Assembly (NCBI GenBank): GCA_013298505.1
Contig: JAAFHY010000001.1
Location: forward strand, 1-64,000
Reading direction: 5' to 3'
Length of the DNA stretch: 64,000 nucleotides
Source of the DNA: Cytophagales bacterium
Lineage (GTDB): Bacteria > Bacteroidota > Bacteroidia > Cytophagales > Cyclobacteriaceae
Shown: positions 1 to 64,000 of the stretch, in pieces
How positions within the stretch are numbered: position 1 is the first letter of the stretch
Layout of the letters: the number at the start of each line of letters is the position of its first letter
The notes under the pieces: model-generated
The model's input: the letters and a program-made list of their open reading frames with translations, nothing else
What the model was told of the DNA's origin: nothing
Databases searched by the model: none
Translations under genes and position numbers: made by a program

Positions 1-1322
1 GATAACACTGGGGAAAGCACGCAAACAAACAGTACGGGCCACCCCTTCGCCTTATATTTTGTAAAAATACCAAACGAGAATAAACCTAATAATGGTCCAT
101 ACGTATAGCTCGCCACACCCAGCACTGCATCAATAACAGATTTTTTGTTCAACTCCTTAAAAACTAAAATGATTACCAAAAAAAGAAGGGAGAAGCCAAC
201 GTGCACCCTAAACTTTTGGCGTTGCTTTATGACCTCTGGTTTGTTTTTAAACTGAAGAAAATCAATACAGAACGAAGTAGTCAACCCAGCCAGCGCAGAG
301 TCGGCACTGGCATACGAAGAAGCGGTAATGCCCAATAAAAAAAAGATGCCAACCAGTGGGCCAAGTTCATTAAAGGCAAGGCGCGGGTAGAGTTCGTCTG
401 ATAGGGCAGGAATTGCTAAACCCTTTTGCGTACTGTAGATGTAGAGCAACGCACCCAGCGTTAAAAAAAGAATATTAACAACCACCAACGTAAGGCTAAA
501 CCAGAACATGTTTTTTTGCGCATCGCCCAGTGTTTTGCAAGTCAGGTTTTTTTGCATGATCTCTTGATCGAGCCCAGTCATGGCAATGGCAATAAATGCC
601 CCACCCAAAAATTGTTTCGGGAAAAAGAGTGTAGAGTTTACATCGTCAAAATAGAAAATGCGTGCGTAGCTATTGTCTTTAATTGCGGCCACCATCGTAG
701 CAAAGTTCAAATCTAACTTATCGGCAAGTTGCCACACTGTTACGGCAACCGCGGTAACTAAGAATAATGTCTGAAAAGAATCAGTCCATACGATTGTTTT
801 AACGCCTCCTTTAAAGGTATACACCCAAATTAAAACAATCGTGGTGGCTACGGTAATAAAAAAGGGCACGCCCCACGAATCGAACAAGAATAGTTGAAGT
901 ACGGTAGCTGCCAGAAACAGCCTTAGCGAAGATCCAATCGTTCGCGAAATTAAAAAGAAGAGTGCGCCTGTTTTATAAGCCCATACATCAAAGCGTTGTT
1001 CAAGGTAACTATAAATCGAAATTACGTTGAGCCGATAGTAGAGCGGCATGAGTATTCCGATGATAACCCAATACCCAACCAAATACCCGAGCACTATTTG
1101 AAAATACCCAAAACCAATTTTGCCAACATTGCCCGGCACAGAGACAAACGTGACCCCGGAAAGTGAAGCCCCAATCATGCCAAATGCTACCAAATACCAA
1201 GGCGATTGGCGGTTGGCTGTAAAAAATGTATTGCTATCTGCTCCCTTTGATGTGAAATACGAAATGGTGATTAGCGCAACAAAGTAGGCGACCAGTATCG
1301 AAGAAATTAGTAGAGGCGACAT
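1..1322 (-). CDS. Sodium:solute symporter (SSS family), 3' end cut by window edge
   Basis: The reverse strand reads open from an ATG at 1320-1322 to the window edge, about 440 codons with no stop, so the C-terminus is missing. The N-terminus (MSPLLISSILVAYFVALIT) is a membrane segment, followed by residues typical of Na+/solute symporters: a SNTFFTANRQ-like stretch, a glycine-rich second helix (GASLSGVTFVSVPG) and many further hydrophobic helices. The family couples sodium entry to uptake of a sugar, amino acid, sialic acid or similar solute across the inner membrane. The substrate cannot be told from what is visible. It is transcribed away from clpS, so the intergenic region carries divergent promoters. 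Confidence 0.85.
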   Translation of the reverse strand, partial: MSPLLISSILVAYFVALITISYFTSKGADSNTFFTANRQSPWYLVAFGMIGASLSGVTFVSVPGNVGKIGFGYFQIVLGYLVGYWVIIGILMPLYYRLNVISIYSYLEQRFDVWAYKTGALFFLISRTIGSSLRLFLAATVLQLFLFDSWGVPFFITVATTIVLIWVYTFKGGVKTIVWTDSFQTLFLVTAVAVTVWQLADKLDLNFATMVAAIKDNSYARIFYFDDVNSTLFFPKQFLGGAFIAIAMTGLDQEIMQKNLTCKTLGDAQKNMFWFSLTLVVVNILFLTLGALLYIYSTQKGLAIPALSDELYPRLAFNELGPLVGIFFLLGITASSYASADSALAGLTTSFCIDFLQFKNKPEVIKQRQKFRVHVGFSLLFLVIILVFKELNKKSVIDAVLGVASYTYGPLLGLFSFGIFTKYKAKGWPVLFVCVLSPVL

Positions 1323-1465
1323 AAGCTTATTCTGATCGGAAAACTACGCTAACTTTTGAACATTAAAAATCAATCGATAATTGTGCTTCTAACTCCATGG
1401 AAATGGAATGATGAAGGAAGTTTCAGAGAGTAAAAAATTCCCGCAGTCTAGTCAAGAGTTTTTTT

Positions 1466-1473
1466 TACTTTTG
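1466..1473 (+). promoter_or_regulatory. Bacteroidota-type -7 promoter box for clpS
   Basis: The sequence TACTTTTG matches the TAnnTTTG consensus used by the primary sigma factor of this phylum. It lies 19 bases before the GTG start of clpS, which gives a short leader. No clear -33 TTG was seen at ideal spacing. Confidence 0.5.
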
Positions 1474-1492
1474 CTTTACTATTTTCAATAAC

Positions 1493-1768
1493 GTGAGAAC
1501 CCAAGAACAAGAGTTAACCGATTTACTCGAGGCCATTGAAATTACCGATGTAAAAGATTTGGTAGTTTTTAATGATGACTTCAACACGTTTGAGCATGTA
1601 ATCGCCACATTAATAAAAGTATGTGAACATACCACCGAGCAAGCTGAGCAATGCACGTGGCTTATACATTATAAAGGTAAGTGTACGGTTCGCACTGGAT
1701 CGTACGAGCAACTCAATCCTTTGCGCCAAGCCATTTGCGAGCAAGGGATTGACGCAAAAATAGTTTAA
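1493..1768 (+). CDS. clpS: ATP-dependent Clp protease adaptor ClpS
   Basis: This 91-residue protein carries the ClpS core: a VVFNDD motif near residue 25, the helix that begins FNTFEHVI, a central ..QAEQCTWLIHYKGKC.. stretch and a C-terminal helix. ClpS binds the ClpA/ClpC N-domain and delivers N-degron substrates to ClpP in the cytoplasm. The length fits the family. The start is a GTG (1493-1495), chosen because the open frame contains no earlier credible start and a promoter box lies just upstream. recR follows after 25 bases, so the two are probably co-transcribed. Confidence 0.85.
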   Translation: MRTQEQELTDLLEAIEITDVKDLVVFNDDFNTFEHVIATLIKVCEHTTEQAEQCTWLIHYKGKCTVRTGSYEQLNPLRQAICEQGIDAKIV

Positions 1769-1793
1769 CACATAGCTCGCTTAAAAAACACCT

Positions 1794-2402
1794 GTGGAGT
1801 ACCCATCGAAACTGATCGAAGAAGCTGTAAATGAGGTAGCCAAACTTCCGGGGATAGGAAAAAAGACAGCACTTCGGTTGGTGTTGCATTTAATTAAAGA
1901 ACAGGAAAGTCGCACTCAATCGCTGGCAGAGGCACTGACAAATCTTCGCTCCAATATTATGTTTTGTAAAATCTGCAATAACATTTCAGATGAAGAAGAA
2001 TGTTCTATTTGCCGAAGCCATAGACGAGACAAAACCTTGCTTTGTGTGGTAGAAGATACACAAGATGTAATGGCCATTGAAAACACCTCTCAGTTTACGG
2101 GCATTTACCACGTATTAGGCGGAGTGATTTCTCCTATGAATGGAATTGGCCCATCCGATTTAAAGATAGATTCGCTAGTGGCCCGGGTTTCGGCCAACGA
2201 TAATCAGATTAAAGAAATTATTTTAGCACTTAGCCCAACCATGGAAGGCGACACGACCAGCTTCTACATCAACCGAAAATTGGCAACGCTTCCGATAAAG
2301 ATAACATCCATTGCACGAGGGGTGCCAATGGGGGGCGATTTAGAATATGCCGATGAGATTACATTGGGGAGAAGTATTATTGGTAGGACGCTGTTTAGTT
2401 GA
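1794..2402 (+). CDS. recR: Recombination mediator protein RecR
   Basis: This 202-residue protein has the full RecR layout. An N-terminal helix-hairpin-helix (LPGIGKKTALRL, about residues 17-28) is followed by a four-cysteine zinc finger (C58, C61, C70, C73), then a Toprim domain beginning LLCVVEDTQDVMAIE, and a C-terminal Walker-like segment ending in an arginine-rich tail. RecR works with RecF/RecO to load RecA on gapped single-stranded DNA. Translation starts at a GTG. The N-terminal MEYPSKLIEEAVNEVAKLPG matches the usual family start. It lies 25 bases downstream of clpS. Confidence 0.95.
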   Translation: MEYPSKLIEEAVNEVAKLPGIGKKTALRLVLHLIKEQESRTQSLAEALTNLRSNIMFCKICNNISDEEECSICRSHRRDKTLLCVVEDTQDVMAIENTSQFTGIYHVLGGVISPMNGIGPSDLKIDSLVARVSANDNQIKEIILALSPTMEGDTTSFYINRKLATLPIKITSIARGVPMGGDLEYADEITLGRSIIGRTLFS

Positions 2403-2448
2403 TCTGAATTGCAATGGTTTGGTTAGCCCTATTTATTCTCTTACTTTT

Positions 2449-2631
2449 ATGAACAAATCAATGGGTATGGTTACCATCATTAAAAAGAAGCAGAACAAGC
2501 TGGATATCGCAAAAAAATTCAGTAAGGCAATTATGCAAAAAGGCGTGGACACGCACAAGTATTGTGGGGTAATCAAACTTTCCAAAGACCCACTCATCAT
2601 CCAAAAAGAACTTCGAGATGAATGGGAATAG
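2449..2631 (+). CDS. Putative antitoxin of a VapBC-like pair
   Basis: This small frame encodes about 60 residues, rich in lysine and charged residues (for example IKKKQNKLDIAKKFSKAIMQKG), and its last 14 bases overlap the PIN-domain gene. Size, charge and overlap with a PIN toxin fit a type II antitoxin. No named antitoxin fold (AbrB, RHH, Phd) was recognised by eye, so the family is open. In-frame ATGs exist at 2449, 2461 and 2467. The first is used here because the frame upstream of it lies inside recR. Function is inferred from its neighbour. Confidence 0.6.
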   Translation: MNKSMGMVTIIKKKQNKLDIAKKFSKAIMQKGVDTHKYCGVIKLSKDPLIIQKELRDEWE

Positions 2632-2986
2632 CGTTGTTCTTGATACGAACATCGTTTTATATCTTTTAAATGGTGACAGAGTTTTGGCAGAGATGCTTTA
2701 CCAGAAGAAATTATACATTTCTTTTATTTCTCAATTGGAATTGTTTGGATTCAACGAAATCACCTCTCATCAGCAAGTAGAAATAAGTAAGTTCATTAAA
2801 GATTGCATTGTTATTGACATTAACGAAGAAATAAAAAATGAAGTAATTTCCATTCGTAAAACGACCAAACTAAAACTCCCCGACAGTATTGTGCTTGCAA
2901 CGGCTCGCTATTTAAGCCTACCACTCATCACAGCAGATGCAGATTTTAAAGCAACAAAATTTTCAGAAATAATTATTTACGAATAA
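2618..2986 (+). CDS. PIN-domain ribonuclease, VapC-like toxin
   Basis: The 122-residue protein has the four acidic positions of PIN nucleases: D9 in LDTN, E41 in SQLELFG, D89 in KLPDSIV and D107 in ITADADF. VapC-type toxins cleave RNA, usually tRNA or rRNA, with a bound Mg2+ ion and are held inactive by the partner encoded just upstream. All catalytic acids are present, so the enzyme is probably functional. The start overlaps the antitoxin frame by 14 bases, typical of translational coupling. The aminotransferase gene follows after two bases, so the pair sits inside a housekeeping transcript. Confidence 0.82.
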   Translation: MNGNSVVLDTNIVLYLLNGDRVLAEMLYQKKLYISFISQLELFGFNEITSHQQVEISKFIKDCIVIDINEEIKNEVISIRKTTKLKLPDSIVLATARYLSLPLITADADFKATKFSEIIIYE

Positions 2987-2988
2987 CT

Positions 2989-4185
2989 ATGAATCATCTC
3001 TCTAACCGCATTAACGCAATCGAAGAATCAGCCACGTTGGCCATGGCAGCCAAAGCCCGCGAGTATAAAAACAGAGGCATCGATGTAATCAACCTCAGCC
3101 TAGGTGAGCCCGATTTTAAAACGCCCAAACATATTTGCGAGGCAGCTAAAAGCGCGATTGATGACGGTAAGTATTTTTCGTACCCTCCAGTAGCGGGCTA
3201 TCAAGATTTGCGCGAGGCAATTGCAGCAAAATACCAAGCAGAAAATAAAGTTCCGTATAGGGCAGAGAACATTGTTGTTTCCAACGGGGCAAAACAATCT
3301 ATCGCCAATGTAATGTTGGCATTGCTCAACCCAGGCGATGAAGTAATTGTGTTTTCCCCTTTTTGGGTAAGCTACGATGCGCTTGTTCGCCTTTGCGAAG
3401 CAACACCTGTATTGGTGAAAGGAACAATAGAAAACGATTTTAAAGTAACCGCACAGCAAGTAGAAAAAGCAATCACTTCAAAAACTAAGGCGATTATTTT
3501 CTCTTCGCCTTGCAATCCTACGGGTTCTGTTTTTTCTAGAGCCGAGTTAGAATCAATTGCTGCGGTAGTTCTTAAGCACCAAAACTTGCTAATCATTGCC
3601 GATGAAATTTATGAGCACATTAATTTTACAGGAGATCGCGTAAGCATGGCTTCCCTTCCGGGGATGTTTGAGCGCACCATTACCGTAAATGGTTTTGCCA
3701 AAGGTTTTGCCATGACGGGCTGGCGTGTAGGATATATTGCCGCACCCAAATGGATAGCCGATGGAAGCAACAAAGTGCAAGGCCAAGTTACTTCTGCCAA
3801 TTGTTCTATTTCGCAGCGCGGTGCATTGGCTGCCATTACTGGCGATATTGAACCTACCAATAAGATGGTAGCAGAATATCACAAGCGAAGAGATATTGTT
3901 TTTAATCTTCTAAAAGAAATACCCGGTGTAAAAGCAAATTACCCACAAGGCGCATTTTATTTCTTTCCCGATGTTAGTTATTATTTCGGAAAGAAAGATG
4001 GCGGCACAATAATTAAGAATGGCGATGATTTTTGTTTCTTCATGTTAGATAAAGGTCACGTATCGTTAGTGCCGGGTAGTGCATTTGGCGATGATAATTG
4101 TGTGAGGCTTTCGTATGCTGCATCTGAAAAAGATTTAGTTGAAGCCATGCGCAGAATGAAAGAGGCCTTAGCTACATTAGTTTAA
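2989..4185 (+). CDS. Class I/II pyridoxal-phosphate aminotransferase, aspartate aminotransferase-like
   Basis: The 398-residue protein is a fold-type I aminotransferase. It shows the N-terminal INLSLGEPDF substrate-loop motif, the SNGAKQ phosphate-binding segment near residue 100, a CNPTG motif, the conserved ADEIYEHI strand and the cofactor lysine K238 in NGFAKGFAMTGWRVGY. A C-terminal arginine in the VRLSYA segment would bind the substrate carboxylate. The family transfers amino groups between aspartate and 2-oxoglutarate or related pairs. Aspartate is the likely substrate from overall resemblance, but other amino acids are not excluded. It starts two bases after the PIN gene. Confidence 0.9.
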   Translation: MNHLSNRINAIEESATLAMAAKAREYKNRGIDVINLSLGEPDFKTPKHICEAAKSAIDDGKYFSYPPVAGYQDLREAIAAKYQAENKVPYRAENIVVSNGAKQSIANVMLALLNPGDEVIVFSPFWVSYDALVRLCEATPVLVKGTIENDFKVTAQQVEKAITSKTKAIIFSSPCNPTGSVFSRAELESIAAVVLKHQNLLIIADEIYEHINFTGDRVSMASLPGMFERTITVNGFAKGFAMTGWRVGYIAAPKWIADGSNKVQGQVTSANCSISQRGALAAITGDIEPTNKMVAEYHKRRDIVFNLLKEIPGVKANYPQGAFYFFPDVSYYFGKKDGGTIIKNGDDFCFFMLDKGHVSLVPGSAFGDDNCVRLSYAASEKDLVEAMRRMKEALATLV

Positions 4186-4254
4186 AGGTTTAAAGATAGG
4201 TCATCTCCAACTTTAAAATTTCGGCTTTATACTTTAAGCTTCCACTTTAAAGAC

Positions 4255-5232
4255 ATGAATTCTACAGAAAAAATAATCCAATCGTTTTCAAACCTCAATG
4301 TGCTTATCGTTGGCGATGTGATGTTGGATAGTTATATCTGGGGTGTGGTGGAAAGAATTTCGCCCGAGGCACCAGTGCCAATTATTAATGTGCGCAAAAA
4401 AGATTTTAGGCTAGGTGGGGCTGCCAACGTTGCGTTAAACATTCGGGCTTTAGGAGCGAATCCAATTTTATGTTCGTTGATAGGAGAGGACGAGGACGGC
4501 AAGAAATTGATTCAGCAATTGGATGAAAAAAATATTTCTAAAGAAGGAATTGTAATCAGCAAGTTTAGACCGACAACAGTAAAAACGAGGATCATCGCAA
4601 GCCATCAGCACGTAGTTAGGGTAGATGAAGAATCTGATAAAGTTGCCAACAACGAAGAAGAAGAAAAGCTACTAACAAAAATTGAAAAACTGTTACCTCT
4701 TTGCCAAGTAGTTATTTTTGAAGACTACGATAAAGGAGTTCTTACCAGTTCCATTATTGAAAAGAGTATCGCTCTGGCAAAGAAAAAAAATATTCCAACG
4801 GTGGTCGATCCGAAAAAAAGAAATTTTTTATCGTACGTTGGCGCAACCCTGTTCAAACCAAATTTAAAAGAGTTACGCGAAGGACTGAAGATAGAAGTTG
4901 ACGCCTCAAATCAAAAACAAGTTGAAATTGCAGTTGATAAATTGAAACAGAAATTAAATGTAGCGGGTGTTATGCTCACGCTCTCCGAGCACGGTGTGTA
5001 CATCGACTACCAAAACGAAAAAGTAAAAATACCCGCGCACGCACGCGAGATAGCAGACGTTTCAGGTGCGGGCGATACCGTGGTGAGTATTGCTGCGTTG
5101 TGTATCGCATTAAGCCTTCCTCCGCATATCGTTGCTTCACTTTCTAATTTAGGTGGCGGGTTGGTATGCCAGCATGTGGGGGTAGTGCCGATTGATAGAG
5201 AGGAGTTACTAACTGAGGCACAAAGCCAATAG
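4255..5232 (+). CDS. rfaE1: PfkB-family kinase, D-glycero-beta-D-manno-heptose-7-phosphate kinase-like
   Basis: This 325-residue protein is a ribokinase/PfkB kinase. It begins with a VLIVGDVMLDSYIWG segment and an RISPEAPVPI substrate loop characteristic of the kinase half of HldE/RfaE, has a RLGGAANVALN glycine motif, and carries the catalytic base D274 in the GAGDT motif. The enzyme phosphorylates heptose-7-phosphate at C1 on the way to ADP-heptose for lipopolysaccharide core. The nucleotidyltransferase half of E. coli HldE is absent, as expected for a stand-alone kinase. Upstream, 4186-4254 holds three imperfect ACTTTAA repeats and no clear promoter. Confidence 0.82.
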   Translation: MNSTEKIIQSFSNLNVLIVGDVMLDSYIWGVVERISPEAPVPIINVRKKDFRLGGAANVALNIRALGANPILCSLIGEDEDGKKLIQQLDEKNISKEGIVISKFRPTTVKTRIIASHQHVVRVDEESDKVANNEEEEKLLTKIEKLLPLCQVVIFEDYDKGVLTSSIIEKSIALAKKKNIPTVVDPKKRNFLSYVGATLFKPNLKELREGLKIEVDASNQKQVEIAVDKLKQKLNVAGVMLTLSEHGVYIDYQNEKVKIPAHAREIADVSGAGDTVVSIAALCIALSLPPHIVASLSNLGGGLVCQHVGVVPIDREELLTEAQSQ

Positions 5233-5234
5233 TT

Positions 5235-5696
5235 ATGGGCAAGCCGCTGGACAGAGAACACCAAACATTTTTGCTATACTCTCAATTTCTCTTTATCGTT
5301 ATAGTTGTTTCTTGTAAACCAAATCCTGACGACTGGAGAGGTCAATGGACAAAGGACAATTTGAAATTAAAGGAAGTTGTTTCCTTATTAAAACACGACA
5401 GACTCAAACTCATAAATCCACGCGGGACTTACCAAATTCCAGACAGTTTTGATTTAAAGGAACCATACGGACAATTGGTGTATCGGCAGACTGACTTCAC
5501 ATACGACAGTACTTATTCAACTGTATTCTACCCTGACGACATCTACAAAGACAAATTTAAGTTCATGTTTGTATTTACGGACAACTCAAAAAGACTTAAT
5601 GAATATGACAACGAAAGAAAGTCAGTTGTTAAAATCGAGAACAATTGGTATTGCTTGGACGACTCATATTCAATTGAGAACATAATAAAGGACTGA
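5235..5696 (+). CDS. Hypothetical lipoprotein
   Basis: No family is recognised in this 153-residue protein. A hydrophobic stretch at about residues 12-26 ends in VVSC, which reads as a lipobox, so the mature protein is probably anchored from Cys27 and acts in the envelope. The rest is rich in Asp, Lys and Tyr and contains two motifs resembling beta-strand turns (FTYDSTYSTVFYPDD). The start follows the kinase stop after only two bases. Codon choice leans to GAC and differs from the flanking genes, which suggests recent acquisition together with the HNH gene. Confidence 0.55.
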   Translation: MGKPLDREHQTFLLYSQFLFIVIVVSCKPNPDDWRGQWTKDNLKLKEVVSLLKHDRLKLINPRGTYQIPDSFDLKEPYGQLVYRQTDFTYDSTYSTVFYPDDIYKDKFKFMFVFTDNSKRLNEYDNERKSVVKIENNWYCLDDSYSIENIIKD

Positions 5697-5735
5697 CCGA
5701 CTTGCGGCCAGCCAAGTAAGTTTATTGAATTGGTT

Positions 5736-6599
5736 ATGTTACCGTTGACAAATACGGATATTGATTTCTCTCAGGAGTTAGAGTGTACTTACAGTGGAGA
5801 GCTATACTCAGTACGCGACAATGGCGCAATTTTGAAACATCCTCAAGTTGGGAAGCGACCTCGGCCAACAGATAATCAATGGACTTTTGGAAAATTAAGT
5901 ATCACAACAGGGTACTTGGAAATTGCCTCTTTCCGTGTTCATAGAATAGTAGCAACTGCATTTCATGGGGAACCAACAACAAAAGAACACGTTGTTGATC
6001 ATATCGACACGAACAAACAAAATAACAGACCGGAAAACCTTAGGTGGCTTACAAGATTGGAAAACGTTTTAAACAATCCAATTACAGTAAAACGCATTGA
6101 ATTAGCTTGTGGCTGTAGTGTTGAAGAGTTTCTTTCAGACCCTTCAAAATTTCGTAATAAGTTTAAAAAAGACTCAAATTACGAATGGATGAGTACTGTA
6201 AGTAAAGAAGAAGCGAAACTAAGTTATGAACGGATGTTGACCTGGGCAAAAAGTGATAAAAAACCAACGGATAGAGGTTCTCTAGGAAAATGGATTTATA
6301 GTCCTAATCCTAAATCATTTTCAACGGTCAATAGAACGTTGATAGAACAAGTTTTTAAAAAGGTAATGGAGGTAACAGGAATAGGCCAAGAAGAAATATC
6401 TTCAAAAAGAAAAAAAAGAGAAATTTTAGCAGCTCGTGTTTATGCCGCGACACAACTTTATAAAGAAATAAGGCTATCAGAAGAGGAAATTGGTAAGTTG
6501 ATTGGAATCTCTAAAAGTATGGTTAATACATATTTGAATTACCCCGAAAACTATTTGCAAAAAGCTGATTACTTTCAGGCTTGGAAGAGTTCATGGTAG
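5736..6599 (+). CDS. HNH endonuclease with C-terminal helix-turn-helix
   Basis: The protein (about 287 residues) has an HNH nuclease domain with the pattern FRVHRIVATAFHG ... VVDHIDTNKQNNRPENLRW, in which the DH pair, the asparagines and the final NLRW strand are all present. This arrangement is shared by phage and homing-type HNH enzymes. The C-terminal 60 residues (AARVYAATQLYKEIRLSEEEIGKLIGISKSMVNTYL) form a plausible helix-turn-helix. The ATG at 5736 is preferred over a TTG six bases earlier. It is AT-rich relative to its neighbours and flanked by a tRNA. That fits a small mobile or selfish insertion, but no terminal repeats or methylase were found. Confidence 0.7.
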   Translation: MLPLTNTDIDFSQELECTYSGELYSVRDNGAILKHPQVGKRPRPTDNQWTFGKLSITTGYLEIASFRVHRIVATAFHGEPTTKEHVVDHIDTNKQNNRPENLRWLTRLENVLNNPITVKRIELACGCSVEEFLSDPSKFRNKFKKDSNYEWMSTVSKEEAKLSYERMLTWAKSDKKPTDRGSLGKWIYSPNPKSFSTVNRTLIEQVFKKVMEVTGIGQEEISSKRKKREILAARVYAATQLYKEIRLSEEEIGKLIGISKSMVNTYLNYPENYLQKADYFQAWKSSW

Positions 6600-6639
6600 G
6601 CCGACAATTCCGTCATTCCTTACATATTGCACCAACGTT

Positions 6640-6676
6640 AAAAAAATAAAGCCTTCCATTTCTGAAAGGCTTATTG
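6640..6676 (-). terminator. Rho-independent terminator downstream of tRNA-His
   Basis: On the reverse strand AATAAGCCTT, a ten-base loop and AAGGCTT form a stem that is followed by TTATTTTTTT. The T-run is on the reverse-strand side only, so it terminates the tRNA transcript. Confidence 0.85.
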
Positions 6677-6679
6677 AAG

Positions 6680-6754
6680 GGTGAATGACGGGGCTCGAAC
6701 CCGCGACCTCCAGAATCACAATCTAGCATTCTAACCAACTGAACTACATCCACC
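6680..6754 (-). tRNA. tRNA-His (anticodon GTG)
   Basis: The reverse strand folds into a complete cloverleaf. The acceptor stem is GTGGATG paired with CATTCAC, the D arm is GTTC-AGTTGGTTA-GAAT, the anticodon stem is CTAGA/TCTGG around the loop TTGTGAT, and the T arm has loop TTCGAGC. The anticodon GTG reads histidine codons. A G at position -1 (6754) opposite discriminator base C73 (6680) is the identity mark of tRNA-His. CCA is not encoded. A terminator follows directly. Confidence 0.95.
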
Positions 6755-6798
6755 GTTTAAGGACTGCAAATGTAAGTACGCAATCGCAAATCGCAAAG

Positions 6799-8139
6799 TT
6801 AGCTTCTCAAGAATTGGAGCCTTTCTCCGTTTTTGCCTTCGATTAGCCGCCCATTTGCATAAGCATGATGCCCCGAAATCCAAGTATCTGTAACCTTTGA
6901 AGTAAAAACCTGTCCTTCAAATGGCGACCAACCGCACTTAGCAAGAATCGTATCTTTTTCAACTGTCCACTTAGCGGCAAGGTCTACCAAAACCAAATCG
7001 GCATAGTAGCCTTCTCTAATAAAACCCCGCCTGTCGATTTGAAAAAGAATTGCTGGGTTATGGCTCATCTTTTCAATAATTTTTTCGAGTGTAATTTTTC
7101 CCTGCTTAAAAAATTCGAGCATGGCAATTACGCTGTGCTGAACGAGTGGCCCACCCGAGGGCGCATTGAAATAAGAATTTCTTTTCTCTTCAATAGTATG
7201 GGGTGCGTGGTCGGTGGCGATCACATCAATACGATTATCAAGTAGTGCTTTAAAAATTTCTTGTTGGTCGTTGGCCTTTTTGATAGCAGGGTTCCACTTT
7301 ATGTTCATCCCTAATTTTTCATAATCCGAATCATTAAACCAAAGATGATGAATGCATGCTTCGGCTGTAATCTTCTTTTTCTCAAGAGGGATTGAGTTGT
7401 CAAATAGCGAAGTCTCTTTGGCGGTAGAAATATGCAAGATATGCAAGCGTGTTCCGTGTTTTTTTGCTAGGCCAATGGCAAACGATGAGGATTTGTAACA
7501 CGCCTCTTCACTTCTGATAATTGGATGTAAAGCAACAGGGCAATCGTCACCATATTTTTCTTTGAAGTCGGCTAGGTTTTTGCGAATGATCAGTTCATCC
7601 TCGCAGTGAGTTGCAATCAACGAAGGGAAGCTAGAGAAAACATTTTCCAATGTCTTGGGATTATCCACCAACAAATTCCCAGTAGAAGATCCCATGAAAA
7701 TTTTTAAGCCACAAACTTTCGTTAGATCCGTCTTCATGATCTCGTCCAAGTTATCATTGGATGTTCCCATGAAAAACGAGTAATTAGCAAGAGAAGATTG
7801 CTTAGCGATTTGATACTTATCTTCTAATAGTTGTTGCGTAAAAACTGGAGGGTTGGTATTGGGCATTTCCATGAAACTAGTAATCCCACCTGCCACCGCT
7901 GCCCGCGACTCGGTATAAATGGTGCCCTTGTGGGTAAGTCCAGGTTCGCGAAAATGAACTTGATCGTCAATGGCTCCGGGCATTAATAGCTTTCCATTTG
8001 CGTCTATCACCGTATGAGGCTGCGAAACAGAAATATTTTTTCCGATCTTTTCGATAAAAGATCCTTTAATTAACACATCGCCCTCAAAGACCTTGCCTTC
8101 GTTGACTACCTTTGCGTTCGTTATGAGTGTAGAGTTCAT
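6799..8139 (-). CDS. pyrC: Dihydroorotase, class I-like amidohydrolase
   Basis: The protein (446 residues from the chosen start) is a class I dihydroorotase-like amidohydrolase, the enzyme that closes carbamoyl-aspartate to dihydroorotate in pyrimidine synthesis. Visible motifs are DDQVHFREPGLTHKG at about 58-72, GLKIFMGSSTGN with the candidate carboxylated lysine, ATHCEDE, LHILHIST and VIATDHAPH with the catalytic aspartate. The usual metal-binding HxH reads Q60-V-H62, so one ligand is replaced. The ATG at 8139 is chosen over one seven codons upstream because a promoter-like TATCTTTA lies between them. It is divergent from the helicase gene. Confidence 0.82.
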   Translation of the reverse strand: MNSTLITNAKVVNEGKVFEGDVLIKGSFIEKIGKNISVSQPHTVIDANGKLLMPGAIDDQVHFREPGLTHKGTIYTESRAAVAGGITSFMEMPNTNPPVFTQQLLEDKYQIAKQSSLANYSFFMGTSNDNLDEIMKTDLTKVCGLKIFMGSSTGNLLVDNPKTLENVFSSFPSLIATHCEDELIIRKNLADFKEKYGDDCPVALHPIIRSEEACYKSSSFAIGLAKKHGTRLHILHISTAKETSLFDNSIPLEKKKITAEACIHHLWFNDSDYEKLGMNIKWNPAIKKANDQQEIFKALLDNRIDVIATDHAPHTIEEKRNSYFNAPSGGPLVQHSVIAMLEFFKQGKITLEKIIEKMSHNPAILFQIDRRGFIREGYYADLVLVDLAAKWTVEKDTILAKCGWSPFEGQVFTSKVTDTWISGHHAYANGRLIEGKNGERLQFLRS

Positions 8140-8179
8140 TACCTTGTAAAGATACAACACCTACCCGAACCCGCTGCAA

Positions 8180-9418
8180 ATGACATGGAGTGACTTTAAA
8201 TTGAATAAGCAATTGCTGGATGCCGTGGCAGATGCAAAATTTGAAACGCCAACGGAAGTTCAAGAGAAATGCATACCGCTTATTTTAGGTGGCCAGCAGG
8301 TGATAGGGATAGCGCAAACAGGCACTGGTAAAACAGCTGCTTATCTATTACCGATTTTAATGCGAACTAAATTTGCGCAAGGAAGTGATGCACGAGTTTT
8401 GATTTTGGTGCCAACCAAAGAGTTGGTTGTTCAAGTTGCCGCCCAAGTCGCTGCACTTTGCAAGTACACCGATTTGCGCGCGGTGCATATTTATGGTGGC
8501 GTAGGGCCAAAAACTCAAATCGAAAATATAAAAAAAGGTGTAGACATTATCATTGCCACCCCTGGCCGCTTTTTAGAAATCTACCAGCGAAATGAGCTGG
8601 TAACAAAGCAGATCAAGACATTGGTGCTTGATGAGGCCGACCGAATGCTTGACATGGGTTTTATGCCGCAGCTACGAAGAATCTTTGAGGTCATCCCCAA
8701 CAAAAGACAAAACCTGCTTTTCTCGGCTACCTTCCCTCATCGTGTAGAAAGACTATCGCAAGAATTTTTAGAGTTTCCCCTAAGGATTGAGATAACGCCA
8801 CCGGCAACGGTAGCCACACAGGTAGCGCAAGAGTTATTTTACGTGCCCAATTCCAGAACCAAAATTAATTTTTTAGAATACTTATTGCTCGATCATGCCG
8901 TATTTAATAGGGTAATGATATTTACGCGAACCAAAGAGGCTGCCAATCAGATTTTTAAATTTTTAGATCGTAAGGGTTATGGCCCTGTAAAAGTAGTTCA
9001 CTCTAACAAAGGGCAAAACAGCCGCATCAATGCGGTAAACGAATTTAAAGAAGGCGAACTTCGCATTTTAGTTTCAACCGATGTTGCTTCGCGTGGCATA
9101 GATGTAACCAACGTATCACACGTTATCAATTTTGATGTGCCTATTGTGTACGAAGATTATGTCCATCGCACAGGTAGAACAGGCCGGGCGTTTCAAACGG
9201 GTAAGGCCATTACATTGGTCACCGATGCAGAAAAGTATCACATCGATAAAATTCAGAAAATAATCAGAGAGAAGATCGCTTTAAAGAAATTGCCCTCGGA
9301 AATTGAGATAGCCGAAACCCCACGCGAAGAAGCGCAAGACATGGCTCGCGAAATCGACAGGCAGAAACGATATGAAGACCCTGAGTTTAAAGGAGCTTTT
9401 CACGAAAAGAGGAAATAA
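8180..9418 (+). CDS. DEAD-box RNA helicase, RhlE-like
   Basis: This 412-residue protein has every DEAD-box motif in order: the Q motif around FETPTEVQEKCIP, motif I AQTGTGKT, the PTKEL and TPGR motifs, motif II DEAD in LVLDEADRML, motif III SAT, and in the second RecA domain TDVASRGIDV and HRTGRTGR. The C-terminal tail is short and basic-acidic, without a known RNA-binding domain. These enzymes remodel RNA duplexes during ribosome assembly or mRNA decay in the cytoplasm. The start is the ATG at 8180, 40 bases from the divergent dihydroorotase start. Confidence 0.93.
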   Translation: MTWSDFKLNKQLLDAVADAKFETPTEVQEKCIPLILGGQQVIGIAQTGTGKTAAYLLPILMRTKFAQGSDARVLILVPTKELVVQVAAQVAALCKYTDLRAVHIYGGVGPKTQIENIKKGVDIIIATPGRFLEIYQRNELVTKQIKTLVLDEADRMLDMGFMPQLRRIFEVIPNKRQNLLFSATFPHRVERLSQEFLEFPLRIEITPPATVATQVAQELFYVPNSRTKINFLEYLLLDHAVFNRVMIFTRTKEAANQIFKFLDRKGYGPVKVVHSNKGQNSRINAVNEFKEGELRILVSTDVASRGIDVTNVSHVINFDVPIVYEDYVHRTGRTGRAFQTGKAITLVTDAEKYHIDKIQKIIREKIALKKLPSEIEIAETPREEAQDMAREIDRQKRYEDPEFKGAFHEKRK

Positions 9419-9494
9419 CTCTTTTTTTAATTTAGTTTTGATCAGGTGATCAGAATTTCAAAAAGACTTTGGAGTGAGCGATGGTTTTTGTTTT

Positions 9495-9529
9495 AGTAAG
9501 TAGTATGCAATATTGCTTACTGCCTACTT
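9495..9529. repeat. Short interspersed inverted repeat of the TGCCTACT type
   Basis: AGTAAG near 9495 pairs with CTTACT near 9516, around an inner GCAATATTGC, and the unit ends in CTGCCTACTTTTTA. A related unit occurs at 19234-19288. Both sit directly at the 3' end of an FtsX permease gene, so they were either copied with the genes or act as 3' hairpins. Confidence 0.45.
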
Positions 9530-9530
9530 T

Positions 9531-12170
9531 TTATTCCGATCTCAAACTTTTCACAGGATTCATGTTCGCAGTATTGAAGCTATGGACAGCCACCGTCAAA
9601 AACGCTAAGACGATTGCCATCGCGGCAACCAATACAAACCATAAGTAGTTGATTTGTGTTTGATACGCAAAGTTGCTCATCCACTTCGTAACTATGTAGT
9701 AGGCAACAGGAATAATAGCGATCGCTGCAATCAGCACCAACAGCATTACCTCTTTAAACAGCAGGTAAATAATTTGCGGTACCGAAGCCCCGTGTACTTT
9801 CCGTATGCCTATTTCCTTGGTTCGCTGCACAGCGGCAAAAGCACTGAGTCCCAACAATCCGAGCAAAGAGATGAAAATACATACCCACGAAAGTGCCGCC
9901 AACAATTTTTGTTGCGTTTCATCAGAACGATATTGTTCATCAAATTTTTGGTCGAGAAAGAAATACTCAAAAGGGTGATTGGGGTCAATTGCTGCCCATC
10001 GCTTTTTTATTTCTTCCAGTGTTGTGGGTAAGTCTTCTCCTTTTACTTTCAAATGAAGAAAACCGCCTTCTTCACGAGGCTTTACAATCAGCAAAGGTTC
10101 TACGCGATTATGAAGCGAAGAGAAATTGAAATCTTTTACCATACCTATAACCTGCCCGTCCTTTTCGGCATGGAAGAACTTGACTTTCTTTCCCACCGGA
10201 TTATCGCCCCAGCCCATCAGTTTAGCAGCGGCCTCATTCACGATAAAGGCGTCTTCAACATCTGCTGTGGGCCCTGGCAAAAAATCTCGGCCTGCCAATA
10301 GTTTCAAGTCCAGCGTTTTTAAATAATCATCACCCACATTCATCATCGAGAAGGCTTGTTGCTTCATCCCGTCTTCGCCTTCGGCCCACATCACCGGCCC
10401 ACCGATGCCCATGCCCATCACATCGTAAGAAGTCGCAGCGGCCACTATTCGTGGATTTTGCAGAAACTCATTCTTGATTGCTCCGATCTGGTTTTGAACA
10501 AGTGTATCCTGTATGGGCAAGACCAATACATTATCTTTCGAAAAGCCCAGGTCTTTCAAACGCATGTAGGCAATCTGATCTTGCATGAGCCACGTGCAAA
10601 CCACCACAAACATAGAGATACCAAACTGCGTGGTAGTAAGAATCTTTCGCAAAACCAAGCTTGACTTTTGATTTTTAAATGCTCCTTTGAGTGCTTTTAA
10701 GGTAGGAATGCTCGGCAAATAAAGCGCTGGGTAAAGCCCGGAAATAATTCCAATGATAAACGTAATGGCAATAGAACCAATTAGTAAAGTGGGGTTGCCG
10801 AAGAAGTTCAGCGAAAGGTTTTTGCCAATCAGTTCATTAAATGGTGTCGCTATAAGAATGAAATAAACAAGACCGATTGCCAAACACAACGAGATGAATG
10901 ATAGAAATAGCGACTCACTCAAAAACGATATCAACAACGAACTACGGCTTGATCCCAATGTTTTCTTCATCGCAATCTCACTGGCCCGGTTGATGGCTTT
11001 TGCCGTAGATAAATTCATGTAGTTGATGCACGCCAGCAGGATGATAAAAAACCCAACTCCTGCAAAAGCATAGAGGTAGGCAATGTTTCCGCGAGCCTCA
11101 TCACTATCCAGCTTTGAATAAAAGTGGATGGATGTGAGCGGCTCAAGAATCGGGGCATACTTACCACCCACCTGATCGCCAAACGATTTAAAGTATTTGT
11201 CAAATATTGCCCCAAACTTTTCATAAAACTGTTGGGTATTATATCCTTCCGGAAACAGTAAATAGGTATAGACATCAGGATTCCAAAATGCTTCCGACTT
11301 TACCTTACCTTCTTCCATTACCCACCCGCGTTCTCTAAAATTGGAAATCAGGATATTGAATTTCAAGTGTGTATTCTCCGGAAGATCTTGAATTACAGCT
11401 GTTACTTTTCGCTGCTGGTTGTCTATGATCAACACCTGATCGAGCGGATCGGCACTGCCAAAATATTTGTCCGCAACTGACTTTGTAATCACCAGATTAT
11501 CCAATCCTTTAAAGCATGTTTGTGGATTGCCAGCGATAAACGTATGTGTGAATACAGAAAAGTAAGTAGAGTCTGCACGAACAATATTCTCTTCGTAAAA
11601 AGATTTTTCGTCTCCTTCTTTGGGTTGGTATTCGACTAGCGTTCGTCCCCAACTATTAGCCCGCACTGCTTGTTGCACTTCGGGAAATTCATCTTTCAAA
11701 ATTGGCGCCAATTCGCGCGCAGATCTTGCCGCTTGAAAGTCAACGCCCGTGGCTTGCAGGTGCCCGCCTAAACGATATATCCGAGTATGATTTGCATAGT
11801 GTTTATCATAATTCAAATCGTTTTGCAGAATAAGCAGAAGTAATATACTTACCGTTATCCCCAATGCCAGCCCAAGGATATTGAGTACCGAGAAAGATTT
11901 GTCTTTCAAAAATATCCGTATTGAAAACTTGAGGTTGTTAAAAAACATATCGAATTGGTTTACACGTTTAGTTCCCTTCACTGACTTGATGAACATTGGC
12001 CTAAAATATTTGATCACACTCCACGCAAATTTCCATTTTGCTTTGCGCGGATGGTTTCCTGCTTCTTTTATAAAAACCTCCGTCAAGTCGCCCTCAATCT
12101 CTTCGAGATAATCTTCGCGGCAAAACCAGCGGAGGAATTGGAGAGGGCGCTTTGGAGGTCTGTGATTCAT
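9531..12170 (-). CDS. FtsX-like ABC transporter permease with cytoplasmic prefix domain (copy 1)
   Basis: The protein has about 879 residues. An N-terminal cytoplasmic prefix contains the motif FLRWFCREDYLEEIEGDLTEVF. It is followed by a transmembrane helix (FSVLNILGLALGITVSILLL), a large periplasmic MacB-like domain, a three-helix FtsX block, then a second repeat of the same (TM, periplasmic domain, FtsX block) ending in NPVKSLRSE. Bacteroidota carry many such double-length permeases, often without an adjacent ATPase, as here. The role may be lipoprotein or small-molecule export or mechanotransmission. The start at 12170 is preferred because the upstream 14 codons fall in an interspersed repeat. 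A padR gene lies just upstream. Confidence 0.85.
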   Translation of the reverse strand: MNHRPPKRPLQFLRWFCREDYLEEIEGDLTEVFIKEAGNHPRKAKWKFAWSVIKYFRPMFIKSVKGTKRVNQFDMFFNNLKFSIRIFLKDKSFSVLNILGLALGITVSILLLLILQNDLNYDKHYANHTRIYRLGGHLQATGVDFQAARSARELAPILKDEFPEVQQAVRANSWGRTLVEYQPKEGDEKSFYEENIVRADSTYFSVFTHTFIAGNPQTCFKGLDNLVITKSVADKYFGSADPLDQVLIIDNQQRKVTAVIQDLPENTHLKFNILISNFRERGWVMEEGKVKSEAFWNPDVYTYLLFPEGYNTQQFYEKFGAIFDKYFKSFGDQVGGKYAPILEPLTSIHFYSKLDSDEARGNIAYLYAFAGVGFFIILLACINYMNLSTAKAINRASEIAMKKTLGSSRSSLLISFLSESLFLSFISLCLAIGLVYFILIATPFNELIGKNLSLNFFGNPTLLIGSIAITFIIGIISGLYPALYLPSIPTLKALKGAFKNQKSSLVLRKILTTTQFGISMFVVVCTWLMQDQIAYMRLKDLGFSKDNVLVLPIQDTLVQNQIGAIKNEFLQNPRIVAAATSYDVMGMGIGGPVMWAEGEDGMKQQAFSMMNVGDDYLKTLDLKLLAGRDFLPGPTADVEDAFIVNEAAAKLMGWGDNPVGKKVKFFHAEKDGQVIGMVKDFNFSSLHNRVEPLLIVKPREEGGFLHLKVKGEDLPTTLEEIKKRWAAIDPNHPFEYFFLDQKFDEQYRSDETQQKLLAALSWVCIFISLLGLLGLSAFAAVQRTKEIGIRKVHGASVPQIIYLLFKEVMLLVLIAAIAIIPVAYYIVTKWMSNFAYQTQINYLWFVLVAAMAIVLAFLTVAVHSFNTANMNPVKSLRSE

Positions 12171-12180
12171 TTTAGTTATA

Positions 12181-12256
12181 GTTGGTGGTTGTTCGTTATT
12201 GGTTGTTCGCAACGCTCTTTACGAGCAACAATCAACCAAGAACGAACAACGACTAT
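12181..12256. repeat. Interspersed inverted repeat built from GTTGTTCGTT units
   Basis: Left arm GGTTGTTCGTTATTGGTTG and right arm containing CAACCAAGAACGAACAAC are approximately inverted and separated by about 20 bases. The same unit, again inverted, recurs at 26601-26710. It lies between padR copy 1 and permease copy 1. Confidence 0.55.
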
Positions 12257-12259
12257 TCT

Positions 12260-12586
12260 TCATCCAAAAGAAATTTTAGGAATCTGTTGATAGATGCTCG
12301 TGCGCAACGCATACTGATTGTCAAGCATTTTTTTGCCCAACGCGGTAATCACATAATACTTCTTTCGCCTGCCTCCGCGGTCTTCGGTAATGCCACCAAA
12401 GCGCGACTTGACGAAGCCTTTGTCTTCAATGCGCTTGAGTGCCACGTGCACCGCACTGATGTTCACTTTCTTTTTGAGCTTTTCTTCCAAGCCTTCCAAT
12501 ATGGCTACACCATACGCCTCATCGTGCAGGGCGGCTACCATCAGCAATACGAGCTCTTCAAATTCACCAAGAGATTGTTGGGTCAT
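12260..12586 (-). CDS. PadR-family transcriptional regulator (copy 1)
   Basis: This 108-residue protein is a compact PadR winged helix. LGEFEELVLLMVAALHDEAYGVAI is the first helix pair, VNISAVHVALKRIEDKGFV the recognition region, and RGGRRKKYYVITALGKKML the wing, followed by a short dimerisation helix. PadR proteins usually repress a neighbouring transporter gene and themselves in response to a toxic ligand. It lies just upstream of, and on the same strand as, an FtsX permease, a pairing that repeats at 23170 in this window. A strong palindrome 27 bases upstream could be its operator. Confidence 0.85.
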   Translation of the reverse strand: MTQQSLGEFEELVLLMVAALHDEAYGVAILEGLEEKLKKKVNISAVHVALKRIEDKGFVKSRFGGITEDRGGRRKKYYVITALGKKMLDNQYALRTSIYQQIPKISFG

Positions 12587-12612
12587 AAAATTTTTTGCTT
12601 AAAAATTATTGA

Positions 12613-12648
12613 TAGGCGTCTGACACTTTAAAAGTGTCTTGACGCCTA
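12613..12648. promoter_or_regulatory. Large palindrome upstream of padR copy 1, operator candidate
   Basis: Arms TAGGCGTC and GACGCCTA (8/8) enclose ACACTTT and AAAGTGT (7/7), with a 2/3-base bulge between. It has no T-run for termination. The position ahead of padR suggests autoregulation, but a hairpin in RNA cannot be excluded. Confidence 0.5.
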
Positions 12649-12651
12649 ATT

Positions 12652-12670
12652 GTTAAGCTATTTACTTAAC
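12652..12670. promoter_or_regulatory. Inverted repeat GTTAAG-N7-CTTAAC near padR copy 1
   Basis: A perfect 6-base inverted repeat with seven-base spacer lies four bases beyond the larger palindrome. CCTAATTGT at its edge (12646-12654) also occurs upstream of the second padR gene (23527-23535), so a shared regulator site is possible. Confidence 0.35.
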
Positions 12671-12864
12671 AAACGTGAATATAATAGATTAGTTTCACTT
12701 TTGTTACGTAAATCAGAAAAAATTTCTCATCCAAAGCATTCATTCGATTGGCTTCGGCTGGCGATGCAACGAAACTTGTATGAAAATGGTAAACAAGAGC
12801 CGGCAGGGCGTGGTTGTATTTACCTATATTCGCTCACCGTATTTTACATTGATTTAACATCCAC

Positions 12865-13776
12865 ATGAATTTTAACGAAATAATTGAAGGCGTGTACCGC
12901 GAGGTAAAAGATATTGACGACCGCGGTAAGCTGGCCTCCTACATTCCTGAACTTGCGCAGGTGAATCCTAAACGATTTGGTATTCACCTCTCCACCGTTG
13001 ATAAACACCAATTTGGAATAGGCCACTACACCGAGAGATTTTCTATTCAAAGTATTTCGAAAGTGCTGGCCCTTACGCTGGCGTATAAAATAAAAAATCA
13101 AAGTATCTGGAAGCGCGTAGGCATCGAGCCTTCCGGAACGGCATTTAATTCCCTGGTGCAATTAGAGGCCGACAAAGGCATCCCCAGAAATCCATTTATT
13201 AATGCGGGCGCCATGGTGATTGCCGATATCCTGATCACACATTTAAAGAATCCGAAGAAAGATTTTATTGCTTTTGTGCGAAGCCTTTCGAACAACCCCG
13301 GCATCGACTATTCCGAAACGGTGGCGGCCTCTGAAAAGTCGGTGGGGTATCGCAATGTGGCGCTCTGTAATTTCATTAAATCATTTGGCAACATCGAAAA
13401 CCATCCGCAGGTGGTGCTCGATTTTTATTTTGACCTGTGCTCTATTGAGATGAATTGCCGCGAGCTTTCCGAAACATTTTTGTTTTTAGCGAACGATGGC
13501 AAAACCCTGAGCGGCATGCCCGTTTTAACAAACCATCAAACCAAAAGAATAAATGCGCTCATGCAGACGTGTGGATTTTATGATGAGTCGGGAGAGTTTG
13601 CATTTAAAGTAGGGCTGCCCGGCAAGAGTGGCGTGGGCGGAGGCATCATCGCTGTCAATCCCGATCGATATACCATTGCCGTTTGGAGCCCCCGGCTGAA
13701 CGCGAAAGGAAATTCATATAAAGGTGTGCGCGTGCTCGAAAAGTTTACAAAAAAAACAGAGTCTTCTATTTTTTAG
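12865..13776 (+). CDS. glsA: Glutaminase A
   Basis: This 303-residue protein matches bacterial glutaminase along its length. It has the serine-lysine catalytic pair S63 and K66 in RFSIQSISKVLAL, the NPFINAGAM motif near 110, the ENHPQVVLDFYF stretch and the glycine-rich C-terminal GLPGKSGVGGGI containing the oxyanion region. It hydrolyses glutamine to glutamate and ammonia in the cytoplasm. The ATG at 12865 is the first in frame with the family start. The 280 bases upstream hold palindromes related to padR, and the gene sits alone between a regulator and an island. Confidence 0.92.
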   Translation: MNFNEIIEGVYREVKDIDDRGKLASYIPELAQVNPKRFGIHLSTVDKHQFGIGHYTERFSIQSISKVLALTLAYKIKNQSIWKRVGIEPSGTAFNSLVQLEADKGIPRNPFINAGAMVIADILITHLKNPKKDFIAFVRSLSNNPGIDYSETVAASEKSVGYRNVALCNFIKSFGNIENHPQVVLDFYFDLCSIEMNCRELSETFLFLANDGKTLSGMPVLTNHQTKRINALMQTCGFYDESGEFAFKVGLPGKSGVGGGIIAVNPDRYTIAVWSPRLNAKGNSYKGVRVLEKFTKKTESSIF

Positions 13777-13786
13777 TGAACCTGGT

Positions 13787-13807
13787 AGCCTGAGCTTGTC
13801 GAAGGCT
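13787..13807. repeat. Short palindromic repeat (AGCCT ... AGGCT)
   Basis: The 21-base element has arms AGCCT and AGGCT around GAGCTTGTCGA. This REP-like word is found dispersed in many bacterial genomes. It starts a GC-richer non-coding stretch (13777-13960) in which no gene was recognised. The forward open frame there has the biased composition of a repeat, not of a protein. The remaining bases to 14069 hold nothing recognised. Confidence 0.5.
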
Positions 13808-14069
13808 TGGGCGGCTTATCGGGCTGTCGCTACTCGCCACCTCACGGACATGCCACTTCGGGCTCAAAGAGATCGCTCCATCCCGGCCGCAAGGGCAAGT
13901 GTCCAATCATCTCGTAATTTTCTTATTCGTATCCGGGGCGGGAGTACTTTGCTATAGGATTAATTTATTGATTTACAGTCGCAAAAATAATGGAAAATAT
14001 ACTTGATGTTGACTTTGTAAATAAGCCGTTGTTCGCGGACAAAGATCAAGAAACTTGATTTTTTGAATC

Positions 14070-14879
14070 TTACTTTCTCACTTTGCTGGAGTAATATTTT
14101 TTAAACCATTCTGCTACTTCTGTTTGTTTAAGTTTATCCCATTTCTTCTTCTCTCCAACAATCTTAAAATGTGCAAACCAGTTTGCTTCTTCTCCATCTT
14201 TTAACTCTTTTGAATTATCAATAAAGAAAACCTGATAACACAATTGCGCAGCCTCAAAAAGTAAATCAAGTGAACGGTAGTAACGTTGCTCTATTTTTAT
14301 CGGATCAACATCATGGCCTCCCTTATTTTTTCTTGCTTCAACTCGAAACTTATTGATTTCGGGAGATTCAGTTGAAACAAAATATAAATACACTTTATAC
14401 CCTGATTCTTTGGCTTCACGCATAATGTCAAGCTTACTAGTGTGTGAGAAAACCGTTTCAAAGGATAATTTCTTTTTTTCTTGAAGTAATTTTTTTCGAA
14501 GAAAATGCGCTAGAATCTGAGCCATCCGCTCATCAGCTTTGGCTACTGAATGTCCAGACGTTAGGGAGACTTTATTATTTGAGAAAAAGTAACAAGACAG
14601 AAACTGAGCTTCTGTAAAATCATTGTTAATTAGTCCAGATTGAATAGCCTCTTTTTTGAACTCCTCTTCACTAACAGAAGTAGTGTAGGTTTTAAAATTA
14701 AAAGCGTCATTACGAAGGTCTTTAGCAATATCATCAGCATTGATGTAGATACCGAAGTCAACAAGTTGGTTATTTACCTTGGTCTTCCTAACTGCATTTA
14801 TTATTGTGCTTTTACCTGAACCATTTGGCCCAGCAAAAACACGCATTCGTAAATAAGGATTAGAATTAGTCGAGGGCAA
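14070..14879 (-). CDS. Zeta-toxin-like P-loop kinase
   Basis: The 269-residue protein begins with a Walker A motif GPNGSGKST at residues 17-25. It continues with INADDIAKDL (47-56), a central SFETVFSH motif (139-146) and a basic EARKNKGGHDV..KIEQRYYRSLDLL segment around 171-197, which are the hallmarks of zeta-type toxin kinases and related AAA proteins. Classical zeta toxins phosphorylate UDP-N-acetylglucosamine and block wall synthesis. This longer relative may have another substrate. The start overlaps the upstream small gene by 14 bases, so the two are co-translated. Both are AT-rich and lie in an island. Confidence 0.75.
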   Translation of the reverse strand: MPSTNSNPYLRMRVFAGPNGSGKSTIINAVRKTKVNNQLVDFGIYINADDIAKDLRNDAFNFKTYTTSVSEEEFKKEAIQSGLINNDFTEAQFLSCYFFSNNKVSLTSGHSVAKADERMAQILAHFLRKKLLQEKKKLSFETVFSHTSKLDIMREAKESGYKVYLYFVSTESPEINKFRVEARKNKGGHDVDPIKIEQRYYRSLDLLFEAAQLCYQVFFIDNSKELKDGEEANWFAHFKIVGEKKKWDKLKQTEVAEWFKKYYSSKVRK

Positions 14880-15114
14880 TGGCAGACTTGTGGGCTTTTT
14901 CTATTTTAGTAATTCGTGTTTGTGACCCATTGAGCTCTTCACGAATCACCCAACCATTTTCAGCCTTAATGGTATAGCCCATAGATTGTTTAGTCTCAGC
15001 AGAAGCTTTTTTGATAGCGGACCCCATAGCAGATTTCATAATACGTTTCGTAACGTAGTTGCTTTTCTTTTTTCTGCCACTTTTAATAACACTTGATTTT
15101 GAGGTTTGAGCCAT
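14866..15114 (-). CDS. Probable antitoxin partner of the zeta-like kinase
   Basis: This 82-residue basic protein opens with a Lys/Ser-rich tail (KSGRKKKSN) and ends in a compact section (ENGWVIREELNGSQTRITKIEK). That C-terminal pattern resembles small proteins encoded just before zeta-like kinases. It overlaps the kinase start by 14 bases and has its own promoter four bases upstream. It is not similar in sequence to the classical epsilon antitoxin, so neutralising activity is an inference from position, size and overlap. Confidence 0.6.
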   Translation of the reverse strand: MAQTSKSSVIKSGRKKKSNYVTKRIMKSAMGSAIKKASAETKQSMGYTIKAENGWVIREELNGSQTRITKIEKAHKSAIALD

Positions 15115-15118
15115 GTTC

Positions 15119-15126
15119 CAAATATA
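15119..15126 (-). promoter_or_regulatory. -7 promoter box for the zeta-like toxin pair
   Basis: Reverse-strand TATATTTG is an exact TAnnTTTG match and ends only four bases before the ATG at 15114, so the transcript should be leaderless or nearly so. Confidence 0.6.
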
Positions 15127-15245
15127 CTTCTTTCACTTACATTTTTAAAACGGATAAATAAGGACATTGGTTCCCAACAGTAGGCGTTAATCGGCTAAAA
15201 CGAGCTCTTTCGAAGGAATTTGTGAAGAGCAAAAACCTAAACTAA

Positions 15246-15974
15246 AGGCTCCATTTTTGGTTTGTAATAAAGATAAAGAATCTCAATAGGATACTGAACA
15301 CAACAAGGTCAGATGCCGAGAACTCAAGAAACAAAGTTGAAGTGCTGAAGAAAGCAGTCCTTGCCATGGCCTTGGGAACAGAAGTGGAAGCTATTCCCGC
15401 GAACTTATATCAGGATAAGGACTGTATCAGGAAGATTTCAGAATGTGATGTTCTGTTTGGATGTATGGATAGTGTGGATGGTCGTCACTTACTTAACCAA
15501 ATTGCTACATTTTATCTGATACCCTATTTCGATTTGGGTGTAAAATTAATAGCCGATGGCAATGGAGGAATAGATCAGATTTGGGCTACTGTACACTACC
15601 TGCAACCTGGAAAATCTTCACTTCTTACAAGAGGAGTTTATACCTTAGATGATCTCACTGCCGCATCAATGTACCGAAAGGATCCGGTAAATTATGAGGC
15701 CTTAAAAAAAGAGGGTTACATCAAAAACGTTAACGTAGAGAGTCCTGCAGTTATTAGTATTAACATGCAGATATCGAGTCTTGCCGTTATTGAATTTTTA
15801 GCCCGAATACATAAGTTTCGGTATGATAACAATGCTGATTCCGCTATTACTAGAGTAAGTTTAACAGATAGCTACATTCAAAAGGAATCAGAAGGTGAAA
15901 CAGATATTTACTTGGAGAAATTTGTGGGTCGCGGTGATCTGATGCCATTATTAAACATGCCAGAATTCAGCTAA
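15246..15974 (+). pseudogene. E1/ThiF-like adenylyltransferase, N-terminally truncated
   Basis: Family similarity begins abruptly in the open frame near 15264 with IKNLNRILNTTRSDAENSRNKVEVLKKA. This is the segment that normally follows the nucleotide-binding GxGGxG loop and first acidic residues of E1/ThiF/MoeB enzymes. The rest is well kept: CDVLFGCMDSVDGRHLLNQIA matches the adenylation-domain (D-N/V-D...R) segment, and the protein ends with a GRGDLMPLLNMPEF tail. An in-frame TAA at 15243 and the lack of an ATG show that the 5' third is gone. A GTG at 15342 could start a 210-residue fragment. It abuts an intact DUF6527 gene, as in ubiquitin-like conjugation clusters. Confidence 0.75.
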
Positions 15975-16295
15975 ATGTTCTTTTTTGGGAAAAATAGAAA
16001 CCAACCTGATTACAAAGGGATAAGTGTCGGGGATATACCCGAGCGCTTCGAGGCTAAAACGATTTATGTTGTTGGCGACAAAGGCCATAAGTGGGTTGCT
16101 GCATTTCTATGTCCTTGTGGATGTGGTCAATTGATCCAATTGAATTTACTCAAGGATGGAGATGTTTCTTGGAGAGCATCTATTCACAAAGATTCATCAA
16201 TAACTATTCGGCCATCTATCTGGAGAATAACTGGGTGCAGAAGCCATTTTACAATTACGAGGGGGGATTTACGTTGGGTAAATGATTGGGATTAA
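15975..16295 (+). CDS. DUF6527-family zinc-binding protein
   Basis: This 106-residue protein starts at the base after the E1-like stop. It has a cysteine cluster CPCGCG (about residues 45-50), then LIQLNLL, a central W and a terminal SIWRITGCRSHFTITRGDLRW block. That pattern matches DUF6527, a small family that recurs next to ThiF/E1, E2-like and multi-ubiquitin genes in bacteria. A role as an accessory or deubiquitinase-like factor has been proposed for relatives. Here the upstream partner is truncated, so it is probably no longer functional as a system. The reading frame itself looks complete. Confidence 0.7.
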   Translation: MFFFGKNRNQPDYKGISVGDIPERFEAKTIYVVGDKGHKWVAAFLCPCGCGQLIQLNLLKDGDVSWRASIHKDSSITIRPSIWRITGCRSHFTITRGDLRWVNDWD

Positions 16296-16475
16296 TTTTG
16301 ATGTATACGCTTATAGTTTTCCAGCTTCCGCTGGAGTGACAACGCTAGCATTTTTAATCTACGGGAGAGCGGGTTAAGCGCACAAGGGTGACGTTTGCGC
16401 GAGCTGTTGCAGACACTCGTCCTACACAAGCTTCGGTCGGACTAGTCAGAGGGCCTGGCCCCTTCAATCTTCCAA

Positions 16476-16538
16476 TTATTCTTTCCTCAGCGAGTCTATT
16501 GGATTGAACATGGCCGCCTTCGCAGATTGATAAGATAC
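16476..16538 (-). pseudogene. Remnant of the 3' end of a fourth FtsX permease
   Basis: Read on the reverse strand, this piece encodes VSYQSAKAAMFNPIDSLRKE followed by TAA. The last codons of the intact permease that starts its own 3' end 40 bases further on (16576) encode nearly the same peptide, ending NPIDSLRKE, with roughly one base in eight changed. Nothing upstream of these 20 codons remains. It therefore marks a deletion or recombination junction where an island now joins the permease array. Confidence 0.8.
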
Positions 16539-16563
16539 CCTCCTACGCCAAGGCTTCGGAGGG
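16538..16563. repeat. Palindromic repeat CCCTCC ... GGAGGG
   Basis: Outer arms CCCTCC and GGAGGG enclose a second pair GCC/GGC. This dispersed hairpin word lies exactly between the permease remnant and the intact permease. A second small hairpin (CCAGC-TTCC-GCTGG) lies near 16322 in the same non-coding stretch (16296-16475), where nothing else was recognised. Confidence 0.5.
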
Positions 16564-16575
16564 CAGGCCCATAGT

Positions 16576-19218
16576 CTATTCTTTCCTCAGTGAGTCTATC
16601 GGATTGAACAGGGCTGCCTTTACAGATTGATAACTAACTGTAAGTAGAGCCAGCAGCAACACCATCGCTCCGGCCAATACAAACACACTTGCACCCAGCG
16701 GAATACGATACTCAAATGCACTCAGCCACTCGCGCATGACATACCACGCCAATGGACAGGCCAACACAAAGGCAAGCGCCACCTGCCGCGTAAACGAAAG
16801 TGACACCATCAAAAATAAATTGAGCGAACCCGCGCCTAATATTTTTCGAATGCCAAGTTCCTTGCTTTTGCGCTCTACGTGATAGTTGGCCAAGCCCAAC
16901 AGCCCAAGGCAGGCGACCAATATGCTCAGCGCTCCGGCCATTTGAAAAATCATGCCTGCCTTTTTCTCGGATACATAAAAGGTGTTTAACTGCTCAGTAA
17001 GAAAATGATATTCAACAGGCGTTTCGGGGTCAAACTTTTCACAGACTTTGGCCGCGCCCTCAATCAGCGGTTGTGTATCGCCCGATACTTTGAGTGTAAA
17101 ATAATCAATGGCTTGAACGGGATTGTTGCGATAGCCAATAATGATGGGCGCAATTTTTTGATGCAACGATTGAAAGTTAAAATCCTGCAGCACACCAATC
17201 ACGTGTGCATTCCACTTGCCATTGCGTGTGGTAATCTGAAGCACGGTGCCAATCGGATTATTCAAGTTCATGGCCTTTACGGCTGACGCATTCATCACCA
17301 CGTTCATGGAGTCGGCTGCGGTGCCTCTAAAGAAATTGCCTGCCGCCAGTTGAAGTTGATAGGTGTTGAGCATGTCTTCGTCAAACCCCATGAAGTACGT
17401 TTGCAGCGAGTCTGCGTTTGCACTTGCTTCGTTGGTGGTACGCGCATACACCTGACGAATGTTTTTCCACTCGCCCGGCACGCGCGAGGAAACGGCCACC
17501 TGCTGCACACCTGCGATTTTAGAAAACTCATTCTTCATCGCCTGAAACTGGTTGCGCACCGCACCACTGTTAATATCAATGATCATCAGTTGCTCTTTGT
17601 TGAAGCCCATGTCTTTCGTTTGAATGAAGTTGATCTGGTTGCTGATCACCAGCGTAGCCACAATCAATACAATGGTGATGGTAAATTGAAAAACCACCAG
17701 TGAGGTGCGGAGATTAAATCTGCTTTTTGTAAACACCGTCTGGCTTTTGAGCGTGGCGACTGGCTTTAGTTTTGATAAGTAGAAGGCCGGGTAGCTTCCC
17801 GCGATGAGGCCAATGATCAGGGCGATTGCCAGAAGAGCTGGCATGAACTCGCCCATGTTTGAAAAGGTAAGATCAAAGTCCTTTCCGGTGATCGAATTAA
17901 ACAACGGGAAACACAGATTCATCATGATCAGCGACAGCAGCATGGAAAGGAAGGTGATGACAAAAGCCTCTGTTAAAAACTGAAAGATGAGTTGCGTTTT
18001 AACGGCTCCGGCTACTTTGCGAATACCGATTTCTTTGGCGCGCGAAGAAACCTTGGAAGTGGTGAGGTTGATGTAATTGATGGCCGCGATTATCAACAAG
18101 AATATCGCCATGCTGGAAAAGATGTATACATACGAAAGCTGGCCTTGCTCACTTTCTGAGCCATTTTGAATATCAGCAGAGTGCAGATAAATATCCTGAA
18201 TAGGCTGAAAAGCAATTTCCCGAGATTCCAGATCAGGTCCCCAATGTTTTTTCCTAAACGCGGGCATCTTCGCTTCTACGTCTTGGATCGATTTTCCTTC
18301 TTTCAATACTACATAGGTGAAAGCTCCTACATCTTGCCAGCTATTCAGATAGTCGGTCCAATCCTGAGTGACAAGAATTTTAGAAAACAATAAGTCAAAT
18401 TGAAGGTGCGAATTCTTAGGAAGATCTTTGAGAATGCCTGTTACTTTAACTACTCCTAAGTTTTGCAGGTTCATGGTCTTACCAAGGGCGTTTTCGTCAC
18501 CGAAGTATTTTTTTGCGGTAGACTCGGTGAGTACCACTGAAAAAGATTGAGACAGTGCGGTTGCTTTATCGCCTGCGATGAACTCAAAATCGAAAATATT
18601 AAAAAAGTTGGCGTCTTCTGTCGTGAACCAACTTCGCTCACTATACTTAGCGTCCCCAATTTCCACCACCACTTGACCGGAAAATTGAAAGAGACGTGTC
18701 ATCTCTTCTACTTCGGGAAACGAGTTCACTAATTCAGGACCAATCAGCGGCACGATACTGCCGAACGTGCGGACGTTATCGGGGATGGATTTATTCACCC
18801 AGAGCGCTCTGTATGTACGGTCTGATTTCTGATGAAAGGAATCGTATGAAAGTTCGTTGCTTACATACGTGTATAACATCGTGCTAAATGAAATGCCCAA
18901 CACTAAACCGAACACATTAATAAAAGTGAATGTCTTGTTTTTGATTAATTGTCGGAGACTAATTTTAAAATAATTTTTGATCATGCCGTAGTTGTTTAAA
19001 TTCTGATATCCTTCCAATGGTTTGATAATGCTGGGGCGGAATAGCAACAGCACATCTCTTACAAACTTCAAATCCGCTTTTCTCTTCCCTGCTTCTCTTA
19101 CTCTCTCCTCATACAACTCCATCAAATCCCCTTCAATAGAATCCCTCAACTTCGGGTGGCAGAACCAGCGGAAGAGTTTCAAAAAGATTTTAGGTGGATG
19201 AGTACTATTGTTTTTCAA
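16576..19218 (-). CDS. FtsX-like ABC transporter permease with cytoplasmic prefix domain (copy 2)
   Basis: The 880-residue protein has the same architecture as copy 1. The prefix FLKLFRWFCHPKLRDSIEGDLMELYEERV is followed by NNYGMIKNYFKISLRQLIKNK, a first transmembrane helix, a periplasmic domain, the first FtsX block with AINYINLTTSKVSSRAKEIGIRKVAGA, and a second half with SKELGIRKILGAG. It ends NPIDSLRKE. The first 80 residues are almost identical to copy 3, evidence of recent tandem duplication. No ATPase is encoded nearby, so any energising subunit must come from elsewhere. Confidence 0.88.
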   Translation of the reverse strand: MKNNSTHPPKIFLKLFRWFCHPKLRDSIEGDLMELYEERVREAGKRKADLKFVRDVLLLFRPSIIKPLEGYQNLNNYGMIKNYFKISLRQLIKNKTFTFINVFGLVLGISFSTMLYTYVSNELSYDSFHQKSDRTYRALWVNKSIPDNVRTFGSIVPLIGPELVNSFPEVEEMTRLFQFSGQVVVEIGDAKYSERSWFTTEDANFFNIFDFEFIAGDKATALSQSFSVVLTESTAKKYFGDENALGKTMNLQNLGVVKVTGILKDLPKNSHLQFDLLFSKILVTQDWTDYLNSWQDVGAFTYVVLKEGKSIQDVEAKMPAFRKKHWGPDLESREIAFQPIQDIYLHSADIQNGSESEQGQLSYVYIFSSMAIFLLIIAAINYINLTTSKVSSRAKEIGIRKVAGAVKTQLIFQFLTEAFVITFLSMLLSLIMMNLCFPLFNSITGKDFDLTFSNMGEFMPALLAIALIIGLIAGSYPAFYLSKLKPVATLKSQTVFTKSRFNLRTSLVVFQFTITIVLIVATLVISNQINFIQTKDMGFNKEQLMIIDINSGAVRNQFQAMKNEFSKIAGVQQVAVSSRVPGEWKNIRQVYARTTNEASANADSLQTYFMGFDEDMLNTYQLQLAAGNFFRGTAADSMNVVMNASAVKAMNLNNPIGTVLQITTRNGKWNAHVIGVLQDFNFQSLHQKIAPIIIGYRNNPVQAIDYFTLKVSGDTQPLIEGAAKVCEKFDPETPVEYHFLTEQLNTFYVSEKKAGMIFQMAGALSILVACLGLLGLANYHVERKSKELGIRKILGAGSLNLFLMVSLSFTRQVALAFVLACPLAWYVMREWLSAFEYRIPLGASVFVLAGAMVLLLALLTVSYQSVKAALFNPIDSLRKE

Positions 19219-19233
19219 AGGTCATTTGTTTTT

Positions 19234-19288
19234 AGTAGGCAGGCGGCAGTACGCAGTGGGCAGTCCTGCCTAGTGGTGACTGCCTACT
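19234..19288. repeat. Short interspersed inverted repeat (AGTAGGCAG / CTGCCTACT)
   Basis: Perfect nine-base arms at 19234-19242 and 19280-19288 enclose a GC-rich loop with internal GCAG/CTGC words. It lies between permease copies 2 and 3 and resembles the unit at 9495-9529. Confidence 0.5.
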
Positions 19289-19297
19289 ACCAACTTT

Positions 19298-21970
19298 TTA
19301 CTCCGATCTCAAACTCTTTACCGGATTAACCAACCCCGCCCGCACCGATTGATAGCTAATGGTAAACAATGCGATGAGTACTGCGACCAATCCTGCCACA
19401 GCGAAAACTTGCCAGGTGATATCAATGCGATAAGCAAAATCTTGAAGCCATTGTTGCATAGCATACCAAGCCAGCGGAACAGCAATGACAATGGAAGCAA
19501 CAACTAGTTTTATAAAATCTAATGTCAGTAAGTTGAAAATATTTTTCAACGAAGCACCCATCACTAACCGTATGCCAATTTCTTTGGCGCGCTGCTCAAT
19601 CATAAAGGCCGACAAGGCAAACAGTCCGAGGCAGGCTACGACAATTGCGAACACTGCAAAGCAGGTAAAGATTCGTCCCATGCGTTGCACATCGGCATAT
19701 ATGGCCGCGTAGCTGTCATCCAAAAATGCAAAACGAATAGGTTGATGGGGCGCAAACTTCTTCCATACCGCGGTGGTTGATTCAATTACCTCGCTCATAT
19801 TTTGTGAATTTACTTTCAATGAAATGATAGACGGGCTGTTGCCCAACGTGAAGCAAAGTGGTTGAATATTTTCTTTCATGGATTCATAATGAAAATCTTC
19901 CACGATACCGATAATCGTGTATTTATCCTGATAGCCTTCTATGCGTTTTCCGATTACCTCTCCTCCTATTTCTTTCGCCATCGATTGATTAACAATAATG
20001 GCACTCGAATCGGTAGCCAGATCCCTTTGAAAATTTCTTCCATCCACCACTTTCATTTCCAAGGTAGGGATGTAGTCATGGTCTACTTTCCATATCTGTG
20101 CCGCTATGGCATTGTCTTGCGACTTCTTTCCATCATTCCAAAATTCATTTTGATTTCGTTTCGTTCCTCTGATAGGAAGATAATCGCTGATTGTGACACT
20201 TTTTATTTGTGAGGTTTTCAATAATTCATTTTTAAAAGAAGTTGCCTGGTCACCTAACGTGCCCGCCCCTTGTATCATTAGCACCTGGTCTTTCTCAAAA
20301 CCAATTTTTTTATTTAAAATAAACTCCATCTGCTGATAGATGATAATAGTGCCCACTATCAATACTACTGAGGTAGTGAATTGAAACACTACAAGTGCAC
20401 TTCGTAAAGGCGAACCCTTACTTCCCTTGCTAATCGCTCCTTTTAATACTTGAATGGGTTGAAAAGATGACAGGTAGAAAGATGGATAAACACCAGCCAG
20501 TAGGCCAATCATTAGCGAAGCCCCGAAGATAATGGGTAACAACAACCATTCGCTCCACGGAAACACGAGCGACTTAGCTGAAAGAATATTGAAGTAAGGC
20601 AACAGAAAAAATGCTAGCACAATTCCCACCACAAACGATAGCACGCTAAATAGTACCGACTCCGTTAAGAATTGTTGAACAATACTGCTCCGCATCGAGC
20701 CCACTACTTTGCGCAGGCCTACTTCTTTGGCGCGGTTGGCCGACTTAGCTGTGGATAGGTTGATGAAATTAATAATGGCAATTACCAAAATCAATCCCGC
20801 TATAGCGGCAAACAGCCAAACAAAACGAATGTCGCCATGTGTTAGTCCGTCATGCACACCGGCTGAGTACAAATGAATTCTGTCGATGGGTTGCAGTTCA
20901 AGTCGGGCGCCACGCTCATCAATGAATTTATGCGCATCAGCCACCGACATACCACCTTCTATCATCATGGGTATAAAGTATTTTTCCAAAATGCCTTTCG
21001 ACATTTTCTTCTCCAGTTCTGTAACATTCGCTCCTTCGTTCAGCTGAACATACACAGCATAGTTGCTGGCTCCCCAGTCACTTTGCTCATCTTTCCAAAA
21101 CGCCAGGCCCTTCGTGCCAATCAAAAAATCAAATTGAATGTGTGAGGTGGTTTTGAAATCTGCAATGACGCCACCTATCGTGTAGGGTTTATCCGTTTTG
21201 TTGTCGACAATAATTGTTTTGCCTACAGGATTTTGATTGGGAAAATACTTATCTGCTTTGCGCTTGGTCAGCACGACAAAGTTGGGTTCTTCTAGCGCCC
21301 GTTTCGCGCTGCCATGAATAAAGGGAAGCTCCAACATATCGGCCAACTCTTGGTCGAAGTACACAAACCCCTGGTCGTACGCATTTTCTAATTGGTCACC
21401 CGAGCGCACTTCATTGTTGCCAGCCCCAAACAATTCGCTTGCATTGTACCGGCCCGCTTTGAGCACTTCCGGGTAATCCTCCTTCAGTGCATTGCTCATC
21501 GGTGCCGGAAAGAAGATATTCTTATCCAGTCCATTGCCTTCTTTAATCACACCCAATACGCGATAGAGATTTTTGCCCTTTGTATAATGCTTATCATAGA
21601 TTAACTCATCTTTGATATAAAGTGTAATCAGCAAACAAGCAGCAATTCCCAAGGCAAAGCCACCAATCTTAATGGCTGAATACATTTTCTGTTTTACTAA
21701 ACTCCTCCATCCTATTTTGAAATAACTTTTTAGCATACCGTAATTGTTTAAATTTTTATAACCTTCTGCTGGCCTGATAATACTTGGTCTAAAAAGCAAT
21801 AGCACATCCCTTACAAATTTCAAATCCGCTTTCAACTTTCCACTTACAACTTTGCGCTCTTGATACAACTCCATCAAATCCCCTTCAATAGAATCTTTCA
21901 ACTTCGGGTGGCAGAACCAGCGGAAGAAGCGGAGAATAAATTGAGGTGGTATGGTTTTGTGTTTTTTCAA
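19298..21970 (-). CDS. FtsX-like ABC transporter permease with cytoplasmic prefix domain (copy 3)
   Basis: The 890-residue protein begins PPQFILRFFRWFCHPKLKDSIEGDLMELYQER and continues with the VRDVLLLFRPSIIRPAEGYKNLNNYGML block shared with copy 2. It then has the first transmembrane helix (IGGFALGIAACLLITLYI), a periplasmic domain, the FINLSTAKSANRAKEVGLRKVVGS block and a second FtsX half ending NPVKSLRSE. It closes eight bases before the serine hydrolase gene, so the hydrolase, copy 3 and perhaps copy 2 form one transcript headed by padR copy 2. Confidence 0.88.
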   Translation of the reverse strand: MKKHKTIPPQFILRFFRWFCHPKLKDSIEGDLMELYQERKVVSGKLKADLKFVRDVLLLFRPSIIRPAEGYKNLNNYGMLKSYFKIGWRSLVKQKMYSAIKIGGFALGIAACLLITLYIKDELIYDKHYTKGKNLYRVLGVIKEGNGLDKNIFFPAPMSNALKEDYPEVLKAGRYNASELFGAGNNEVRSGDQLENAYDQGFVYFDQELADMLELPFIHGSAKRALEEPNFVVLTKRKADKYFPNQNPVGKTIIVDNKTDKPYTIGGVIADFKTTSHIQFDFLIGTKGLAFWKDEQSDWGASNYAVYVQLNEGANVTELEKKMSKGILEKYFIPMMIEGGMSVADAHKFIDERGARLELQPIDRIHLYSAGVHDGLTHGDIRFVWLFAAIAGLILVIAIINFINLSTAKSANRAKEVGLRKVVGSMRSSIVQQFLTESVLFSVLSFVVGIVLAFFLLPYFNILSAKSLVFPWSEWLLLPIIFGASLMIGLLAGVYPSFYLSSFQPIQVLKGAISKGSKGSPLRSALVVFQFTTSVVLIVGTIIIYQQMEFILNKKIGFEKDQVLMIQGAGTLGDQATSFKNELLKTSQIKSVTISDYLPIRGTKRNQNEFWNDGKKSQDNAIAAQIWKVDHDYIPTLEMKVVDGRNFQRDLATDSSAIIVNQSMAKEIGGEVIGKRIEGYQDKYTIIGIVEDFHYESMKENIQPLCFTLGNSPSIISLKVNSQNMSEVIESTTAVWKKFAPHQPIRFAFLDDSYAAIYADVQRMGRIFTCFAVFAIVVACLGLFALSAFMIEQRAKEIGIRLVMGASLKNIFNLLTLDFIKLVVASIVIAVPLAWYAMQQWLQDFAYRIDITWQVFAVAGLVAVLIALFTISYQSVRAGLVNPVKSLRSE

Positions 21971-21978
21971 AATGTTGT

Positions 21979-23058
21979 TTAGCGCACTGCTCGCTTAGCT
22001 ATTTCTGCCACAAATTCATCTAGGCTTGCTGTGACCGCGTTACTAAGAATAATTATTGTGGTGCCCTCATTCAGTACATGGAAAAGCATAGCCTGCGTAC
22101 CCATTATTTGGCCAGGCCTTTTGATTATTTTGTACATTTTTTTTTTGATTTCGTAATCTTCATAGACCCAAACGCCATATCCATATTCATCAAGCCCCGA
22201 AACAAACATTTTATTTAAGGTTTCTTGTTTAAGTAGTTTTAAGCTAAACAAAGCGTTGGAAAATTTTAGTATGTCATTTGCGGTTGAATACATAGCCCCT
22301 GCCGCAAACCAATTCTCCGTATAAACCGGCAAATCATTCACCATTTGCTTTAAATCCTCTCGATAGAAATAAGTATCTGCTAAGCCTTCAATAATGTTTT
22401 GGTTATACTTAATTCCTGAATCTTGCATTCTTAATGGGTTTAGAATTTTCTCATGCAAGATTTGATCGTAGGTCTTATTATAAATTTTTTCAATAATCTT
22501 TCCAATAATGATGTATTCAGAATTACTATAACTAAATACTTTACCAGGTTCATTCACAAGCTTACCGCTGCAATATTTCGACAAAAGTTCGCTTGAGGTA
22601 TTTGGCAATTGGTAGCTGGCCACGCCAAATTTTAAAGCACTCTCCATTGATGTTATGGTATCCATCAAATTAGCCAATCCAGAAGTGTGATTCAACAACT
22701 GATGGAGTGTTACCTTATCTGCACCTTCACCCTTATAGTCTGGCAAATAATTTTTTATCGTTTTATTCACATCAATTTTTTTCTCTTCATATAATTGCAT
22801 TAGGAGAACAGAAGTGAACAATTTTGTAATTGAAGCTATTTTATATTTCGTTTCATTCCTATTCGGAACTTTAAACTGAAAATTCGCTAACCCAAAACTT
22901 TTTTGATAACTAATTTTTGAATTTTGGTTTATGAGAATTGTGCCATTGAAATTGTTCTTTTTCGCAATGGAGTCAATAAAATTACTTACAGGCAACGATT
23001 GCCCAAATAAAACATTAGTTAAGGCTAATAAAGCTAATAGCGATATTGTTTTTTTCAT
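21979..23058 (-). CDS. Exported serine hydrolase, beta-lactamase class C / D-Ala-D-Ala peptidase-like
   Basis: The mature protein (about 340 residues after a signal peptide ALLALTNVLFGQ) has the serine-lysine pair in KIASITKLF (S76, K79) and a tyrosine motif YSNSEY, the signatures of class C beta-lactamase-like hydrolases. Substrates in this broad family range from peptidoglycan peptides and D-amino esters to small esters. It is exported, and the gene sits between padR and permease copy 3 on the same strand. The ATG at 23058 is preferred over one ten codons upstream because it gives a clean signal peptide. Confidence 0.8.
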   Translation of the reverse strand: MKKTISLLALLALTNVLFGQSLPVSNFIDSIAKKNNFNGTILINQNSKISYQKSFGLANFQFKVPNRNETKYKIASITKLFTSVLLMQLYEEKKIDVNKTIKNYLPDYKGEGADKVTLHQLLNHTSGLANLMDTITSMESALKFGVASYQLPNTSSELLSKYCSGKLVNEPGKVFSYSNSEYIIIGKIIEKIYNKTYDQILHEKILNPLRMQDSGIKYNQNIIEGLADTYFYREDLKQMVNDLPVYTENWFAAGAMYSTANDILKFSNALFSLKLLKQETLNKMFVSGLDEYGYGVWVYEDYEIKKKMYKIIKRPGQIMGTQAMLFHVLNEGTTIIILSNAVTASLDEFVAEIAKRAVR

Positions 23059-23169
23059 TCCAGCAATGCAGTGATTTAATTGTTTCATGATATGGGTTTT
23101 CAGTTTAAATAAATAGCTTTTGCGAGTTGGTAATTAATTATGCTAATCCGTGATTTTTTATACTGGCGA

Positions 23170-23508
23170 TTAAACTATTTTCAACTCCCACGCCACCTTC
23201 GGTATCGCGCTCCACAATTCATCACGTGTACTCTTCGAGTATTCCATCGCTTTCTTTCCCAACGCAGTAATTTGAAAATATTTTTTTGGCCTGCCTGCCC
23301 GCTCTTCAGTGGCTTCACCATCAAATGATTTGAGGTAGCTTTTGTCCTCCAATCGTTTCAAAGCCGTTTGTAGTGCGCCTACGCTTACTCCGCGTTTCAG
23401 TCGCGATTCAATTTCTTTTTTTATGGATACTCCGTATGCATCTTTGTATAAGATACCTACAGTAAGCATGACCACTTCTTCAAACTCGCCCAATTGATAC
23501 TTCTTCAT
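23170..23508 (-). CDS. PadR-family transcriptional regulator (copy 2)
   Basis: This 112-residue protein is a paralogue of the regulator at 12260 with the same order of elements: LGEFEEVVMLTVGILYKDAYGVSI, the recognition region VSVGALQTALKRLEDKSYL, and the wing ERAGRPKKYFQITALGKKAM. It heads a same-strand run of serine hydrolase and FtsX permeases and probably represses them. A CCTAATTGT word upstream is shared with padR copy 1. The stretch 23509-23797 otherwise shows only the fumC promoter. Confidence 0.85.
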   Translation of the reverse strand: MKKYQLGEFEEVVMLTVGILYKDAYGVSIKKEIESRLKRGVSVGALQTALKRLEDKSYLKSFDGEATEERAGRPKKYFQITALGKKAMEYSKSTRDELWSAIPKVAWELKIV

Positions 23509-23742
23509 GATAGAAATAATTAATTCCTAATTGTAGTATTAATAATTGTGCCAAACTGAAAATCAATCAAAGGGTAACAAATTCGAATGAAATGACTAGG
23601 TCATCTGTACGAAGTTGAACAGGTACGATCTAGAATCGGGCAACGGAACGTCTTCTGAAACTGATTAAATTGCGCACAAAACAAGGCTGTCTACTGATCT
23701 TCATTATCCGTTTTACAGTTCCAATATATGGCTACTAAACGC

Positions 23743-23750
23743 TACTTTTG
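23743..23750 (+). promoter_or_regulatory. -7 promoter box for fumC
   Basis: TACTTTTG fits TAnnTTTG exactly and lies 48 bases before the fumC start. No convincing -33 partner is visible at the expected distance. Confidence 0.5.
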
Positions 23751-23797
23751 TTTATCACTAAAATCGTCAATCTAAAATCACAATTCACAAATCCCGT

Positions 23798-25183
23798 ATG
23801 AACTACCGTATCGAAAAAGACACCATGGGCGAGGTACAAGTGCCAGCCGACAAATATTGGGGCGCACAAACCGAGCGCTCGCGCAACAATTTTAAAATAG
23901 GTCCTGAGGCCAGCATGCCCAAAGAAATTATCTATGCATTTGGCTATTTGAAAAAAGCGGCCGCCATAGCCAACTGCGAACTAGGTGTACTTGGTGCCGA
24001 CAAAAAAGATATGATTGCGAAAGCGTGTGACGAAATTATTGCAGGCAAGTTAGACGATCAATTTCCCTTGGTGATCTGGCAAACAGGTTCGGGCACGCAA
24101 AGTAACATGAATGCGAACGAAGTGATTGCCTATCGCGCGCATGTGTTGAGTGGCGGCAAGCTGACAGATGAGAAAAAAGTACTGCACCCCAACGATGATG
24201 TGAACAAATCACAATCGAGCAACGATACGTACCCCACAGCCATGCATATTGCGGCCTACAAGCAAGTAGTAGAAATCACCTTGCCGGGATTGCAAAAACT
24301 GCGCGATACGTTGCATAAGAAAGCCACCGACTTCAAAGCGATTGTCAAAACAGGTCGCACGCACTTTATGGATGCCACACCATTGACACTCGGCCAGGAG
24401 TTTAGCGGCTATGTGCAGCAAATCGACAATGGTATGCGTGCTATCAAAAATTCATTGGAAGCCATTAAAGAATTGGCACTTGGCGGCACGGCCGTAGGCA
24501 CTGGCTTGAATACACCCAAAGGCTACGATGTGTTGGTAGCGAAGAAAATAGCAGAGCTAACAGGTCTTCCGTTTATAACCGCTCCTAATAAATTTGAAGC
24601 ACTGGCCGCTCACGATGCCATGGTAGAACTCTCAGGAGCATTGAAGCGCGTGGCGGTTTCGTTGATGAAAATTGCCAATGACATCCGCATGTTAAGCTCC
24701 GGCCCACGTAGTGGAATTGGTGAAATTGTAATTCCAGATAATGAACCCGGCTCATCCATCATGCCCGGCAAAGTAAACCCAACCCAACCTGAAGCGATGA
24801 CGATGGTGTGCGCCCAGGTGATGGGCAACGATGTGGCTGTGACGATTGGTGGCTCTAATGGTCATTTTGAATTGAATGTATTTAAGCCTGTAATCGCGGC
24901 CAACGTATTGCAAAGTGCACGCTTAATTGGCGATGCCTGTGTTTCCTTCAACGACAAGTGCGCTATTGGCATTGAACCGAATTTGCCGATCATCAAACAA
25001 CACATGGAGAATTCACTGATGCTGGTAACATCTTTGAATACTCATATTGGCTATGAAAATGCTGCGAAGATTGCCAAGAAGGCTCATAAAGAAAACAAAA
25101 CACTACGAGAAGCAGCTGTCGAGTTAGGTTTAGTTACTTCTGCTCAGTTCGATGAATGGGTGAGGCCGGAAAAGATGGTATGA
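23798..25183 (+). CDS. fumC: Fumarate hydratase class II
   Basis: This 461-residue protein is a class II fumarase that interconverts fumarate and malate in the citric acid cycle. It shows [14 protein letters not shown] near residue 100, the NDTYPTAMH substrate segment, the [16 protein letters not shown] loop, and the family signature [16 protein letters not shown] with catalytic serine S319 or S320. Length is normal. It is monocistronic by appearance. 25184-25396 holds two small palindromes (25192-25204 and 25242-25254) of the dispersed type and no gene. Confidence 0.96.
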
Positions 25184-25191
25184 TTTAAAAT

Positions 25192-25254
25192 ACCCTCGAA
25201 GGGTGCTCAGCTAGAGCTGATGCAAATGCCTAATGGTCCACCCGTTGACAACGG
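25192..25254. repeat. Pair of short dispersed palindromes after fumC
   Basis: ACCCTCGAAGGGT at 25192-25204 and CCGTTGACAACGG at 25242-25254 are near-perfect palindromes of the kind scattered through Bacteroidota intergenic DNA. Neither has a T-run. A CAGCTAGAGCTG palindrome lies between them at about 25208. Confidence 0.45.
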
Positions 25255-25396
25255 TTTACAAACAGTAGGTTGTTAAGCCCATTCATGAAGCTTGTCATCA
25301 AATGTGGCCTCTCTCCACTCGTACAATTTCCACATTGGGTTTGATTTATTTCAAAAATAAATCGTAAATCGAAATACCTAAACCTACACTGATACA

Positions 25397-26599
25397 ATGA
25401 AGCCTATCACTACTGTTAAACTTTCGCTCATGATGTTCCTCGAATTTTTCATTTGGGGATCGTGGTTCGTAACTATGGGCACCTATTTAAGTAAAACACT
25501 CAATGCGTCTGACATTGAAAATGGAGCCGCGTATGGCACTCAATCACTTGGCGCTATCATTGCTCCTTTTATCATCGGTCTGATTGCCGACCGTTTTTTT
25601 GCTGCGCAACGAATACTGGCAGTACTACATTTGATTGGAGCTGCACTTTTGTACACACTCTCACAACAGACGAGCTTCGCTAGTTTCTACCCGCTCATCC
25701 TCGGCTATATGATCGCCTACATGCCCACGCTTGCATTGGTAAACTCAGTAGCGTTTCGTCAGCTTAGCAATCCTGAAAAAGAATTCGCTCGCTTGCGCGT
25801 GTGGGGAACGATCGGTTGGATTGTAGCAGGCCTCACCATTGGCTGGTTAGCTTGGGAAAGTCAAAACTTATTAGCAAATACATTCAGGTTGGCAGCTGGA
25901 GCATCTGCCATTTTAGGTGTGCTTAGTTTCTTTTTGCCACATACGCCTCCGGGTGCTGCCGGCAAGTCGATTTCATTTGGAGACATTATCGGCCTCGATG
26001 CATTAAAGCTGTTGAAAGATCGAAGCTTCCTTGTTTTCTTTATCTCATCGGTGCTGATCTGCATACCGTTGGCTTTCTATTATCAAGAGGCCAATAAGTT
26101 TTTGAACGAAATTAATATGGCTGGCGCGGCCGCAAAAATGTCGCTGGGACAAGTGTCTGAAACATTATTTATGATTTTGATCCCGTTTTTCTTCCGTAAA
26201 TTCGGAATCAAGACCATGTTGTTGATAGGCATGGGTGCATGGGTAGCTCGTTATTTGCTATTTAGTTTTGGCGATGCCGGCTCTTTGTCTTCATTTTTGT
26301 ATTTGGGAATTGTACTTCACGGAATTTGTTATGATTTCTTTTTTGTAAGCGGACAAATCTATACCGAGCAACGTGCGGGCGAGAGCGCAAAATCTGCCGC
26401 GCAAGGACTGATTACCCTCGCCACCTATGGTGTTGGAATGTTGGTTGGCTTTTGGTTGGCAGGGCAAATCACCGAGTCGTATCGCATTGAGGGTGGCGGA
26501 CATAACTGGCAACAGATTTGGATTATACCAGCGGCTATTGCAGCCGGTGTGATGTTGTTGTTTGGGGTCTTCTTTAAAGGAAATGCTAAAAATGCATAG
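25397..26599 (+). CDS. Nucleoside permease-like MFS transporter
   Basis: The 400-residue protein has about twelve transmembrane helices and the opening VKLSLMMFLEFFIWGSWFVTMGTYL seen in NupG/XapB-type nucleoside:proton symporters of Bacteroidota. An ARLRVWGTIGWIVAGLTIGWL segment starts the fifth helix. It would import nucleosides or a related compound across the inner membrane. An oxidoreductase gene follows after 115 bases of repeat, and transporters of this group often sit in sugar-derivative utilisation clusters, so the natural substrate may be a sugar or cyclitol. Confidence 0.82.
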   Translation: MKPITTVKLSLMMFLEFFIWGSWFVTMGTYLSKTLNASDIENGAAYGTQSLGAIIAPFIIGLIADRFFAAQRILAVLHLIGAALLYTLSQQTSFASFYPLILGYMIAYMPTLALVNSVAFRQLSNPEKEFARLRVWGTIGWIVAGLTIGWLAWESQNLLANTFRLAAGASAILGVLSFFLPHTPPGAAGKSISFGDIIGLDALKLLKDRSFLVFFISSVLICIPLAFYYQEANKFLNEINMAGAAAKMSLGQVSETLFMILIPFFFRKFGIKTMLLIGMGAWVARYLLFSFGDAGSLSSFLYLGIVLHGICYDFFFVSGQIYTEQRAGESAKSAAQGLITLATYGVGMLVGFWLAGQITESYRIEGGGHNWQQIWIIPAAIAAGVMLLFGVFFKGNAKNA

Positions 26600-26600
26600 T

Positions 26601-26710
26601 GGTTGGTCGTTGTTGGTTATTCGATGTTCGCCAAAACATTGAGCAATCAATGACTACCTCACAGACAATTGAAGGGAAACGAACAACGACTAACGATTAA
26701 CCAACAACGA
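26601..26710. repeat. Interspersed inverted repeat, second copy of the GTTGTTCG/GTTGTTGG type
   Basis: TCGTTGTTGGTTA at 26607-26619 is exactly inverted as TAACCAACAACGA at 26698-26710. Outside these arms the sequence echoes the unit at 12181-12256. It fills nearly all of the spacer between the transporter and oxidoreductase genes. Confidence 0.55.
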
Positions 26711-26714
26711 TTCT

Positions 26715-27905
26715 ATGAACATCGCTATGCTCGGCTCGGGTTTCATTGGCAGATTTTATGCCGATTCCATTCAAGGCTACCGCAACAAAGACAAAATTGT
26801 TTCTATCTATTCCCGTAAGGAAGAAAGCGCCAGAAAATTTGCGGCTAATTATAAAGTTGCGTTTGCTACAACGGTTCTAGAAGATGCCATCAACCGACCG
26901 GAGGTGGATGTGGTTTGCATTTCGTTGCCGAATAATTTGCATGAAGAGGCTGTGATGCTTTGCTGCAAGCACAAGAAAGCTGTTATGACAACGAAGCCCT
27001 TAGGAAGAAATGCCGAAGAAGCTAAACGCATGTTAGAAGCCGTTGAGAAAGCGGGAATTTTCAATGGCTACCTTGAAGACTTAGTATACACACCTAAGTT
27101 TATAAAAGCACATGAAAGCGTGAAGAACGGAGCTTTGGGTAGAATCCTTTGGGCGAAATCGCGCGAGACGCACCCCGGGCCGCACAGTGATTGGTTTTGG
27201 GATATGGAGCAAGCGGGTGGTGGTTGCATTTTAGATTTGGGGTGCCACTGTGTAGAAATTGCACGTAGCTATATAGGTAAAGACATCAAGCCTGTTGAGG
27301 TGATGTGCTGGGCTGATACACAAGTGAAGCCGATTGATGCGGAAGATCATGCGATTGGTTTGGTGAAATACGAGAACGGAGCCATTGGTCAGTTTGAAGT
27401 GAGCTGGACTTTTCGTGGAGGCTTAGACTTGCGTGATGAGGTAATGGGTAGCGAAGGCACCATCTGGACGAATAGTTTTTTGCGCACAGGCTTCGAGATG
27501 TTTACTACGGGCAAAGGCGCTGATTATGTAGCCGAAAAAGCAGAGAGCAATTCTGGCTGGTTGTTTCCGGTGGGCGATGAGTTGAACGAGCTCGGCTACA
27601 ATCACATGTTTATGGACATGTTCAATGCCATCGAAAGCAAAACACAACCCAAAGAAACATTTTATGACGGCTACGTTGTCAATTCAATATTAGATGCGGC
27701 CTATAAATCGGCTAAGACCAAACAATGGGAACTAGTGCAACTCGACATTTGGCGCGGTCGCGTAGGCGTAACCAAAGATGCCCACCTCACCGAGTACGAT
27801 GCAGAGCATTACCTGGTGAAAGAAGAGATGACGCACTATGGTGCGAAGAAATTAATTTTGAAAAATAAGAAGACGGGGAAGATTGAAGAAAGAATATTGA
27901 ACTAA
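26715..27905 (+). CDS. Gfo/Idh/MocA-family NAD(P)-dependent oxidoreductase
   Basis: This 396-residue protein begins with a Rossmann nucleotide-binding motif (AMLGSGFIGRF), continues with the EVDVVCISLPNNLHEE segment, and has the catalytic KPLGRN motif with K94. A C-terminal alpha/beta domain contains DLGCHCVEIARSYIG and VSWTFRGG. The family oxidises or reduces sugars, cyclitols or sugar acids. The partner transporter upstream suggests that the two handle the same imported compound. The start follows the repeat by four bases. Confidence 0.88.
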   Translation: MNIAMLGSGFIGRFYADSIQGYRNKDKIVSIYSRKEESARKFAANYKVAFATTVLEDAINRPEVDVVCISLPNNLHEEAVMLCCKHKKAVMTTKPLGRNAEEAKRMLEAVEKAGIFNGYLEDLVYTPKFIKAHESVKNGALGRILWAKSRETHPGPHSDWFWDMEQAGGGCILDLGCHCVEIARSYIGKDIKPVEVMCWADTQVKPIDAEDHAIGLVKYENGAIGQFEVSWTFRGGLDLRDEVMGSEGTIWTNSFLRTGFEMFTTGKGADYVAEKAESNSGWLFPVGDELNELGYNHMFMDMFNAIESKTQPKETFYDGYVVNSILDAAYKSAKTKQWELVQLDIWRGRVGVTKDAHLTEYDAEHYLVKEEMTHYGAKKLILKNKKTGKIEERILN

Positions 27906-27909
27906 TGAC

Positions 27910-28815
27910 TTACTCAAAAACATCCAAGTCTTTTCCCGAAACGACCTTGCCTTTGTAGTGATCTGTAACTTCTTTTAACAATTTTTCTTCGGTAGAATCC
28001 CAAATGAGCTGATGGTAGAGAATTACCAATTTGGGTTGAGCCTTTGTAGCTATATCGGCCAATTGCAAAGTAGAAGTATGAAAGTTCTTGTGGTACGTTT
28101 GCCATTTCGGTGGCCTTCGCGACCAGCCATCTACGGAATACACTTCATGAACCAACACATCGCAGTTCTTGGCTACCTCAATCAATCTCGCACTCCACGT
28201 GCAATCTCCTGAAATAACGATGCGCCTGTCTGGAGTAATAAAATGAAACCCATACGCTTCGGGCCAACCCCCGTGCTCCACTTTGAATGCCTCCACTGTG
28301 ACCAAGGAATCTTTGTAAATGATTCCTTCTCTAATCTCCATGACAATTGTTTTATAGGAAGATGAATCACCTTTCTCTAAACCAAAAATGCGAATATTAA
28401 AGTCGGGCGCATAGGCTTGAACGATATGATCGTTCAACGACTTTGTTCCAGTTGGTCCATAAACGTGCAACGGCCCTTTCCTTTCGAGTACTGCGGGCGT
28501 CAATAAAAAATCTGGATAGCCTGAGGTGTGATCAGAATGTAAATGAGTAATGAAAAGCCTATTCAATAGAGTTGGATTCAGTCCCTTCACCCCTTTCTTG
28601 AAAGCGGCAGCGGCTCTTCGCACCACACCGGGTCCACAGTCAATAACGTATGGAATATTGTTGACGACTATCGCTACCGAGGGGCCAAAGCGATCAGGAT
28701 CTGCATTGGGTGTACCAGTACCTAGCAACACAACTTTGGTACGTGATTGACTTATACTCCCTAAAGATATGAAGAGCATGAACAAGAATGGAAGCAGGAT
28801 TTTTGTGTTTTTCAT
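27910..28815 (-). CDS. Exported MBL-fold hydrolase, ribonuclease Z-like
   Basis: This 301-residue protein has a signal peptide (LLPFLFMLFISLGSIS) followed by a metallo-beta-lactamase fold: LLGTGTP, VIDCGPG, the dinuclear metal motif HLHSDH at residues 91-96, an ISGDCTW motif and a final H in ILYHQ. The order resembles tRNase Z or arylsulfatase-type members, but export makes a tRNA role impossible, so a periplasmic phosphodiester or sulfate ester is more likely. It converges on the oxidoreductase gene with four bases between. The 230 bases upstream (28816-29047) show nothing recognisable. Confidence 0.85.
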   Translation of the reverse strand: MKNTKILLPFLFMLFISLGSISQSRTKVVLLGTGTPNADPDRFGPSVAIVVNNIPYVIDCGPGVVRRAAAAFKKGVKGLNPTLLNRLFITHLHSDHTSGYPDFLLTPAVLERKGPLHVYGPTGTKSLNDHIVQAYAPDFNIRIFGLEKGDSSSYKTIVMEIREGIIYKDSLVTVEAFKVEHGGWPEAYGFHFITPDRRIVISGDCTWSARLIEVAKNCDVLVHEVYSVDGWSRRPPKWQTYHKNFHTSTLQLADIATKAQPKLVILYHQLIWDSTEEKLLKEVTDHYKGKVVSGKDLDVFE

Positions 28816-29047
28816 AGCACATCAAAGTTAATCAATCAACACTCGTTTCTTTGTCGCCACTTGCAAAAGCAGGGGATCATACTTAAAAAATCCTTTGGAC
28901 AAGGAAACAGGCGCCCTACACCTCCAAGGCCTTTAAGTTAGGAAGCAACATACTTGAAGAAATGGAAGACCAACATTAGAAGTGAGGAGCACAAAAAAAA
29001 CGGATGCCGTATGAAGGCATTTGAGAATTTAAAAGTCAACTGAAGGC

Positions 29048-29527
29048 CTATTTCAAAAGCCATCGAAGAAATTTTACCCAAGCACTCCAAGAGGTCACTT
29101 TTTTTTGTGATAGAAAGTGATTTTCCGTTTTGTCAAACGCATCTTCTATCAGCGCATCATGTAGCCACCGGATGACCAACGGCCATGTTAGCAAAGCAAA
29201 CCCGGAAGTATGCATGTCGATGACGTGTCTGATTTCAGTTGTGTGAATATCCAATGCAACAATGTCAAAACGATGAAAACCATGAAACCCCCGAGGCTTC
29301 GAAAATCGAAACTGAATAAACTCTCCAGATGAGTACGCTTCTACTGTGTAACGAATCGGCCCGTGCCCTCCTTTGGAACCCACTGTGAGCCCATTATCTA
29401 ACTTCATAGCTGGCCATTTGTTGGTGGCTAACATCAAATCATTTTTAGAGGCCAATGTATTGAATAATTCCACTACAGCCGATTTGGGTTGATGAATGAT
29501 TCGCTGGTGGACATTGATAACTTTCAT
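29048..29527 (-). CDS. SRPBCC-fold protein
   Basis: The 159-residue protein shows the loose pattern of START/SRPBCC ligand-binding proteins: a first strand INVHQRIIHQPKSAVVELF, a central GPIRYTVEAYSSGEFIQFRF sheet and a long C-terminal amphipathic helix (LVIRWLHDALIEDAFDKTENH). No catalytic residues can be assigned. It is the last gene of a same-strand group with two membrane proteins and might bind a lipid or haem-related ligand, but that is speculation from position. Confidence 0.55.
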   Translation of the reverse strand: MKVINVHQRIIHQPKSAVVELFNTLASKNDLMLATNKWPAMKLDNGLTVGSKGGHGPIRYTVEAYSSGEFIQFRFSKPRGFHGFHRFDIVALDIHTTEIRHVIDMHTSGFALLTWPLVIRWLHDALIEDAFDKTENHFLSQKKVTSWSAWVKFLRWLLK

Positions 29528-29537
29528 AAGTGATACT

Positions 29538-30155
29538 TCAATAAAGTCTGTATTCTTCAGGTATGGTGACTCCCATAAATCCGTTGGTCATTCCATAAAG
29601 AATGAGTAGCATCACCAATGCCCCCAAAATCAAAATAGTTTTGGATTGCCCATCAGCCGATAATCCCCATATAGCGTTTTTCATTTTACAATGATGGATA
29701 GCTGCGATATGACCGAAAAAGGAAAGAATAGCAAGACCATAGTAAGGAATAAAAAACAAGTTGACAGGAAAAAAATTTAGACCTGCAGCACCAAAGTAAA
29801 AATTTGTATCAAGGTGAAGAATAAACCTTCCAGCAAGAACTGCGCTTACATGAATAACCAAAAAGGCAGCGAGATATAAGCCCGTGTAGATGTGTAAAAG
29901 CTCAAATCCAACCTTGTTGGTTTTTCTTTTCAATAGAAAAAGCCGTATACCAGAAAATATCTGCACCAGCACGGCCGCAAAAAGTAGAAACTCAATGATT
30001 GGTGTCCGATAAAAGTTGCGCAACATTTTCATCAGCTCAATATGCCGTTCCGAACCCGCGATACTTGCCAAATGGTTCATCAAATGAAGGCCAATGAAGA
30101 CGGAAAGCGTCAGGCCACTGGCAAAATGAATTTTGTGAATACGTATTTCTTTCAT
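29538..30155 (-). CDS. Membrane protein with conserved histidines, possible b-type haem carrier
   Basis: About 205 residues form five or six hydrophobic helices with histidines inside or at helix ends: HKIHFASG, GLHLMNHLAS, LLHIYTGLY, LVIHVSAV and GHIAAIHH. Paired histidines in neighbouring helices are what b-type cytochromes of the succinate dehydrogenase or cytochrome b561 kind show, so bound haem is plausible though unproven. The ATG at 30155 overlaps the stop of the upstream membrane gene (ATGA), which fixes the start against an earlier in-frame one and implies translational coupling. Confidence 0.6.
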   Translation of the reverse strand: MKEIRIHKIHFASGLTLSVFIGLHLMNHLASIAGSERHIELMKMLRNFYRTPIIEFLLFAAVLVQIFSGIRLFLLKRKTNKVGFELLHIYTGLYLAAFLVIHVSAVLAGRFILHLDTNFYFGAAGLNFFPVNLFFIPYYGLAILSFFGHIAAIHHCKMKNAIWGLSADGQSKTILILGALVMLLILYGMTNGFMGVTIPEEYRLY

Positions 30156-30541
30156 TCTCTTCCCCAATAGATCAAACCTGCAATGGCAAACAAAAGCAAC
30201 CATTGCCCTAATTTAAAAAAGCTATTTTTAAATTTTTTAGAGATGATAAGCGTTAATAAAAACGCTAATCCATAAGCAAAGAAGTAAATAGACAGCAAGG
30301 TCAAGATGAGCGATTTCTCTTTTACGTATTCTGTAAAGTTGGTGAGTGTTAGTCCGATAAAGGCCAGTAAAAAATCAGCGGATACGATATGAAAAGCACC
30401 TCGCCCCATCGTCCATTTTTCCCGATGGTCAGTGCTTCCATTTACGGGCTCAAGTATTTTGTATTCTTTGTCGCCCCAAAAAGTGTGCGCGATAAACGTA
30501 AGTAGCACCAACGCGTTTGCTGCAAGTAAAGCCGCATTCAT
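30152..30541 (-). CDS. Small four-helix membrane protein, function unknown
   Basis: The 129-residue protein has four hydrophobic helices (AALLAANALVLLTFIAHTF; HIVSADFLLAFIGLTLTNF; LILTLLSIYFFAYGLAFLL; LGQWLLLFAIAGLIYWG) and a conserved-looking charged loop EKWTMGRGAFH between the first two. No family was named. It starts about 50 bases before the Crp-like gene ends and its stop overlaps the next membrane gene, so the two are made together and may form a complex. Confidence 0.55.
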   Translation of the reverse strand: MNAALLAANALVLLTFIAHTFWGDKEYKILEPVNGSTDHREKWTMGRGAFHIVSADFLLAFIGLTLTNFTEYVKEKSLILTLLSIYFFAYGLAFLLTLIISKKFKNSFFKLGQWLLLFAIAGLIYWGRE

Positions 30542-30590
30542 AACTTATTTTTTTTGAAAGATGAGGCAAAATCCAGCAATGCCATTTGAT

Positions 30591-31190
30591 TTAAATCAAA
30601 TTCGGTTTTCGGGGTTGCCGAGCACGGCTAAGCGTTTCTAATGTCATACCCAAGTACGAAGCGATGTGGCCGAGAGGAACACGTTGCGTGATATCGGGCC
30701 GTAATTTTGTTAAAGTTTCATACCTCTGTTGAGCTGATTCAAACTGGAGAGAGACAACGCGTTGTTGCAATTGCAACATGGTTTGAGTAACGGCCAGTCG
30801 GCCGAACCGGTCGAAATCGTGATAGGTGTCGCATAAATAGTTTACGTCATGGCGATTGATGATTAGTAGCGTGGCTGGTTCTATGGTTTCAATATAATGG
30901 GGACTGGGAATATTAAGAAAGTAACTGTTGATGGCACAGATAAAATCATTTTCGAATCCAAACCAATCAGTTATGTTTTTAGCGTCCTTTACATAGTAGG
31001 CGCGCACGCAGCCCGCATAGATGAAAAACAGCTTGTCAGAAAATTCGCCTTCTTTCACTAATGTGGTATTGGCCGGTTGCGACTCGAGCCGAAGCCTTTG
31101 TGCAAAGTCCTTTTTGCAATCATCGGACAATGCCGACAGTCTAGAATCAACAAAATCAATAGAGGCTTGTATGATGGAGTTTGCATTCAT
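30591..31190 (-). CDS. Crp/Fnr-family transcriptional regulator
   Basis: The 199-residue protein has the cyclic-nucleotide-binding beta-roll (LVKEGEFSDKLFFIYAGCVRAYY...FGFENDFICAINSYFL) and a C-terminal winged helix (VPLGHIASYLGMTLETLSRAR). The RSxxR sugar-phosphate motif of cAMP-binding members is not present, so the ligand may differ. Genes of this size are common in Bacteroidota beside the systems they govern. Here the two membrane genes and SRPBCC protein downstream are the likely targets. A promoter box lies four bases before the start. Confidence 0.8.
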   Translation of the reverse strand: MNANSIIQASIDFVDSRLSALSDDCKKDFAQRLRLESQPANTTLVKEGEFSDKLFFIYAGCVRAYYVKDAKNITDWFGFENDFICAINSYFLNIPSPHYIETIEPATLLIINRHDVNYLCDTYHDFDRFGRLAVTQTMLQLQQRVVSLQFESAQQRYETLTKLRPDITQRVPLGHIASYLGMTLETLSRARQPRKPNLI

Positions 31191-31194
31191 GTAG

Positions 31195-31202
31195 CGAATA
31201 TA
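31195..31202 (-). promoter_or_regulatory. -7 promoter box for the Crp/Fnr gene
   Basis: Reverse-strand TATATTCG differs from TAnnTTTG by one base and is separated from the ATG at 31190 by four bases, so the transcript would start close to the initiation codon. Confidence 0.4.
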
Positions 31203-31379
31203 CGACTAGAAGATTTGAAGAAGTCATCTAAACGTTTTTTCAATTTCGTGCTTTAACGAGGGGGATGCGCAAAAATCAAAGGACGTATCACCACTAAGAA
31301 AATTTACTTCGTGTCTTTATGCCTTCGTGGCAAGTATTTTTTTCGCTACCTTTCTCTCCTCCTAAACTCGCTTACTATT

Positions 31380-32705
31380 ATGAGAAAGTTATTGTTCCTC
31401 TTTCTGCTTGCTGTTCCGTTTCATTCACACGCTCAAACCAAAGCCCTGGTGGGCGGCACACTCATCGATGGCTATGGCGGAAAGCCCTTGTTGAATTCCG
31501 TCATCATCATTGAAGGCGAGCGCATCAAAGCCATTGGCACCGTGGGCAACATTGAAATTCCGAAAAATGCCGAGGTCATTTCCACCGAAGGCATGAGCGT
31601 GATGCCCGGCCTGTGGGACATGCACGTGCACCTCTACATCAATGGACACAGCAACTACACGCATTGGGACAAAAAATATTTGAAGGCGGCAAAAGATATT
31701 ATCATGCCTGCATCTGCCCATCAATTACTAATGGGGGGAGTGACAAGCGCGCGCGATTTAGGTGGCCCATTGGAGGCCAGTTTGTCGGTGCGAGATCGTA
31801 TTAACAAAGGAGAACTACCAGGCCCCACGATGTACATGAGCGGGCCATTTATACAACACGCTCCTTACCCAGGCACAGAGGCTTTTCGCTGGGGTGTGAA
31901 TGGCGTAGCCGATGCGCGAGCCAAAGTGCAGCAACTGGCAAAAGCGGGAGTGAATTGTATCAAACTTATAGATCAAGACGACATGACCATGGAGGAGGTG
32001 ATGGCGGTGGTAGACGAAGCACACAAGAATAAACTGAAGGTGGTAGGGCATTCTCATCGTCCCGAAGAAATCCGCAGAGGTATGAAGGCAGGGGTAGATT
32101 GTTTTGAACACACCGGTTTGGCAGCGGCACCAGAATATCCGGACGACATTATGGCGATGATTAAAGAGCGCACCGCGAAGATGAGCCTCGGTCCACTTTT
32201 TTGGACGCCCACCGTAGAGGGGCTCTACAACTTTGAAAATGTGCGCGACAACCCAGAGCACCTCGACAATACTTCGTGGCACTTAGATTTACCCGATACG
32301 ATTATTAAAGACATCAAACAATCCATCGCCAAACCCGGACAGTTAAGTTACTTTCAACTGAACCCCATTCGCAAGCCAACCCTGGAACGCAAAGTGAAGC
32401 AACTGAAAGAAGCCGGAGTGGTTTTGCTAATCGGAACCGATAGTGGCATCCCCATGAAGTTTCATAGCCAGAGCACATGGAACGAATTGGATGTGTGGGT
32501 GAACAAGTTTGGTTTTGATCCGATGTACACCATTCGCGCTGCAACATATTGGCCATCGGTGGCGATGGGCGTTGACAAAGATTTTGGCACCGTAAGCGAA
32601 GGCAAGTATGCCGACATCATAGCAGTGAAAGGCGATGTGCTTCGCCATATTGATTTGCTGCAGGATGTGAAGATGGTGGTGAAGAAAGGTAAGAGGTATA
32701 AGTGA
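31380..32705 (+). CDS. Exported metal-dependent amidohydrolase
   Basis: About 441 residues follow the chosen ATG, with a signal peptide ending FHSHAQ. The amidohydrolase barrel shows MHVHLY (HxH), the candidate carboxylated lysine in GVNCIKLIDQDD, HSHRPEE and CFEHTGLA (third and fourth histidines) and GTDSG with the catalytic aspartate. The family includes imidazolonepropionase-like and prolidase-type enzymes. The substrate here is unknown. A longer frame from 31311 is rejected because the signal peptide starts at 31380. It converges on the CPBP gene. Confidence 0.85.
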   Translation: MRKLLFLFLLAVPFHSHAQTKALVGGTLIDGYGGKPLLNSVIIIEGERIKAIGTVGNIEIPKNAEVISTEGMSVMPGLWDMHVHLYINGHSNYTHWDKKYLKAAKDIIMPASAHQLLMGGVTSARDLGGPLEASLSVRDRINKGELPGPTMYMSGPFIQHAPYPGTEAFRWGVNGVADARAKVQQLAKAGVNCIKLIDQDDMTMEEVMAVVDEAHKNKLKVVGHSHRPEEIRRGMKAGVDCFEHTGLAAAPEYPDDIMAMIKERTAKMSLGPLFWTPTVEGLYNFENVRDNPEHLDNTSWHLDLPDTIIKDIKQSIAKPGQLSYFQLNPIRKPTLERKVKQLKEAGVVLLIGTDSGIPMKFHSQSTWNELDVWVNKFGFDPMYTIRAATYWPSVAMGVDKDFGTVSEGKYADIIAVKGDVLRHIDLLQDVKMVVKKGKRYK

Positions 32706-32742
32706 GAACTAGTGCTGTATGGTGTAAAAGATCATCCTATAC

Positions 32743-33426
32743 TTAGGACTTTAAACACCGTATCACAAAGGCACACACCACCAACACCCCCACAATCGGA
32801 AATAACTGCATAAAGAAAAAACTAAAGTAAGAAACAGTTACTTCGGATTGAGGCAGCACTTCAATTAATAACCGCTTGCCTATCGGCCCGTTTGAAAACA
32901 CCACTTGCTGAACCACATTCCAACCAAAGTGAATGGCAATTGGAATATAGAGCGATTGGGTTTTTGTGTATCCATACGCCAGCACCAAGCCCATTGCTCC
33001 CGTAACCAAAAACGTTATCAGCATACCCATCGGGTTCCCTAACGAGCCTTGCGAAAACCAATGGTACATGCCAAAGGCCGTTGACGAAATCCAAATGGCT
33101 TTGGTGGCGCCAAGCTTTTTAATGAGAATGTAAAACAACGCTCCGCGAAAAATAAGTTCTTCGTACAAAACTGATTTAATGTTGAACCAGACGCCATCCG
33201 CAATAAGGTCTAAACTCCATGCGGGATTTAACTGCCATCGCTGTTGGCCAATCCACATTTTAAGCCCAAACCCGGAAGCACTAAATGATGTGGCAATCAA
33301 AAAGAAGATTACAAAATGTTGCAGTCTCACTTTTGTGGGCACTAATCCCAATACTGATAGATTGCTTCTATCAAAAAACCAAACCAATAGCCACGACAAC
33401 GCCAATTGAATTAAAATACCAACCAT
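32743..33426 (-). CDS. CPBP-family intramembrane metalloprotease
   Basis: The 227-residue protein has several membrane helices and the CPBP motifs: EE at 89-90 with R94 in YEELIFRGALF, H122 in GMYHWF, and HFGWN near residue 168. Relatives cleave CAAX-type or bacteriocin-related substrates in the membrane and often give immunity or regulatory proteolysis. The XRE regulator that starts upstream on the same strand may control it. Substrate unknown. Confidence 0.82.
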   Translation of the reverse strand: MVGILIQLALSWLLVWFFDRSNLSVLGLVPTKVRLQHFVIFFLIATSFSASGFGLKMWIGQQRWQLNPAWSLDLIADGVWFNIKSVLYEELIFRGALFYILIKKLGATKAIWISSTAFGMYHWFSQGSLGNPMGMLITFLVTGAMGLVLAYGYTKTQSLYIPIAIHFGWNVVQQVVFSNGPIGKRLLIEVLPQSEVTVSYFSFFFMQLFPIVGVLVVCAFVIRCLKS

Positions 33427-33452
33427 AAAAATTTGTAATTTAGAATGTGAGG

Positions 33453-33893
33453 TCAGGCGTTTTTACGCCACAGCAAAAAAAGTATAACTGTAATAAGCGC
33501 AAGCGTTATACTTAAGAAAACCAATAACTCGAAAGTGGTCTCAGGAAAGTTGGGCGATTGTACAACATAGGCCAAGCTGAGCATCAAAATAATCAGGCAG
33601 ATACCAACAGAGAGCACCATCCGCTGCGGCCGCGTAAGCCTATATGATCCCACTTGGGGGATGGTAAAATCTTGTTCTTGTGTAGACTTCATAAAGTCTT
33701 CAAAAGAGAGGTCTAGAATTTCCGCCAGTGTTTTTAACGTGTGGCTGCGCGGAACAAGCTCACCGTTTTCAATCCGTTGAATAGAGCGGGTGCTGATATG
33801 CGATCGTTCGGAGAGTTCCCTTTGGGTAAGTCCCTTCGATAGCCTTCCGTCCCGAAGCCAGGAAGCAGTCATTTCTTTGAGTGTTTTTTGCAT
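33453..33893 (-). CDS. XRE-type regulator with C-terminal membrane helices
   Basis: The 146-residue protein has an N-terminal helix-turn-helix (SKGLTQRELSERSHISTRSIQRIENGELVPRSHTLKTLAEIL) and a C-terminal half with two hydrophobic helices (MVLSVGICLIILMLSLAYVV; FELLVFLSITLALITVILFLL). DNA-binding proteins anchored in the membrane often sense an envelope signal. The next gene is the CPBP protease, 26 bases further on the same strand. The 269 bases upstream hold a promoter and nothing else recognised. Confidence 0.8.
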   Translation of the reverse strand: MQKTLKEMTASWLRDGRLSKGLTQRELSERSHISTRSIQRIENGELVPRSHTLKTLAEILDLSFEDFMKSTQEQDFTIPQVGSYRLTRPQRMVLSVGICLIILMLSLAYVVQSPNFPETTFELLVFLSITLALITVILFLLWRKNA

Positions 33894-33910
33894 GCAAAGC
33901 TATCGGCATT

Positions 33911-33918
33911 CAAAAGTA
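33911..33918 (-). promoter_or_regulatory. -7 promoter box for the XRE regulator
   Basis: Reverse-strand TACTTTTG is an exact TAnnTTTG match, 17 bases before the ATG at 33893. Confidence 0.5.
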
Positions 33919-34162
33919 CCACTAAATTTTCAGGCCGTCATTCAGGCGACATTTGTATGCCAACTGGTTTTTTTAACCGCTCAAGTCAAAGAATAATGAC
34001 TTTGCAAAAATGATGAAGGCAGGTGGCAGAGATAAAATTGACTATAAATGATCCTAATCACCATCCCTTGTTTACCAATTCTTTCAAGCAAGCATGAAAA
34101 TGGCTCTATCAACCATTTCACAAATATTTACTACTTTTATCCTTACAAATAAACTACCTATT

Positions 34163-34792
34163 ATGAAAACTAGAGTATTGTTCCTCTGCCTGGCTTTGAT
34201 TTTTTCCGGCATCCAAGTTTTCGCTCAACTCTCTAAAAAAGAGAAGAAAGAATGGAAAAAGAAGGCCAAAGAATTTGCCAAAAACCCGGCTAACCTAAAA
34301 ACCTTGGTTGAAACCAAGCAAGTTGTAGAAAACGACAACAGTGCATTAAAAGGTCAAGTCAGTTCACTCAACAGCCAAGTAAGTGATAAAAGCGCCAAGA
34401 TTGCCGAACTCGAAGATCAAATTTCTAAGATGCGAAGCGAGCTTACCTCTACCAAAGCAGAGTTAGCGCAATTGAAAGAAGCACCCCCCATCAACCCCAT
34501 GGATTTTTCAAAGGGTGTAGTATTTAAAGTACAAATCGGAGCGTTCAAAAATAAAGATCTCGCAAAGTATTTTGATAACAACCCAAATTTTGGCGGTGAA
34601 GCAACCGACAAAGGCGAGCAGAAATACACCATCGGTGTTTTTCGCGATTATTGGGAAGCCGACAAATTTAAAAAATACATGCGCGACATGGGCGTGAAAG
34701 ATGCATGGATCGTTCCGTTTAAAGATGGCCAACGCGTAGAAATCAAAGATGTATTAGAAGGAGTAGTGGCTGATAAAGCCGAAAAAAAATAA
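34163..34792 (+). CDS. Exported coiled-coil protein with SPOR-like C-terminus
   Basis: About 209 residues follow the ATG, with a signal peptide ending GIQVFAQ. A lysine-rich start (KKEKKEWKKKAKEF) leads to a coiled coil (SSLNSQVSDKSAKIAELEDQISKMRSELTSTKAEL). A C-terminal domain (VVFKVQIGAFKNKDL ... YTIGVFRDYWEADKFKKYMRDMGVKDAWIVPF) has the pattern of SPOR peptidoglycan-binding repeats. It probably acts in the periplasm near the wall. A frame 23 codons longer upstream is rejected because the signal peptide starts at 34163. A terminator follows. Confidence 0.75.
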   Translation: MKTRVLFLCLALIFSGIQVFAQLSKKEKKEWKKKAKEFAKNPANLKTLVETKQVVENDNSALKGQVSSLNSQVSDKSAKIAELEDQISKMRSELTSTKAELAQLKEAPPINPMDFSKGVVFKVQIGAFKNKDLAKYFDNNPNFGGEATDKGEQKYTIGVFRDYWEADKFKKYMRDMGVKDAWIVPFKDGQRVEIKDVLEGVVADKAEKK

Positions 34793-34827
34793 CTTCTTTT
34801 AGGCATCTCTAAAAAATTTTAACTAGA

Positions 34828-34859
34828 AAAGGCAGCCATAAAGCTGCCTTTCTTTTTTG
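34828..34859 (+). terminator. Rho-independent terminator
   Basis: AAAGGCAGC-CATAAA-GCTGCCTTT followed by CTTTTTTG: a nine-base perfect stem with T-run directly after the SPOR-like gene. Confidence 0.9.
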
Positions 34860-34885
34860 TTGGCGTCAAGTTAGTTTTAGATCGT

Positions 34886-34893
34886 TATTTTTG
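34886..34893 (+). promoter_or_regulatory. -7 promoter box for the glycine-rich protein gene
   Basis: TATTTTTG matches TAnnTTTG, and a possible -33 TTG lies near 34860. The box ends five bases before the ATG at 34899 and thus argues against the GTG at 34893, which lies inside it. Confidence 0.55.
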
Positions 34894-34898
34894 TGCTG

Positions 34899-35675
34899 AT
34901 GCGAACTTTATCACTTATCGTACTATCGCTTTTTTCGCTCGCTGTTAGTGCTCAAATTCGACTTGAAAAATTAGAACTATCAGCGAAGCAATCTTTCAAA
35001 ATTACAGGGTCAGATATTTTAGTAGTCGATACGCTCATCATGCGAGACTCCTCACGCATTTACCTCAATCCATCCATCAAAGAAAACGTCATCAACGCCA
35101 AGGTATTGATTGTTGGCAAAGGTTGCGTCATTGATGGCAGAGGACAAAAAGGAACTAAAGGAACTATGGGGCAAGCAGGCAATCGGCAAAATGCACCATG
35201 CAGCGCGGGGGGCGATGGCACCAACGGGGCAAATGGCACCAACGGAAAAGATGGGATAAATTTATCGCTTTACATTGGCTCACTAAAAATAAATGGTACG
35301 CTTACCATTGATCTAAACGGTGGAGACGGGGCCGATGGCGGAAGAGGCGGCAAAGGTGGAGATGGTGGTGCAGGCACGCGCGTATGCCGAGGTGGAAATG
35401 GCGGCAAAGGAGGAAATGGTGGCAACGGAAGTAATGGAGGAAATGGAGGAAAAATGGTTGTTAGCTGTAAAAATTGTTCAGACTTGTACCTGCTACAAAA
35501 CCACCAATTATTCTTAAAAACCTATGGCGGCTTTGCTGGCTCTGCTGGCGATTTTGGTAGCGGAGGCTATGCCGGCTTAGGCCCCAAGCTGGATGGAAAA
35601 AATGGAACACGCGGGCAGCCCGGGCAAAACGGAACCGCAGGAAAGACAGGAATCATCTCGCTCGAAAAAAATTGA
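34899..35675 (+). CDS. Exported glycine-rich protein with collagen-like runs
   Basis: About 258 residues follow a signal peptide (LSLIVLSLFSLAVSAQ). An N-terminal beta-rich part (ILVVDTLIMRDSSRIYLNP) resembles the first turns of a right-handed beta-helix. It leads into glycine-rich runs in GxxG spacing (GQKGTKGTMGQAG; GADGGRGGKGGDGG; GNGGKGGNGGNGSNGG), separated by two ordinary strands (LSLYIGSLKINGTLTIDL; LYLLQNHQLFLKTYGG). A surface or matrix role is likely, but no family was identified. The stop overlaps the region before recJ. Confidence 0.65.
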   Translation: MRTLSLIVLSLFSLAVSAQIRLEKLELSAKQSFKITGSDILVVDTLIMRDSSRIYLNPSIKENVINAKVLIVGKGCVIDGRGQKGTKGTMGQAGNRQNAPCSAGGDGTNGANGTNGKDGINLSLYIGSLKINGTLTIDLNGGDGADGGRGGKGGDGGAGTRVCRGGNGGKGGNGGNGSNGGNGGKMVVSCKNCSDLYLLQNHQLFLKTYGGFAGSAGDFGSGGYAGLGPKLDGKNGTRGQPGQNGTAGKTGIISLEKN

Positions 35676-35677
35676 CT

Positions 35678-37378
35678 ATGCGAAAAAGATGGATCTACAA
35701 ACCACTTCCAAGCTTTGCGCAAGTTGACGAACTCAGTAAAAGCATCAACGTAACTAGTCACATCGCCACCATTCTATTGCAACGCGGAGTTGACTCGTTC
35801 GAGTCGGCCAAAAGATTTTTTCGCCCATCGCTCGAACACTTGCACGATCCGTTTGCCCTGAAGGACATGGCGAGTGCAGTTGATAGACTAAAGCGAGCCA
35901 TTAATGCAAACGAAAAAATACTCATCTACGGAGATTACGATGTGGATGGTACTACCGCAGTAGCATTGGTTTATAGTTACCTGAAAAGTTTTTATCCCCA
36001 TTGCGATTTTTACATTCCCGATCGCTATGCCGAAGGCTACGGAGTTTCTGAAGTTGGAATTAAGTGGGCCGAAGAAAATGGTTTTAGTTTAATCATTGCC
36101 CTCGACCTTGGAGTAAAAGCAATTGACGCTGTTACGCTGGCCACTTCTAAAAATATTGATTTCATTATTTGCGATCATCACCTTCCAGGAGCTTCCATCC
36201 CACATGCAGTAGCTGTGCTAGATCCAAAACGTAGCGATTGTAGCTATCCGTTTAAAGAACTGAGCGGCTGCGGCCTTGGGTTTAAGTTGATACAAGCGTA
36301 CGCTCAAAAATTTGGTAACAAAGAAGATATCTATCAGTACTTAGACTTAGTGGCCGTGAGCATCGCCTCAGACATCGTTCCGGTTACAGATGAGAATAGA
36401 GTGTTGGCTCACTTCGGGATTAAAAAATTAAATCAAAACCCGTTGCCGGGATTAAAAGCCCTAAAAGAAATTGCCGCCATTAAAACCGATCTCGATATTT
36501 CGGCTATTGTATTTACGCTTGGGCCTCGTATAAATGCAGCTGGCCGTGTGGCGCATGCGCGCGCGGCCGTAGAACTACTGATAGCAAAATCAGAAGCCGA
36601 GGCTTTTGCTTGTGCCGAAAAAGTAAATCTAAAAAATGATTTAAGGCGCGAATTTGATTTAAGTATTACCGAAGAAGCCATTGCAATGATTGAGGGAGAT
36701 GCCTCTTTGCAAAAAAGAAAATCGACTGTTCTTTTCAAAAACACGTGGCACAAAGGTGTAATTGGCATAGTTGCTGCTAGGTGTGTAGAAAAATATTATC
36801 GCCCCACAGTGATCCTCACCGAATCGAACGACAAAATTACCGGCTCTGCACGCAGCGTAAAAGATTTTGATTTGTACGAAGCCCTAAATTCGTGCAGCGA
36901 TCTATTAGAAAAATTTGGTGGCCATAAGTATGCAGCAGGGCTAACACTCGAAAAAAATAACTTGCCAGCTTTTGAACAACGCTTTGAAGAAGTGGTGGCA
37001 AGAACCATAACCGAAGATATGCAAACGCCCGTGGTAGAAATTGATACGCCCATCAATTTCGATTCGATGACGGGCAAGTTCAACACGGTGCTAAAGCAAT
37101 TAGGGCCATTCGGGCCAGAAAATCAACGGCCTGTTTTTGAATCTTCCAACGTAACAGCCGTAAATTCATTATCGAGTTTTAAAGATCGCCATCTGCGATT
37201 TGTGGCCGGTCAGGCAGAAAACGAAACCACCTTCTATGCCGTGGGCTTTGATATGATTGAGCATTACAATAGATTGGCCAATGGCGATTCGTTTAAAATG
37301 GCTTATACCCTGGAAGAGAATACCTACAACGGAAACACCTCATTGCAACTTCGCATAAAAGATTTGACATTCGATTGA
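35678..37378 (+). CDS. recJ: Single-stranded-DNA-specific exonuclease RecJ
   Basis: About 566 residues carry the DHH-family metal motifs: [10 protein letters not shown] with D86, D88 and D90, and CDHH with D166, H167 and H168. Then come GLGFKL and GPRINAAGR, the DHHA1 part with [14 protein letters not shown] and [11 protein letters not shown], and a C-terminal OB-like domain. RecJ degrades single-stranded DNA 5' to 3' in recombination and mismatch repair. The ATG at 35678 is preferred to a TTG two codons earlier that overlaps the previous stop. lptB follows after one base. Confidence 0.95.
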
Positions 37379-37379
37379 T

Positions 37380-38120
37380 ATGATTTTAAGAGCCGAAAGT
37401 TTAGTAAAGAAATATAAAAAGCGCATAGTCGTAAATAACGTATCTGTGCAAGTTGGGCAAGGCGAAATAGTTGGATTACTTGGTCCAAACGGAGCAGGTA
37501 AGACTACTACTTTTTATATGACCGTTGGGTTGATTAAACCCAACGAAGGGAACATCTTTTTAGATCAGGAAAACATTACCGACTTACCGATGTACCAACG
37601 CGCCAAAAGGGGCATCGGATATTTGGCACAAGAAGCATCGGTGTTCAGATCGCTATCGGTAGAAGAAAATATTTTAGCCCCCCTCGAAATGCGAGAGATG
37701 TCCAAAGCTGCTCGTAAAGAAAAAGTGGAATCGTTACTCGAAGAGTTTAGCCTGACACACGTGCGCAAAAATTTAGGCATGGTGCTATCGGGCGGAGAAA
37801 GGAGAAGGACCGAAATAGCCCGGGCCTTGGCCGTAGATCCCAGCTTTGTATTGCTAGACGAACCCTTTGCGGGAGTAGATCCGATTGCAGTAGAAGAAAT
37901 TCAAGGCATTGTAGCGAAACTGAAAAAGAAAAACATAGGCATCCTGATTAGCGATCATAATGTGGATGAAACGCTTGCCATTACCGACCGTGCCTATTTA
38001 ATGGTAGAAGGAAAATTATTCAAAGCTGGCACGGCACAAGAACTGGCCGATGATCCGCTAGTGCGTAAAGTTTACTTAGGGCAAAACTTTCAATTGCGCA
38101 GAGCTAGGGTAGAGGCGTAA
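37380..38120 (+). CDS. lptB: LPS export ABC transporter ATP-binding protein LptB
   Basis: The 246-residue ATPase has Walker [11 protein letters not shown] (35-44), a Q-loop in YLAQEASVF, signature [15 protein letters not shown] and Walker [14 protein letters not shown] with a downstream SDHNV switch. The LSGGERRR variant and the compact size are those of LptB, which energises lipopolysaccharide transport from the inner membrane through LptFGC. It follows recJ by one base, and no lptF/G is in the window. Confidence 0.92.
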
Positions 38121-38143
38121 GAAGTTCGCAATTCCAAAAAGTA

Positions 38144-39502
38144 TTAGTTCTTAATAACCCTCGTTATAGAATTACCAACCTGCAAGAAATAGATGCCAGC
38201 AGGCAATGATCTGGTATCTAAAACCGAGTTGCTATTTAATTCAGATATAAGAACCACCTCACCTAATGTGTTGAAAACAAAACCTACTGCATTAGGCTCT
38301 GATTCATTTTTGATGTTCACATTCAGCGAATTTGAAAACGGGTTAGGATATACTTCTGTTCTTACATCTTTCCGTTCGTTGGTTTGGGTAATCACAGGAA
38401 CAGGAAGATCAATGTCTTTAGTAAAAAAGAGAAACCCAACATCTTTGTAATTTATAGGGCTTCCAGAATACACCCCGCTCGCTCTGAGTACAATAGAATA
38501 TGGCTCATCGCGAACGATTTGAGGCGTTGAATTTAGTTTGATGGATGCAACCCTAACTTGCTTAGAATTTACTGTTGAGTCGTATTGCGTAAAATTTATA
38601 TTAGAAGCGATTTTAGGATCGTGGTTGAGTGCCCATGTTTTTGTTGCATCACTTTCTAAAAGCACCTTAATGGCTCTTGATTTTCCGCTCTCTACAAATA
38701 CTTTACCATTCGTATCTGCTATTGGATTGATGATTTCAATCTTTGAATCAGCATCATTTAAAATGATCTGAAAAGTTCGTTGAATGACATTAATAAGTTT
38801 TCCACTCGGATTGTATTGATAAATGTCTACGGAAAATAAATAATCTCCCAAGTAGGGGAAGGGTTGTCCTTCTTCGAGCCAGTTATCCCAAGTTACTAGT
38901 CCGTTATAATAATTAACCGCAAGGCTTTTAGGGATTTTTAAGTTATTGACTAGAATCCCGCTAGCTTGTAATACTATGCCTAACTGATACCGCAGATAAC
39001 CTCCATTAGTTGCAGAGCCTGCATTTGAAAAAGCATAGGATTGGTTGATGGTATTCTCTAAAATGGGATGAGTAAGAAACTCTGGAGTAGAGCAATCTTC
39101 ATCAGCATTTAAATTGGTTGTTAGTTGAATATAAAATTTAGCGTTAACGGAGTTAGTCATATTAAGTATTCCTTGCTTTAAGTTAGGCTCACTATAACTA
39201 ATCGTATAGATATTGCTTGAAGGGAATTTATGGTCTATTGAATACTCAACAATACCTACTCCAACATAACCAGGTAGTACAGTATTCTCCACCCGTGTTG
39301 TAGTATGAGTAGTTCCATCTCCAAAGGATAAAGTGCCGCTCTCAAACCTAACAGGAGAACCTAGATAGGTATATACTGTTATCTTTATTGTATAAGTTAG
39401 GCCATTAACTTTCTTGATTGAAATATAGCCACACCTTAAATGGGTTGCCTGAGCACTAAAGAATGCTACCCATGCAAACCCAAAAACGAGAAGCCTATTC
39501 AT
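38144..39502 (-). CDS. T9SS cargo protein, type A sorting domain (tandem copy 1)
   Basis: The 452-residue exported protein begins after its signal peptide with ATHLRCGYISIKKVNGLTYTIKITVYTYLGS. This is an N-terminal block common in Bacteroidota surface proteins. A central set of beta-domains follows, and the C-terminus is a type A sorting domain (VYPNPFSNSLNVNI ... LPAGIYFLQVGNSITRVIKN). The protein is thus secreted across the outer membrane by the type IX system. It is about half identical by eye to the next gene, a clear tandem duplication. Confidence 0.85.
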   Translation of the reverse strand: MNRLLVFGFAWVAFFSAQATHLRCGYISIKKVNGLTYTIKITVYTYLGSPVRFESGTLSFGDGTTHTTTRVENTVLPGYVGVGIVEYSIDHKFPSSNIYTISYSEPNLKQGILNMTNSVNAKFYIQLTTNLNADEDCSTPEFLTHPILENTINQSYAFSNAGSATNGGYLRYQLGIVLQASGILVNNLKIPKSLAVNYYNGLVTWDNWLEEGQPFPYLGDYLFSVDIYQYNPSGKLINVIQRTFQIILNDADSKIEIINPIADTNGKVFVESGKSRAIKVLLESDATKTWALNHDPKIASNINFTQYDSTVNSKQVRVASIKLNSTPQIVRDEPYSIVLRASGVYSGSPINYKDVGFLFFTKDIDLPVPVITQTNERKDVRTEVYPNPFSNSLNVNIKNESEPNAVGFVFNTLGEVVLISELNSNSVLDTRSLPAGIYFLQVGNSITRVIKN

Positions 39503-39575
39503 AGATTTTATCCCTTCTACTTGTAAAAATATCTACTTTTTCTTCAACAAAGTATACATCGGTAAAATCGGCAAT

Positions 39576-40925
39576 TCAATGCTTGATCAGTTTCGTTGTG
39601 ATCGTTCCAAATCTTAAAATATAAAAACCAGTAGGAAGAGAAGAGGTATCGATCGTTGATTCGGTGGTGCTCATTACATTATCCCCGAGTTGATTGTAGA
39701 GTTGAGTTTGACGATTGCTATCTTCCGGTAATTTCGTAAAAAAGAGGTAGTCTTTAAATGGATTTGGGTAAGCTACAAGAGTCTCAGATTTCGAGGCAAT
39801 AAATGGATCTGGTTTTGGATCCGGTTTGGGCGGAAGAACGATATCTTTGGTAAAGAAAAGAAAGCTAACATCCTGGTAAACGGGATTAAAATCTGGGCCT
39901 GACTTGGCTCTGAGAGCAATTACATACGGCTCATTTCGGATGATTTCCGGGGAAGAGATAAGCGTAATATCAGCCACTCTTACTTGTTTAGAATCCACGA
40001 TTGAATTGTATTGAACAAAGTCAATGTTTTTCTCAATGGCTGGATGGCTGACAAGACTCCAATCTTTCTCGGAAGCATCACTAGACATTATTAGTTTAAC
40101 CGTTTTGGTTTCCCCGTTCTCAACAAATATTTTTCCATTGAGGTCTTGGATGGGGTTTGAAATTTGAATTCCTCCCTCCCGATCTTCTAAGATAATCTGA
40201 AATGTTCGTTGAATTGTATTGATCAACTTACCTGTTGCATCAAATTGATAGATATTCAATGCGAATAAGTATTCTCCAACATACACCATGTCATCTTCCA
40301 GCTTGTTATCCCATGTTACCGTCCCATTGTAATAATTGACTGCGAGACTCTTAGGAATTCGTAATCCAGGGGCGAGAATATTTTTGTCTCTGTATACAAG
40401 ACCAAGATCATACCTTAAGTAACCACCTTGCGTTTCAAATGCAGCATTCGAAAAAGAGTATAACTGGCTAGTACTACTTTTTAAAATTGGATGAGTTAGG
40501 AACTCTGGTGTTGACGAATCTTCTTCTGCAATTAGGGTCGTCTTTAGCTGCATATAAAAAGGAGTATTGACTGAACCGTTTATATTAATAATTCCTGCAG
40601 CTAAGTTTCGTTCCCAATAAGAGATCGTGTATTCTCCATTTTTTGGAAAAGTGTGCTCAATGGAATATTCTACTATCCCAACACTTGGATAAATCGGTAG
40701 TATCGTGTTTTCAACCCGAGGCGTAGTGTGGGTTATCCCATCACCAAAACGCAATGCTCCTCCATCAAATCTTACTTGAGAGCCGGTATTTGTGTATACT
40801 GTTAACGTAACGGCATACGTGAGACCGTTTATTTTTTTTAACGAAATATACCCGCATCGAATATGCGTAGCCTGCGCACTTAGTTGAACAATGATTGCAA
40901 AACAAAGAATAGCTAGTCGTTTCAT
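39576..40925 (-). CDS. T9SS cargo protein, type A sorting domain (tandem copy 2)
   Basis: The 449-residue paralogue of the previous gene shares ATHIRCGYISLKKINGLTYAVTLTVYTNTGSQVRF, the HTTPRVENTILPIYPSVGIVEYSIEH segment and the ...LAVNYYNGTVTWDN block. It ends in its own sorting domain (AYPNPFKDYLFFTKL ... LPTGFYILRFGTITTKLIKH). A proline-lysine linker (PPKPDPKPDP) precedes the sorting domain in this copy only. Substrates are unknown, and it is probably surface-anchored or released. Confidence 0.85.
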   Translation of the reverse strand: MKRLAILCFAIIVQLSAQATHIRCGYISLKKINGLTYAVTLTVYTNTGSQVRFDGGALRFGDGITHTTPRVENTILPIYPSVGIVEYSIEHTFPKNGEYTISYWERNLAAGIININGSVNTPFYMQLKTTLIAEEDSSTPEFLTHPILKSSTSQLYSFSNAAFETQGGYLRYDLGLVYRDKNILAPGLRIPKSLAVNYYNGTVTWDNKLEDDMVYVGEYLFALNIYQFDATGKLINTIQRTFQIILEDREGGIQISNPIQDLNGKIFVENGETKTVKLIMSSDASEKDWSLVSHPAIEKNIDFVQYNSIVDSKQVRVADITLISSPEIIRNEPYVIALRAKSGPDFNPVYQDVSFLFFTKDIVLPPKPDPKPDPFIASKSETLVAYPNPFKDYLFFTKLPEDSNRQTQLYNQLGDNVMSTTESTIDTSSLPTGFYILRFGTITTKLIKH

Positions 40926-40950
40926 ACAGCATTTAAAACATAAAGATAAA

Positions 40951-41844
40951 CTATTTCATAAATCTTGTCCCTTGCAAGCCACCTGTATGCAATATCAGAA
41001 CCGTTGACCCCAGCTTAAAGTAACCTTGTCTAGTTAAATCAAAAATTCCCATCATCATTTTGACCGTGTAAACCTGATCCAACGGAAGTTGATAATTCAT
41101 TTTCATGTCTTCGATAAATGTCATCAATTCCCGAGTAGTTTTTCCATAGCCTCCAAAATGATAATCGATATTGATAGACCAGTTTGTTTTTTCTACTGAG
41201 GTGATTTTTTCTATTTCTTCTTTCAAAAATCCTCCTCCTTTCAACGAAGAAAACCCTATGATTTTTTTTGATGGATCGATACCTTTAATCATCCCAGCCA
41301 TTGTTCCTCCAGTGCCGATCGGCAAACACAAATAATCAAAGTCAACTTCTTTGCTTAGTTGATTAGCAAACTCCGCGCAGCCTTTAATGGCCAATTCGTT
41401 TGTTCCTCCTTCTGGGATTAAATAAAAATCTCCATACTGATCATTAAGCTTTGCTAAAAAATCCTTTTCCGTTTTTTTTCTATATGCTTCGCGCGAAACG
41501 TAATGTAATTTCATTCCACAGCTTTCCGCGAAAGCGAGTGTATGATTTAATGGTAGGGTTTCTTCGCCTCTAATGATGCCAATGGTTTTTAATCCTAGCT
41601 CTCGTCCCGCGGCAGCGGTAGCAAAAATGTGATTTGAGTAAGCACCCCCAAAAGTCAGGAGGGTGTGGTGGCCTAACTGTTGCGCTACTTCTAAATTGTA
41701 TTTCAACTTCCACCATTTATTGCCCGATACAGATGGGTGATTAAGGTCTTCGCGCTTGACTAATAATTTCAGCTTAGATGTACTGAGTAAAGGAGACCTT
41801 AATTCTATTAATGGCGTTGAGACATACTGTAATTGGGTTTGCAT
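40951..41844 (-). CDS. PLP-dependent deaminase, 1-aminocyclopropane-1-carboxylate deaminase / D-cysteine desulfhydrase family
   Basis: The 297-residue protein belongs to the tryptophan-synthase-beta fold. SVSGNKWWKLKYNL carries the cofactor lysine K43, GGAYSNHIFATAAAG binds phosphate, and IPEGGTNELAIKG and GTGGTMAGMIKG complete the site. Members deaminate ACC or desulfhydrate D-cysteine. The Bacteroidota type is usually annotated as D-cysteine desulfhydrase-like. It is shorter at the C-terminus than ACC deaminases. Two perfect inverted repeats lie in the divergent region upstream. Confidence 0.82.
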   Translation of the reverse strand: MQTQLQYVSTPLIELRSPLLSTSKLKLLVKREDLNHPSVSGNKWWKLKYNLEVAQQLGHHTLLTFGGAYSNHIFATAAAGRELGLKTIGIIRGEETLPLNHTLAFAESCGMKLHYVSREAYRKKTEKDFLAKLNDQYGDFYLIPEGGTNELAIKGCAEFANQLSKEVDFDYLCLPIGTGGTMAGMIKGIDPSKKIIGFSSLKGGGFLKEEIEKITSVEKTNWSINIDYHFGGYGKTTRELMTFIEDMKMNYQLPLDQVYTVKMMMGIFDLTRQGYFKLGSTVLILHTGGLQGTRFMK

Positions 41845-41861
41845 TAAACTAGTTTTTACTA

Positions 41862-41886
41862 TTTACTATTGATAGTCAATAGTAAA
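41862..41886. promoter_or_regulatory. Perfect 25-base palindrome in divergent promoter region, operator candidate
   Basis: Arms TTTACTATTGA (41862-41872) and TCAATAGTAAA (41876-41886) are exact reverse complements around TAG. It lies upstream of both the PLP enzyme and the radical SAM gene, so it is not a terminator of either. Dimeric-regulator binding is the simplest reading. Confidence 0.65.
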
Positions 41887-41940
41887 CTAAAATAGGTCCT
41901 TTAATCTAATTTGGCAGATTTTAATCTTCAATGCCTTGAA

Positions 41941-41959
41941 ATACTAAATATTTTAGTAT
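41941..41959. promoter_or_regulatory. Second perfect palindrome next to the radical SAM promoter
   Basis: ATACTAAA and TTTAGTAT flank TAT, an exact 8-3-8 inverted repeat ending 10 bases before the ATG. Its outer words resemble those of the palindrome at 41862 (TACTA/TAGTA). One regulator could bind both. Confidence 0.55.
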
Positions 41960-41968
41960 TTTTATTTG

Positions 41969-43021
41969 ATGGAAGATGATTACTTCAAAGGGCGTGGTGC
42001 ACAGATAAAAAGCGAAAACAGATTTCTAAAGTCGCACTATGTCACCGATCATATCGAAGGGTTGGATGAGCCACTGCTAGAAAACCCAAAGACTCAAATT
42101 TTTCATGAAAGCCCAAAAAAAATTCTGAACCGAGTTGATAGCCCCGACTTGGGCTTTGGCTACTCGATGAATCCATATCAGGGCTGCGAGCATGGTTGCA
42201 TTTATTGTTATGCACGCAACACACACGAGTATTATGGCTTTAGCGCAGGCTTAGATTTCGAAAGCAAAATTATTGTAAAGCAAAATGCCGCCCGACTTCT
42301 TGAACAAGAATTAGCAAAGCCAACATGGAACGCAGTGCCCATTATGCTGAGCGGTAACACCGATTGCTACCAGCCACAAGAAAAAAAGTTCGAGATCACC
42401 CGCGCTATGCTGAAGGTACTTGCGCAATATCGGCACCCTGTTAGCATCATTTCAAAAAACAGCTTGGTGCTTCGCGACTTAGATATCTTGCAAGATTTGG
42501 CATCAGATAATTTAGTGCATGTTTATATTTCCATTACTACGCTTGATGAAGAGTTACGTAGAACACTAGAGCCACGCACGGCAAGTTCAGTTAAAAGATT
42601 AAAAACAGTGGAGACTCTTGCTAAAGCGAACATACCCGTTGGCATTATGAACGCGCCCATCATTCCCGGATTAAATCACCACGAAATACCAGCGATATTG
42701 AAAGCGGCATCAGAACACGGGGCTCTCAATGCGGGTATGACGATTGTGCGATTGAATGGATCTCTTGGAAAAATTTTTGAAGACTGGCTCCGAAAAAATT
42801 TTCCAGATCGATTTGAGAAAGTATGGAATCAAATCTGTTCACTGCACGATGGAAACATAAACGATTCGCAGTTTGGTAGACGCATGCGTGGAGATGGAAA
42901 CATTGCTGATGCAATTCATCAATTATTTCGCTCTTCCAAGAAGAAATACTTTGCTGGCAAAGCAATGCCCGTTTATGATTTGACGAAGTTCAGGAAAGGC
43001 GGGATGTTGAGTTTGTTCTAG
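41969..43021 (+). CDS. Radical SAM protein, PA0069 / SplB-like family
   Basis: About 350 residues contain the [4Fe-4S] cysteines C73, C77 and C80 in YQGCEHGCIYCYAR. The SAM-binding strands VSIISKNSLVLRD and LVHVYISITTLDEELRRTLEPRT follow, and then a GIMNAPIIPGLN segment typical of the PA0069 family. These are relatives of spore photoproduct lyase found in many bacteria, and their substrate is not established. The ATG at 41969 is preferred to a TTG one codon before. The convergent SemiSWEET gene ends 20 bases away. Confidence 0.88.
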   Translation: MEDDYFKGRGAQIKSENRFLKSHYVTDHIEGLDEPLLENPKTQIFHESPKKILNRVDSPDLGFGYSMNPYQGCEHGCIYCYARNTHEYYGFSAGLDFESKIIVKQNAARLLEQELAKPTWNAVPIMLSGNTDCYQPQEKKFEITRAMLKVLAQYRHPVSIISKNSLVLRDLDILQDLASDNLVHVYISITTLDEELRRTLEPRTASSVKRLKTVETLAKANIPVGIMNAPIIPGLNHHEIPAILKAASEHGALNAGMTIVRLNGSLGKIFEDWLRKNFPDRFEKVWNQICSLHDGNINDSQFGRRMRGDGNIADAIHQLFRSSKKKYFAGKAMPVYDLTKFRKGGMLSLF

Positions 43022-43041
43022 TTATAACACTCATACATGGT

Positions 43042-43299
43042 CTAATTCTTAAACCTCAACTTGAAAAACAAGAGTATTGATGCTAAAATCAGCGTAAGCA
43101 AATTAGCCGCAATAACGGGAATATCCTTTACCAAAATTCCATAGACTAACCACATCGCCACACCAAGGCAAAATAAAGAAAACATGCCGAGTGATAAATC
43201 TTTTGCAGATTGACTCTTCCATGTTTTTATAACTTGCGGAAGAAATGCAATAGTGGTGAATGCGCCAGCAGATAGACCAAGAATTTGCGTTGGGTTCAT
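43042..43299 (-). CDS. SemiSWEET sugar transporter
   Basis: The 85-residue protein forms three helices of the MtN3/PQ-loop fold. LGLSAGAFTTIAFLPQVIKTWKSQSAKDLS contains the PQ motif that follows helix 1, then FSLFCLGVAMWLVYGILV and ANLLTLILASILLFFKLR. SemiSWEETs dimerise to move small sugars such as sucrose. The ATG at 43299 is chosen because a -7 box (TATCTTTG) lies across the alternative TTG eight codons earlier. It converges on the radical SAM gene. Confidence 0.9.
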   Translation of the reverse strand: MNPTQILGLSAGAFTTIAFLPQVIKTWKSQSAKDLSLGMFSLFCLGVAMWLVYGILVKDIPVIAANLLTLILASILLFFKLRFKN

Positions 43300-43317
43300 T
43301 TTCAGTTTATTATTTTG

Positions 43318-43325
43318 CAAAGATA
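43318..43325 (-). promoter_or_regulatory. -7 promoter box for the SemiSWEET gene
   Basis: Reverse-strand TATCTTTG matches TAnnTTTG exactly and lies 18 bases before the ATG at 43299. Confidence 0.6.
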
Positions 43326-43417
43326 CGGCTGTTGATAAATTACGGCTGGAAGATGTAACATTTTCTGATGCAGATGCAATTACAACGTTTGCGGAAATCT
43401 AGAGCAAAGATTTGAAT

Positions 43418-43534
43418 CTAGTCCTTTAGTTGATTTTGATAGTCTTCCATTCCTTCTTCTGCGATTGGAAGAGCGTCTGGATCATTGGCTGCTCTTTGAA
43501 ATGACCTCCTGTAATCTTTTCTTTCGGAGAAAAT
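43418..43534 (-). pseudogene. Possible remnant of a small gene (antitoxin-like composition)
   Basis: A frame of 38 codons on the reverse strand reads FSERKDYRRSFQRAAND and ends EEGMEDYQNQLKD, a mix of residues typical of a real small protein. It has no start codon, and an in-frame TGA (43535-43537) closes it upstream. The sequence just before continues in another frame (KELYKSLLNF), so a frameshift is likely. A TAATTTTG box at 43608-43615 could have been its promoter. The surrounding 43300-43623 stretch holds no other gene that I can support. Confidence 0.35.
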
Positions 43535-43623
43535 TCAGAAGAGACTTATAAAGCTCTTTACCCAATTTACGATTCTAATTTTCACTTTCAAAAAACAAAT
43601 GTCTAAGCAAAATTATCAAAAAA

Positions 43624-46329
43624 TTAATGCGCCTCCAGCCAATTTTTCCCCACACCCACTTCCACCTCCATCGGCACGTCTAAAATTACGGCCGACTTCA
43701 TCAACTCTTTGATTTTGGGTTTTACAGTTTCGATTTCGTCATGATGCAAATCGAAAACCAATTCATCGTGAACCTGCAAAATCATCTTAGACTTCAATTT
43801 TTCTTTTTGCAGCCAGCGATGAATGTTAATCATGGCAATTTTGATAATATCGGCTGCACTTCCTTGAATAGGCGCGTTGATGGCGTTGCGTTCGGCAAAA
43901 CCGCGCGTAGAAATATTGCGCGAATTGATGTCGCGTAAATATCTGCGTCTACCTAATATGGTTTCTACATATTCCTTCTCACGAGCCATATTGATGCTGT
44001 CGTCCATGTAGCGCTTGATGGCCGAAAATTCTTTGAAGTACGATTCAATAATTTCGGCTGCTTCGGTGCGAGAGATATTTAAGTTTTGAGCTAAGCCAAA
44101 AGCAGTGCTGCCATATAAAATTCCAAAGTTCACCTCTTTTGCCTTTCGCCTCATGTCGGGCGTTACTTTTTCTAACTCCACTTTAAAAACTTTCGCAGCC
44201 GTGGTGGTGTGGATGTCGCGCCCTGTGCGAAAGGCTTCAATCATCGTTTCATCTTTGGCAAATGATGCCGCGATGCGCAATTCAATCTGCGAATAGTCGG
44301 CAGACATGAAAAGAAAATCTTTACTGCGTGGCACGAAAGCACCGCGAATTTGTCTGCCTTTTTCGGTACGGATAGGAATGTTCTGCAAATTGGGGTTGTT
44401 GGAACTCAATCGACCCGTGGCCGCTACGGCTTGTCTATAATCCGTATGAATGCGGTGGTCAAACTTGCTGAGCATTTTTGGCAATGCGTCCACATAAGTT
44501 GAGCGAAGTTTTTCATATTCGCGATAGTCCAAAATCTTTTTAGCTATTTCGTGTTCATCGGCCAGTTTGGATAACACTTCTTCGCCCGTGGCGTATTGAC
44601 CCGTCTTCGTCTTTTTTGTTTTGTCCATCAGCTTCAGCTTATCGAACAAAATTTCGCCCAACTGCTTGGGCGAGCCGATGTTAAATTCTTGACCTGCTAT
44701 TTCGTAAATTTCTTGCTGCACTTTTTTGCTGTCCTTCTCCAGCGATTCTGACATTTGTTTTAATGCTGTTTCGTCTAGGGCAACGCCCTCAAATTCCATC
44801 GCGGCCAGCACATGTACCAAGGGCATTTCCACATCGCGCATCAAACGCGAGTGGCCACGCTTCTCCAACTCTTTCTGAAGTTTTTGTTTGAGCTGCATTG
44901 TTTGGTCTACGCGCTCGTAACGGGCATGCGCATCAGTTTCACCTGAAAGTTGATATCCGAGATATTGATTACAGATGATTCCTAAATCATGCGAAGCTTC
45001 CGGCTCAATCAAGTAGTGTGCGAGCATGGTGTCAAACAAATGACCATTTACTTCAAAACCCGATTTTTTCAAAGCGAGAATAGGTAGTTTTACATTATGC
45101 CCCACTTTACCGATGGCTTCATTGGCAAACACTTCTTGAAAAGCAACAATGGATTTCTCATCGATTTCAAATGCTTCACCTGCCAAATAAGAGATTAACA
45201 TGCCTTTGATTACAAAATCAAAATGCTCGGCATGGTCGGTCAGAATATCAAATGAAAACTCTTTTTGTGTTTTTAATTGCGCGGCCAGCAATACCGCTTC
45301 ATCGTGATTTATTTTTTTGTAGTTGACAGAAGCAGCGTCCAGTACTTTCTTTTCAGTCTCTTCCATCGGAGCAATGGTGGGCTCATCGCCACCAAACATC
45401 GAGAGCTGTGCTGGTTTTACTACTGCGATGGCAGGAGCAGATGTTGCTCCCGATCCTGTCGCGAAGATGCGAGGAGCCATCGTTTTGAATTCCAGTTCTT
45501 CGATGATGGGTTTCAGTTTCTCAGCATCGGGCCCTGTGTATTCTAAGTCTTTTTCGTTCCACTCGACAGGCACATCCAAAATGATGGTGGCCAACTTTTT
45601 GGAAAGAATGGCTTGCTCGCCAAATTGCTCAACGCGTTCTTTCAATTTGCCCTTCAACTCACTGGCATGCGCAATGATGTTCTCAACGTTTTTATACTGC
45701 TTCAATAAATCTGCAGCCGTCTTAGGGCCAACACCCGGTATGCCAGGAATATTATCAGAACTATCACCTTGCAGGCCAAGAATATCAATTACCTGATCTA
45801 CATTTTCAATATCCCATTTTTCGCAAACTTCTTTGGGGCCGAGAATGTCTACCGAGTTGCCCATATATGCCGGTTTATAGAGCAAAATTTTGTCTGTGAC
45901 CAATTGGCCAAAGTCTTTGTCGGGCGTCATCATGTAAACCGTGAAGCCTTCTCGCTCTGCTTTTTTTGCGATGGTGCCAATAATATCGTCAGCTTCGTAA
46001 CCATCCATTTCAAGGATGGGAATGTTGAAGCCGCGAATGATGTCTTTCACCACGGGCACGCCTGCGCGAATATCTTCCGGAGTTTCCTGGCGGGTAGCCT
46101 TGTATTCAGAAAAAATTTCATCGCGGAAGGTTTTAGCCGAAGTATCAAACGCTACGGCAATATGTGTAGGCTTCTGTTTCTGAAGGACTTCGAGCAACGT
46201 ATTGGTAAAGCCAAACGGCACAGAGGTGTTAATTCCTTTGGAATTGATGCGTGGATTTTTTGTAAAAGCAAAATGAGCCCGATAGATTAACGCGTACGCA
46301 TCGAGCAGGAATAATTTTTTTTCGGCCAT
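43624..46329 (-). CDS. polA: DNA polymerase I, proofreading site degenerate
   Basis: The 901-residue protein has an N-terminal 5'-3' exonuclease (LLDAYALIYRAHFAF; DGYEADDIIGTIA; GDSSDNIPGIPGVGPKTA), a 3'-5' exonuclease-like domain and a family A polymerase domain with motif A DYSQIELR, motif B RRKAKEVNFGILYG and motif C QVHDELV. The 3'-5' site keeps D361, Y471 and D475, but the DxE glutamate is L363 and the aspartate equivalent to E. coli D424 is P416, so proofreading is probably lost. The ATG at 46329 is used, and the in-frame start nine codons upstream precedes a TACCTTCG box. Confidence 0.93.
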   Translation of the reverse strand: MAEKKLFLLDAYALIYRAHFAFTKNPRINSKGINTSVPFGFTNTLLEVLQKQKPTHIAVAFDTSAKTFRDEIFSEYKATRQETPEDIRAGVPVVKDIIRGFNIPILEMDGYEADDIIGTIAKKAEREGFTVYMMTPDKDFGQLVTDKILLYKPAYMGNSVDILGPKEVCEKWDIENVDQVIDILGLQGDSSDNIPGIPGVGPKTAADLLKQYKNVENIIAHASELKGKLKERVEQFGEQAILSKKLATIILDVPVEWNEKDLEYTGPDAEKLKPIIEELEFKTMAPRIFATGSGATSAPAIAVVKPAQLSMFGGDEPTIAPMEETEKKVLDAASVNYKKINHDEAVLLAAQLKTQKEFSFDILTDHAEHFDFVIKGMLISYLAGEAFEIDEKSIVAFQEVFANEAIGKVGHNVKLPILALKKSGFEVNGHLFDTMLAHYLIEPEASHDLGIICNQYLGYQLSGETDAHARYERVDQTMQLKQKLQKELEKRGHSRLMRDVEMPLVHVLAAMEFEGVALDETALKQMSESLEKDSKKVQQEIYEIAGQEFNIGSPKQLGEILFDKLKLMDKTKKTKTGQYATGEEVLSKLADEHEIAKKILDYREYEKLRSTYVDALPKMLSKFDHRIHTDYRQAVAATGRLSSNNPNLQNIPIRTEKGRQIRGAFVPRSKDFLFMSADYSQIELRIAASFAKDETMIEAFRTGRDIHTTTAAKVFKVELEKVTPDMRRKAKEVNFGILYGSTAFGLAQNLNISRTEAAEIIESYFKEFSAIKRYMDDSINMAREKEYVETILGRRRYLRDINSRNISTRGFAERNAINAPIQGSAADIIKIAMINIHRWLQKEKLKSKMILQVHDELVFDLHHDEIETVKPKIKELMKSAVILDVPMEVEVGVGKNWLEAH

Positions 46330-46411
46330 GGGGCGAAGGTAGAAAGAACATCGCACAAAAAATTGACTTGGTTCAATTTTGCCTTTGAAAAAATTTCAAC
46401 GAAAATAATCT

Positions 46412-47041
46412 CTAAATTAAGCTGCTATCGCGGGCAACTTTCAGCAACAATTGTATGCTATGCACTTTAAATTTCTTAAACAAATTTTTGCGGTGAGTTT
46501 CTACGGTGAGTGGACTAAGAAACAATTTTTCGGAAATCTGCGGCCCCGTAAGGCCGTTTGCTAAGAGTTGAAGGATTTCTTTTTCTCTTCGCGTGAGCAA
46601 GTACGTTTCTTCGGCCGCGGTTCGTGATTGAAATTGCTCTAATATTTTATCATTAGCGGCACGGCTCAAAAAAACTTTTTCCTTTAGCACCGTATGAATG
46701 GCTTCGATCAGTTCATTGCGCTCCATGTTTTTCAACAGATAGCCATTGCCGCCACGCTGCAATAGCCCGGTAATAATGCCGGCTTCGTTGGTAGATGTAA
46801 GACCAATGATTTTTACTGTTTTACTTATGGTGCGAATTTTTTCACAAAGCTCCAGCCCGTTCATATCTGGCAGGCTAATATCTAAAAGAATAATATCAGG
46901 CTGGTTAGTTGTTAAAAAGAAAAGCGCCTCGGTAGCTGTCTTGCTGGCATTCACTACTTTCATTGATGATTCATCTTTCAACATGGTCTTTATCCCATCG
47001 CAAACCAGCGGATGATCATCTATGATTAAAATTTTCACCAT
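46412..47041 (-). CDS. Response regulator, NarL/FixJ type
   Basis: The 209-residue protein has a receiver domain with the acidic pair D8-D9, phospho-acceptor D54 in ILLDISLP, and the T/K switch residues in IIGLTSTNEAG and YLLKNMERNE. A LuxR-type winged output (LTRREKEILQLLANGLTGPQISEKLFLSPLTVETHRKNLFKKF) follows. It lies 28 bases downstream of a TPR-histidine kinase on the same strand, and the two form a phosphorelay. Confidence 0.92.
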   Translation of the reverse strand: MVKILIIDDHPLVCDGIKTMLKDESSMKVVNASKTATEALFFLTTNQPDIILLDISLPDMNGLELCEKIRTISKTVKIIGLTSTNEAGIITGLLQRGGNGYLLKNMERNELIEAIHTVLKEKVFLSRAANDKILEQFQSRTAAEETYLLTRREKEILQLLANGLTGPQISEKLFLSPLTVETHRKNLFKKFKVHSIQLLLKVARDSSLI

Positions 47042-47069
47042 TTTACAATAATACCATTATTAAGAGTTG

Positions 47070-49067
47070 TTACTCTTTTATTAAAAAATCCATCATCACA
47101 GTCGTGCCTACATTCGTTTGGGAATCAATGCTCATCTTCCCATTTAGATAGTTGACCCTGCTTTGAACGGTGGCGATACCTGCATGCTTGGTTTCATCGG
47201 GTTCTTGCAGGCCAAATCCTTGCCCATTGTCTTCCACAATTACGCTCAGGCGTTCATTCTCTCGCACAAATTGAATGATGGCCTTCGTGGCGTTCGCATG
47301 TTTAATAATGTTATTTAGCAACTCTTGCACAATGCGAAATAACATAATTTCAGTAGTCGCATTGAGGCGTTTGTTCATGCCATGCACTTCTAATGAAACT
47401 TGCAATAGCTTACCTGCGCTGACATGGTCACACAAATCTTTCAGTGCATTGGTGAGTCCCAGCTTCATCAATACCTCGGGCATCATGTTATGGGCAATGC
47501 GCCTCACTTCTTCGGAAGCTGTATCTACCAGCGTGTAACTCTTTTTGAATAATTCATTTTCTTTCAATTGGGGGGCTTCATGCTGAAGTGTGCTGAAATA
47601 CATTTTTACCGTAGAAAATAGTCCGCCCAAGCCATCGTGTAAATCTTTGGCGATGCGTGTACGTTCGGCTTCCTGCCCATTCACCATGCTTTGCAGTGAA
47701 ACCACTTGTTGCTGCCGTTCTAAAAATTTGATTTGCTCTTGCTGAAAATTCTTTTCCTTCTCGGCCAGCACATTGCGCTGGCGGGAGTTGCGATAGAATA
47801 AACCCAAAATGACCAGAGCTGCCGACATACCGATTCCGCCAATTGACAGTAAGCGATTTCGCTTTACTACCTCCAATTCATTTCGAGCGTTAGCTGCCGA
47901 CAAAGCTGCAATGGCCTGTTCTTTCTTTTCATTTTGGTATTTCGATTCCAGCGAAAGCGTAATCTTCCTTGTTTGTTCGTTCAATGCGCTGTCGGCATAC
48001 GTTTTATTTTGTTCCGAATAGTATAATGCGCTTTTAAAATCTCCTTTTTGTGAGGAAATTTTTTTTAATACATCAAATGTACTCGCAACAACTTGATACA
48101 GTTTAAGTTCTTTGCCGATTTTATTACCCTCTGTGGCGTAGCGTTCTGCCACTTGAAATTTCTTTAACTTCCAATAGAGATTAGACAGATTGTCCGCAGC
48201 TTCACTTTGCAGCAAGCGGTAGCCTCCTTCTTTATTGATCTGATACGATTTTAGGTAAGCTTGTGCGGCCTTTTCAAAATCATTCACCCGCTGGTAATAC
48301 AAACCCTCGTTGTTGGAAACAATAGCAGCAATGGCTGGATTATCAATTGTGTGATTAATTGCAATAGCAGAATCAAGATATGCCTTGCTGATTTTAACTT
48401 GCTGCTGTTCTAGATAAGAATAAAAAACGGTGAGATAAAGCATCGTTCGAAAGCGTTCATCCTTCGGGCTACGATTAAGTGCCAAACCTTTTTTGCCATA
48501 TTCAATTGCTTTTTGAAATTGTCTTTCACTCGAAAAATTGTACGCTAAGCTGTTATAGGTTTGCGGTAACATATTTTTTAACAGAGTGGAATTGGATGCT
48601 TCGATCTTATGGATTGCCTTCAGCAAAAATTCTATGGAGTTGGCGTAATCGGATTTGTAATTATTGAGAATGGCGAAAGCATTGTAACACGTCACTTCGA
48701 GATTTTCATCATGGGTAGCTAAAGCGGATGCAAGCGCTTTGCTCAGGCACTGATTGGCACTATCGTACTGCTGCAAGTTGGTGTATGTCATTCCGAGTCG
48801 ATAGGTGATGCGGGCCACACTTTTTTCCCCACCCAGTGCGTTCGCCAGCGGCAAGGCTTGCAAGGCATAGCGCAAAGTTGAATCGAAGCGGCCGCGTTCA
48901 TAGAAGTATAGTTGCAATTGATTCAATGCGTTTACTGAGTTCGTATCGGGTTGTGGCTTATTGGCGATAGCCCATAAACTATCGCGGTAAGCGGATGATT
49001 GTGCCATTGATGAAAGGCATATCAACCCCATTCCGATTGTTGCCAAATACTTTATCATCTGATTCAT
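47070..49067 (-). CDS. Periplasmic-TPR sensor histidine kinase
   Basis: The 665-residue protein has a signal peptide (IKYLATIGMGLICLSSMAQ), about eight tetratricopeptide-like repeats through residue 370, a coiled coil, a transmembrane helix near 405-423 (LLSIGGIGMSAALVILGLF), a HisKA_3 dimerisation domain with H477 in AKDLHDGLGG, and an HATPase_c domain with NIIKHANA and DNGQGFG. TPR-type kinases of this design sense a periplasmic or membrane signal. It is transcribed before its regulator at 46412. Confidence 0.9.
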   Translation of the reverse strand: MNQMIKYLATIGMGLICLSSMAQSSAYRDSLWAIANKPQPDTNSVNALNQLQLYFYERGRFDSTLRYALQALPLANALGGEKSVARITYRLGMTYTNLQQYDSANQCLSKALASALATHDENLEVTCYNAFAILNNYKSDYANSIEFLLKAIHKIEASNSTLLKNMLPQTYNSLAYNFSSERQFQKAIEYGKKGLALNRSPKDERFRTMLYLTVFYSYLEQQQVKISKAYLDSAIAINHTIDNPAIAAIVSNNEGLYYQRVNDFEKAAQAYLKSYQINKEGGYRLLQSEAADNLSNLYWKLKKFQVAERYATEGNKIGKELKLYQVVASTFDVLKKISSQKGDFKSALYYSEQNKTYADSALNEQTRKITLSLESKYQNEKKEQAIAALSAANARNELEVVKRNRLLSIGGIGMSAALVILGLFYRNSRQRNVLAEKEKNFQQEQIKFLERQQQVVSLQSMVNGQEAERTRIAKDLHDGLGGLFSTVKMYFSTLQHEAPQLKENELFKKSYTLVDTASEEVRRIAHNMMPEVLMKLGLTNALKDLCDHVSAGKLLQVSLEVHGMNKRLNATTEIMLFRIVQELLNNIIKHANATKAIIQFVRENERLSVIVEDNGQGFGLQEPDETKHAGIATVQSRVNYLNGKMSIDSQTNVGTTVMMDFLIKE

Positions 49068-49217
49068 CCTTCTAAAGTAAGGGTTCAGCCCATCATCCTT
49101 TCTACCTGTAATCAGGTATTTTTTCTAATGAATAATTGACGGTATTCAGGTATTGAGCGGAAGTACAGCCGACCCTACTTTTATACAAGTCATTCCTACC
49201 ATTTAAATGCCCTGATT

Positions 49218-50342
49218 ATGAAAAAACTCATTCTTATTTTCTGTGCGATGTTCACTGCAAGTATATCCTTTTGCACGGTGCGCACGGTGAGCAGCAATCC
49301 TTCTACACTCGGTCAGTTCAGCACCATTCAAACTGCCATTGATGCGAGTGCCGACAGCGATACCGTATATGTGTATGGCAGTCCCAATACGTATGCCGCA
49401 TTCACAATTATCGATAAGAAAATAACGGTAATTGGACCGGGTTGGTCGCCAGATAAAAATTTGCCGCTGACGGCCATCGTCAATGGTGCGACCCTACGTA
49501 ATTCCCCGGCAGGAGGAAGCCCGGATGGCTCTGAGTTGCAAGGTCTGGTATTTACAGGTACGGTCAATCCATCGCAAGTTCAGGTGGGTGGCGATATTGG
49601 TGTAAACAACATTCGACTGATTCGTTGTCAATTTAATAATCCGCTACAGTGGGATTTAGGCTCCACTGGTCACCTGATTGAAGGATGTGTGTTTTATAAT
49701 ACCCTCAACTTTACCAACACTGCTACTTATCAAAATATCCTTTTTCAAAATAATTACTTCTTCTTTTCGGTATGCTGTTTAGGGTATATGGTAAATGCAC
49801 TTACCAATAGTGTAAACGTACGCTTCGATCACAATCTGTTTACCAGTAGCAATAATGGTGGCGGGGGTTCGGTTGTCATGTTCAACACCAATTGCCGATT
49901 CCTGACTTTCTCTAATAACATTTTCAATCAGGCCAATGTGGGCGGCAATGTCAGCTTCAGCACATTTACGAACAACATTACGAACAACATTACATTAAAT
50001 TCTTCTAATGCAACATCCAACGCCACACCTTGGGCGGTGAATAGTAATGTGGACGGTGGTGGAAATATTACCAATCAAAACCCGGCCATGACAGATCAAG
50101 CCAGTGTCAATGCAGGCAGTGGTAGCCCTAACTTAAACTTCACGATCGCCAGCGGCCTTGCCAATAATGCAGGAAGCGATGGCAAAGACATCGGCCTGCT
50201 TTATGATGCAACCGGAAGCCTGAATTGGGATAACAGCAAGAGCAGTCGCTTGCCACGCATCTTCAGCATGAACATTACAACACCTACGGTTACACCCGGT
50301 GGAAACTTGAGCGTGACGGTAGAAGCCCGCAAGAGCAATTAA
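49218..50342 (+). CDS. Exported right-handed parallel beta-helix protein
   Basis: The 374-residue exported protein has a signal peptide (KKLILIFCAMFTASISF) and long runs of short strands with repeated Asn/Thr turns (STIQTAIDASADSDTVYVYG ... IRLIRCQFNNPLQWDL ... VRFDHNLFTSSNNGGGGSVVMFN ... FLTFSNNIFNQANVGG), as in pectin-lyase-like beta-helices. No sorting domain is visible at its C-terminus, which ends ...LSVTVEARKSN. Because the next two genes are a T9SS cargo and a PorP/SprF-like protein, surface localisation is probable. Confidence 0.72.
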   Translation: MKKLILIFCAMFTASISFCTVRTVSSNPSTLGQFSTIQTAIDASADSDTVYVYGSPNTYAAFTIIDKKITVIGPGWSPDKNLPLTAIVNGATLRNSPAGGSPDGSELQGLVFTGTVNPSQVQVGGDIGVNNIRLIRCQFNNPLQWDLGSTGHLIEGCVFYNTLNFTNTATYQNILFQNNYFFFSVCCLGYMVNALTNSVNVRFDHNLFTSSNNGGGGSVVMFNTNCRFLTFSNNIFNQANVGGNVSFSTFTNNITNNITLNSSNATSNATPWAVNSNVDGGGNITNQNPAMTDQASVNAGSGSPNLNFTIASGLANNAGSDGKDIGLLYDATGSLNWDNSKSSRLPRIFSMNITTPTVTPGGNLSVTVEARKSN

Positions 50343-50417
50343 AAAAAACCTCCACACAAGGGTGAGTAATTGTAAAAGGAACGATAAATGAAGATAGATA
50401 CAAGCAGTAATAAGAAG

Positions 50418-52700
50418 ATGAAGCTGTCTATGAAAAGGCTGCTGCTTTTTTCCTGTTTTCTTTTTTCTTTTGAAGTAGCGGCTCAAACGATTACCAAAGC
50501 CGAATATTTTTTCGATGCCGATCCCGGCAAGGGAAATGGAACAGCAATTGCCATTACTCCAAATGGAAATGTAACATTCACTACCAGTATTCCCACCGCA
50601 TCGTTGAGTCAGGGATTTCATCAACTAGGCATTCGCATAAAAGAAACCGGTGGCGTATGGAGTATTTTCGAGAGTCGCGGATTTTATATTACGGCCGCCA
50701 CATCCAATGCGAATAACATTGCCCGTGCTGAATACTTTTTTGATGCAGACCCTGGAGCTGGCAGCGGCACGAATATTCCTGTTTCAACTGGGGCAAATGT
50801 TAATTTTGTGGTAAGCGTTCCCACCGCATCGCTCGCATCGGGCTTTCACTTTTTAGCCATTCGCACGAAAGACACGAGTGGAAAATGGGGCGTGTTTGAA
50901 TCGCGCGGTTTTTACATTACTGCTTCAACTACAAACGCTTCAAACATTGCGGCTGCAGAATATTTTTTCGACTCCGATCCCGGAAACGGAAATGCAACTC
51001 CGCTGTCCATACCGGCAGGTGCAACGTCAAATTTTACCGTGAGCCTTCCGGCCAACGGCTTGCAACCGGGCTTTCATTTTTTAGCAATTCGTGTAAAGGG
51101 AGCCAATGGGCAGTGGGGTGCATTTGAGAGCAGAGGATTTTATGTGACCGCTTCAACCACCGATGTGGCGAATATCACGCAAGCTGAATATTTTTTTGAT
51201 GCTGATCCCGGAAACGGAGGTGGCACTTCCATTCCTGTTCCTGTCGGAGCTACCTCTTCGTTTACGGCTACCATTCCTGTGACGGGATTAACTTCGGGCT
51301 TTCACTTCCTCACCATTCGCGCCAAGCGCGCTGATGGAAAGTGGGGTATTTTTGAGAGCAGAGGATTTTACATTTCGCCCATCAACGCAACTACCGGTGA
51401 CATTGTAGCTGCAGAATATTTTATCGACAGCGATCCGGGCGAAGACAACGGGAAACCGCTTACGGTGAATCCGGCTGCTGCCACCATCAATCAAATTTTT
51501 CCGATTGCCACTTCTGGAATTAGCAGCGGCAAGCACATACTGGGCTTTCGTGTAAAAGATGCTAATGGCATTTGGAGTTCAGCCGAAACGCAAACGTTCA
51601 CTGTTCTGGCGTGTACGCCTCCGGCTGCACCAACGGCTGCTGATGTAAGTCGGTGCAATAGTGGAACGGTAACCTTGCAAGCCACAGCAGGAGCAAGCGG
51701 CACTCAAGTTTACAAATGGTTTGCAGATGCTTCTACCACCACTTCGCTTTTCACTGGGGCTTCGTTTACTACACCTTCGTTGGCAACTACTACCAATTAT
51801 TTTGTGAGCGTTTTTGATCCCTCTACGTTGTGCGAGAGCAGTCGCACACAGGTGAAGGCCATCATCAACACGATTTCAAAACCTACACTGAATGCCAGCG
51901 GCACGATTTCACTGTGTTCGGGAGCTTCGTTTTTACTTTCGGCTCCTGCCGGATTTAGCCAATACACTTGGAGTAATGGAGCGCTGACACAACAAATACT
52001 GGTAACCGCCAGCGGAAGCTTTTCGGTAACAGTGGGCAATGGTACTTGCACGAGCGAAGCATCTGATGTGACTACGTTTAGCTTCGCTTCGCAACCGTGT
52101 GGCGGAGGGGTGATCGTAGATCCTAACAATAAGCCACCCGTTATTGCTTCCGCGAAAGCGAGCACCACCATTGGCGGTAAAATCATTTTACCCTTGGCGG
52201 GATTGCTAAGCGATGCAAACAATAATTTAGACATCACCAGCTTGCGAATTGTAGCGCCTCCGCTGAGTGGTGCACTAGCCACCATCAATGCCAACCAGGA
52301 GTTGGTGGTTGACTATGCGAACGTCAATTTTTCCGGACAAGAAACAGTGACACTGCAAGTTTGCGACTTGAATGTGAGTTGTTCTCAACAACAAATTACG
52401 ATTGATGTGACGGGACAGGTTTTTGTTTACAATGCGCTTTCGCCCAATGGCGATGGTCTGAATGAGGTTTTGTTCATTGAATACATTTCGTTGTTGGAAG
52501 AAGCCAAAAATAATACCGTGCGAATTTTTAATCGCTGGGGCGATGTGGTGTATGAGGCAGAGAACTACGACAACGCGAGTATTGCTTTTCGCGGCATCAG
52601 CACCAGTGGCGATGCTATTCCGGCAGGAACCTATTTCTACCGCATCGATTTTAGAAGTGGGCTGCCTGCTAAAACCGGTTTCTTTTCGTTGCGCAGATAA
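50418..52700 (+). CDS. T9SS cargo with five internal repeats and CHU_C-type C-terminal sorting domain
   Basis: The exported protein (about 760 residues) has five repeats of some 85 residues. Each begins AEYFFDADPGxGxGT or similar, followed by a Gly/Thr-rich strand, then GFHFLAIRxKDxxGxWGxFESRGFYI. A PKD/Ig-like region with CTPPAAPTAADVSRCNSGTVTLQA and a further domain follow. The C-terminus (YNALSPNGDGLNEVLFIEYI ... FNRWGDVVYEAENYD ... GTYFYRIDF) is the type B sorting domain. It starts at the ATG that gives the best signal peptide, and earlier in-frame ATGs exist. It is translated before the PorP/SprF-like gene, a common pairing. Confidence 0.85.
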   Translation: MKLSMKRLLLFSCFLFSFEVAAQTITKAEYFFDADPGKGNGTAIAITPNGNVTFTTSIPTASLSQGFHQLGIRIKETGGVWSIFESRGFYITAATSNANNIARAEYFFDADPGAGSGTNIPVSTGANVNFVVSVPTASLASGFHFLAIRTKDTSGKWGVFESRGFYITASTTNASNIAAAEYFFDSDPGNGNATPLSIPAGATSNFTVSLPANGLQPGFHFLAIRVKGANGQWGAFESRGFYVTASTTDVANITQAEYFFDADPGNGGGTSIPVPVGATSSFTATIPVTGLTSGFHFLTIRAKRADGKWGIFESRGFYISPINATTGDIVAAEYFIDSDPGEDNGKPLTVNPAAATINQIFPIATSGISSGKHILGFRVKDANGIWSSAETQTFTVLACTPPAAPTAADVSRCNSGTVTLQATAGASGTQVYKWFADASTTTSLFTGASFTTPSLATTTNYFVSVFDPSTLCESSRTQVKAIINTISKPTLNASGTISLCSGASFLLSAPAGFSQYTWSNGALTQQILVTASGSFSVTVGNGTCTSEASDVTTFSFASQPCGGGVIVDPNNKPPVIASAKASTTIGGKIILPLAGLLSDANNNLDITSLRIVAPPLSGALATINANQELVVDYANVNFSGQETVTLQVCDLNVSCSQQQITIDVTGQVFVYNALSPNGDGLNEVLFIEYISLLEEAKNNTVRIFNRWGDVVYEAENYDNASIAFRGISTSGDAIPAGTYFYRIDFRSGLPAKTGFFSLRR

Positions 52701-52715
52701 CCTAAAGCATGTAAA

Positions 52716-53630
52716 ATGTTGAACGTAACTAAATATTTGAAACTTATCTTGCTGATAGCCCTTCCGCTGATTAGCCGGGCTCAACAAGATCCGCTCTATT
52801 CACAGTATTTGAACAACCCGGTATTGCTGAACTCTGCTTACACCGGTGCGAATGATAAACTCAATGTAGTGGCAGGTTATCGCTTGCAATGGGCGGGCTT
52901 TGATGGAAGCCCCACTACATTCAACTTCAGCGCGCACACTTCGCTGGTGCAAAACAAAGTGGGTGCGGGCATTGTCATTGTGCAAGACAAAATTGGTGAT
53001 ACTAAAATTACCGAGGCGAGCAGTTCGTATGCGTATAAAATCAAATTGAACAACGATCGGGTGTTGTCATTTGGATTGCTGGCAGGCCTGATCAACTACC
53101 GAAATGATGCAGCGAGGCTGAACCCGAAAGATGCCGGAGATCCATTGTTCGGCTTGATTAACGAAACTAAATTTAATTTAGGTGCCGGCATTCTGTTGAA
53201 AAGCGATCGTTTTATGTTGGGCCTTTCGGCACCTCGACTGATGCCCGTCACTGTCAACCCCAGCGGTGCACAGCAGGTAGAAGTGTACAATCAAACATTT
53301 TATTTGATGGGTGCCTATCAAATACTTCTAACAGAAAGCATCCGATTAAAGCCTTCTGTTTTACTTCGCGCCACGGCAAATGCACCGCTTTCAGCAGATA
53401 TTAATTTCAATTTGAATTTGGAGCAGAATTATACACTAGGACTATTCACACGGAATTTCAATGTGCTCGGGCTTTTGGCTCAAATGGATATCAAAGAGTA
53501 CCGCATTGGTTATGTATTTGAAGTGCCTACCAACGCATCCGTTGGCACACGCTTTACGACTCACGAGATCAGCATTGCCATGTCACTGGCCGTATTTGAA
53601 TTTCATAACCCAGAAAAAAGTAGTTTCTGA
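52716..53630 (+). CDS. PorP/SprF-family type IX secretion outer-membrane protein
   Basis: The 304-residue exported protein begins after its signal peptide with QQDPLYSQYLNNPVLLNSAYTGANDKLNVVAGYRLQWAGFDGSPTTFNFSAH. That is the diagnostic start of PorP/SprF proteins. The rest alternates amphipathic strands of an outer-membrane barrel (FGLLAGLINYRND; GAGILLKSDRFMLGLSAPRLMPV; LKPSVLLRATANAPLSADINFNLN). Members partner a neighbouring type B sorting-domain cargo, which is the gene just upstream (spacing 15 bases). Confidence 0.92.
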   Translation: MLNVTKYLKLILLIALPLISRAQQDPLYSQYLNNPVLLNSAYTGANDKLNVVAGYRLQWAGFDGSPTTFNFSAHTSLVQNKVGAGIVIVQDKIGDTKITEASSSYAYKIKLNNDRVLSFGLLAGLINYRNDAARLNPKDAGDPLFGLINETKFNLGAGILLKSDRFMLGLSAPRLMPVTVNPSGAQQVEVYNQTFYLMGAYQILLTESIRLKPSVLLRATANAPLSADINFNLNLEQNYTLGLFTRNFNVLGLLAQMDIKEYRIGYVFEVPTNASVGTRFTTHEISIAMSLAVFEFHNPEKSSF

Positions 53631-53676
53631 GACTTAGCCGGTTGCGAGTTAAGAAGATAACGCGTATCTTTTTGCA

Positions 53677-55689
53677 ATGCAAAAGGTAACTCTCCCCCTG
53701 CTGTTATCTATTCTGTTGGCTCCCCACATTTGCTTTGGGCAAACCAAAGTGATTGATAGCCTTCAGCAATTTATTGAAAAACACTCCCGCGACACCAACG
53801 AAATCAAGGCACTCCACCGCCTCGGTGTTGAGTTTATGCGCAAAGATATTAACAAAGCCAAGTCGTATCTCTATCAAGAAGTAGCTCTTGCAAAGTCACT
53901 AACCACAAATTTTGGGCTGTCATCTGGCTATTCCGGATTAGTTGGGGTACACCAAATCACGGGTCTTTTAGATAGTGCTCAGCACTATCTTGATTTGATG
54001 AAAATACTTGCTCAAGATGTAACTAACAAGAAAGCAGTCACAAACTATTTTAGCACAGCAGGTTTATTCTACAAAAATCAAGGCAAATTCAAAGAAGCAT
54101 TGCCTTATCTTTTAGAAGGGCTTCGTTTATCAAAAAATGGCGACAAGACAGATTTTGCAGGGCAATTGCTTAATGTTGGTAATGCTTATTCAAACTTAAA
54201 AGACCTAAAAAATGCGGCTGACTACCATCTTAAAGCACTCACGTTGTTTGAAGAAGTGAAGAACAAGCGCGGGCAATCTTTTTGCTTGAATAGTTTAGGA
54301 AACGACTATCTAGATCTTGAACAATATACCGCTGCGGAAAAATATTTTTTGCAATCTGAAAAGCTAAAAGAAGAGCTAGGTGATAACAGAGGGGTTCTTA
54401 CCTCCTGGATGAACTTGGGGATTGTATACCAACAAACCAATAAAGCTGATCTCTCTATGCTTTATTTCAACAAAGCATTGGTACGCGCAAGAGAACTGAA
54501 ATTATCAATAGAAGAATTACGCTTGCTTTTCAATATCGGTTCATTGTTAAAGCAGACAAAAAAAAACGAGGAAGCAACCAAAAATTTTTCTGAGGCACTG
54601 GTGTTGGCACGGCAAGCTGGCGACAGTGCGTTCGTTTCAAGGATTAAAACATATCTGGTCGCCCTGCAAAATGATGTGCAAAAAGAAAAAAGAGAAGAAA
54701 GTATTCTTCTTCAAAACATTAAAATCTCTCTAGAAACAGGGTCTCTTGATATTACTGCTGAAGGCTATTTTGGTTTGGCCAAATGGCATGCATCACGTAA
54801 ACAATTTGAAAAAGCTTATGAGAACTTAAAGCAAGCCCAACAACTCACCGATTCAATTAGAGGCAACCAGGTCATCTTACAACTAAAAAAACTAGAAGAA
54901 GAATACAATGCCGTAAAGAAGGAAAAAGAAATTGCTTTGCTAAAAAAAGACCAAGAACTGAAAACTCTTGCATTGAGTAGACAAAAAGTTTTGATCACGT
55001 CTATTGCCATTGCCTTTATCTCAGTCGTAGTTATTGCCATCCTGTTGATCAACCGCTATCGTGTGATGAACCGCTCAAAACGACTACTTGAAATTGAGAA
55101 AGTGCGCAACAACATAGCCCGCGATTTGCATGACGATATGGGCTCTGCCCTATCCAGTATCAACATTCTAAGTCAGGTGGCGCTTGTAGAAAAAAATGGA
55201 AACACCCAAAGCTATCTGCAGCGAATTGGAGATCAGTCGGCTCGAATGATGGAAGACATGGGAGATATGGTGTGGTCTATTAACCCACGGAATGATTCGA
55301 TGAGTCAGGTTCTGATTCGCATGAGAGAGTTTGCCTCAGAAATATTCGAACTAAAAAACATCGAGTATCAGTTTACTGACAATGGTATGGAGCATTTTAC
55401 ATTAAATGCGGAACAACGAAAAAATCTATTTCTGATCTATAAAGAAACCATCAACAATGCTGCCAAGTATAGCCAAGCAGACAAGATTGAAATCAATCTT
55501 CACCAACAAGATCATTCATTAATCATGTCCATTAAAGACAATGGCCAAGGCTTTGACGAACAAACCATAAAGGCCGGAAATGGGCTGCGCAATTTGCGCG
55601 AACGCGCAAAAGAGATAAACGGAACTCTTGAACTGCGCAGTGCTATCGGCAACGGAACGGAAGTGCACCTAAAAGTACCCATCGCATGA
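53677..55689 (+). CDS. Periplasmic-TPR sensor histidine kinase
   Basis: The 670-residue protein has a signal peptide (LPLLLSILLAPHICFG), tetratricopeptide-like repeats (for example NVGNAYSNLKDLKNAADYHLKALTLFEE and NSLGNDYLDLEQYTAAEKYFLQSEKL), a coiled coil, a membrane helix near 445-463, a HisKA_3 site H485 in ARDLHDDMGSALS and an HATPase domain with NNAAKYSQADK and DNGQGFDE. A palindromic 18-mer overlaps its stop codon. The response regulator starts 48 bases later, so these two are a phosphorelay pair. Confidence 0.9.
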   Translation: MQKVTLPLLLSILLAPHICFGQTKVIDSLQQFIEKHSRDTNEIKALHRLGVEFMRKDINKAKSYLYQEVALAKSLTTNFGLSSGYSGLVGVHQITGLLDSAQHYLDLMKILAQDVTNKKAVTNYFSTAGLFYKNQGKFKEALPYLLEGLRLSKNGDKTDFAGQLLNVGNAYSNLKDLKNAADYHLKALTLFEEVKNKRGQSFCLNSLGNDYLDLEQYTAAEKYFLQSEKLKEELGDNRGVLTSWMNLGIVYQQTNKADLSMLYFNKALVRARELKLSIEELRLLFNIGSLLKQTKKNEEATKNFSEALVLARQAGDSAFVSRIKTYLVALQNDVQKEKREESILLQNIKISLETGSLDITAEGYFGLAKWHASRKQFEKAYENLKQAQQLTDSIRGNQVILQLKKLEEEYNAVKKEKEIALLKKDQELKTLALSRQKVLITSIAIAFISVVVIAILLINRYRVMNRSKRLLEIEKVRNNIARDLHDDMGSALSSINILSQVALVEKNGNTQSYLQRIGDQSARMMEDMGDMVWSINPRNDSMSQVLIRMREFASEIFELKNIEYQFTDNGMEHFTLNAEQRKNLFLIYKETINNAAKYSQADKIEINLHQQDHSLIMSIKDNGQGFDEQTIKAGNGLRNLRERAKEINGTLELRSAIGNGTEVHLKVPIA

Positions 55690-55698
55690 TGATGCGAT
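55681..55698. promoter_or_regulatory. Palindromic 18-mer, copy 1 (overlaps stop of sensor kinase)
   Basis: ATCGCAT-GATG-ATGCGAT is a perfect 7-4-7 palindrome whose reverse complement, ATCGCATCATCATGCGAT, matches copies at 57255, 62478 and 63908. It lies 40 bases before the response regulator start. Confidence 0.6.
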
Positions 55699-55737
55699 AC
55701 CGCTGTATAGTTGTAACGATGATATTTACTGCTCGAT

Positions 55738-56373
55738 ATGATGCCGCACTCTATTTTACTCTATGAAGACAATCAGCTACTGAGCGAAAGTATTCAGTCT
55801 ATGTTGCGCTTGAACAGCAACCTGAAATTGCTCGGAGCCTATGAAAATCCCGTTCAAGTAAATAGCCATCTGAATGAAAAGCATCCTGATTTGCTACTTA
55901 TGGATATTGATATGCCTGGCATGACCGGCATTGAAGCCGTGGCAAAGGTTCGCGCTGTTGATAAAGATATACCCATCCTAATGCTCACCGTGTTTGACGA
56001 TAATCAACATGTGTTTGATGCGATCTGTGCGGGGGCTTCGGGTTATTTGTTGAAGAAGCACATTTCCGCAAAGCTATTTTCAGCCATTGAAGAAGTGTTG
56101 GAAGGAGGTGCGCCAATGTCGCCCAGCATTGCACGCATGGTGCTGGCATCCATGCAACAAAAGCCTGTCATAGAAAATCCGTATCAACTCACCCCGAAAG
56201 AAAAAGAGGTGCTCACTTCCTTAAGTAAAGGCAATAGTTATAAGTTGATTGCCTCTGAATTTGAAATCAGCCTTGATACCGTGCGTTCGCACATCAGAAA
56301 GATTTATGAAAAGCTGCATGTGCATTCACAGACGGAGGCGGTGAGTAAAGCGATTAATGAAAAGTTAGTTTAG
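55738..56373 (+). CDS. Response regulator, NarL/FixJ type
   Basis: The 211-residue protein has a receiver domain with acidic residues E10-D11, phospho-acceptor D56 in LLLMDIDMPG and switch residues in ILMLTVFDDNQ and YLLKKHIS. Its LuxR output is LTPKEKEVLTSLSKGNSYKLIASEFEISLDTVRSHIRKIYEKL. It works with the kinase before it. The lipoprotein gene follows after one base, so the signalling pair and the envelope cluster may be one transcript. Confidence 0.92.
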   Translation: MMPHSILLYEDNQLLSESIQSMLRLNSNLKLLGAYENPVQVNSHLNEKHPDLLLMDIDMPGMTGIEAVAKVRAVDKDIPILMLTVFDDNQHVFDAICAGASGYLLKKHISAKLFSAIEEVLEGGAPMSPSIARMVLASMQQKPVIENPYQLTPKEKEVLTSLSKGNSYKLIASEFEISLDTVRSHIRKIYEKLHVHSQTEAVSKAINEKLV

Positions 56374-56374
56374 C

Positions 56375-57223
56375 ATGAAAAAAAGCATAGGATTAATAGG
56401 TGCTATCCTAATTGGCTCACAAGTGTTTGTCGCTTGCACAAGCAAAGAAAAGACACAAAGTAATCAAGAAAGCAAAGACAGCACCCTTGCAAATAGCCCG
56501 GTCACTACACTTCTTCAATCTGCAAAAATAGTAGAAGATTCATCTGATTTTGGAAAATTCATTCAATTATTCAATTCGCCAGGAACGGAGATCTCAACAG
56601 ACATTCTCTCTGCTTTGTCGATAAATAATGAGGTAGGGCGCTATACCTCGAAGGAAATTCTCAGAAATGACTCAATCATTTTAGTTCTATTCAACCACAT
56701 GAGGCAAGTCGGGCCGGGAATAGACGAATTGCATGCGGCTACGTTTTCAAAAGATGGAACTTTGATTGAGGAAGCTTTGCTCGGAAGTTCTTACCCCTCT
56801 TCTGGTCCGGATGGTGGTGGTCAAGGGTATAACTATCGATACGATGCGCAGCGAAATATTCTGTATGTAACTAATTCTACCATTGAATGGGATGAAAGTG
56901 CACAAGAAGAAGTAACCACAGAGGCACTCCACTACTTTCAATTGACTAGTGACGGGAAACTTGTAAACCCACGTCAATATCCAGAAGTTTCCGAACGGCT
57001 ATTGGAACAGGCTGAATTAGTAAGTAAAACGAAAGAAGAACTCATGATTATGCGCAACGAGCCATTTGCTGCCTATGGCTATATATTCAAGAACATGTTT
57101 TTGAAAAACTACTTCGAAAGCAAGGCATGGTACAACCCGCAATTTGATAATGTAAGCGATCGGTTAAGTGAAATTGAAAAGGCAAACATTCAATTGATCA
57201 AGGAGGCGGAAGATTCGAAGTAA
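56375..57223 (+). CDS. Hypothetical lipoprotein
   Basis: This 282-residue lipoprotein has a lipobox at FVAC (Cys21). The mature part has a Ser/Thr-rich spacer and a domain containing VGRYTSKEILRNDSIILVLFNHMRQ and a Gly/Tyr-rich loop (SSYPSSGPDGGGQGYNYRYDAQRN). No family was recognised. It begins one base after the response regulator stop, and its genomic place suggests an envelope function in the same regulon. Confidence 0.6.
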   Translation: MKKSIGLIGAILIGSQVFVACTSKEKTQSNQESKDSTLANSPVTTLLQSAKIVEDSSDFGKFIQLFNSPGTEISTDILSALSINNEVGRYTSKEILRNDSIILVLFNHMRQVGPGIDELHAATFSKDGTLIEEALLGSSYPSSGPDGGGQGYNYRYDAQRNILYVTNSTIEWDESAQEEVTTEALHYFQLTSDGKLVNPRQYPEVSERLLEQAELVSKTKEELMIMRNEPFAAYGYIFKNMFLKNYFESKAWYNPQFDNVSDRLSEIEKANIQLIKEAEDSK

Positions 57224-57254
57224 GTATCTTTTTGCCTTATTCAGGCAAACCTCT

Positions 57255-57272
57255 ATCGCATCATCATGCTAT
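57255..57272 (+). promoter_or_regulatory. Palindromic 18-mer, copy 2
   Basis: ATCGCATCATCATGCTAT differs from the perfect palindrome at one position of the right arm. It lies 73 bases before the next lipoprotein start. Confidence 0.5.
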
Positions 57273-57344
57273 TTCAGGAGCGATTCAATTCGATGACATT
57301 TGGAAATAGATCATCCAATATTCAATAATTTAATATCCTCCATT

Positions 57345-58166
57345 ATGAAGTCAATCCTTTACTGCTTATTCCTTTTAATCGTTTTAAGTTGTGTACCCAG
57401 CAAAAATAATGAGACGGCCGCTGATAGCACACAAACCATCGTTGCAGATACAGTAACAACTCAAATCGAAGAATCTTCCACATCTTCATCAACAGTCGAA
57501 ACCGCAGAGCTATTGTCTGGTACCACCAAAGACTTTTTGGTGGCAGAGATTAACAATCGAATGGCCGAATTGGCTCAGGCGTACGATACAATGCAATATG
57601 CTACGGTTACGTCAAGTTATTTTTGGGGAAGACCCTATTGTTATCCAAGTCAGGATGGCCCATGTATTGAGGGTACTGAAACAGAAGAGGAAACAAAGAA
57701 ATGGTTCTTTGATAGATTCAATAAGCTTAGAAGCTATTCATTGACAATGAAATCATCGCGTAATGAAACAACAATGTCATTCCTATATCTCTTTTCAAAC
57801 GACTCGTTGATTGCAGTACGTGAACGAAAGGTCGACAATAGCGAAGGTGGTGTTACTAGCCAAGTAACAATACTATCCGCAAAATGTCCACGCTGTGGTA
57901 TAACGGCTATCGAATACGGAGATGCAAGTTATATAAACGAAGAAGAGTTGGCTGCTAAACAGCAAGAGTTTTATGAATCGATGCCCGAGTTAATCAGCAT
58001 ACTTAAAACTGAACGAAAAAAAGCAAAAGAGGATGACACTGATTTTGTTTTTAGTATCTATCGCACCAAAGAAGGAGATGCGGCTGAACAGTCAGAGGCA
58101 ATCACTTATCCTGTGGAGTTCAGGGTTACTAAAAGCCTTTATCCAAATTATATATCCAAGCAATGA
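57345..58166 (+). CDS. Hypothetical lipoprotein with CxxC pair
   Basis: The 273-residue protein starts at an ATG giving a signal peptide with lipobox VLSC (Cys16), then a Thr/Ser linker. A folded part contains YFWGRPYCYPSQDGPCIEGTETEEETKKWFFDRF and a CPRCG motif (about residue 178) that could hold zinc or form a disulfide. A frame 15 codons longer upstream is rejected because it lacks a signal sequence. The stop overlaps the TPM gene start by four bases (ATGA), so the two are coupled. Confidence 0.6.
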   Translation: MKSILYCLFLLIVLSCVPSKNNETAADSTQTIVADTVTTQIEESSTSSSTVETAELLSGTTKDFLVAEINNRMAELAQAYDTMQYATVTSSYFWGRPYCYPSQDGPCIEGTETEEETKKWFFDRFNKLRSYSLTMKSSRNETTMSFLYLFSNDSLIAVRERKVDNSEGGVTSQVTILSAKCPRCGITAIEYGDASYINEEELAAKQQEFYESMPELISILKTERKKAKEDDTDFVFSIYRTKEGDAAEQSEAITYPVEFRVTKSLYPNYISKQ

Positions 58167-59083
58167 AACATTTTACTTTTCTGTTTCTAATTCTCCTACT
58201 TCCATTGTTCGTCAACGCCCAGATTACTTTGTATAGTAGGTTTGTGACTGAACCCGTCAATTATGTAACTGACCAAGCTGGCGTACTCGCTCAATACGAG
58301 GAAGATCAGTTAAATGACAAACTCCGGAATTTTGAAGACAGCACCAGCAACCAATTGTTTATTTATGTAGCCGAAAGTTTACGCGCCAATGACTTGGAAG
58401 ATTTTTCCAGAGAAATTTTCAATAAGTGGGGCATCGGGCAAAAAGATAAAAACAATGGAATTTTAATAGCCATTTTTATTGACGATCGTAAATACAGAAT
58501 TCAAATAGGCTATGGCTTGGAGGCCGCACTGCCTTCTGAGCTATGCAAACAAATTCAAGATGAGTTCATAGGGCCTCATTTTAAACAGAAGAATTACTAT
58601 GAAGGCATCCATGCCGGTGTCGATAAACTTATCTATTACAGCCGCCATGAATATACGCCACCTACTGCTTTCGAAAGAATGCAGACGCCAATACTTGTTA
58701 CCTTTTTGATAGGCTTGGTGATTCTTGCCATCAATTTAGCCTCGTTAAAAAAATGGAACAACCAGCCGAAGCGCAAACAAAAATATCTTTTGCTCGGTGT
58801 CTCGTTTTTAGGAGGTGCTGCAATTTTAACAGTTATTGCTGTATTCGTAACGGAATCGCCTTACGCACTAGTGCCTCTTCTCCTAGGGGCGTTTGCAGAG
58901 ATACTACTTTGCACTGTAATCAACGATAAAGACGACATAAAATACGACAATGAATCAGATATTGAATATGATAGAAGGATGCTCAGACAAAGATCGCGCT
59001 CAAGCAACGATAGCTCATCGGACAGTTTTAGCGGAGGTGGCGGTGGTCGCTCCGGTAGCGGTGGCAGTAGCAGTAGTTGGTAG
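58163..59083 (+). CDS. TPM-domain membrane protein with Gly/Ser tail
   Basis: The 306-residue protein has a signal peptide, then a TPM (TLP18.3/Psb32/MOLO-1) domain: VNYVTDQAGVLAQYEEDQLNDKLRNFEDSTSNQLFIYV ... NKWGIGQKDKNNGILIAIFIDDRKYRIQIGYGLE. Two or three membrane helices (ILVTFLIGLVILAINLA; LLGVSFLGGAAILTVIAVF) and a Gly/Ser tail (SFSGGGGGRSGSGGSSSSW) typical of YgcG-like proteins follow. Related domains have acid phosphatase activity, but this is unproven here. A second TPM gene and a vWA gene follow. Confidence 0.85.
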   Translation: MKHFTFLFLILLLPLFVNAQITLYSRFVTEPVNYVTDQAGVLAQYEEDQLNDKLRNFEDSTSNQLFIYVAESLRANDLEDFSREIFNKWGIGQKDKNNGILIAIFIDDRKYRIQIGYGLEAALPSELCKQIQDEFIGPHFKQKNYYEGIHAGVDKLIYYSRHEYTPPTAFERMQTPILVTFLIGLVILAINLASLKKWNNQPKRKQKYLLLGVSFLGGAAILTVIAVFVTESPYALVPLLLGAFAEILLCTVINDKDDIKYDNESDIEYDRRMLRQRSRSSNDSSSDSFSGGGGGRSGSGGSSSSW

Positions 59084-59176
59084 TTAGAGATTGGAAGCTG
59101 TAAATTCGAAAAAGGAAATAACTCAATTAATTTTTTTTTCGGAATAGCACACAGCATTGTACGTAAAAAAACCTTT

Positions 59177-59788
59177 ATGAAATATTTTTTCTTCCTGCTT
59201 CTCATGCTGCCAGCGATGGCCAATGGCCAAGAATTTCCACTAAACCCTAAAAACTATGTAACACGTTTTGATCCTTCCTATTCTAAAAACTTTGCGTTAA
59301 CTCAGCAGGAAGAAGACCTATTGAATGCTAAACTGCGTGCATTTGAAGAAAGTACAGGTATTCAGCTATTTGTCTATATCACGCAATATGGCCCTATTAA
59401 AACCAAAGAAACTCTTGCTCAACAAATTTTTAATGCCTGGGGCATAGGACAAAAAGATAAAAACAATGGAGCATTGATAGCCATTTTTACTTCAGACCAA
59501 GAATTTGTAGTTGTAGGCCGCGGACTTGACGCTATATTGAATTACGATACATGCATGGAGATTCTTGATGAAGAAATGACTAGCCATTTTCAAGACAAAA
59601 ATTTCTATCAGGGCATTGATGCAGGCATTGACAAGCTAGTCCACTACTCCAAAAACCAATACGAACCACCAAGTCTCCTCGAAAAGACTAAGAAAAACAG
59701 AATGGAAATAATTGGCATGACCGCTCTCGCGCTACCTTTTATCCTTGGCATCATCGGTTTTCTATTAAAAAATAGACGAAGGAACTAA
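59177..59788 (+). CDS. TPM-domain protein with single C-terminal helix
   Basis: The 203-residue protein has a signal peptide, a TPM domain (NAKLRAFEESTGIQLFVYITQYG ... AWGIGQKDKNNGALIAIFTSDQEFVVVGRGLDAIL) and one C-terminal transmembrane helix (IGMTALALPFILGIIGFLL) followed by a basic stop. It lacks the Gly/Ser tail of its neighbour. The pair is a duplication, as the central IGQKDKNNG segment is shared. The vWA gene begins 38 bases on. Confidence 0.85.
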   Translation: MKYFFFLLLMLPAMANGQEFPLNPKNYVTRFDPSYSKNFALTQQEEDLLNAKLRAFEESTGIQLFVYITQYGPIKTKETLAQQIFNAWGIGQKDKNNGALIAIFTSDQEFVVVGRGLDAILNYDTCMEILDEEMTSHFQDKNFYQGIDAGIDKLVHYSKNQYEPPSLLEKTKKNRMEIIGMTALALPFILGIIGFLLKNRRRN

Positions 59789-59825
59789 CCAAAACCGAAT
59801 GTCCCGGATGCTGGAAATCTGTACA

Positions 59826-62381
59826 ATGAGAAAAATCCTTTCTATCCTCCTCCTCACCACACTTTCTGCACAGGCCCAGGTCAGCAATTATGATTACCTC
59901 TACTTCTGCGACAAACTAATCGTTGATATCAACAATTCCGTCCCCTATCTACAAGTGTTCTATGCCGATTTGAAAGAATTCAAAAAGAAATCAAGTTTTC
60001 GATTCCGGTATTTTGATTCTTACAATTTCATACGCCAACCAGACGAAAACGTGTACACTAAAATCAAAGGCGGTTCCAATTCTTTGTTTAAAACAACAGC
60101 CAGCGAACTTTGGAATCGCTACAATCAATGCTATACGAAGAATGGAGAGATAGTCGCCTACATCCGCCTTGAGGAGTATATGACAGATATAGAGAAAGGA
60201 TTTCGGTTGGTGAGTGAAATGCAGCAATTGCAAATCGCGATGGGCAAAGCACGTGACCAACTGGCCAACAGAATTGCTAGCGATGCTAACACAATGCCAA
60301 CCTCAGGCAATTCTATCAAACCCTATCAATTGCTGATGAAAGCCATTGTACATGAAGAAGAATTGATACGCAAGCTGAGACAAAATTTCAATGAAGATAG
60401 GTTTGTGGGTTTTGCACAAGATGAAATCGTGAAATCGTTTTTGGAAACAGACGATTTGTTGAGAACCCTAGCGATTATCAAACTACCTGGACAAAATTAT
60501 TTCAAGAATTGTGTGGAAGGGCTTCAACTGATGCAGCAAACTAAGCGACATGCACTTGATCATTTCACAAATGCTTCTACGTTTGATGGGCAACACAGCA
60601 ACCAACTCTACCGCAACCTTCAAAACTATTTGAATAATGACCTTCTTCATTTCTATTCAAACTTCTGTTCACAGGCTAGACTAAATTATTATCCCAGAGC
60701 ATTGTGGCAATATGATTTTAATGCGCCTGCCAATCCATGGCCGCTCACACACTTAAGCTATTCGTTGCCTGTGTTGGATAGTTTGACCATCACCAAGCAA
60801 TCTGCTGCCTTGCCTGTGGCGGGTTTCTCACAACTCAATGCCATAGTCAACTACATAGATGATTGTGTAGGTTCCATGGAAAACTTGTTCAAAGAATTGC
60901 GCAGCGAAGGAAGCACTTGGAACAGTTTGAGGGAAGGGAAAATGCCTTACAAAAATCCTGTACTCAAATTTGACAAGTTCAGAATACCCATCAGCACACA
61001 TGCTCTTATCTTGAAAGAAAGCAAGTACCTGCCCACGCCTTATCGCGCGAGCCTCATCAACAGGGTAAATGATCTTCAACAAATCATGCTGGCACTGCAA
61101 GACCATTTGATGGAGTTGAGCCAATACATGGGTAGTGGAGCTTTTCGCGGAAAGAATATTGATTACATCGACAATAAATTGAAAACAATTGAAACGTTAT
61201 ACACCGAATTGGATGCGCGCAAAGAAAAACTGTTTATGGAAACGCGGAAAGCATATGCCTCCTACCCTTCTCAAAAAACAAACGCCTGGACGGTGACTTC
61301 ATCTGTTTTGCTTAAAGCAACTGACGATAGTCGTAAAATATTGAAGCAAATAGACCAGCGCGTGTATGAACAGAGTCAATCATCTATATCTACTGCTGCC
61401 ATCCATGAGGATCAACGCGATTTAATTACCAACCAATTGATATACATGAAAGGCATTGTGCGCATTGGTAGAAATAACGGACTATGTCCATACACCCCAT
61501 ACGAGTACATTCCCGATTACTTAAAGACGCTGGAAGAAAAAGTAGTGGACTTTCCCACAGAAGTGGTAGATAAAAATAAAATCTATGGCGATTTTCTATA
61601 CATGCACAACATTATTGTAAACCAATACAACAAGTTTGCCGAGTTGGGATTGGGTGGCAATGAATATTCAACCAATGACCTGATGCGCCCTGTGTATATT
61701 CTTTCCTACATTCAACAGCCTCCCAAGTATCACTATGAAATTCCTAAAACCGAAATAAAAAAGGAAGAACCACCCAGCGAGCCAGAGCCAGTAGTAGAAG
61801 CCCCCAACGAAATCATTTCATTTGAAGGCTACGCGTTTAACAATCTCGTTTTGCTGCTGGATGTTTCCGCTTCAATGAACCGACCCGAGCGATTGCCTCT
61901 ATTGAAAAAGAGTTTTCAACAATTGATTAGGCTTATGCGGAAGGAAGACGAAGTAAGCATTGTCATTTATTCGGGCAAGGCTACACTTCACCTATCTCCT
62001 ATTTCGGCAAGTGATACCACCAAAATTATGCGGTCGATTCAAACATTGCGCTCAGAAGGGAACACCAACATAGCCGATGGGTTGGCATTGGCCTATAAAA
62101 CGGCTAACAAGAATTTTATTGAAGGTGGCAACAACAAAATTATCATGGCCACTGATGGTGAGTTTAAAACCACGGAGCCACTCTACAAATTAGCCGAAAA
62201 AAACGCATCCAAAATTACGCTCAGCATTTTTGATTTCAGTCAACTGGCCGCGCCACTACAACCGCTGCAATCGCTGGCCGAAAAAGGAAATGGGAATTAT
62301 GTCGAAGTAACAACCGAAAATTCGCTGGAGGTATTGGCGAAAGAGGCGCAGAAGGAAAAGCAGCAGCAAGAAGATAAATGA
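59826..62381 (+). CDS. Exported von Willebrand A-domain protein
   Basis: The protein (about 851 residues after a signal peptide ending SAQAQ) has a long N-terminal helical region without a recognised domain. From about residue 670 a vWA domain follows: LLLDVSASMNR (MIDAS DxSxS, D679), GNTNIADGL (the MIDAS threonine), and ATDGEFK (MIDAS aspartate). A short charged tail ends it. vWA domains bind a metal and partner proteins. Because TPM proteins occur just upstream, an envelope assembly of these parts is likely. A 10-5-10 palindrome follows its stop. Confidence 0.83.
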   Translation: MRKILSILLLTTLSAQAQVSNYDYLYFCDKLIVDINNSVPYLQVFYADLKEFKKKSSFRFRYFDSYNFIRQPDENVYTKIKGGSNSLFKTTASELWNRYNQCYTKNGEIVAYIRLEEYMTDIEKGFRLVSEMQQLQIAMGKARDQLANRIASDANTMPTSGNSIKPYQLLMKAIVHEEELIRKLRQNFNEDRFVGFAQDEIVKSFLETDDLLRTLAIIKLPGQNYFKNCVEGLQLMQQTKRHALDHFTNASTFDGQHSNQLYRNLQNYLNNDLLHFYSNFCSQARLNYYPRALWQYDFNAPANPWPLTHLSYSLPVLDSLTITKQSAALPVAGFSQLNAIVNYIDDCVGSMENLFKELRSEGSTWNSLREGKMPYKNPVLKFDKFRIPISTHALILKESKYLPTPYRASLINRVNDLQQIMLALQDHLMELSQYMGSGAFRGKNIDYIDNKLKTIETLYTELDARKEKLFMETRKAYASYPSQKTNAWTVTSSVLLKATDDSRKILKQIDQRVYEQSQSSISTAAIHEDQRDLITNQLIYMKGIVRIGRNNGLCPYTPYEYIPDYLKTLEEKVVDFPTEVVDKNKIYGDFLYMHNIIVNQYNKFAELGLGGNEYSTNDLMRPVYILSYIQQPPKYHYEIPKTEIKKEEPPSEPEPVVEAPNEIISFEGYAFNNLVLLLDVSASMNRPERLPLLKKSFQQLIRLMRKEDEVSIVIYSGKATLHLSPISASDTTKIMRSIQTLRSEGNTNIADGLALAYKTANKNFIEGGNNKIIMATDGEFKTTEPLYKLAEKNASKITLSIFDFSQLAAPLQPLQSLAEKGNGNYVEVTTENSLEVLAKEAQKEKQQQEDK

Positions 62382-62406
62382 TGTTCGACATTTATAATGT
62401 CGAACA
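62382..62406. promoter_or_regulatory. Perfect 10-5-10 inverted repeat after the vWA gene
   Basis: TGTTCGACAT (62382-62391) and ATGTCGAACA (62397-62406) are exact reverse complements around TTATA. It follows the vWA stop with no gap. No T-run follows on either side, so it is either a processing hairpin or a protein-binding site. It ends about 120 bases before the next gene. Confidence 0.55.
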
Positions 62407-62477
62407 GCAGATAAGGAGGATTTAAAATTCGTTTAGTCTTTGATTCGAGATTACAAATCCCGAAAAGCGTCAGGTAT

Positions 62478-62495
62478 ATCACATCATCATGCGAT
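62478..62495 (+). promoter_or_regulatory. Palindromic 18-mer, copy 3
   Basis: ATCACATCATCATGCGAT matches copy 1 except at one position of the left arm and lies 35 bases before the start of the PAP2-like lipoprotein gene. Confidence 0.55.
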
Positions 62496-62529
62496 TTTCT
62501 GCTACCCAAAATAGGATGAGATTTGGTAC

Positions 62530-63861
62530 ATGAAAAAAATCCTATCCTTTATTATCATAGCGGTTATTGCACAGGCATGCGACAATCAGCAAACCACCAC
62601 CTTCGGAATTGAACCGAACGCTGGTCAATGGAAACCGTGGGTAAGTCCATCAACTATCGAATTTAAAATTCCGCCTCCTCCGACCGGTAGTGAAGAAAAA
62701 AAGGAGACCAAGGAAATAATTTCGCTTCAAAAAAATCTGGATAGCACGCTTATCGCGGAAATGCATTACTGGAATGCAGGCCCACCCTCCTACCGCTGGC
62801 AAGCTGCGGCAGACGATCTGTTGGATACAACACAATACTTCCTGCGCGTTTATTCACTCCTTAATGTAGCCATCTATGATGCAACGCTTGCTGCGTGGAG
62901 TGCCAAGTATGAACATAATCGAAAGCGCCCATTAGCTCAGGACGGACTCAAACACCTGGTGTCGCCACCCCAAACTCCATCCTATCCGTGCGAGCATTCT
63001 GTTACGGCTGGTGCAGCAGCCACTATGTTGGCCTATCTGTTTCCTGCCAAAGCTGATTCTATTCTAGCGGCCGCAAAGAAAATCGGACAATCGCGCGTGC
63101 TTGCGGGTGTTCAATTTCCGAGTGATGTAAAAGCTGGTTTTGATTTAGGTGTTCAAGTTGCTAACTATGTTATCGAACATCGCGCTAAGCAGGATGGAGG
63201 TGATAAACGATGGAAAGGAAAAATTCCATCAGAGGCTGGCTATTGGAAGGGAAAACCTTTACGTTTTGACATTCCCAATATGAAGCCATGGGTGCTTACT
63301 TCCACAAATCAATTCCATTCGGTTCCTCCTCCCGATGTCAAAAAAGATATGGCTGAGTTGAAAGCGTTTAAGAGAACGGATGAATCGAACTATCGGGCGT
63401 TTAAGTGGGAGTTTGAATGGCCGTGGGGGGACATCATCGATAGAAAAATAATGGAGCATGGACTTCTCAACAACGCACCAAGAGCCGCCCGCATCTATAC
63501 ATTACTAGCCGTTGCCGATTACGAAAATCAAATCGCCAACATTGAGTCTAAATATGTTTACTTCCGCATTCGACCCGATCAATATGACCCAACCTATAAA
63601 GCACTTTTTAAAACTCCACCCTCACCAGGCTATCCCGCAGGGCATGCTACTGTTGCGGCTTGTTATGGCGAAATGCTTGCATACTTGTTCCCATCTGATG
63701 CAAAAGAATTTCATGAGTTGGCCGAAGAAGAAACATTATCACGATTTGAAGCGGGCGTACACTTTCGCACGGACAACGAAGCTGGAATGAAGTTGGGGAA
63801 AGAGGTAGCGAATGAAATTATTAAACGGGCAAAAGCTGATGGGGCTGATGTAGTGAAGTAA
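62530..63861 (+). CDS. Two-domain PAP2/vanadium-haloperoxidase-like lipoprotein
   Basis: The 443-residue protein is a lipoprotein (lipobox AQAC, Cys17) with two tandem acid-phosphatase-like domains. Domain 2 is intact: K341, R348-P349 in KYVYFRIRP, PAGH at 369-372 and SRFEAGVHF with S404, R405 and H411. Domain 1 keeps K126 and R133-P134, but PSGH reads PCEH (153-156) and the catalytic histidine of SRVLAGVQF is Q195, so that half is probably inactive. The family dephosphorylates phosphate esters or oxidises halides with vanadate. It is the last complete gene of the cluster. Confidence 0.85.
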   Translation: MKKILSFIIIAVIAQACDNQQTTTFGIEPNAGQWKPWVSPSTIEFKIPPPPTGSEEKKETKEIISLQKNLDSTLIAEMHYWNAGPPSYRWQAAADDLLDTTQYFLRVYSLLNVAIYDATLAAWSAKYEHNRKRPLAQDGLKHLVSPPQTPSYPCEHSVTAGAAATMLAYLFPAKADSILAAAKKIGQSRVLAGVQFPSDVKAGFDLGVQVANYVIEHRAKQDGGDKRWKGKIPSEAGYWKGKPLRFDIPNMKPWVLTSTNQFHSVPPPDVKKDMAELKAFKRTDESNYRAFKWEFEWPWGDIIDRKIMEHGLLNNAPRAARIYTLLAVADYENQIANIESKYVYFRIRPDQYDPTYKALFKTPPSPGYPAGHATVAACYGEMLAYLFPSDAKEFHELAEEETLSRFEAGVHFRTDNEAGMKLGKEVANEIIKRAKADGADVVK

Positions 63862-63907
63862 ACGAACTATAGCGGTCAAAACACTTTAGCCATCACCCAG
63901 GTTCTTC

Positions 63908-63925
63908 CTCACATCATCATGCGAT
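63908..63925. promoter_or_regulatory. Palindromic 18-mer, copy 4
   Basis: CTCACATCATCATGCGAT shares the core CATCATCATGCGAT with copies 1-3 and lies 46 bases after the PAP2 stop, overlapping the stop of a reverse-strand frame. Confidence 0.45.
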
Positions 63926-64000
63926 TTACTCGCCCCATATCTTTCATCACCTTTGAAAGGTAAATAGCCTGCTTGGGCGTGTTCTGGTTTTTACTATCGG
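63909..64000 (-). CDS. C-terminal end of an unidentified protein, cut by window edge
   Basis: The reverse strand is open from the window edge to a TGA at 63909-63911 and reads DSKNQNTPKQAIYL and then SKVMKDMGRVNRMMM, 29 codons in all. The composition looks like a coding C-terminus, but the fragment is too short to name a family, and the rest lies outside the window. Confidence 0.4.
   Translation of the reverse strand, partial: DSKNQNTPKQAIYLSKVMKDMGRVNRMMM

Follow-up and report, generated by a model that had tools for sequence, protein, structure and literature searches.

Positions 15,246 to 16,295 of the window, by which we mean the whole stretch of 64,000 nucleotides analysed here from a Cytophagales bacterium, very probably hold the 3' remnant of a Bub-type ubiquitin-like (Ubl) operon, the arrangement of row 6e of Iyer et al., which was broken by a rearrangement and is most likely dead. 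Two reading frames remain, both on the plus strand: the C-terminal half of a JAB-E1 (BubCD-type) gene (15267..15974) and an intact DUF6527 gene (15975..16295). The stop of the former and the ATG of the latter are adjacent (15974/15975), and neither frame is interrupted by a stop.

The E1 frame is open from 15246 to its stop codon at 15972-15974. When it is aligned with six full-length relatives (L050-L053, L020, and L021), E1 homology begins at 15267, and 15246-15266 is therefore only an open lead-in; the break point, where E1 homology runs out going upstream, is placed at 15246..15276 (no strand). The relatives' own residues at the start of the alignment are 225-229 of about 460, with identities of 56-64%, and the four nearest full-length E1s (62-64% identical to the remnant) come from other Bacteroidota MAGs. 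The Pfam match to ThiF (PF00899) is also partial, covering profile positions 55-143 of 238 (E 2.8e-13). In a 463-position model of the family, the remnant occupies positions 227-463; in other words, it is not a complete JAB-E1 fusion. A preliminary description of this DNA had stated that the frame starts in the middle of the adenylation domain and lacks the nucleotide-binding loop. Both statements hold, and the alignment with complete clusters that it proposed puts the end of the loss at 15267. An alignment with eight relatives opens just before the motif NLNR, and the JAB domain, the VGCSGTGSP-type nucleotide-binding loop, and the end of the VDPD strand (acidic, before NLNR) are all absent. 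The missing part is larger than had been described, because the JAB domain is lost too. In the E1/MoeB/ThiF fold, such elements bind nucleotide and metal.

The family of the remnant is well defined. Residues 5-458 of the full-length protein at locus L050 match Citrobacter BubCD in a PDB search (E 1.4e-83), and the remnant itself aligns to BubCD residues 223-455 (E 4.5e-27), which makes it a member of the BubCD family. For the Ubl-E2 protein of L020, the chains matched are BubB (1e-23), a multi-ubiquitin protein (2.9e-05), and BubA (1.5e-04); its Ubl part also matches BilA (E 2.7e-05). The profile searches that had been recommended thus place both frames in named families, since the second one matches DUF6527 (PF20137) completely, at 1-63 of 63 (E 4.1e-20).

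The front part of the operon was sought in the window and in the rest of the genome. The N-terminal halves of the six full-length E1s gave only chance-level matches in the window (best E 0.10), the best additional window match of a full-length E1 query lies away from the remnant (E 0.09), and three Ubl and three E2 proteins gave nothing better than E 0.15, in agreement with the earlier statement that neither a Ubl nor an E2 gene is visible upstream. The window yielded neither an E2-like gene or domain (PF14462) nor a multi-ubiquitin gene (PF14452); the latter was also missing from the genome searches, which were run without a positive control. The stretch between the neighbouring zeta-type gene pair and the remnant (15115..15266, no strand), of which the 120 bases before the break had been called unrelated, is indeed free of E1, Ubl, and E2 matches. 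A full-length E1 restored by correcting an upstream frameshift or sequencing error, which had been named as an outcome that would speak against a truncation, is ruled out, because in no frame of the window do the N-terminal halves match better than chance would.

The source genome is a draft of 3.96 Mb in 206 contigs, with a completeness of 98.9%. Queried with the front half of the L021 E1, it gave two matches: on contig C53, a JAB-E1 gene of a different kind (26% identity), and on contig C64, weakly and over 45 residues, a ThiF gene (E 0.001). A Ubl-E2 query and the Multi_ubiq family, searched without a positive control, gave no match in this draft. Contig C53 was considered as the missing half and ruled out as another E1 subtype; contig C168 was also rejected, its ThiF-like match covering positions 21-51 and its frame resembling a FAD oxidoreductase by eye. 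Contig C53 of G000 (5.8 kb, 1-5758, locus L018) carries near its start this second, complete JAB-E1-like gene of another subtype, with CxxC; the gene after it encodes an ImmA/IrrE-type domain (PF06114). A Ubl for it was not found in its own genome by a search without a positive control.

Intact relatives show how unusual the cut is. A genus-level search of 58 genomes (the source genome and its relatives) gave matches in 10. Besides the window, there are eight close loci in seven genomes, with identities of 47-58% and open frames of 460-485 codons; the four remaining places are weaker matches to another E1 subtype, one of them being contig C53 of the source genome. The eight close loci have the gene order ubiquitin-like and E2-like (fused or separate), JAB-E1, and DUF6527, and Pfam assigns the members scanned to Multi_ubiq, Prok-E2_E, Prok-JAB with ThiF, and DUF6527, with PF14462 present in four of the four E2-like proteins scanned. 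A single-protein search of the GTDB genome contigs gave no match; an alignment search of the same contigs found 445 stretches encoding relatives, and the best 80 of these were kept, among them five contigs (L054, L089, L099, L103, and L115) that, judged by their length, also occur in the 58-genome search. These 80 loci were chosen by how closely they resemble the remnant, so the design left room for broken copies. Among the best 80 of 445, the E1 starts at model position 1-4 in all 80, versus 227 in the window, on a model built from ten family members of which several are among the 80. A Ubl and an E2, the latter recognized by a purpose-built profile, are present in 79 of these best 80, the exception (L075) beginning at a contig start, and DUF6527 follows the E1 in 79 of them, the exception (L117) being a stretch that ends inside the E1. 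A conserved split E1 had been suspected when three of the four best matches began at residue 4, and it was discarded on finding that the L050-L053 genes are full-length.

In some of the genus relatives (L022 and L024-L026), a divergent set of accessory genes adjoins the module on the upstream side of the Ubl gene. Two of its genes are conserved and belong to no Pfam family (scanned for the L025 copies), and L022, L024, and L026 add a caspase-like gene (PF00656, E 3.8e-18 for the L024 copy; recognized by tblastn in the other two). Near L050, the place of the accessory set is taken by a gene with sigma-70 region 2.

DUF6527 had been said to occur mainly in clusters with Ubl and E1 proteins, and the genus supports this view. 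The family is carried by 10 of 62 genus genomes at 11 loci, and an E1-type gene lies directly upstream in all 11. Seven of these are of the BubCD type; two combine a Ubl gene with a DUF6791-ThiF gene (L145, scanned by Pfam, and L146, classed by eye); one (L147) has a ThiF gene running to the end of the fetched stretch; and the last is the window, where DUF6527 stands directly downstream of the E1 as in Bub or Iyer 6e operons. Counting the window, there are eight BubCD-type loci in the genus, and the window is the sole cut one. Its DUF6527 keeps C-x3-C-x37-C-x2-H, a putative metal site in which C46, C50, C88, and H91 would be the ligands. Of 79 relatives, 78 show the pattern C-x3-C-x36-38-C-x2-H, and the one that does not, L109, is a fragment.

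From an alignment of 61 sequences, the window's own and 60 taken from the 79 relatives, AlphaFold2 predicts for DUF6527, with high confidence, an all-beta fold of eight strands and no helix (pLDDT 88.8, pTM 0.80). A treble clef requires a helix. The predicted fold thus disfavours the treble-clef idea of 2006. A fold search of the prediction against the PDB returned no solved structure at E <= 0.001, and a sequence search of the PDB gave no match (best E 1.6). The predicted viral protein A0A8E7FZU2 (BFVD) matches the fold (E 9e-6, TM 0.71/0.83), and the phage genome of Dulem virus 40 (L156) has a weak DUF6527-like frame at 3001-3273 (E 9e-3); a phage search with a second DUF6527 (from L050) found nothing. 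Such viral pieces might be decoys or counter-defence pieces. The literature searched yielded no mention of DUF6527 by name. A useful by-product of this analysis is DUF6527 itself, the usual last gene of these operons, with a predicted all-beta structure and no solved relative found.

Upstream of the remnant lie two genes on the minus strand: a divergent zeta-toxin-like P-loop gene (14070..14879), matching PF06414 at profile positions 80-159 of 199 (E 3.8e-07), and a conserved 82-aa gene without a family (14866..15114), a possible antitoxin; of 14 zeta loci that were fetched, 12 also have this partner. Of the 390 genomes of the order, 36 have a zeta homologue (E <= 1e-20), the source genome among them, and the 35 others are all outside the genus, whose members within the 390 are not fully listed.

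The left side of the spot consists of a permease and a PadR gene (9531-12586). The PadR regulator (12260..12586, minus strand, 108 aa) is 100% identical in amino acids to a copy that lies beside a module in the related genome G034. On the right side, an FtsX/MacB-type permease (16576..19218, minus strand) has 92-95% amino acid identity to its copies in G034, G072, G078, and G010. Other genes lie downstream of the right permease in these four genomes. Their dihydroorotase is 71-84% identical, versus 92-95% for the permease, and one permease copy shares 95% identity with its counterparts in G072 and G078, against only 82-83% for the dihydroorotase. This difference suggests gene exchange. FtsX/MacB-type permeases and PadR regulators form multi-copy arrays (9531-12586 and 16576-21970), which flank the changing cargo.

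Does any relative carry the full set at this site, as had been proposed as a check? The nearest answer is G034, and it is a partial one. It has the same flanking families, with PadR DNA 87% identical over 767 bp, and its PadR gene adjoins Ubl-E2, E1, and DUF6527; module-type accessory genes lie on the far side of its right permease copy, where a different contig ends. As these ends share no overlapping sequence, we can only infer that they join. The G034 E1 is only 50% identical to the remnant, and with respect to PadR the module points the other way; it is therefore not an intact form of the window insertion. The search for a close strain with the operon intact at this position found none.

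Other features of the spot deserve mention. A rare repeat of about 100 bp at 13805-13901, present once in the window, has three matches in the source genome (G000), three in G034, two in G072, one in G008, and none in G010; it occurs near both G034 module pieces and at the same spot in G072, and was considered as a possible mobile-element end. Just downstream of DUF6527, at 16464-16538, the 3' end of the permease next to it recurs as a short and broken copy. A glutaminase gene (12865-13776) beside the spot is shared by 4 of 58 genus genomes, including the source genome.

What is left of the operon is well preserved, as had been noted. Among the E1 columns conserved in at least 95% of the 80 relatives, 34 of 35 are kept, and the miss is the first residue, at the unaligned edge; among the DUF6527 columns conserved at 95% or more, 12 of 13 are kept, with one proline changed. 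In a tree rooted on pSYSX, with L117 left out and L020 added, the root-to-tip distance of the remnant ranks 34 of 81, an ordinary branch length. Under neutrality, the lack of stops in either frame limits the change since the break to at most about 0.06 substitutions per site (95%, indels ignored). With no stop, the conserved residues kept, and an ordinary branch, the data fit a recent break and ongoing selection on the frames alike. On the scale of sequence decay the break looks recent, which is a bound and not a date; if one or both frames had stayed in use, little decay would be expected as well. The preliminary description had the rest of the module removed, apparently recently; the second half of this statement agrees with the data, whereas the removal need not have taken place at this site, because the piece could have arrived broken.

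The most probable course of events may be sketched as follows. Judging from the literature and the domains, in the intact operon the JAB domain would process the Ubl tail, the E1 would adenylate it, and the E2-like protein would pass it to targets, with DUF6527 as a putative accessory metal-site protein. A rearrangement with its junction near 15267 would have left the second half of the E1 and DUF6527, and the zeta-type toxin-antitoxin-like pair may have arrived with it. Because the nucleotide-binding loop, the JAB domain, the Ubl, and the E2 are all missing, the window copy should be unable to adenylate or conjugate and is most likely dead. We infer this loss of function, as well as the order of the events and the part of the zeta pair in them, whereas the family, how much is lost, and the integrity of the two remaining frames are observed. 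So read, the locus would be a clear example of a bacterial ubiquitin-like operon shortly after breakage, in a gene-exchange spot and beside a toxin-antitoxin-like pair, and this fits the mobile spread of the family described in Iyer 2006 (PMC1779556) and PMC4963859.

A dead relic could also have arisen elsewhere: an already broken piece, perhaps together with the zeta-type pair, may have been imported in one exchange at the variable spot. The cargo beside the right permease differs among the relatives compared, the nearest E1s (62-64%) belong to other Bacteroidota MAGs, whereas the module of G034 at the same flanking families reaches only 50%, and no other genus genome is among the 36 with a close zeta homologue, in a genus sampling that is not fully listed. 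No donor with the same junction was found, however, and the data fit a deletion in place equally well; we regard import as a possible but rather unlikely origin. It is less likely still that the junction is an assembly chimera, in which the zeta-type pair was wrongly joined to the rear half of an E1 that is in fact intact, its front having fallen into an assembly gap. The assembly is a draft of many contigs, its second E1 gene stands at the start of the short contig C53, and each of the four nearest homologues sits no more than about 4.1 kb from where its contig ends, so that such modules may assemble poorly. Against this, no N-terminal half of the BubCD type, no Ubl, and no E2 was found on other contigs, in searches that for the Ubl had no positive control, and the completeness of the genome is high.

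The little decay in both frames could instead mean that a shortened E1, possibly starting at GTG 15342, has been retained with DUF6527 to serve a separate purpose, for example as a binding decoy. One sigma-70-like match lies upstream on the plus strand (15099-15128), but promoter-like matches in 13700-16700 do not exceed chance, at 6 versus 6.7 expected, with a consensus that does not cover Bacteroidota promoters. Moreover, the fragment begins in mid-fold without the nucleotide-binding loop, and none of the best 80 of 445 relatives is built as half an E1 with DUF6527; we consider this reading very improbable. About as improbable is a working mini-module, in which the E1 tail would dock and DUF6527 would act as a metal-site adaptor, affecting other Ubl systems by interfering with them or by being borrowed by them, the C53 JAB-E1 being one such system.

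The preferred reading, a broken and dead Bub-type operon, can be set against the systems already described. In the text around row 6e of Iyer et al. 2006 (PMC1779556), the operon consists of a polyUbl, an E2/RWD-like protein, a JAB domain fused to an E1, and a metal-binding protein, of which the window holds only the last one and a half genes. The E2/RWD-like domain is described there as lacking a catalytic cysteine, and the last protein as perhaps a treble-clef zinc finger with the signature C-x(3)-C-x(35-38)-H-x(2)-C, whereas the motif seen here is C-x3-C-x36-38-C-x2-H. The annotation of the Synechocystis plasmid pSYSX, an example of row 6e, lists in order multiubiquitin, E2/UBC, ThiF, and DUF6527, and a plasmid-borne copy of the operon also exists in Pontibacter. 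On a plasmid of Citrobacter koseri, multiubiquitin, ThiF, and DUF6527 follow one another in that order, behind ATP-binding and DNA-binding genes. The relevant section of PMC4963859 presents the multiubiquitin cassette as Iyer's arrangement and places 70% of multiubiquitin genes beside possible toxin-antitoxin loci; these are of the COG2856/DUF955 kind, whereas the neighbour of the window remnant is of the zeta kind.

The Bub operon of Citrobacter (BubA, BubB, and BubCD; PDB 9ea4, 9ea5, 9ea8, 9eae, and 9eav) has the same E1 family as the window, which lacks BubA, BubB, and the front half of BubCD. A paper in EMBO J 2026 (PMC13373217) speaks of 544 Bub operons and says that phage protection by them has yet to be demonstrated. 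An E1-type adenylation domain is also common to the window system and the Bil and CBASS E1-E2 defence systems, and the PADLOC E1-E2 model matches weakly (E 3e-4); the full-length E1, however, matches BubCD far better, the next solved E1-type chain being at E 1.1e-08. The intact module is thus not a new system: it is the known one of Iyer row 6e, or Bub.
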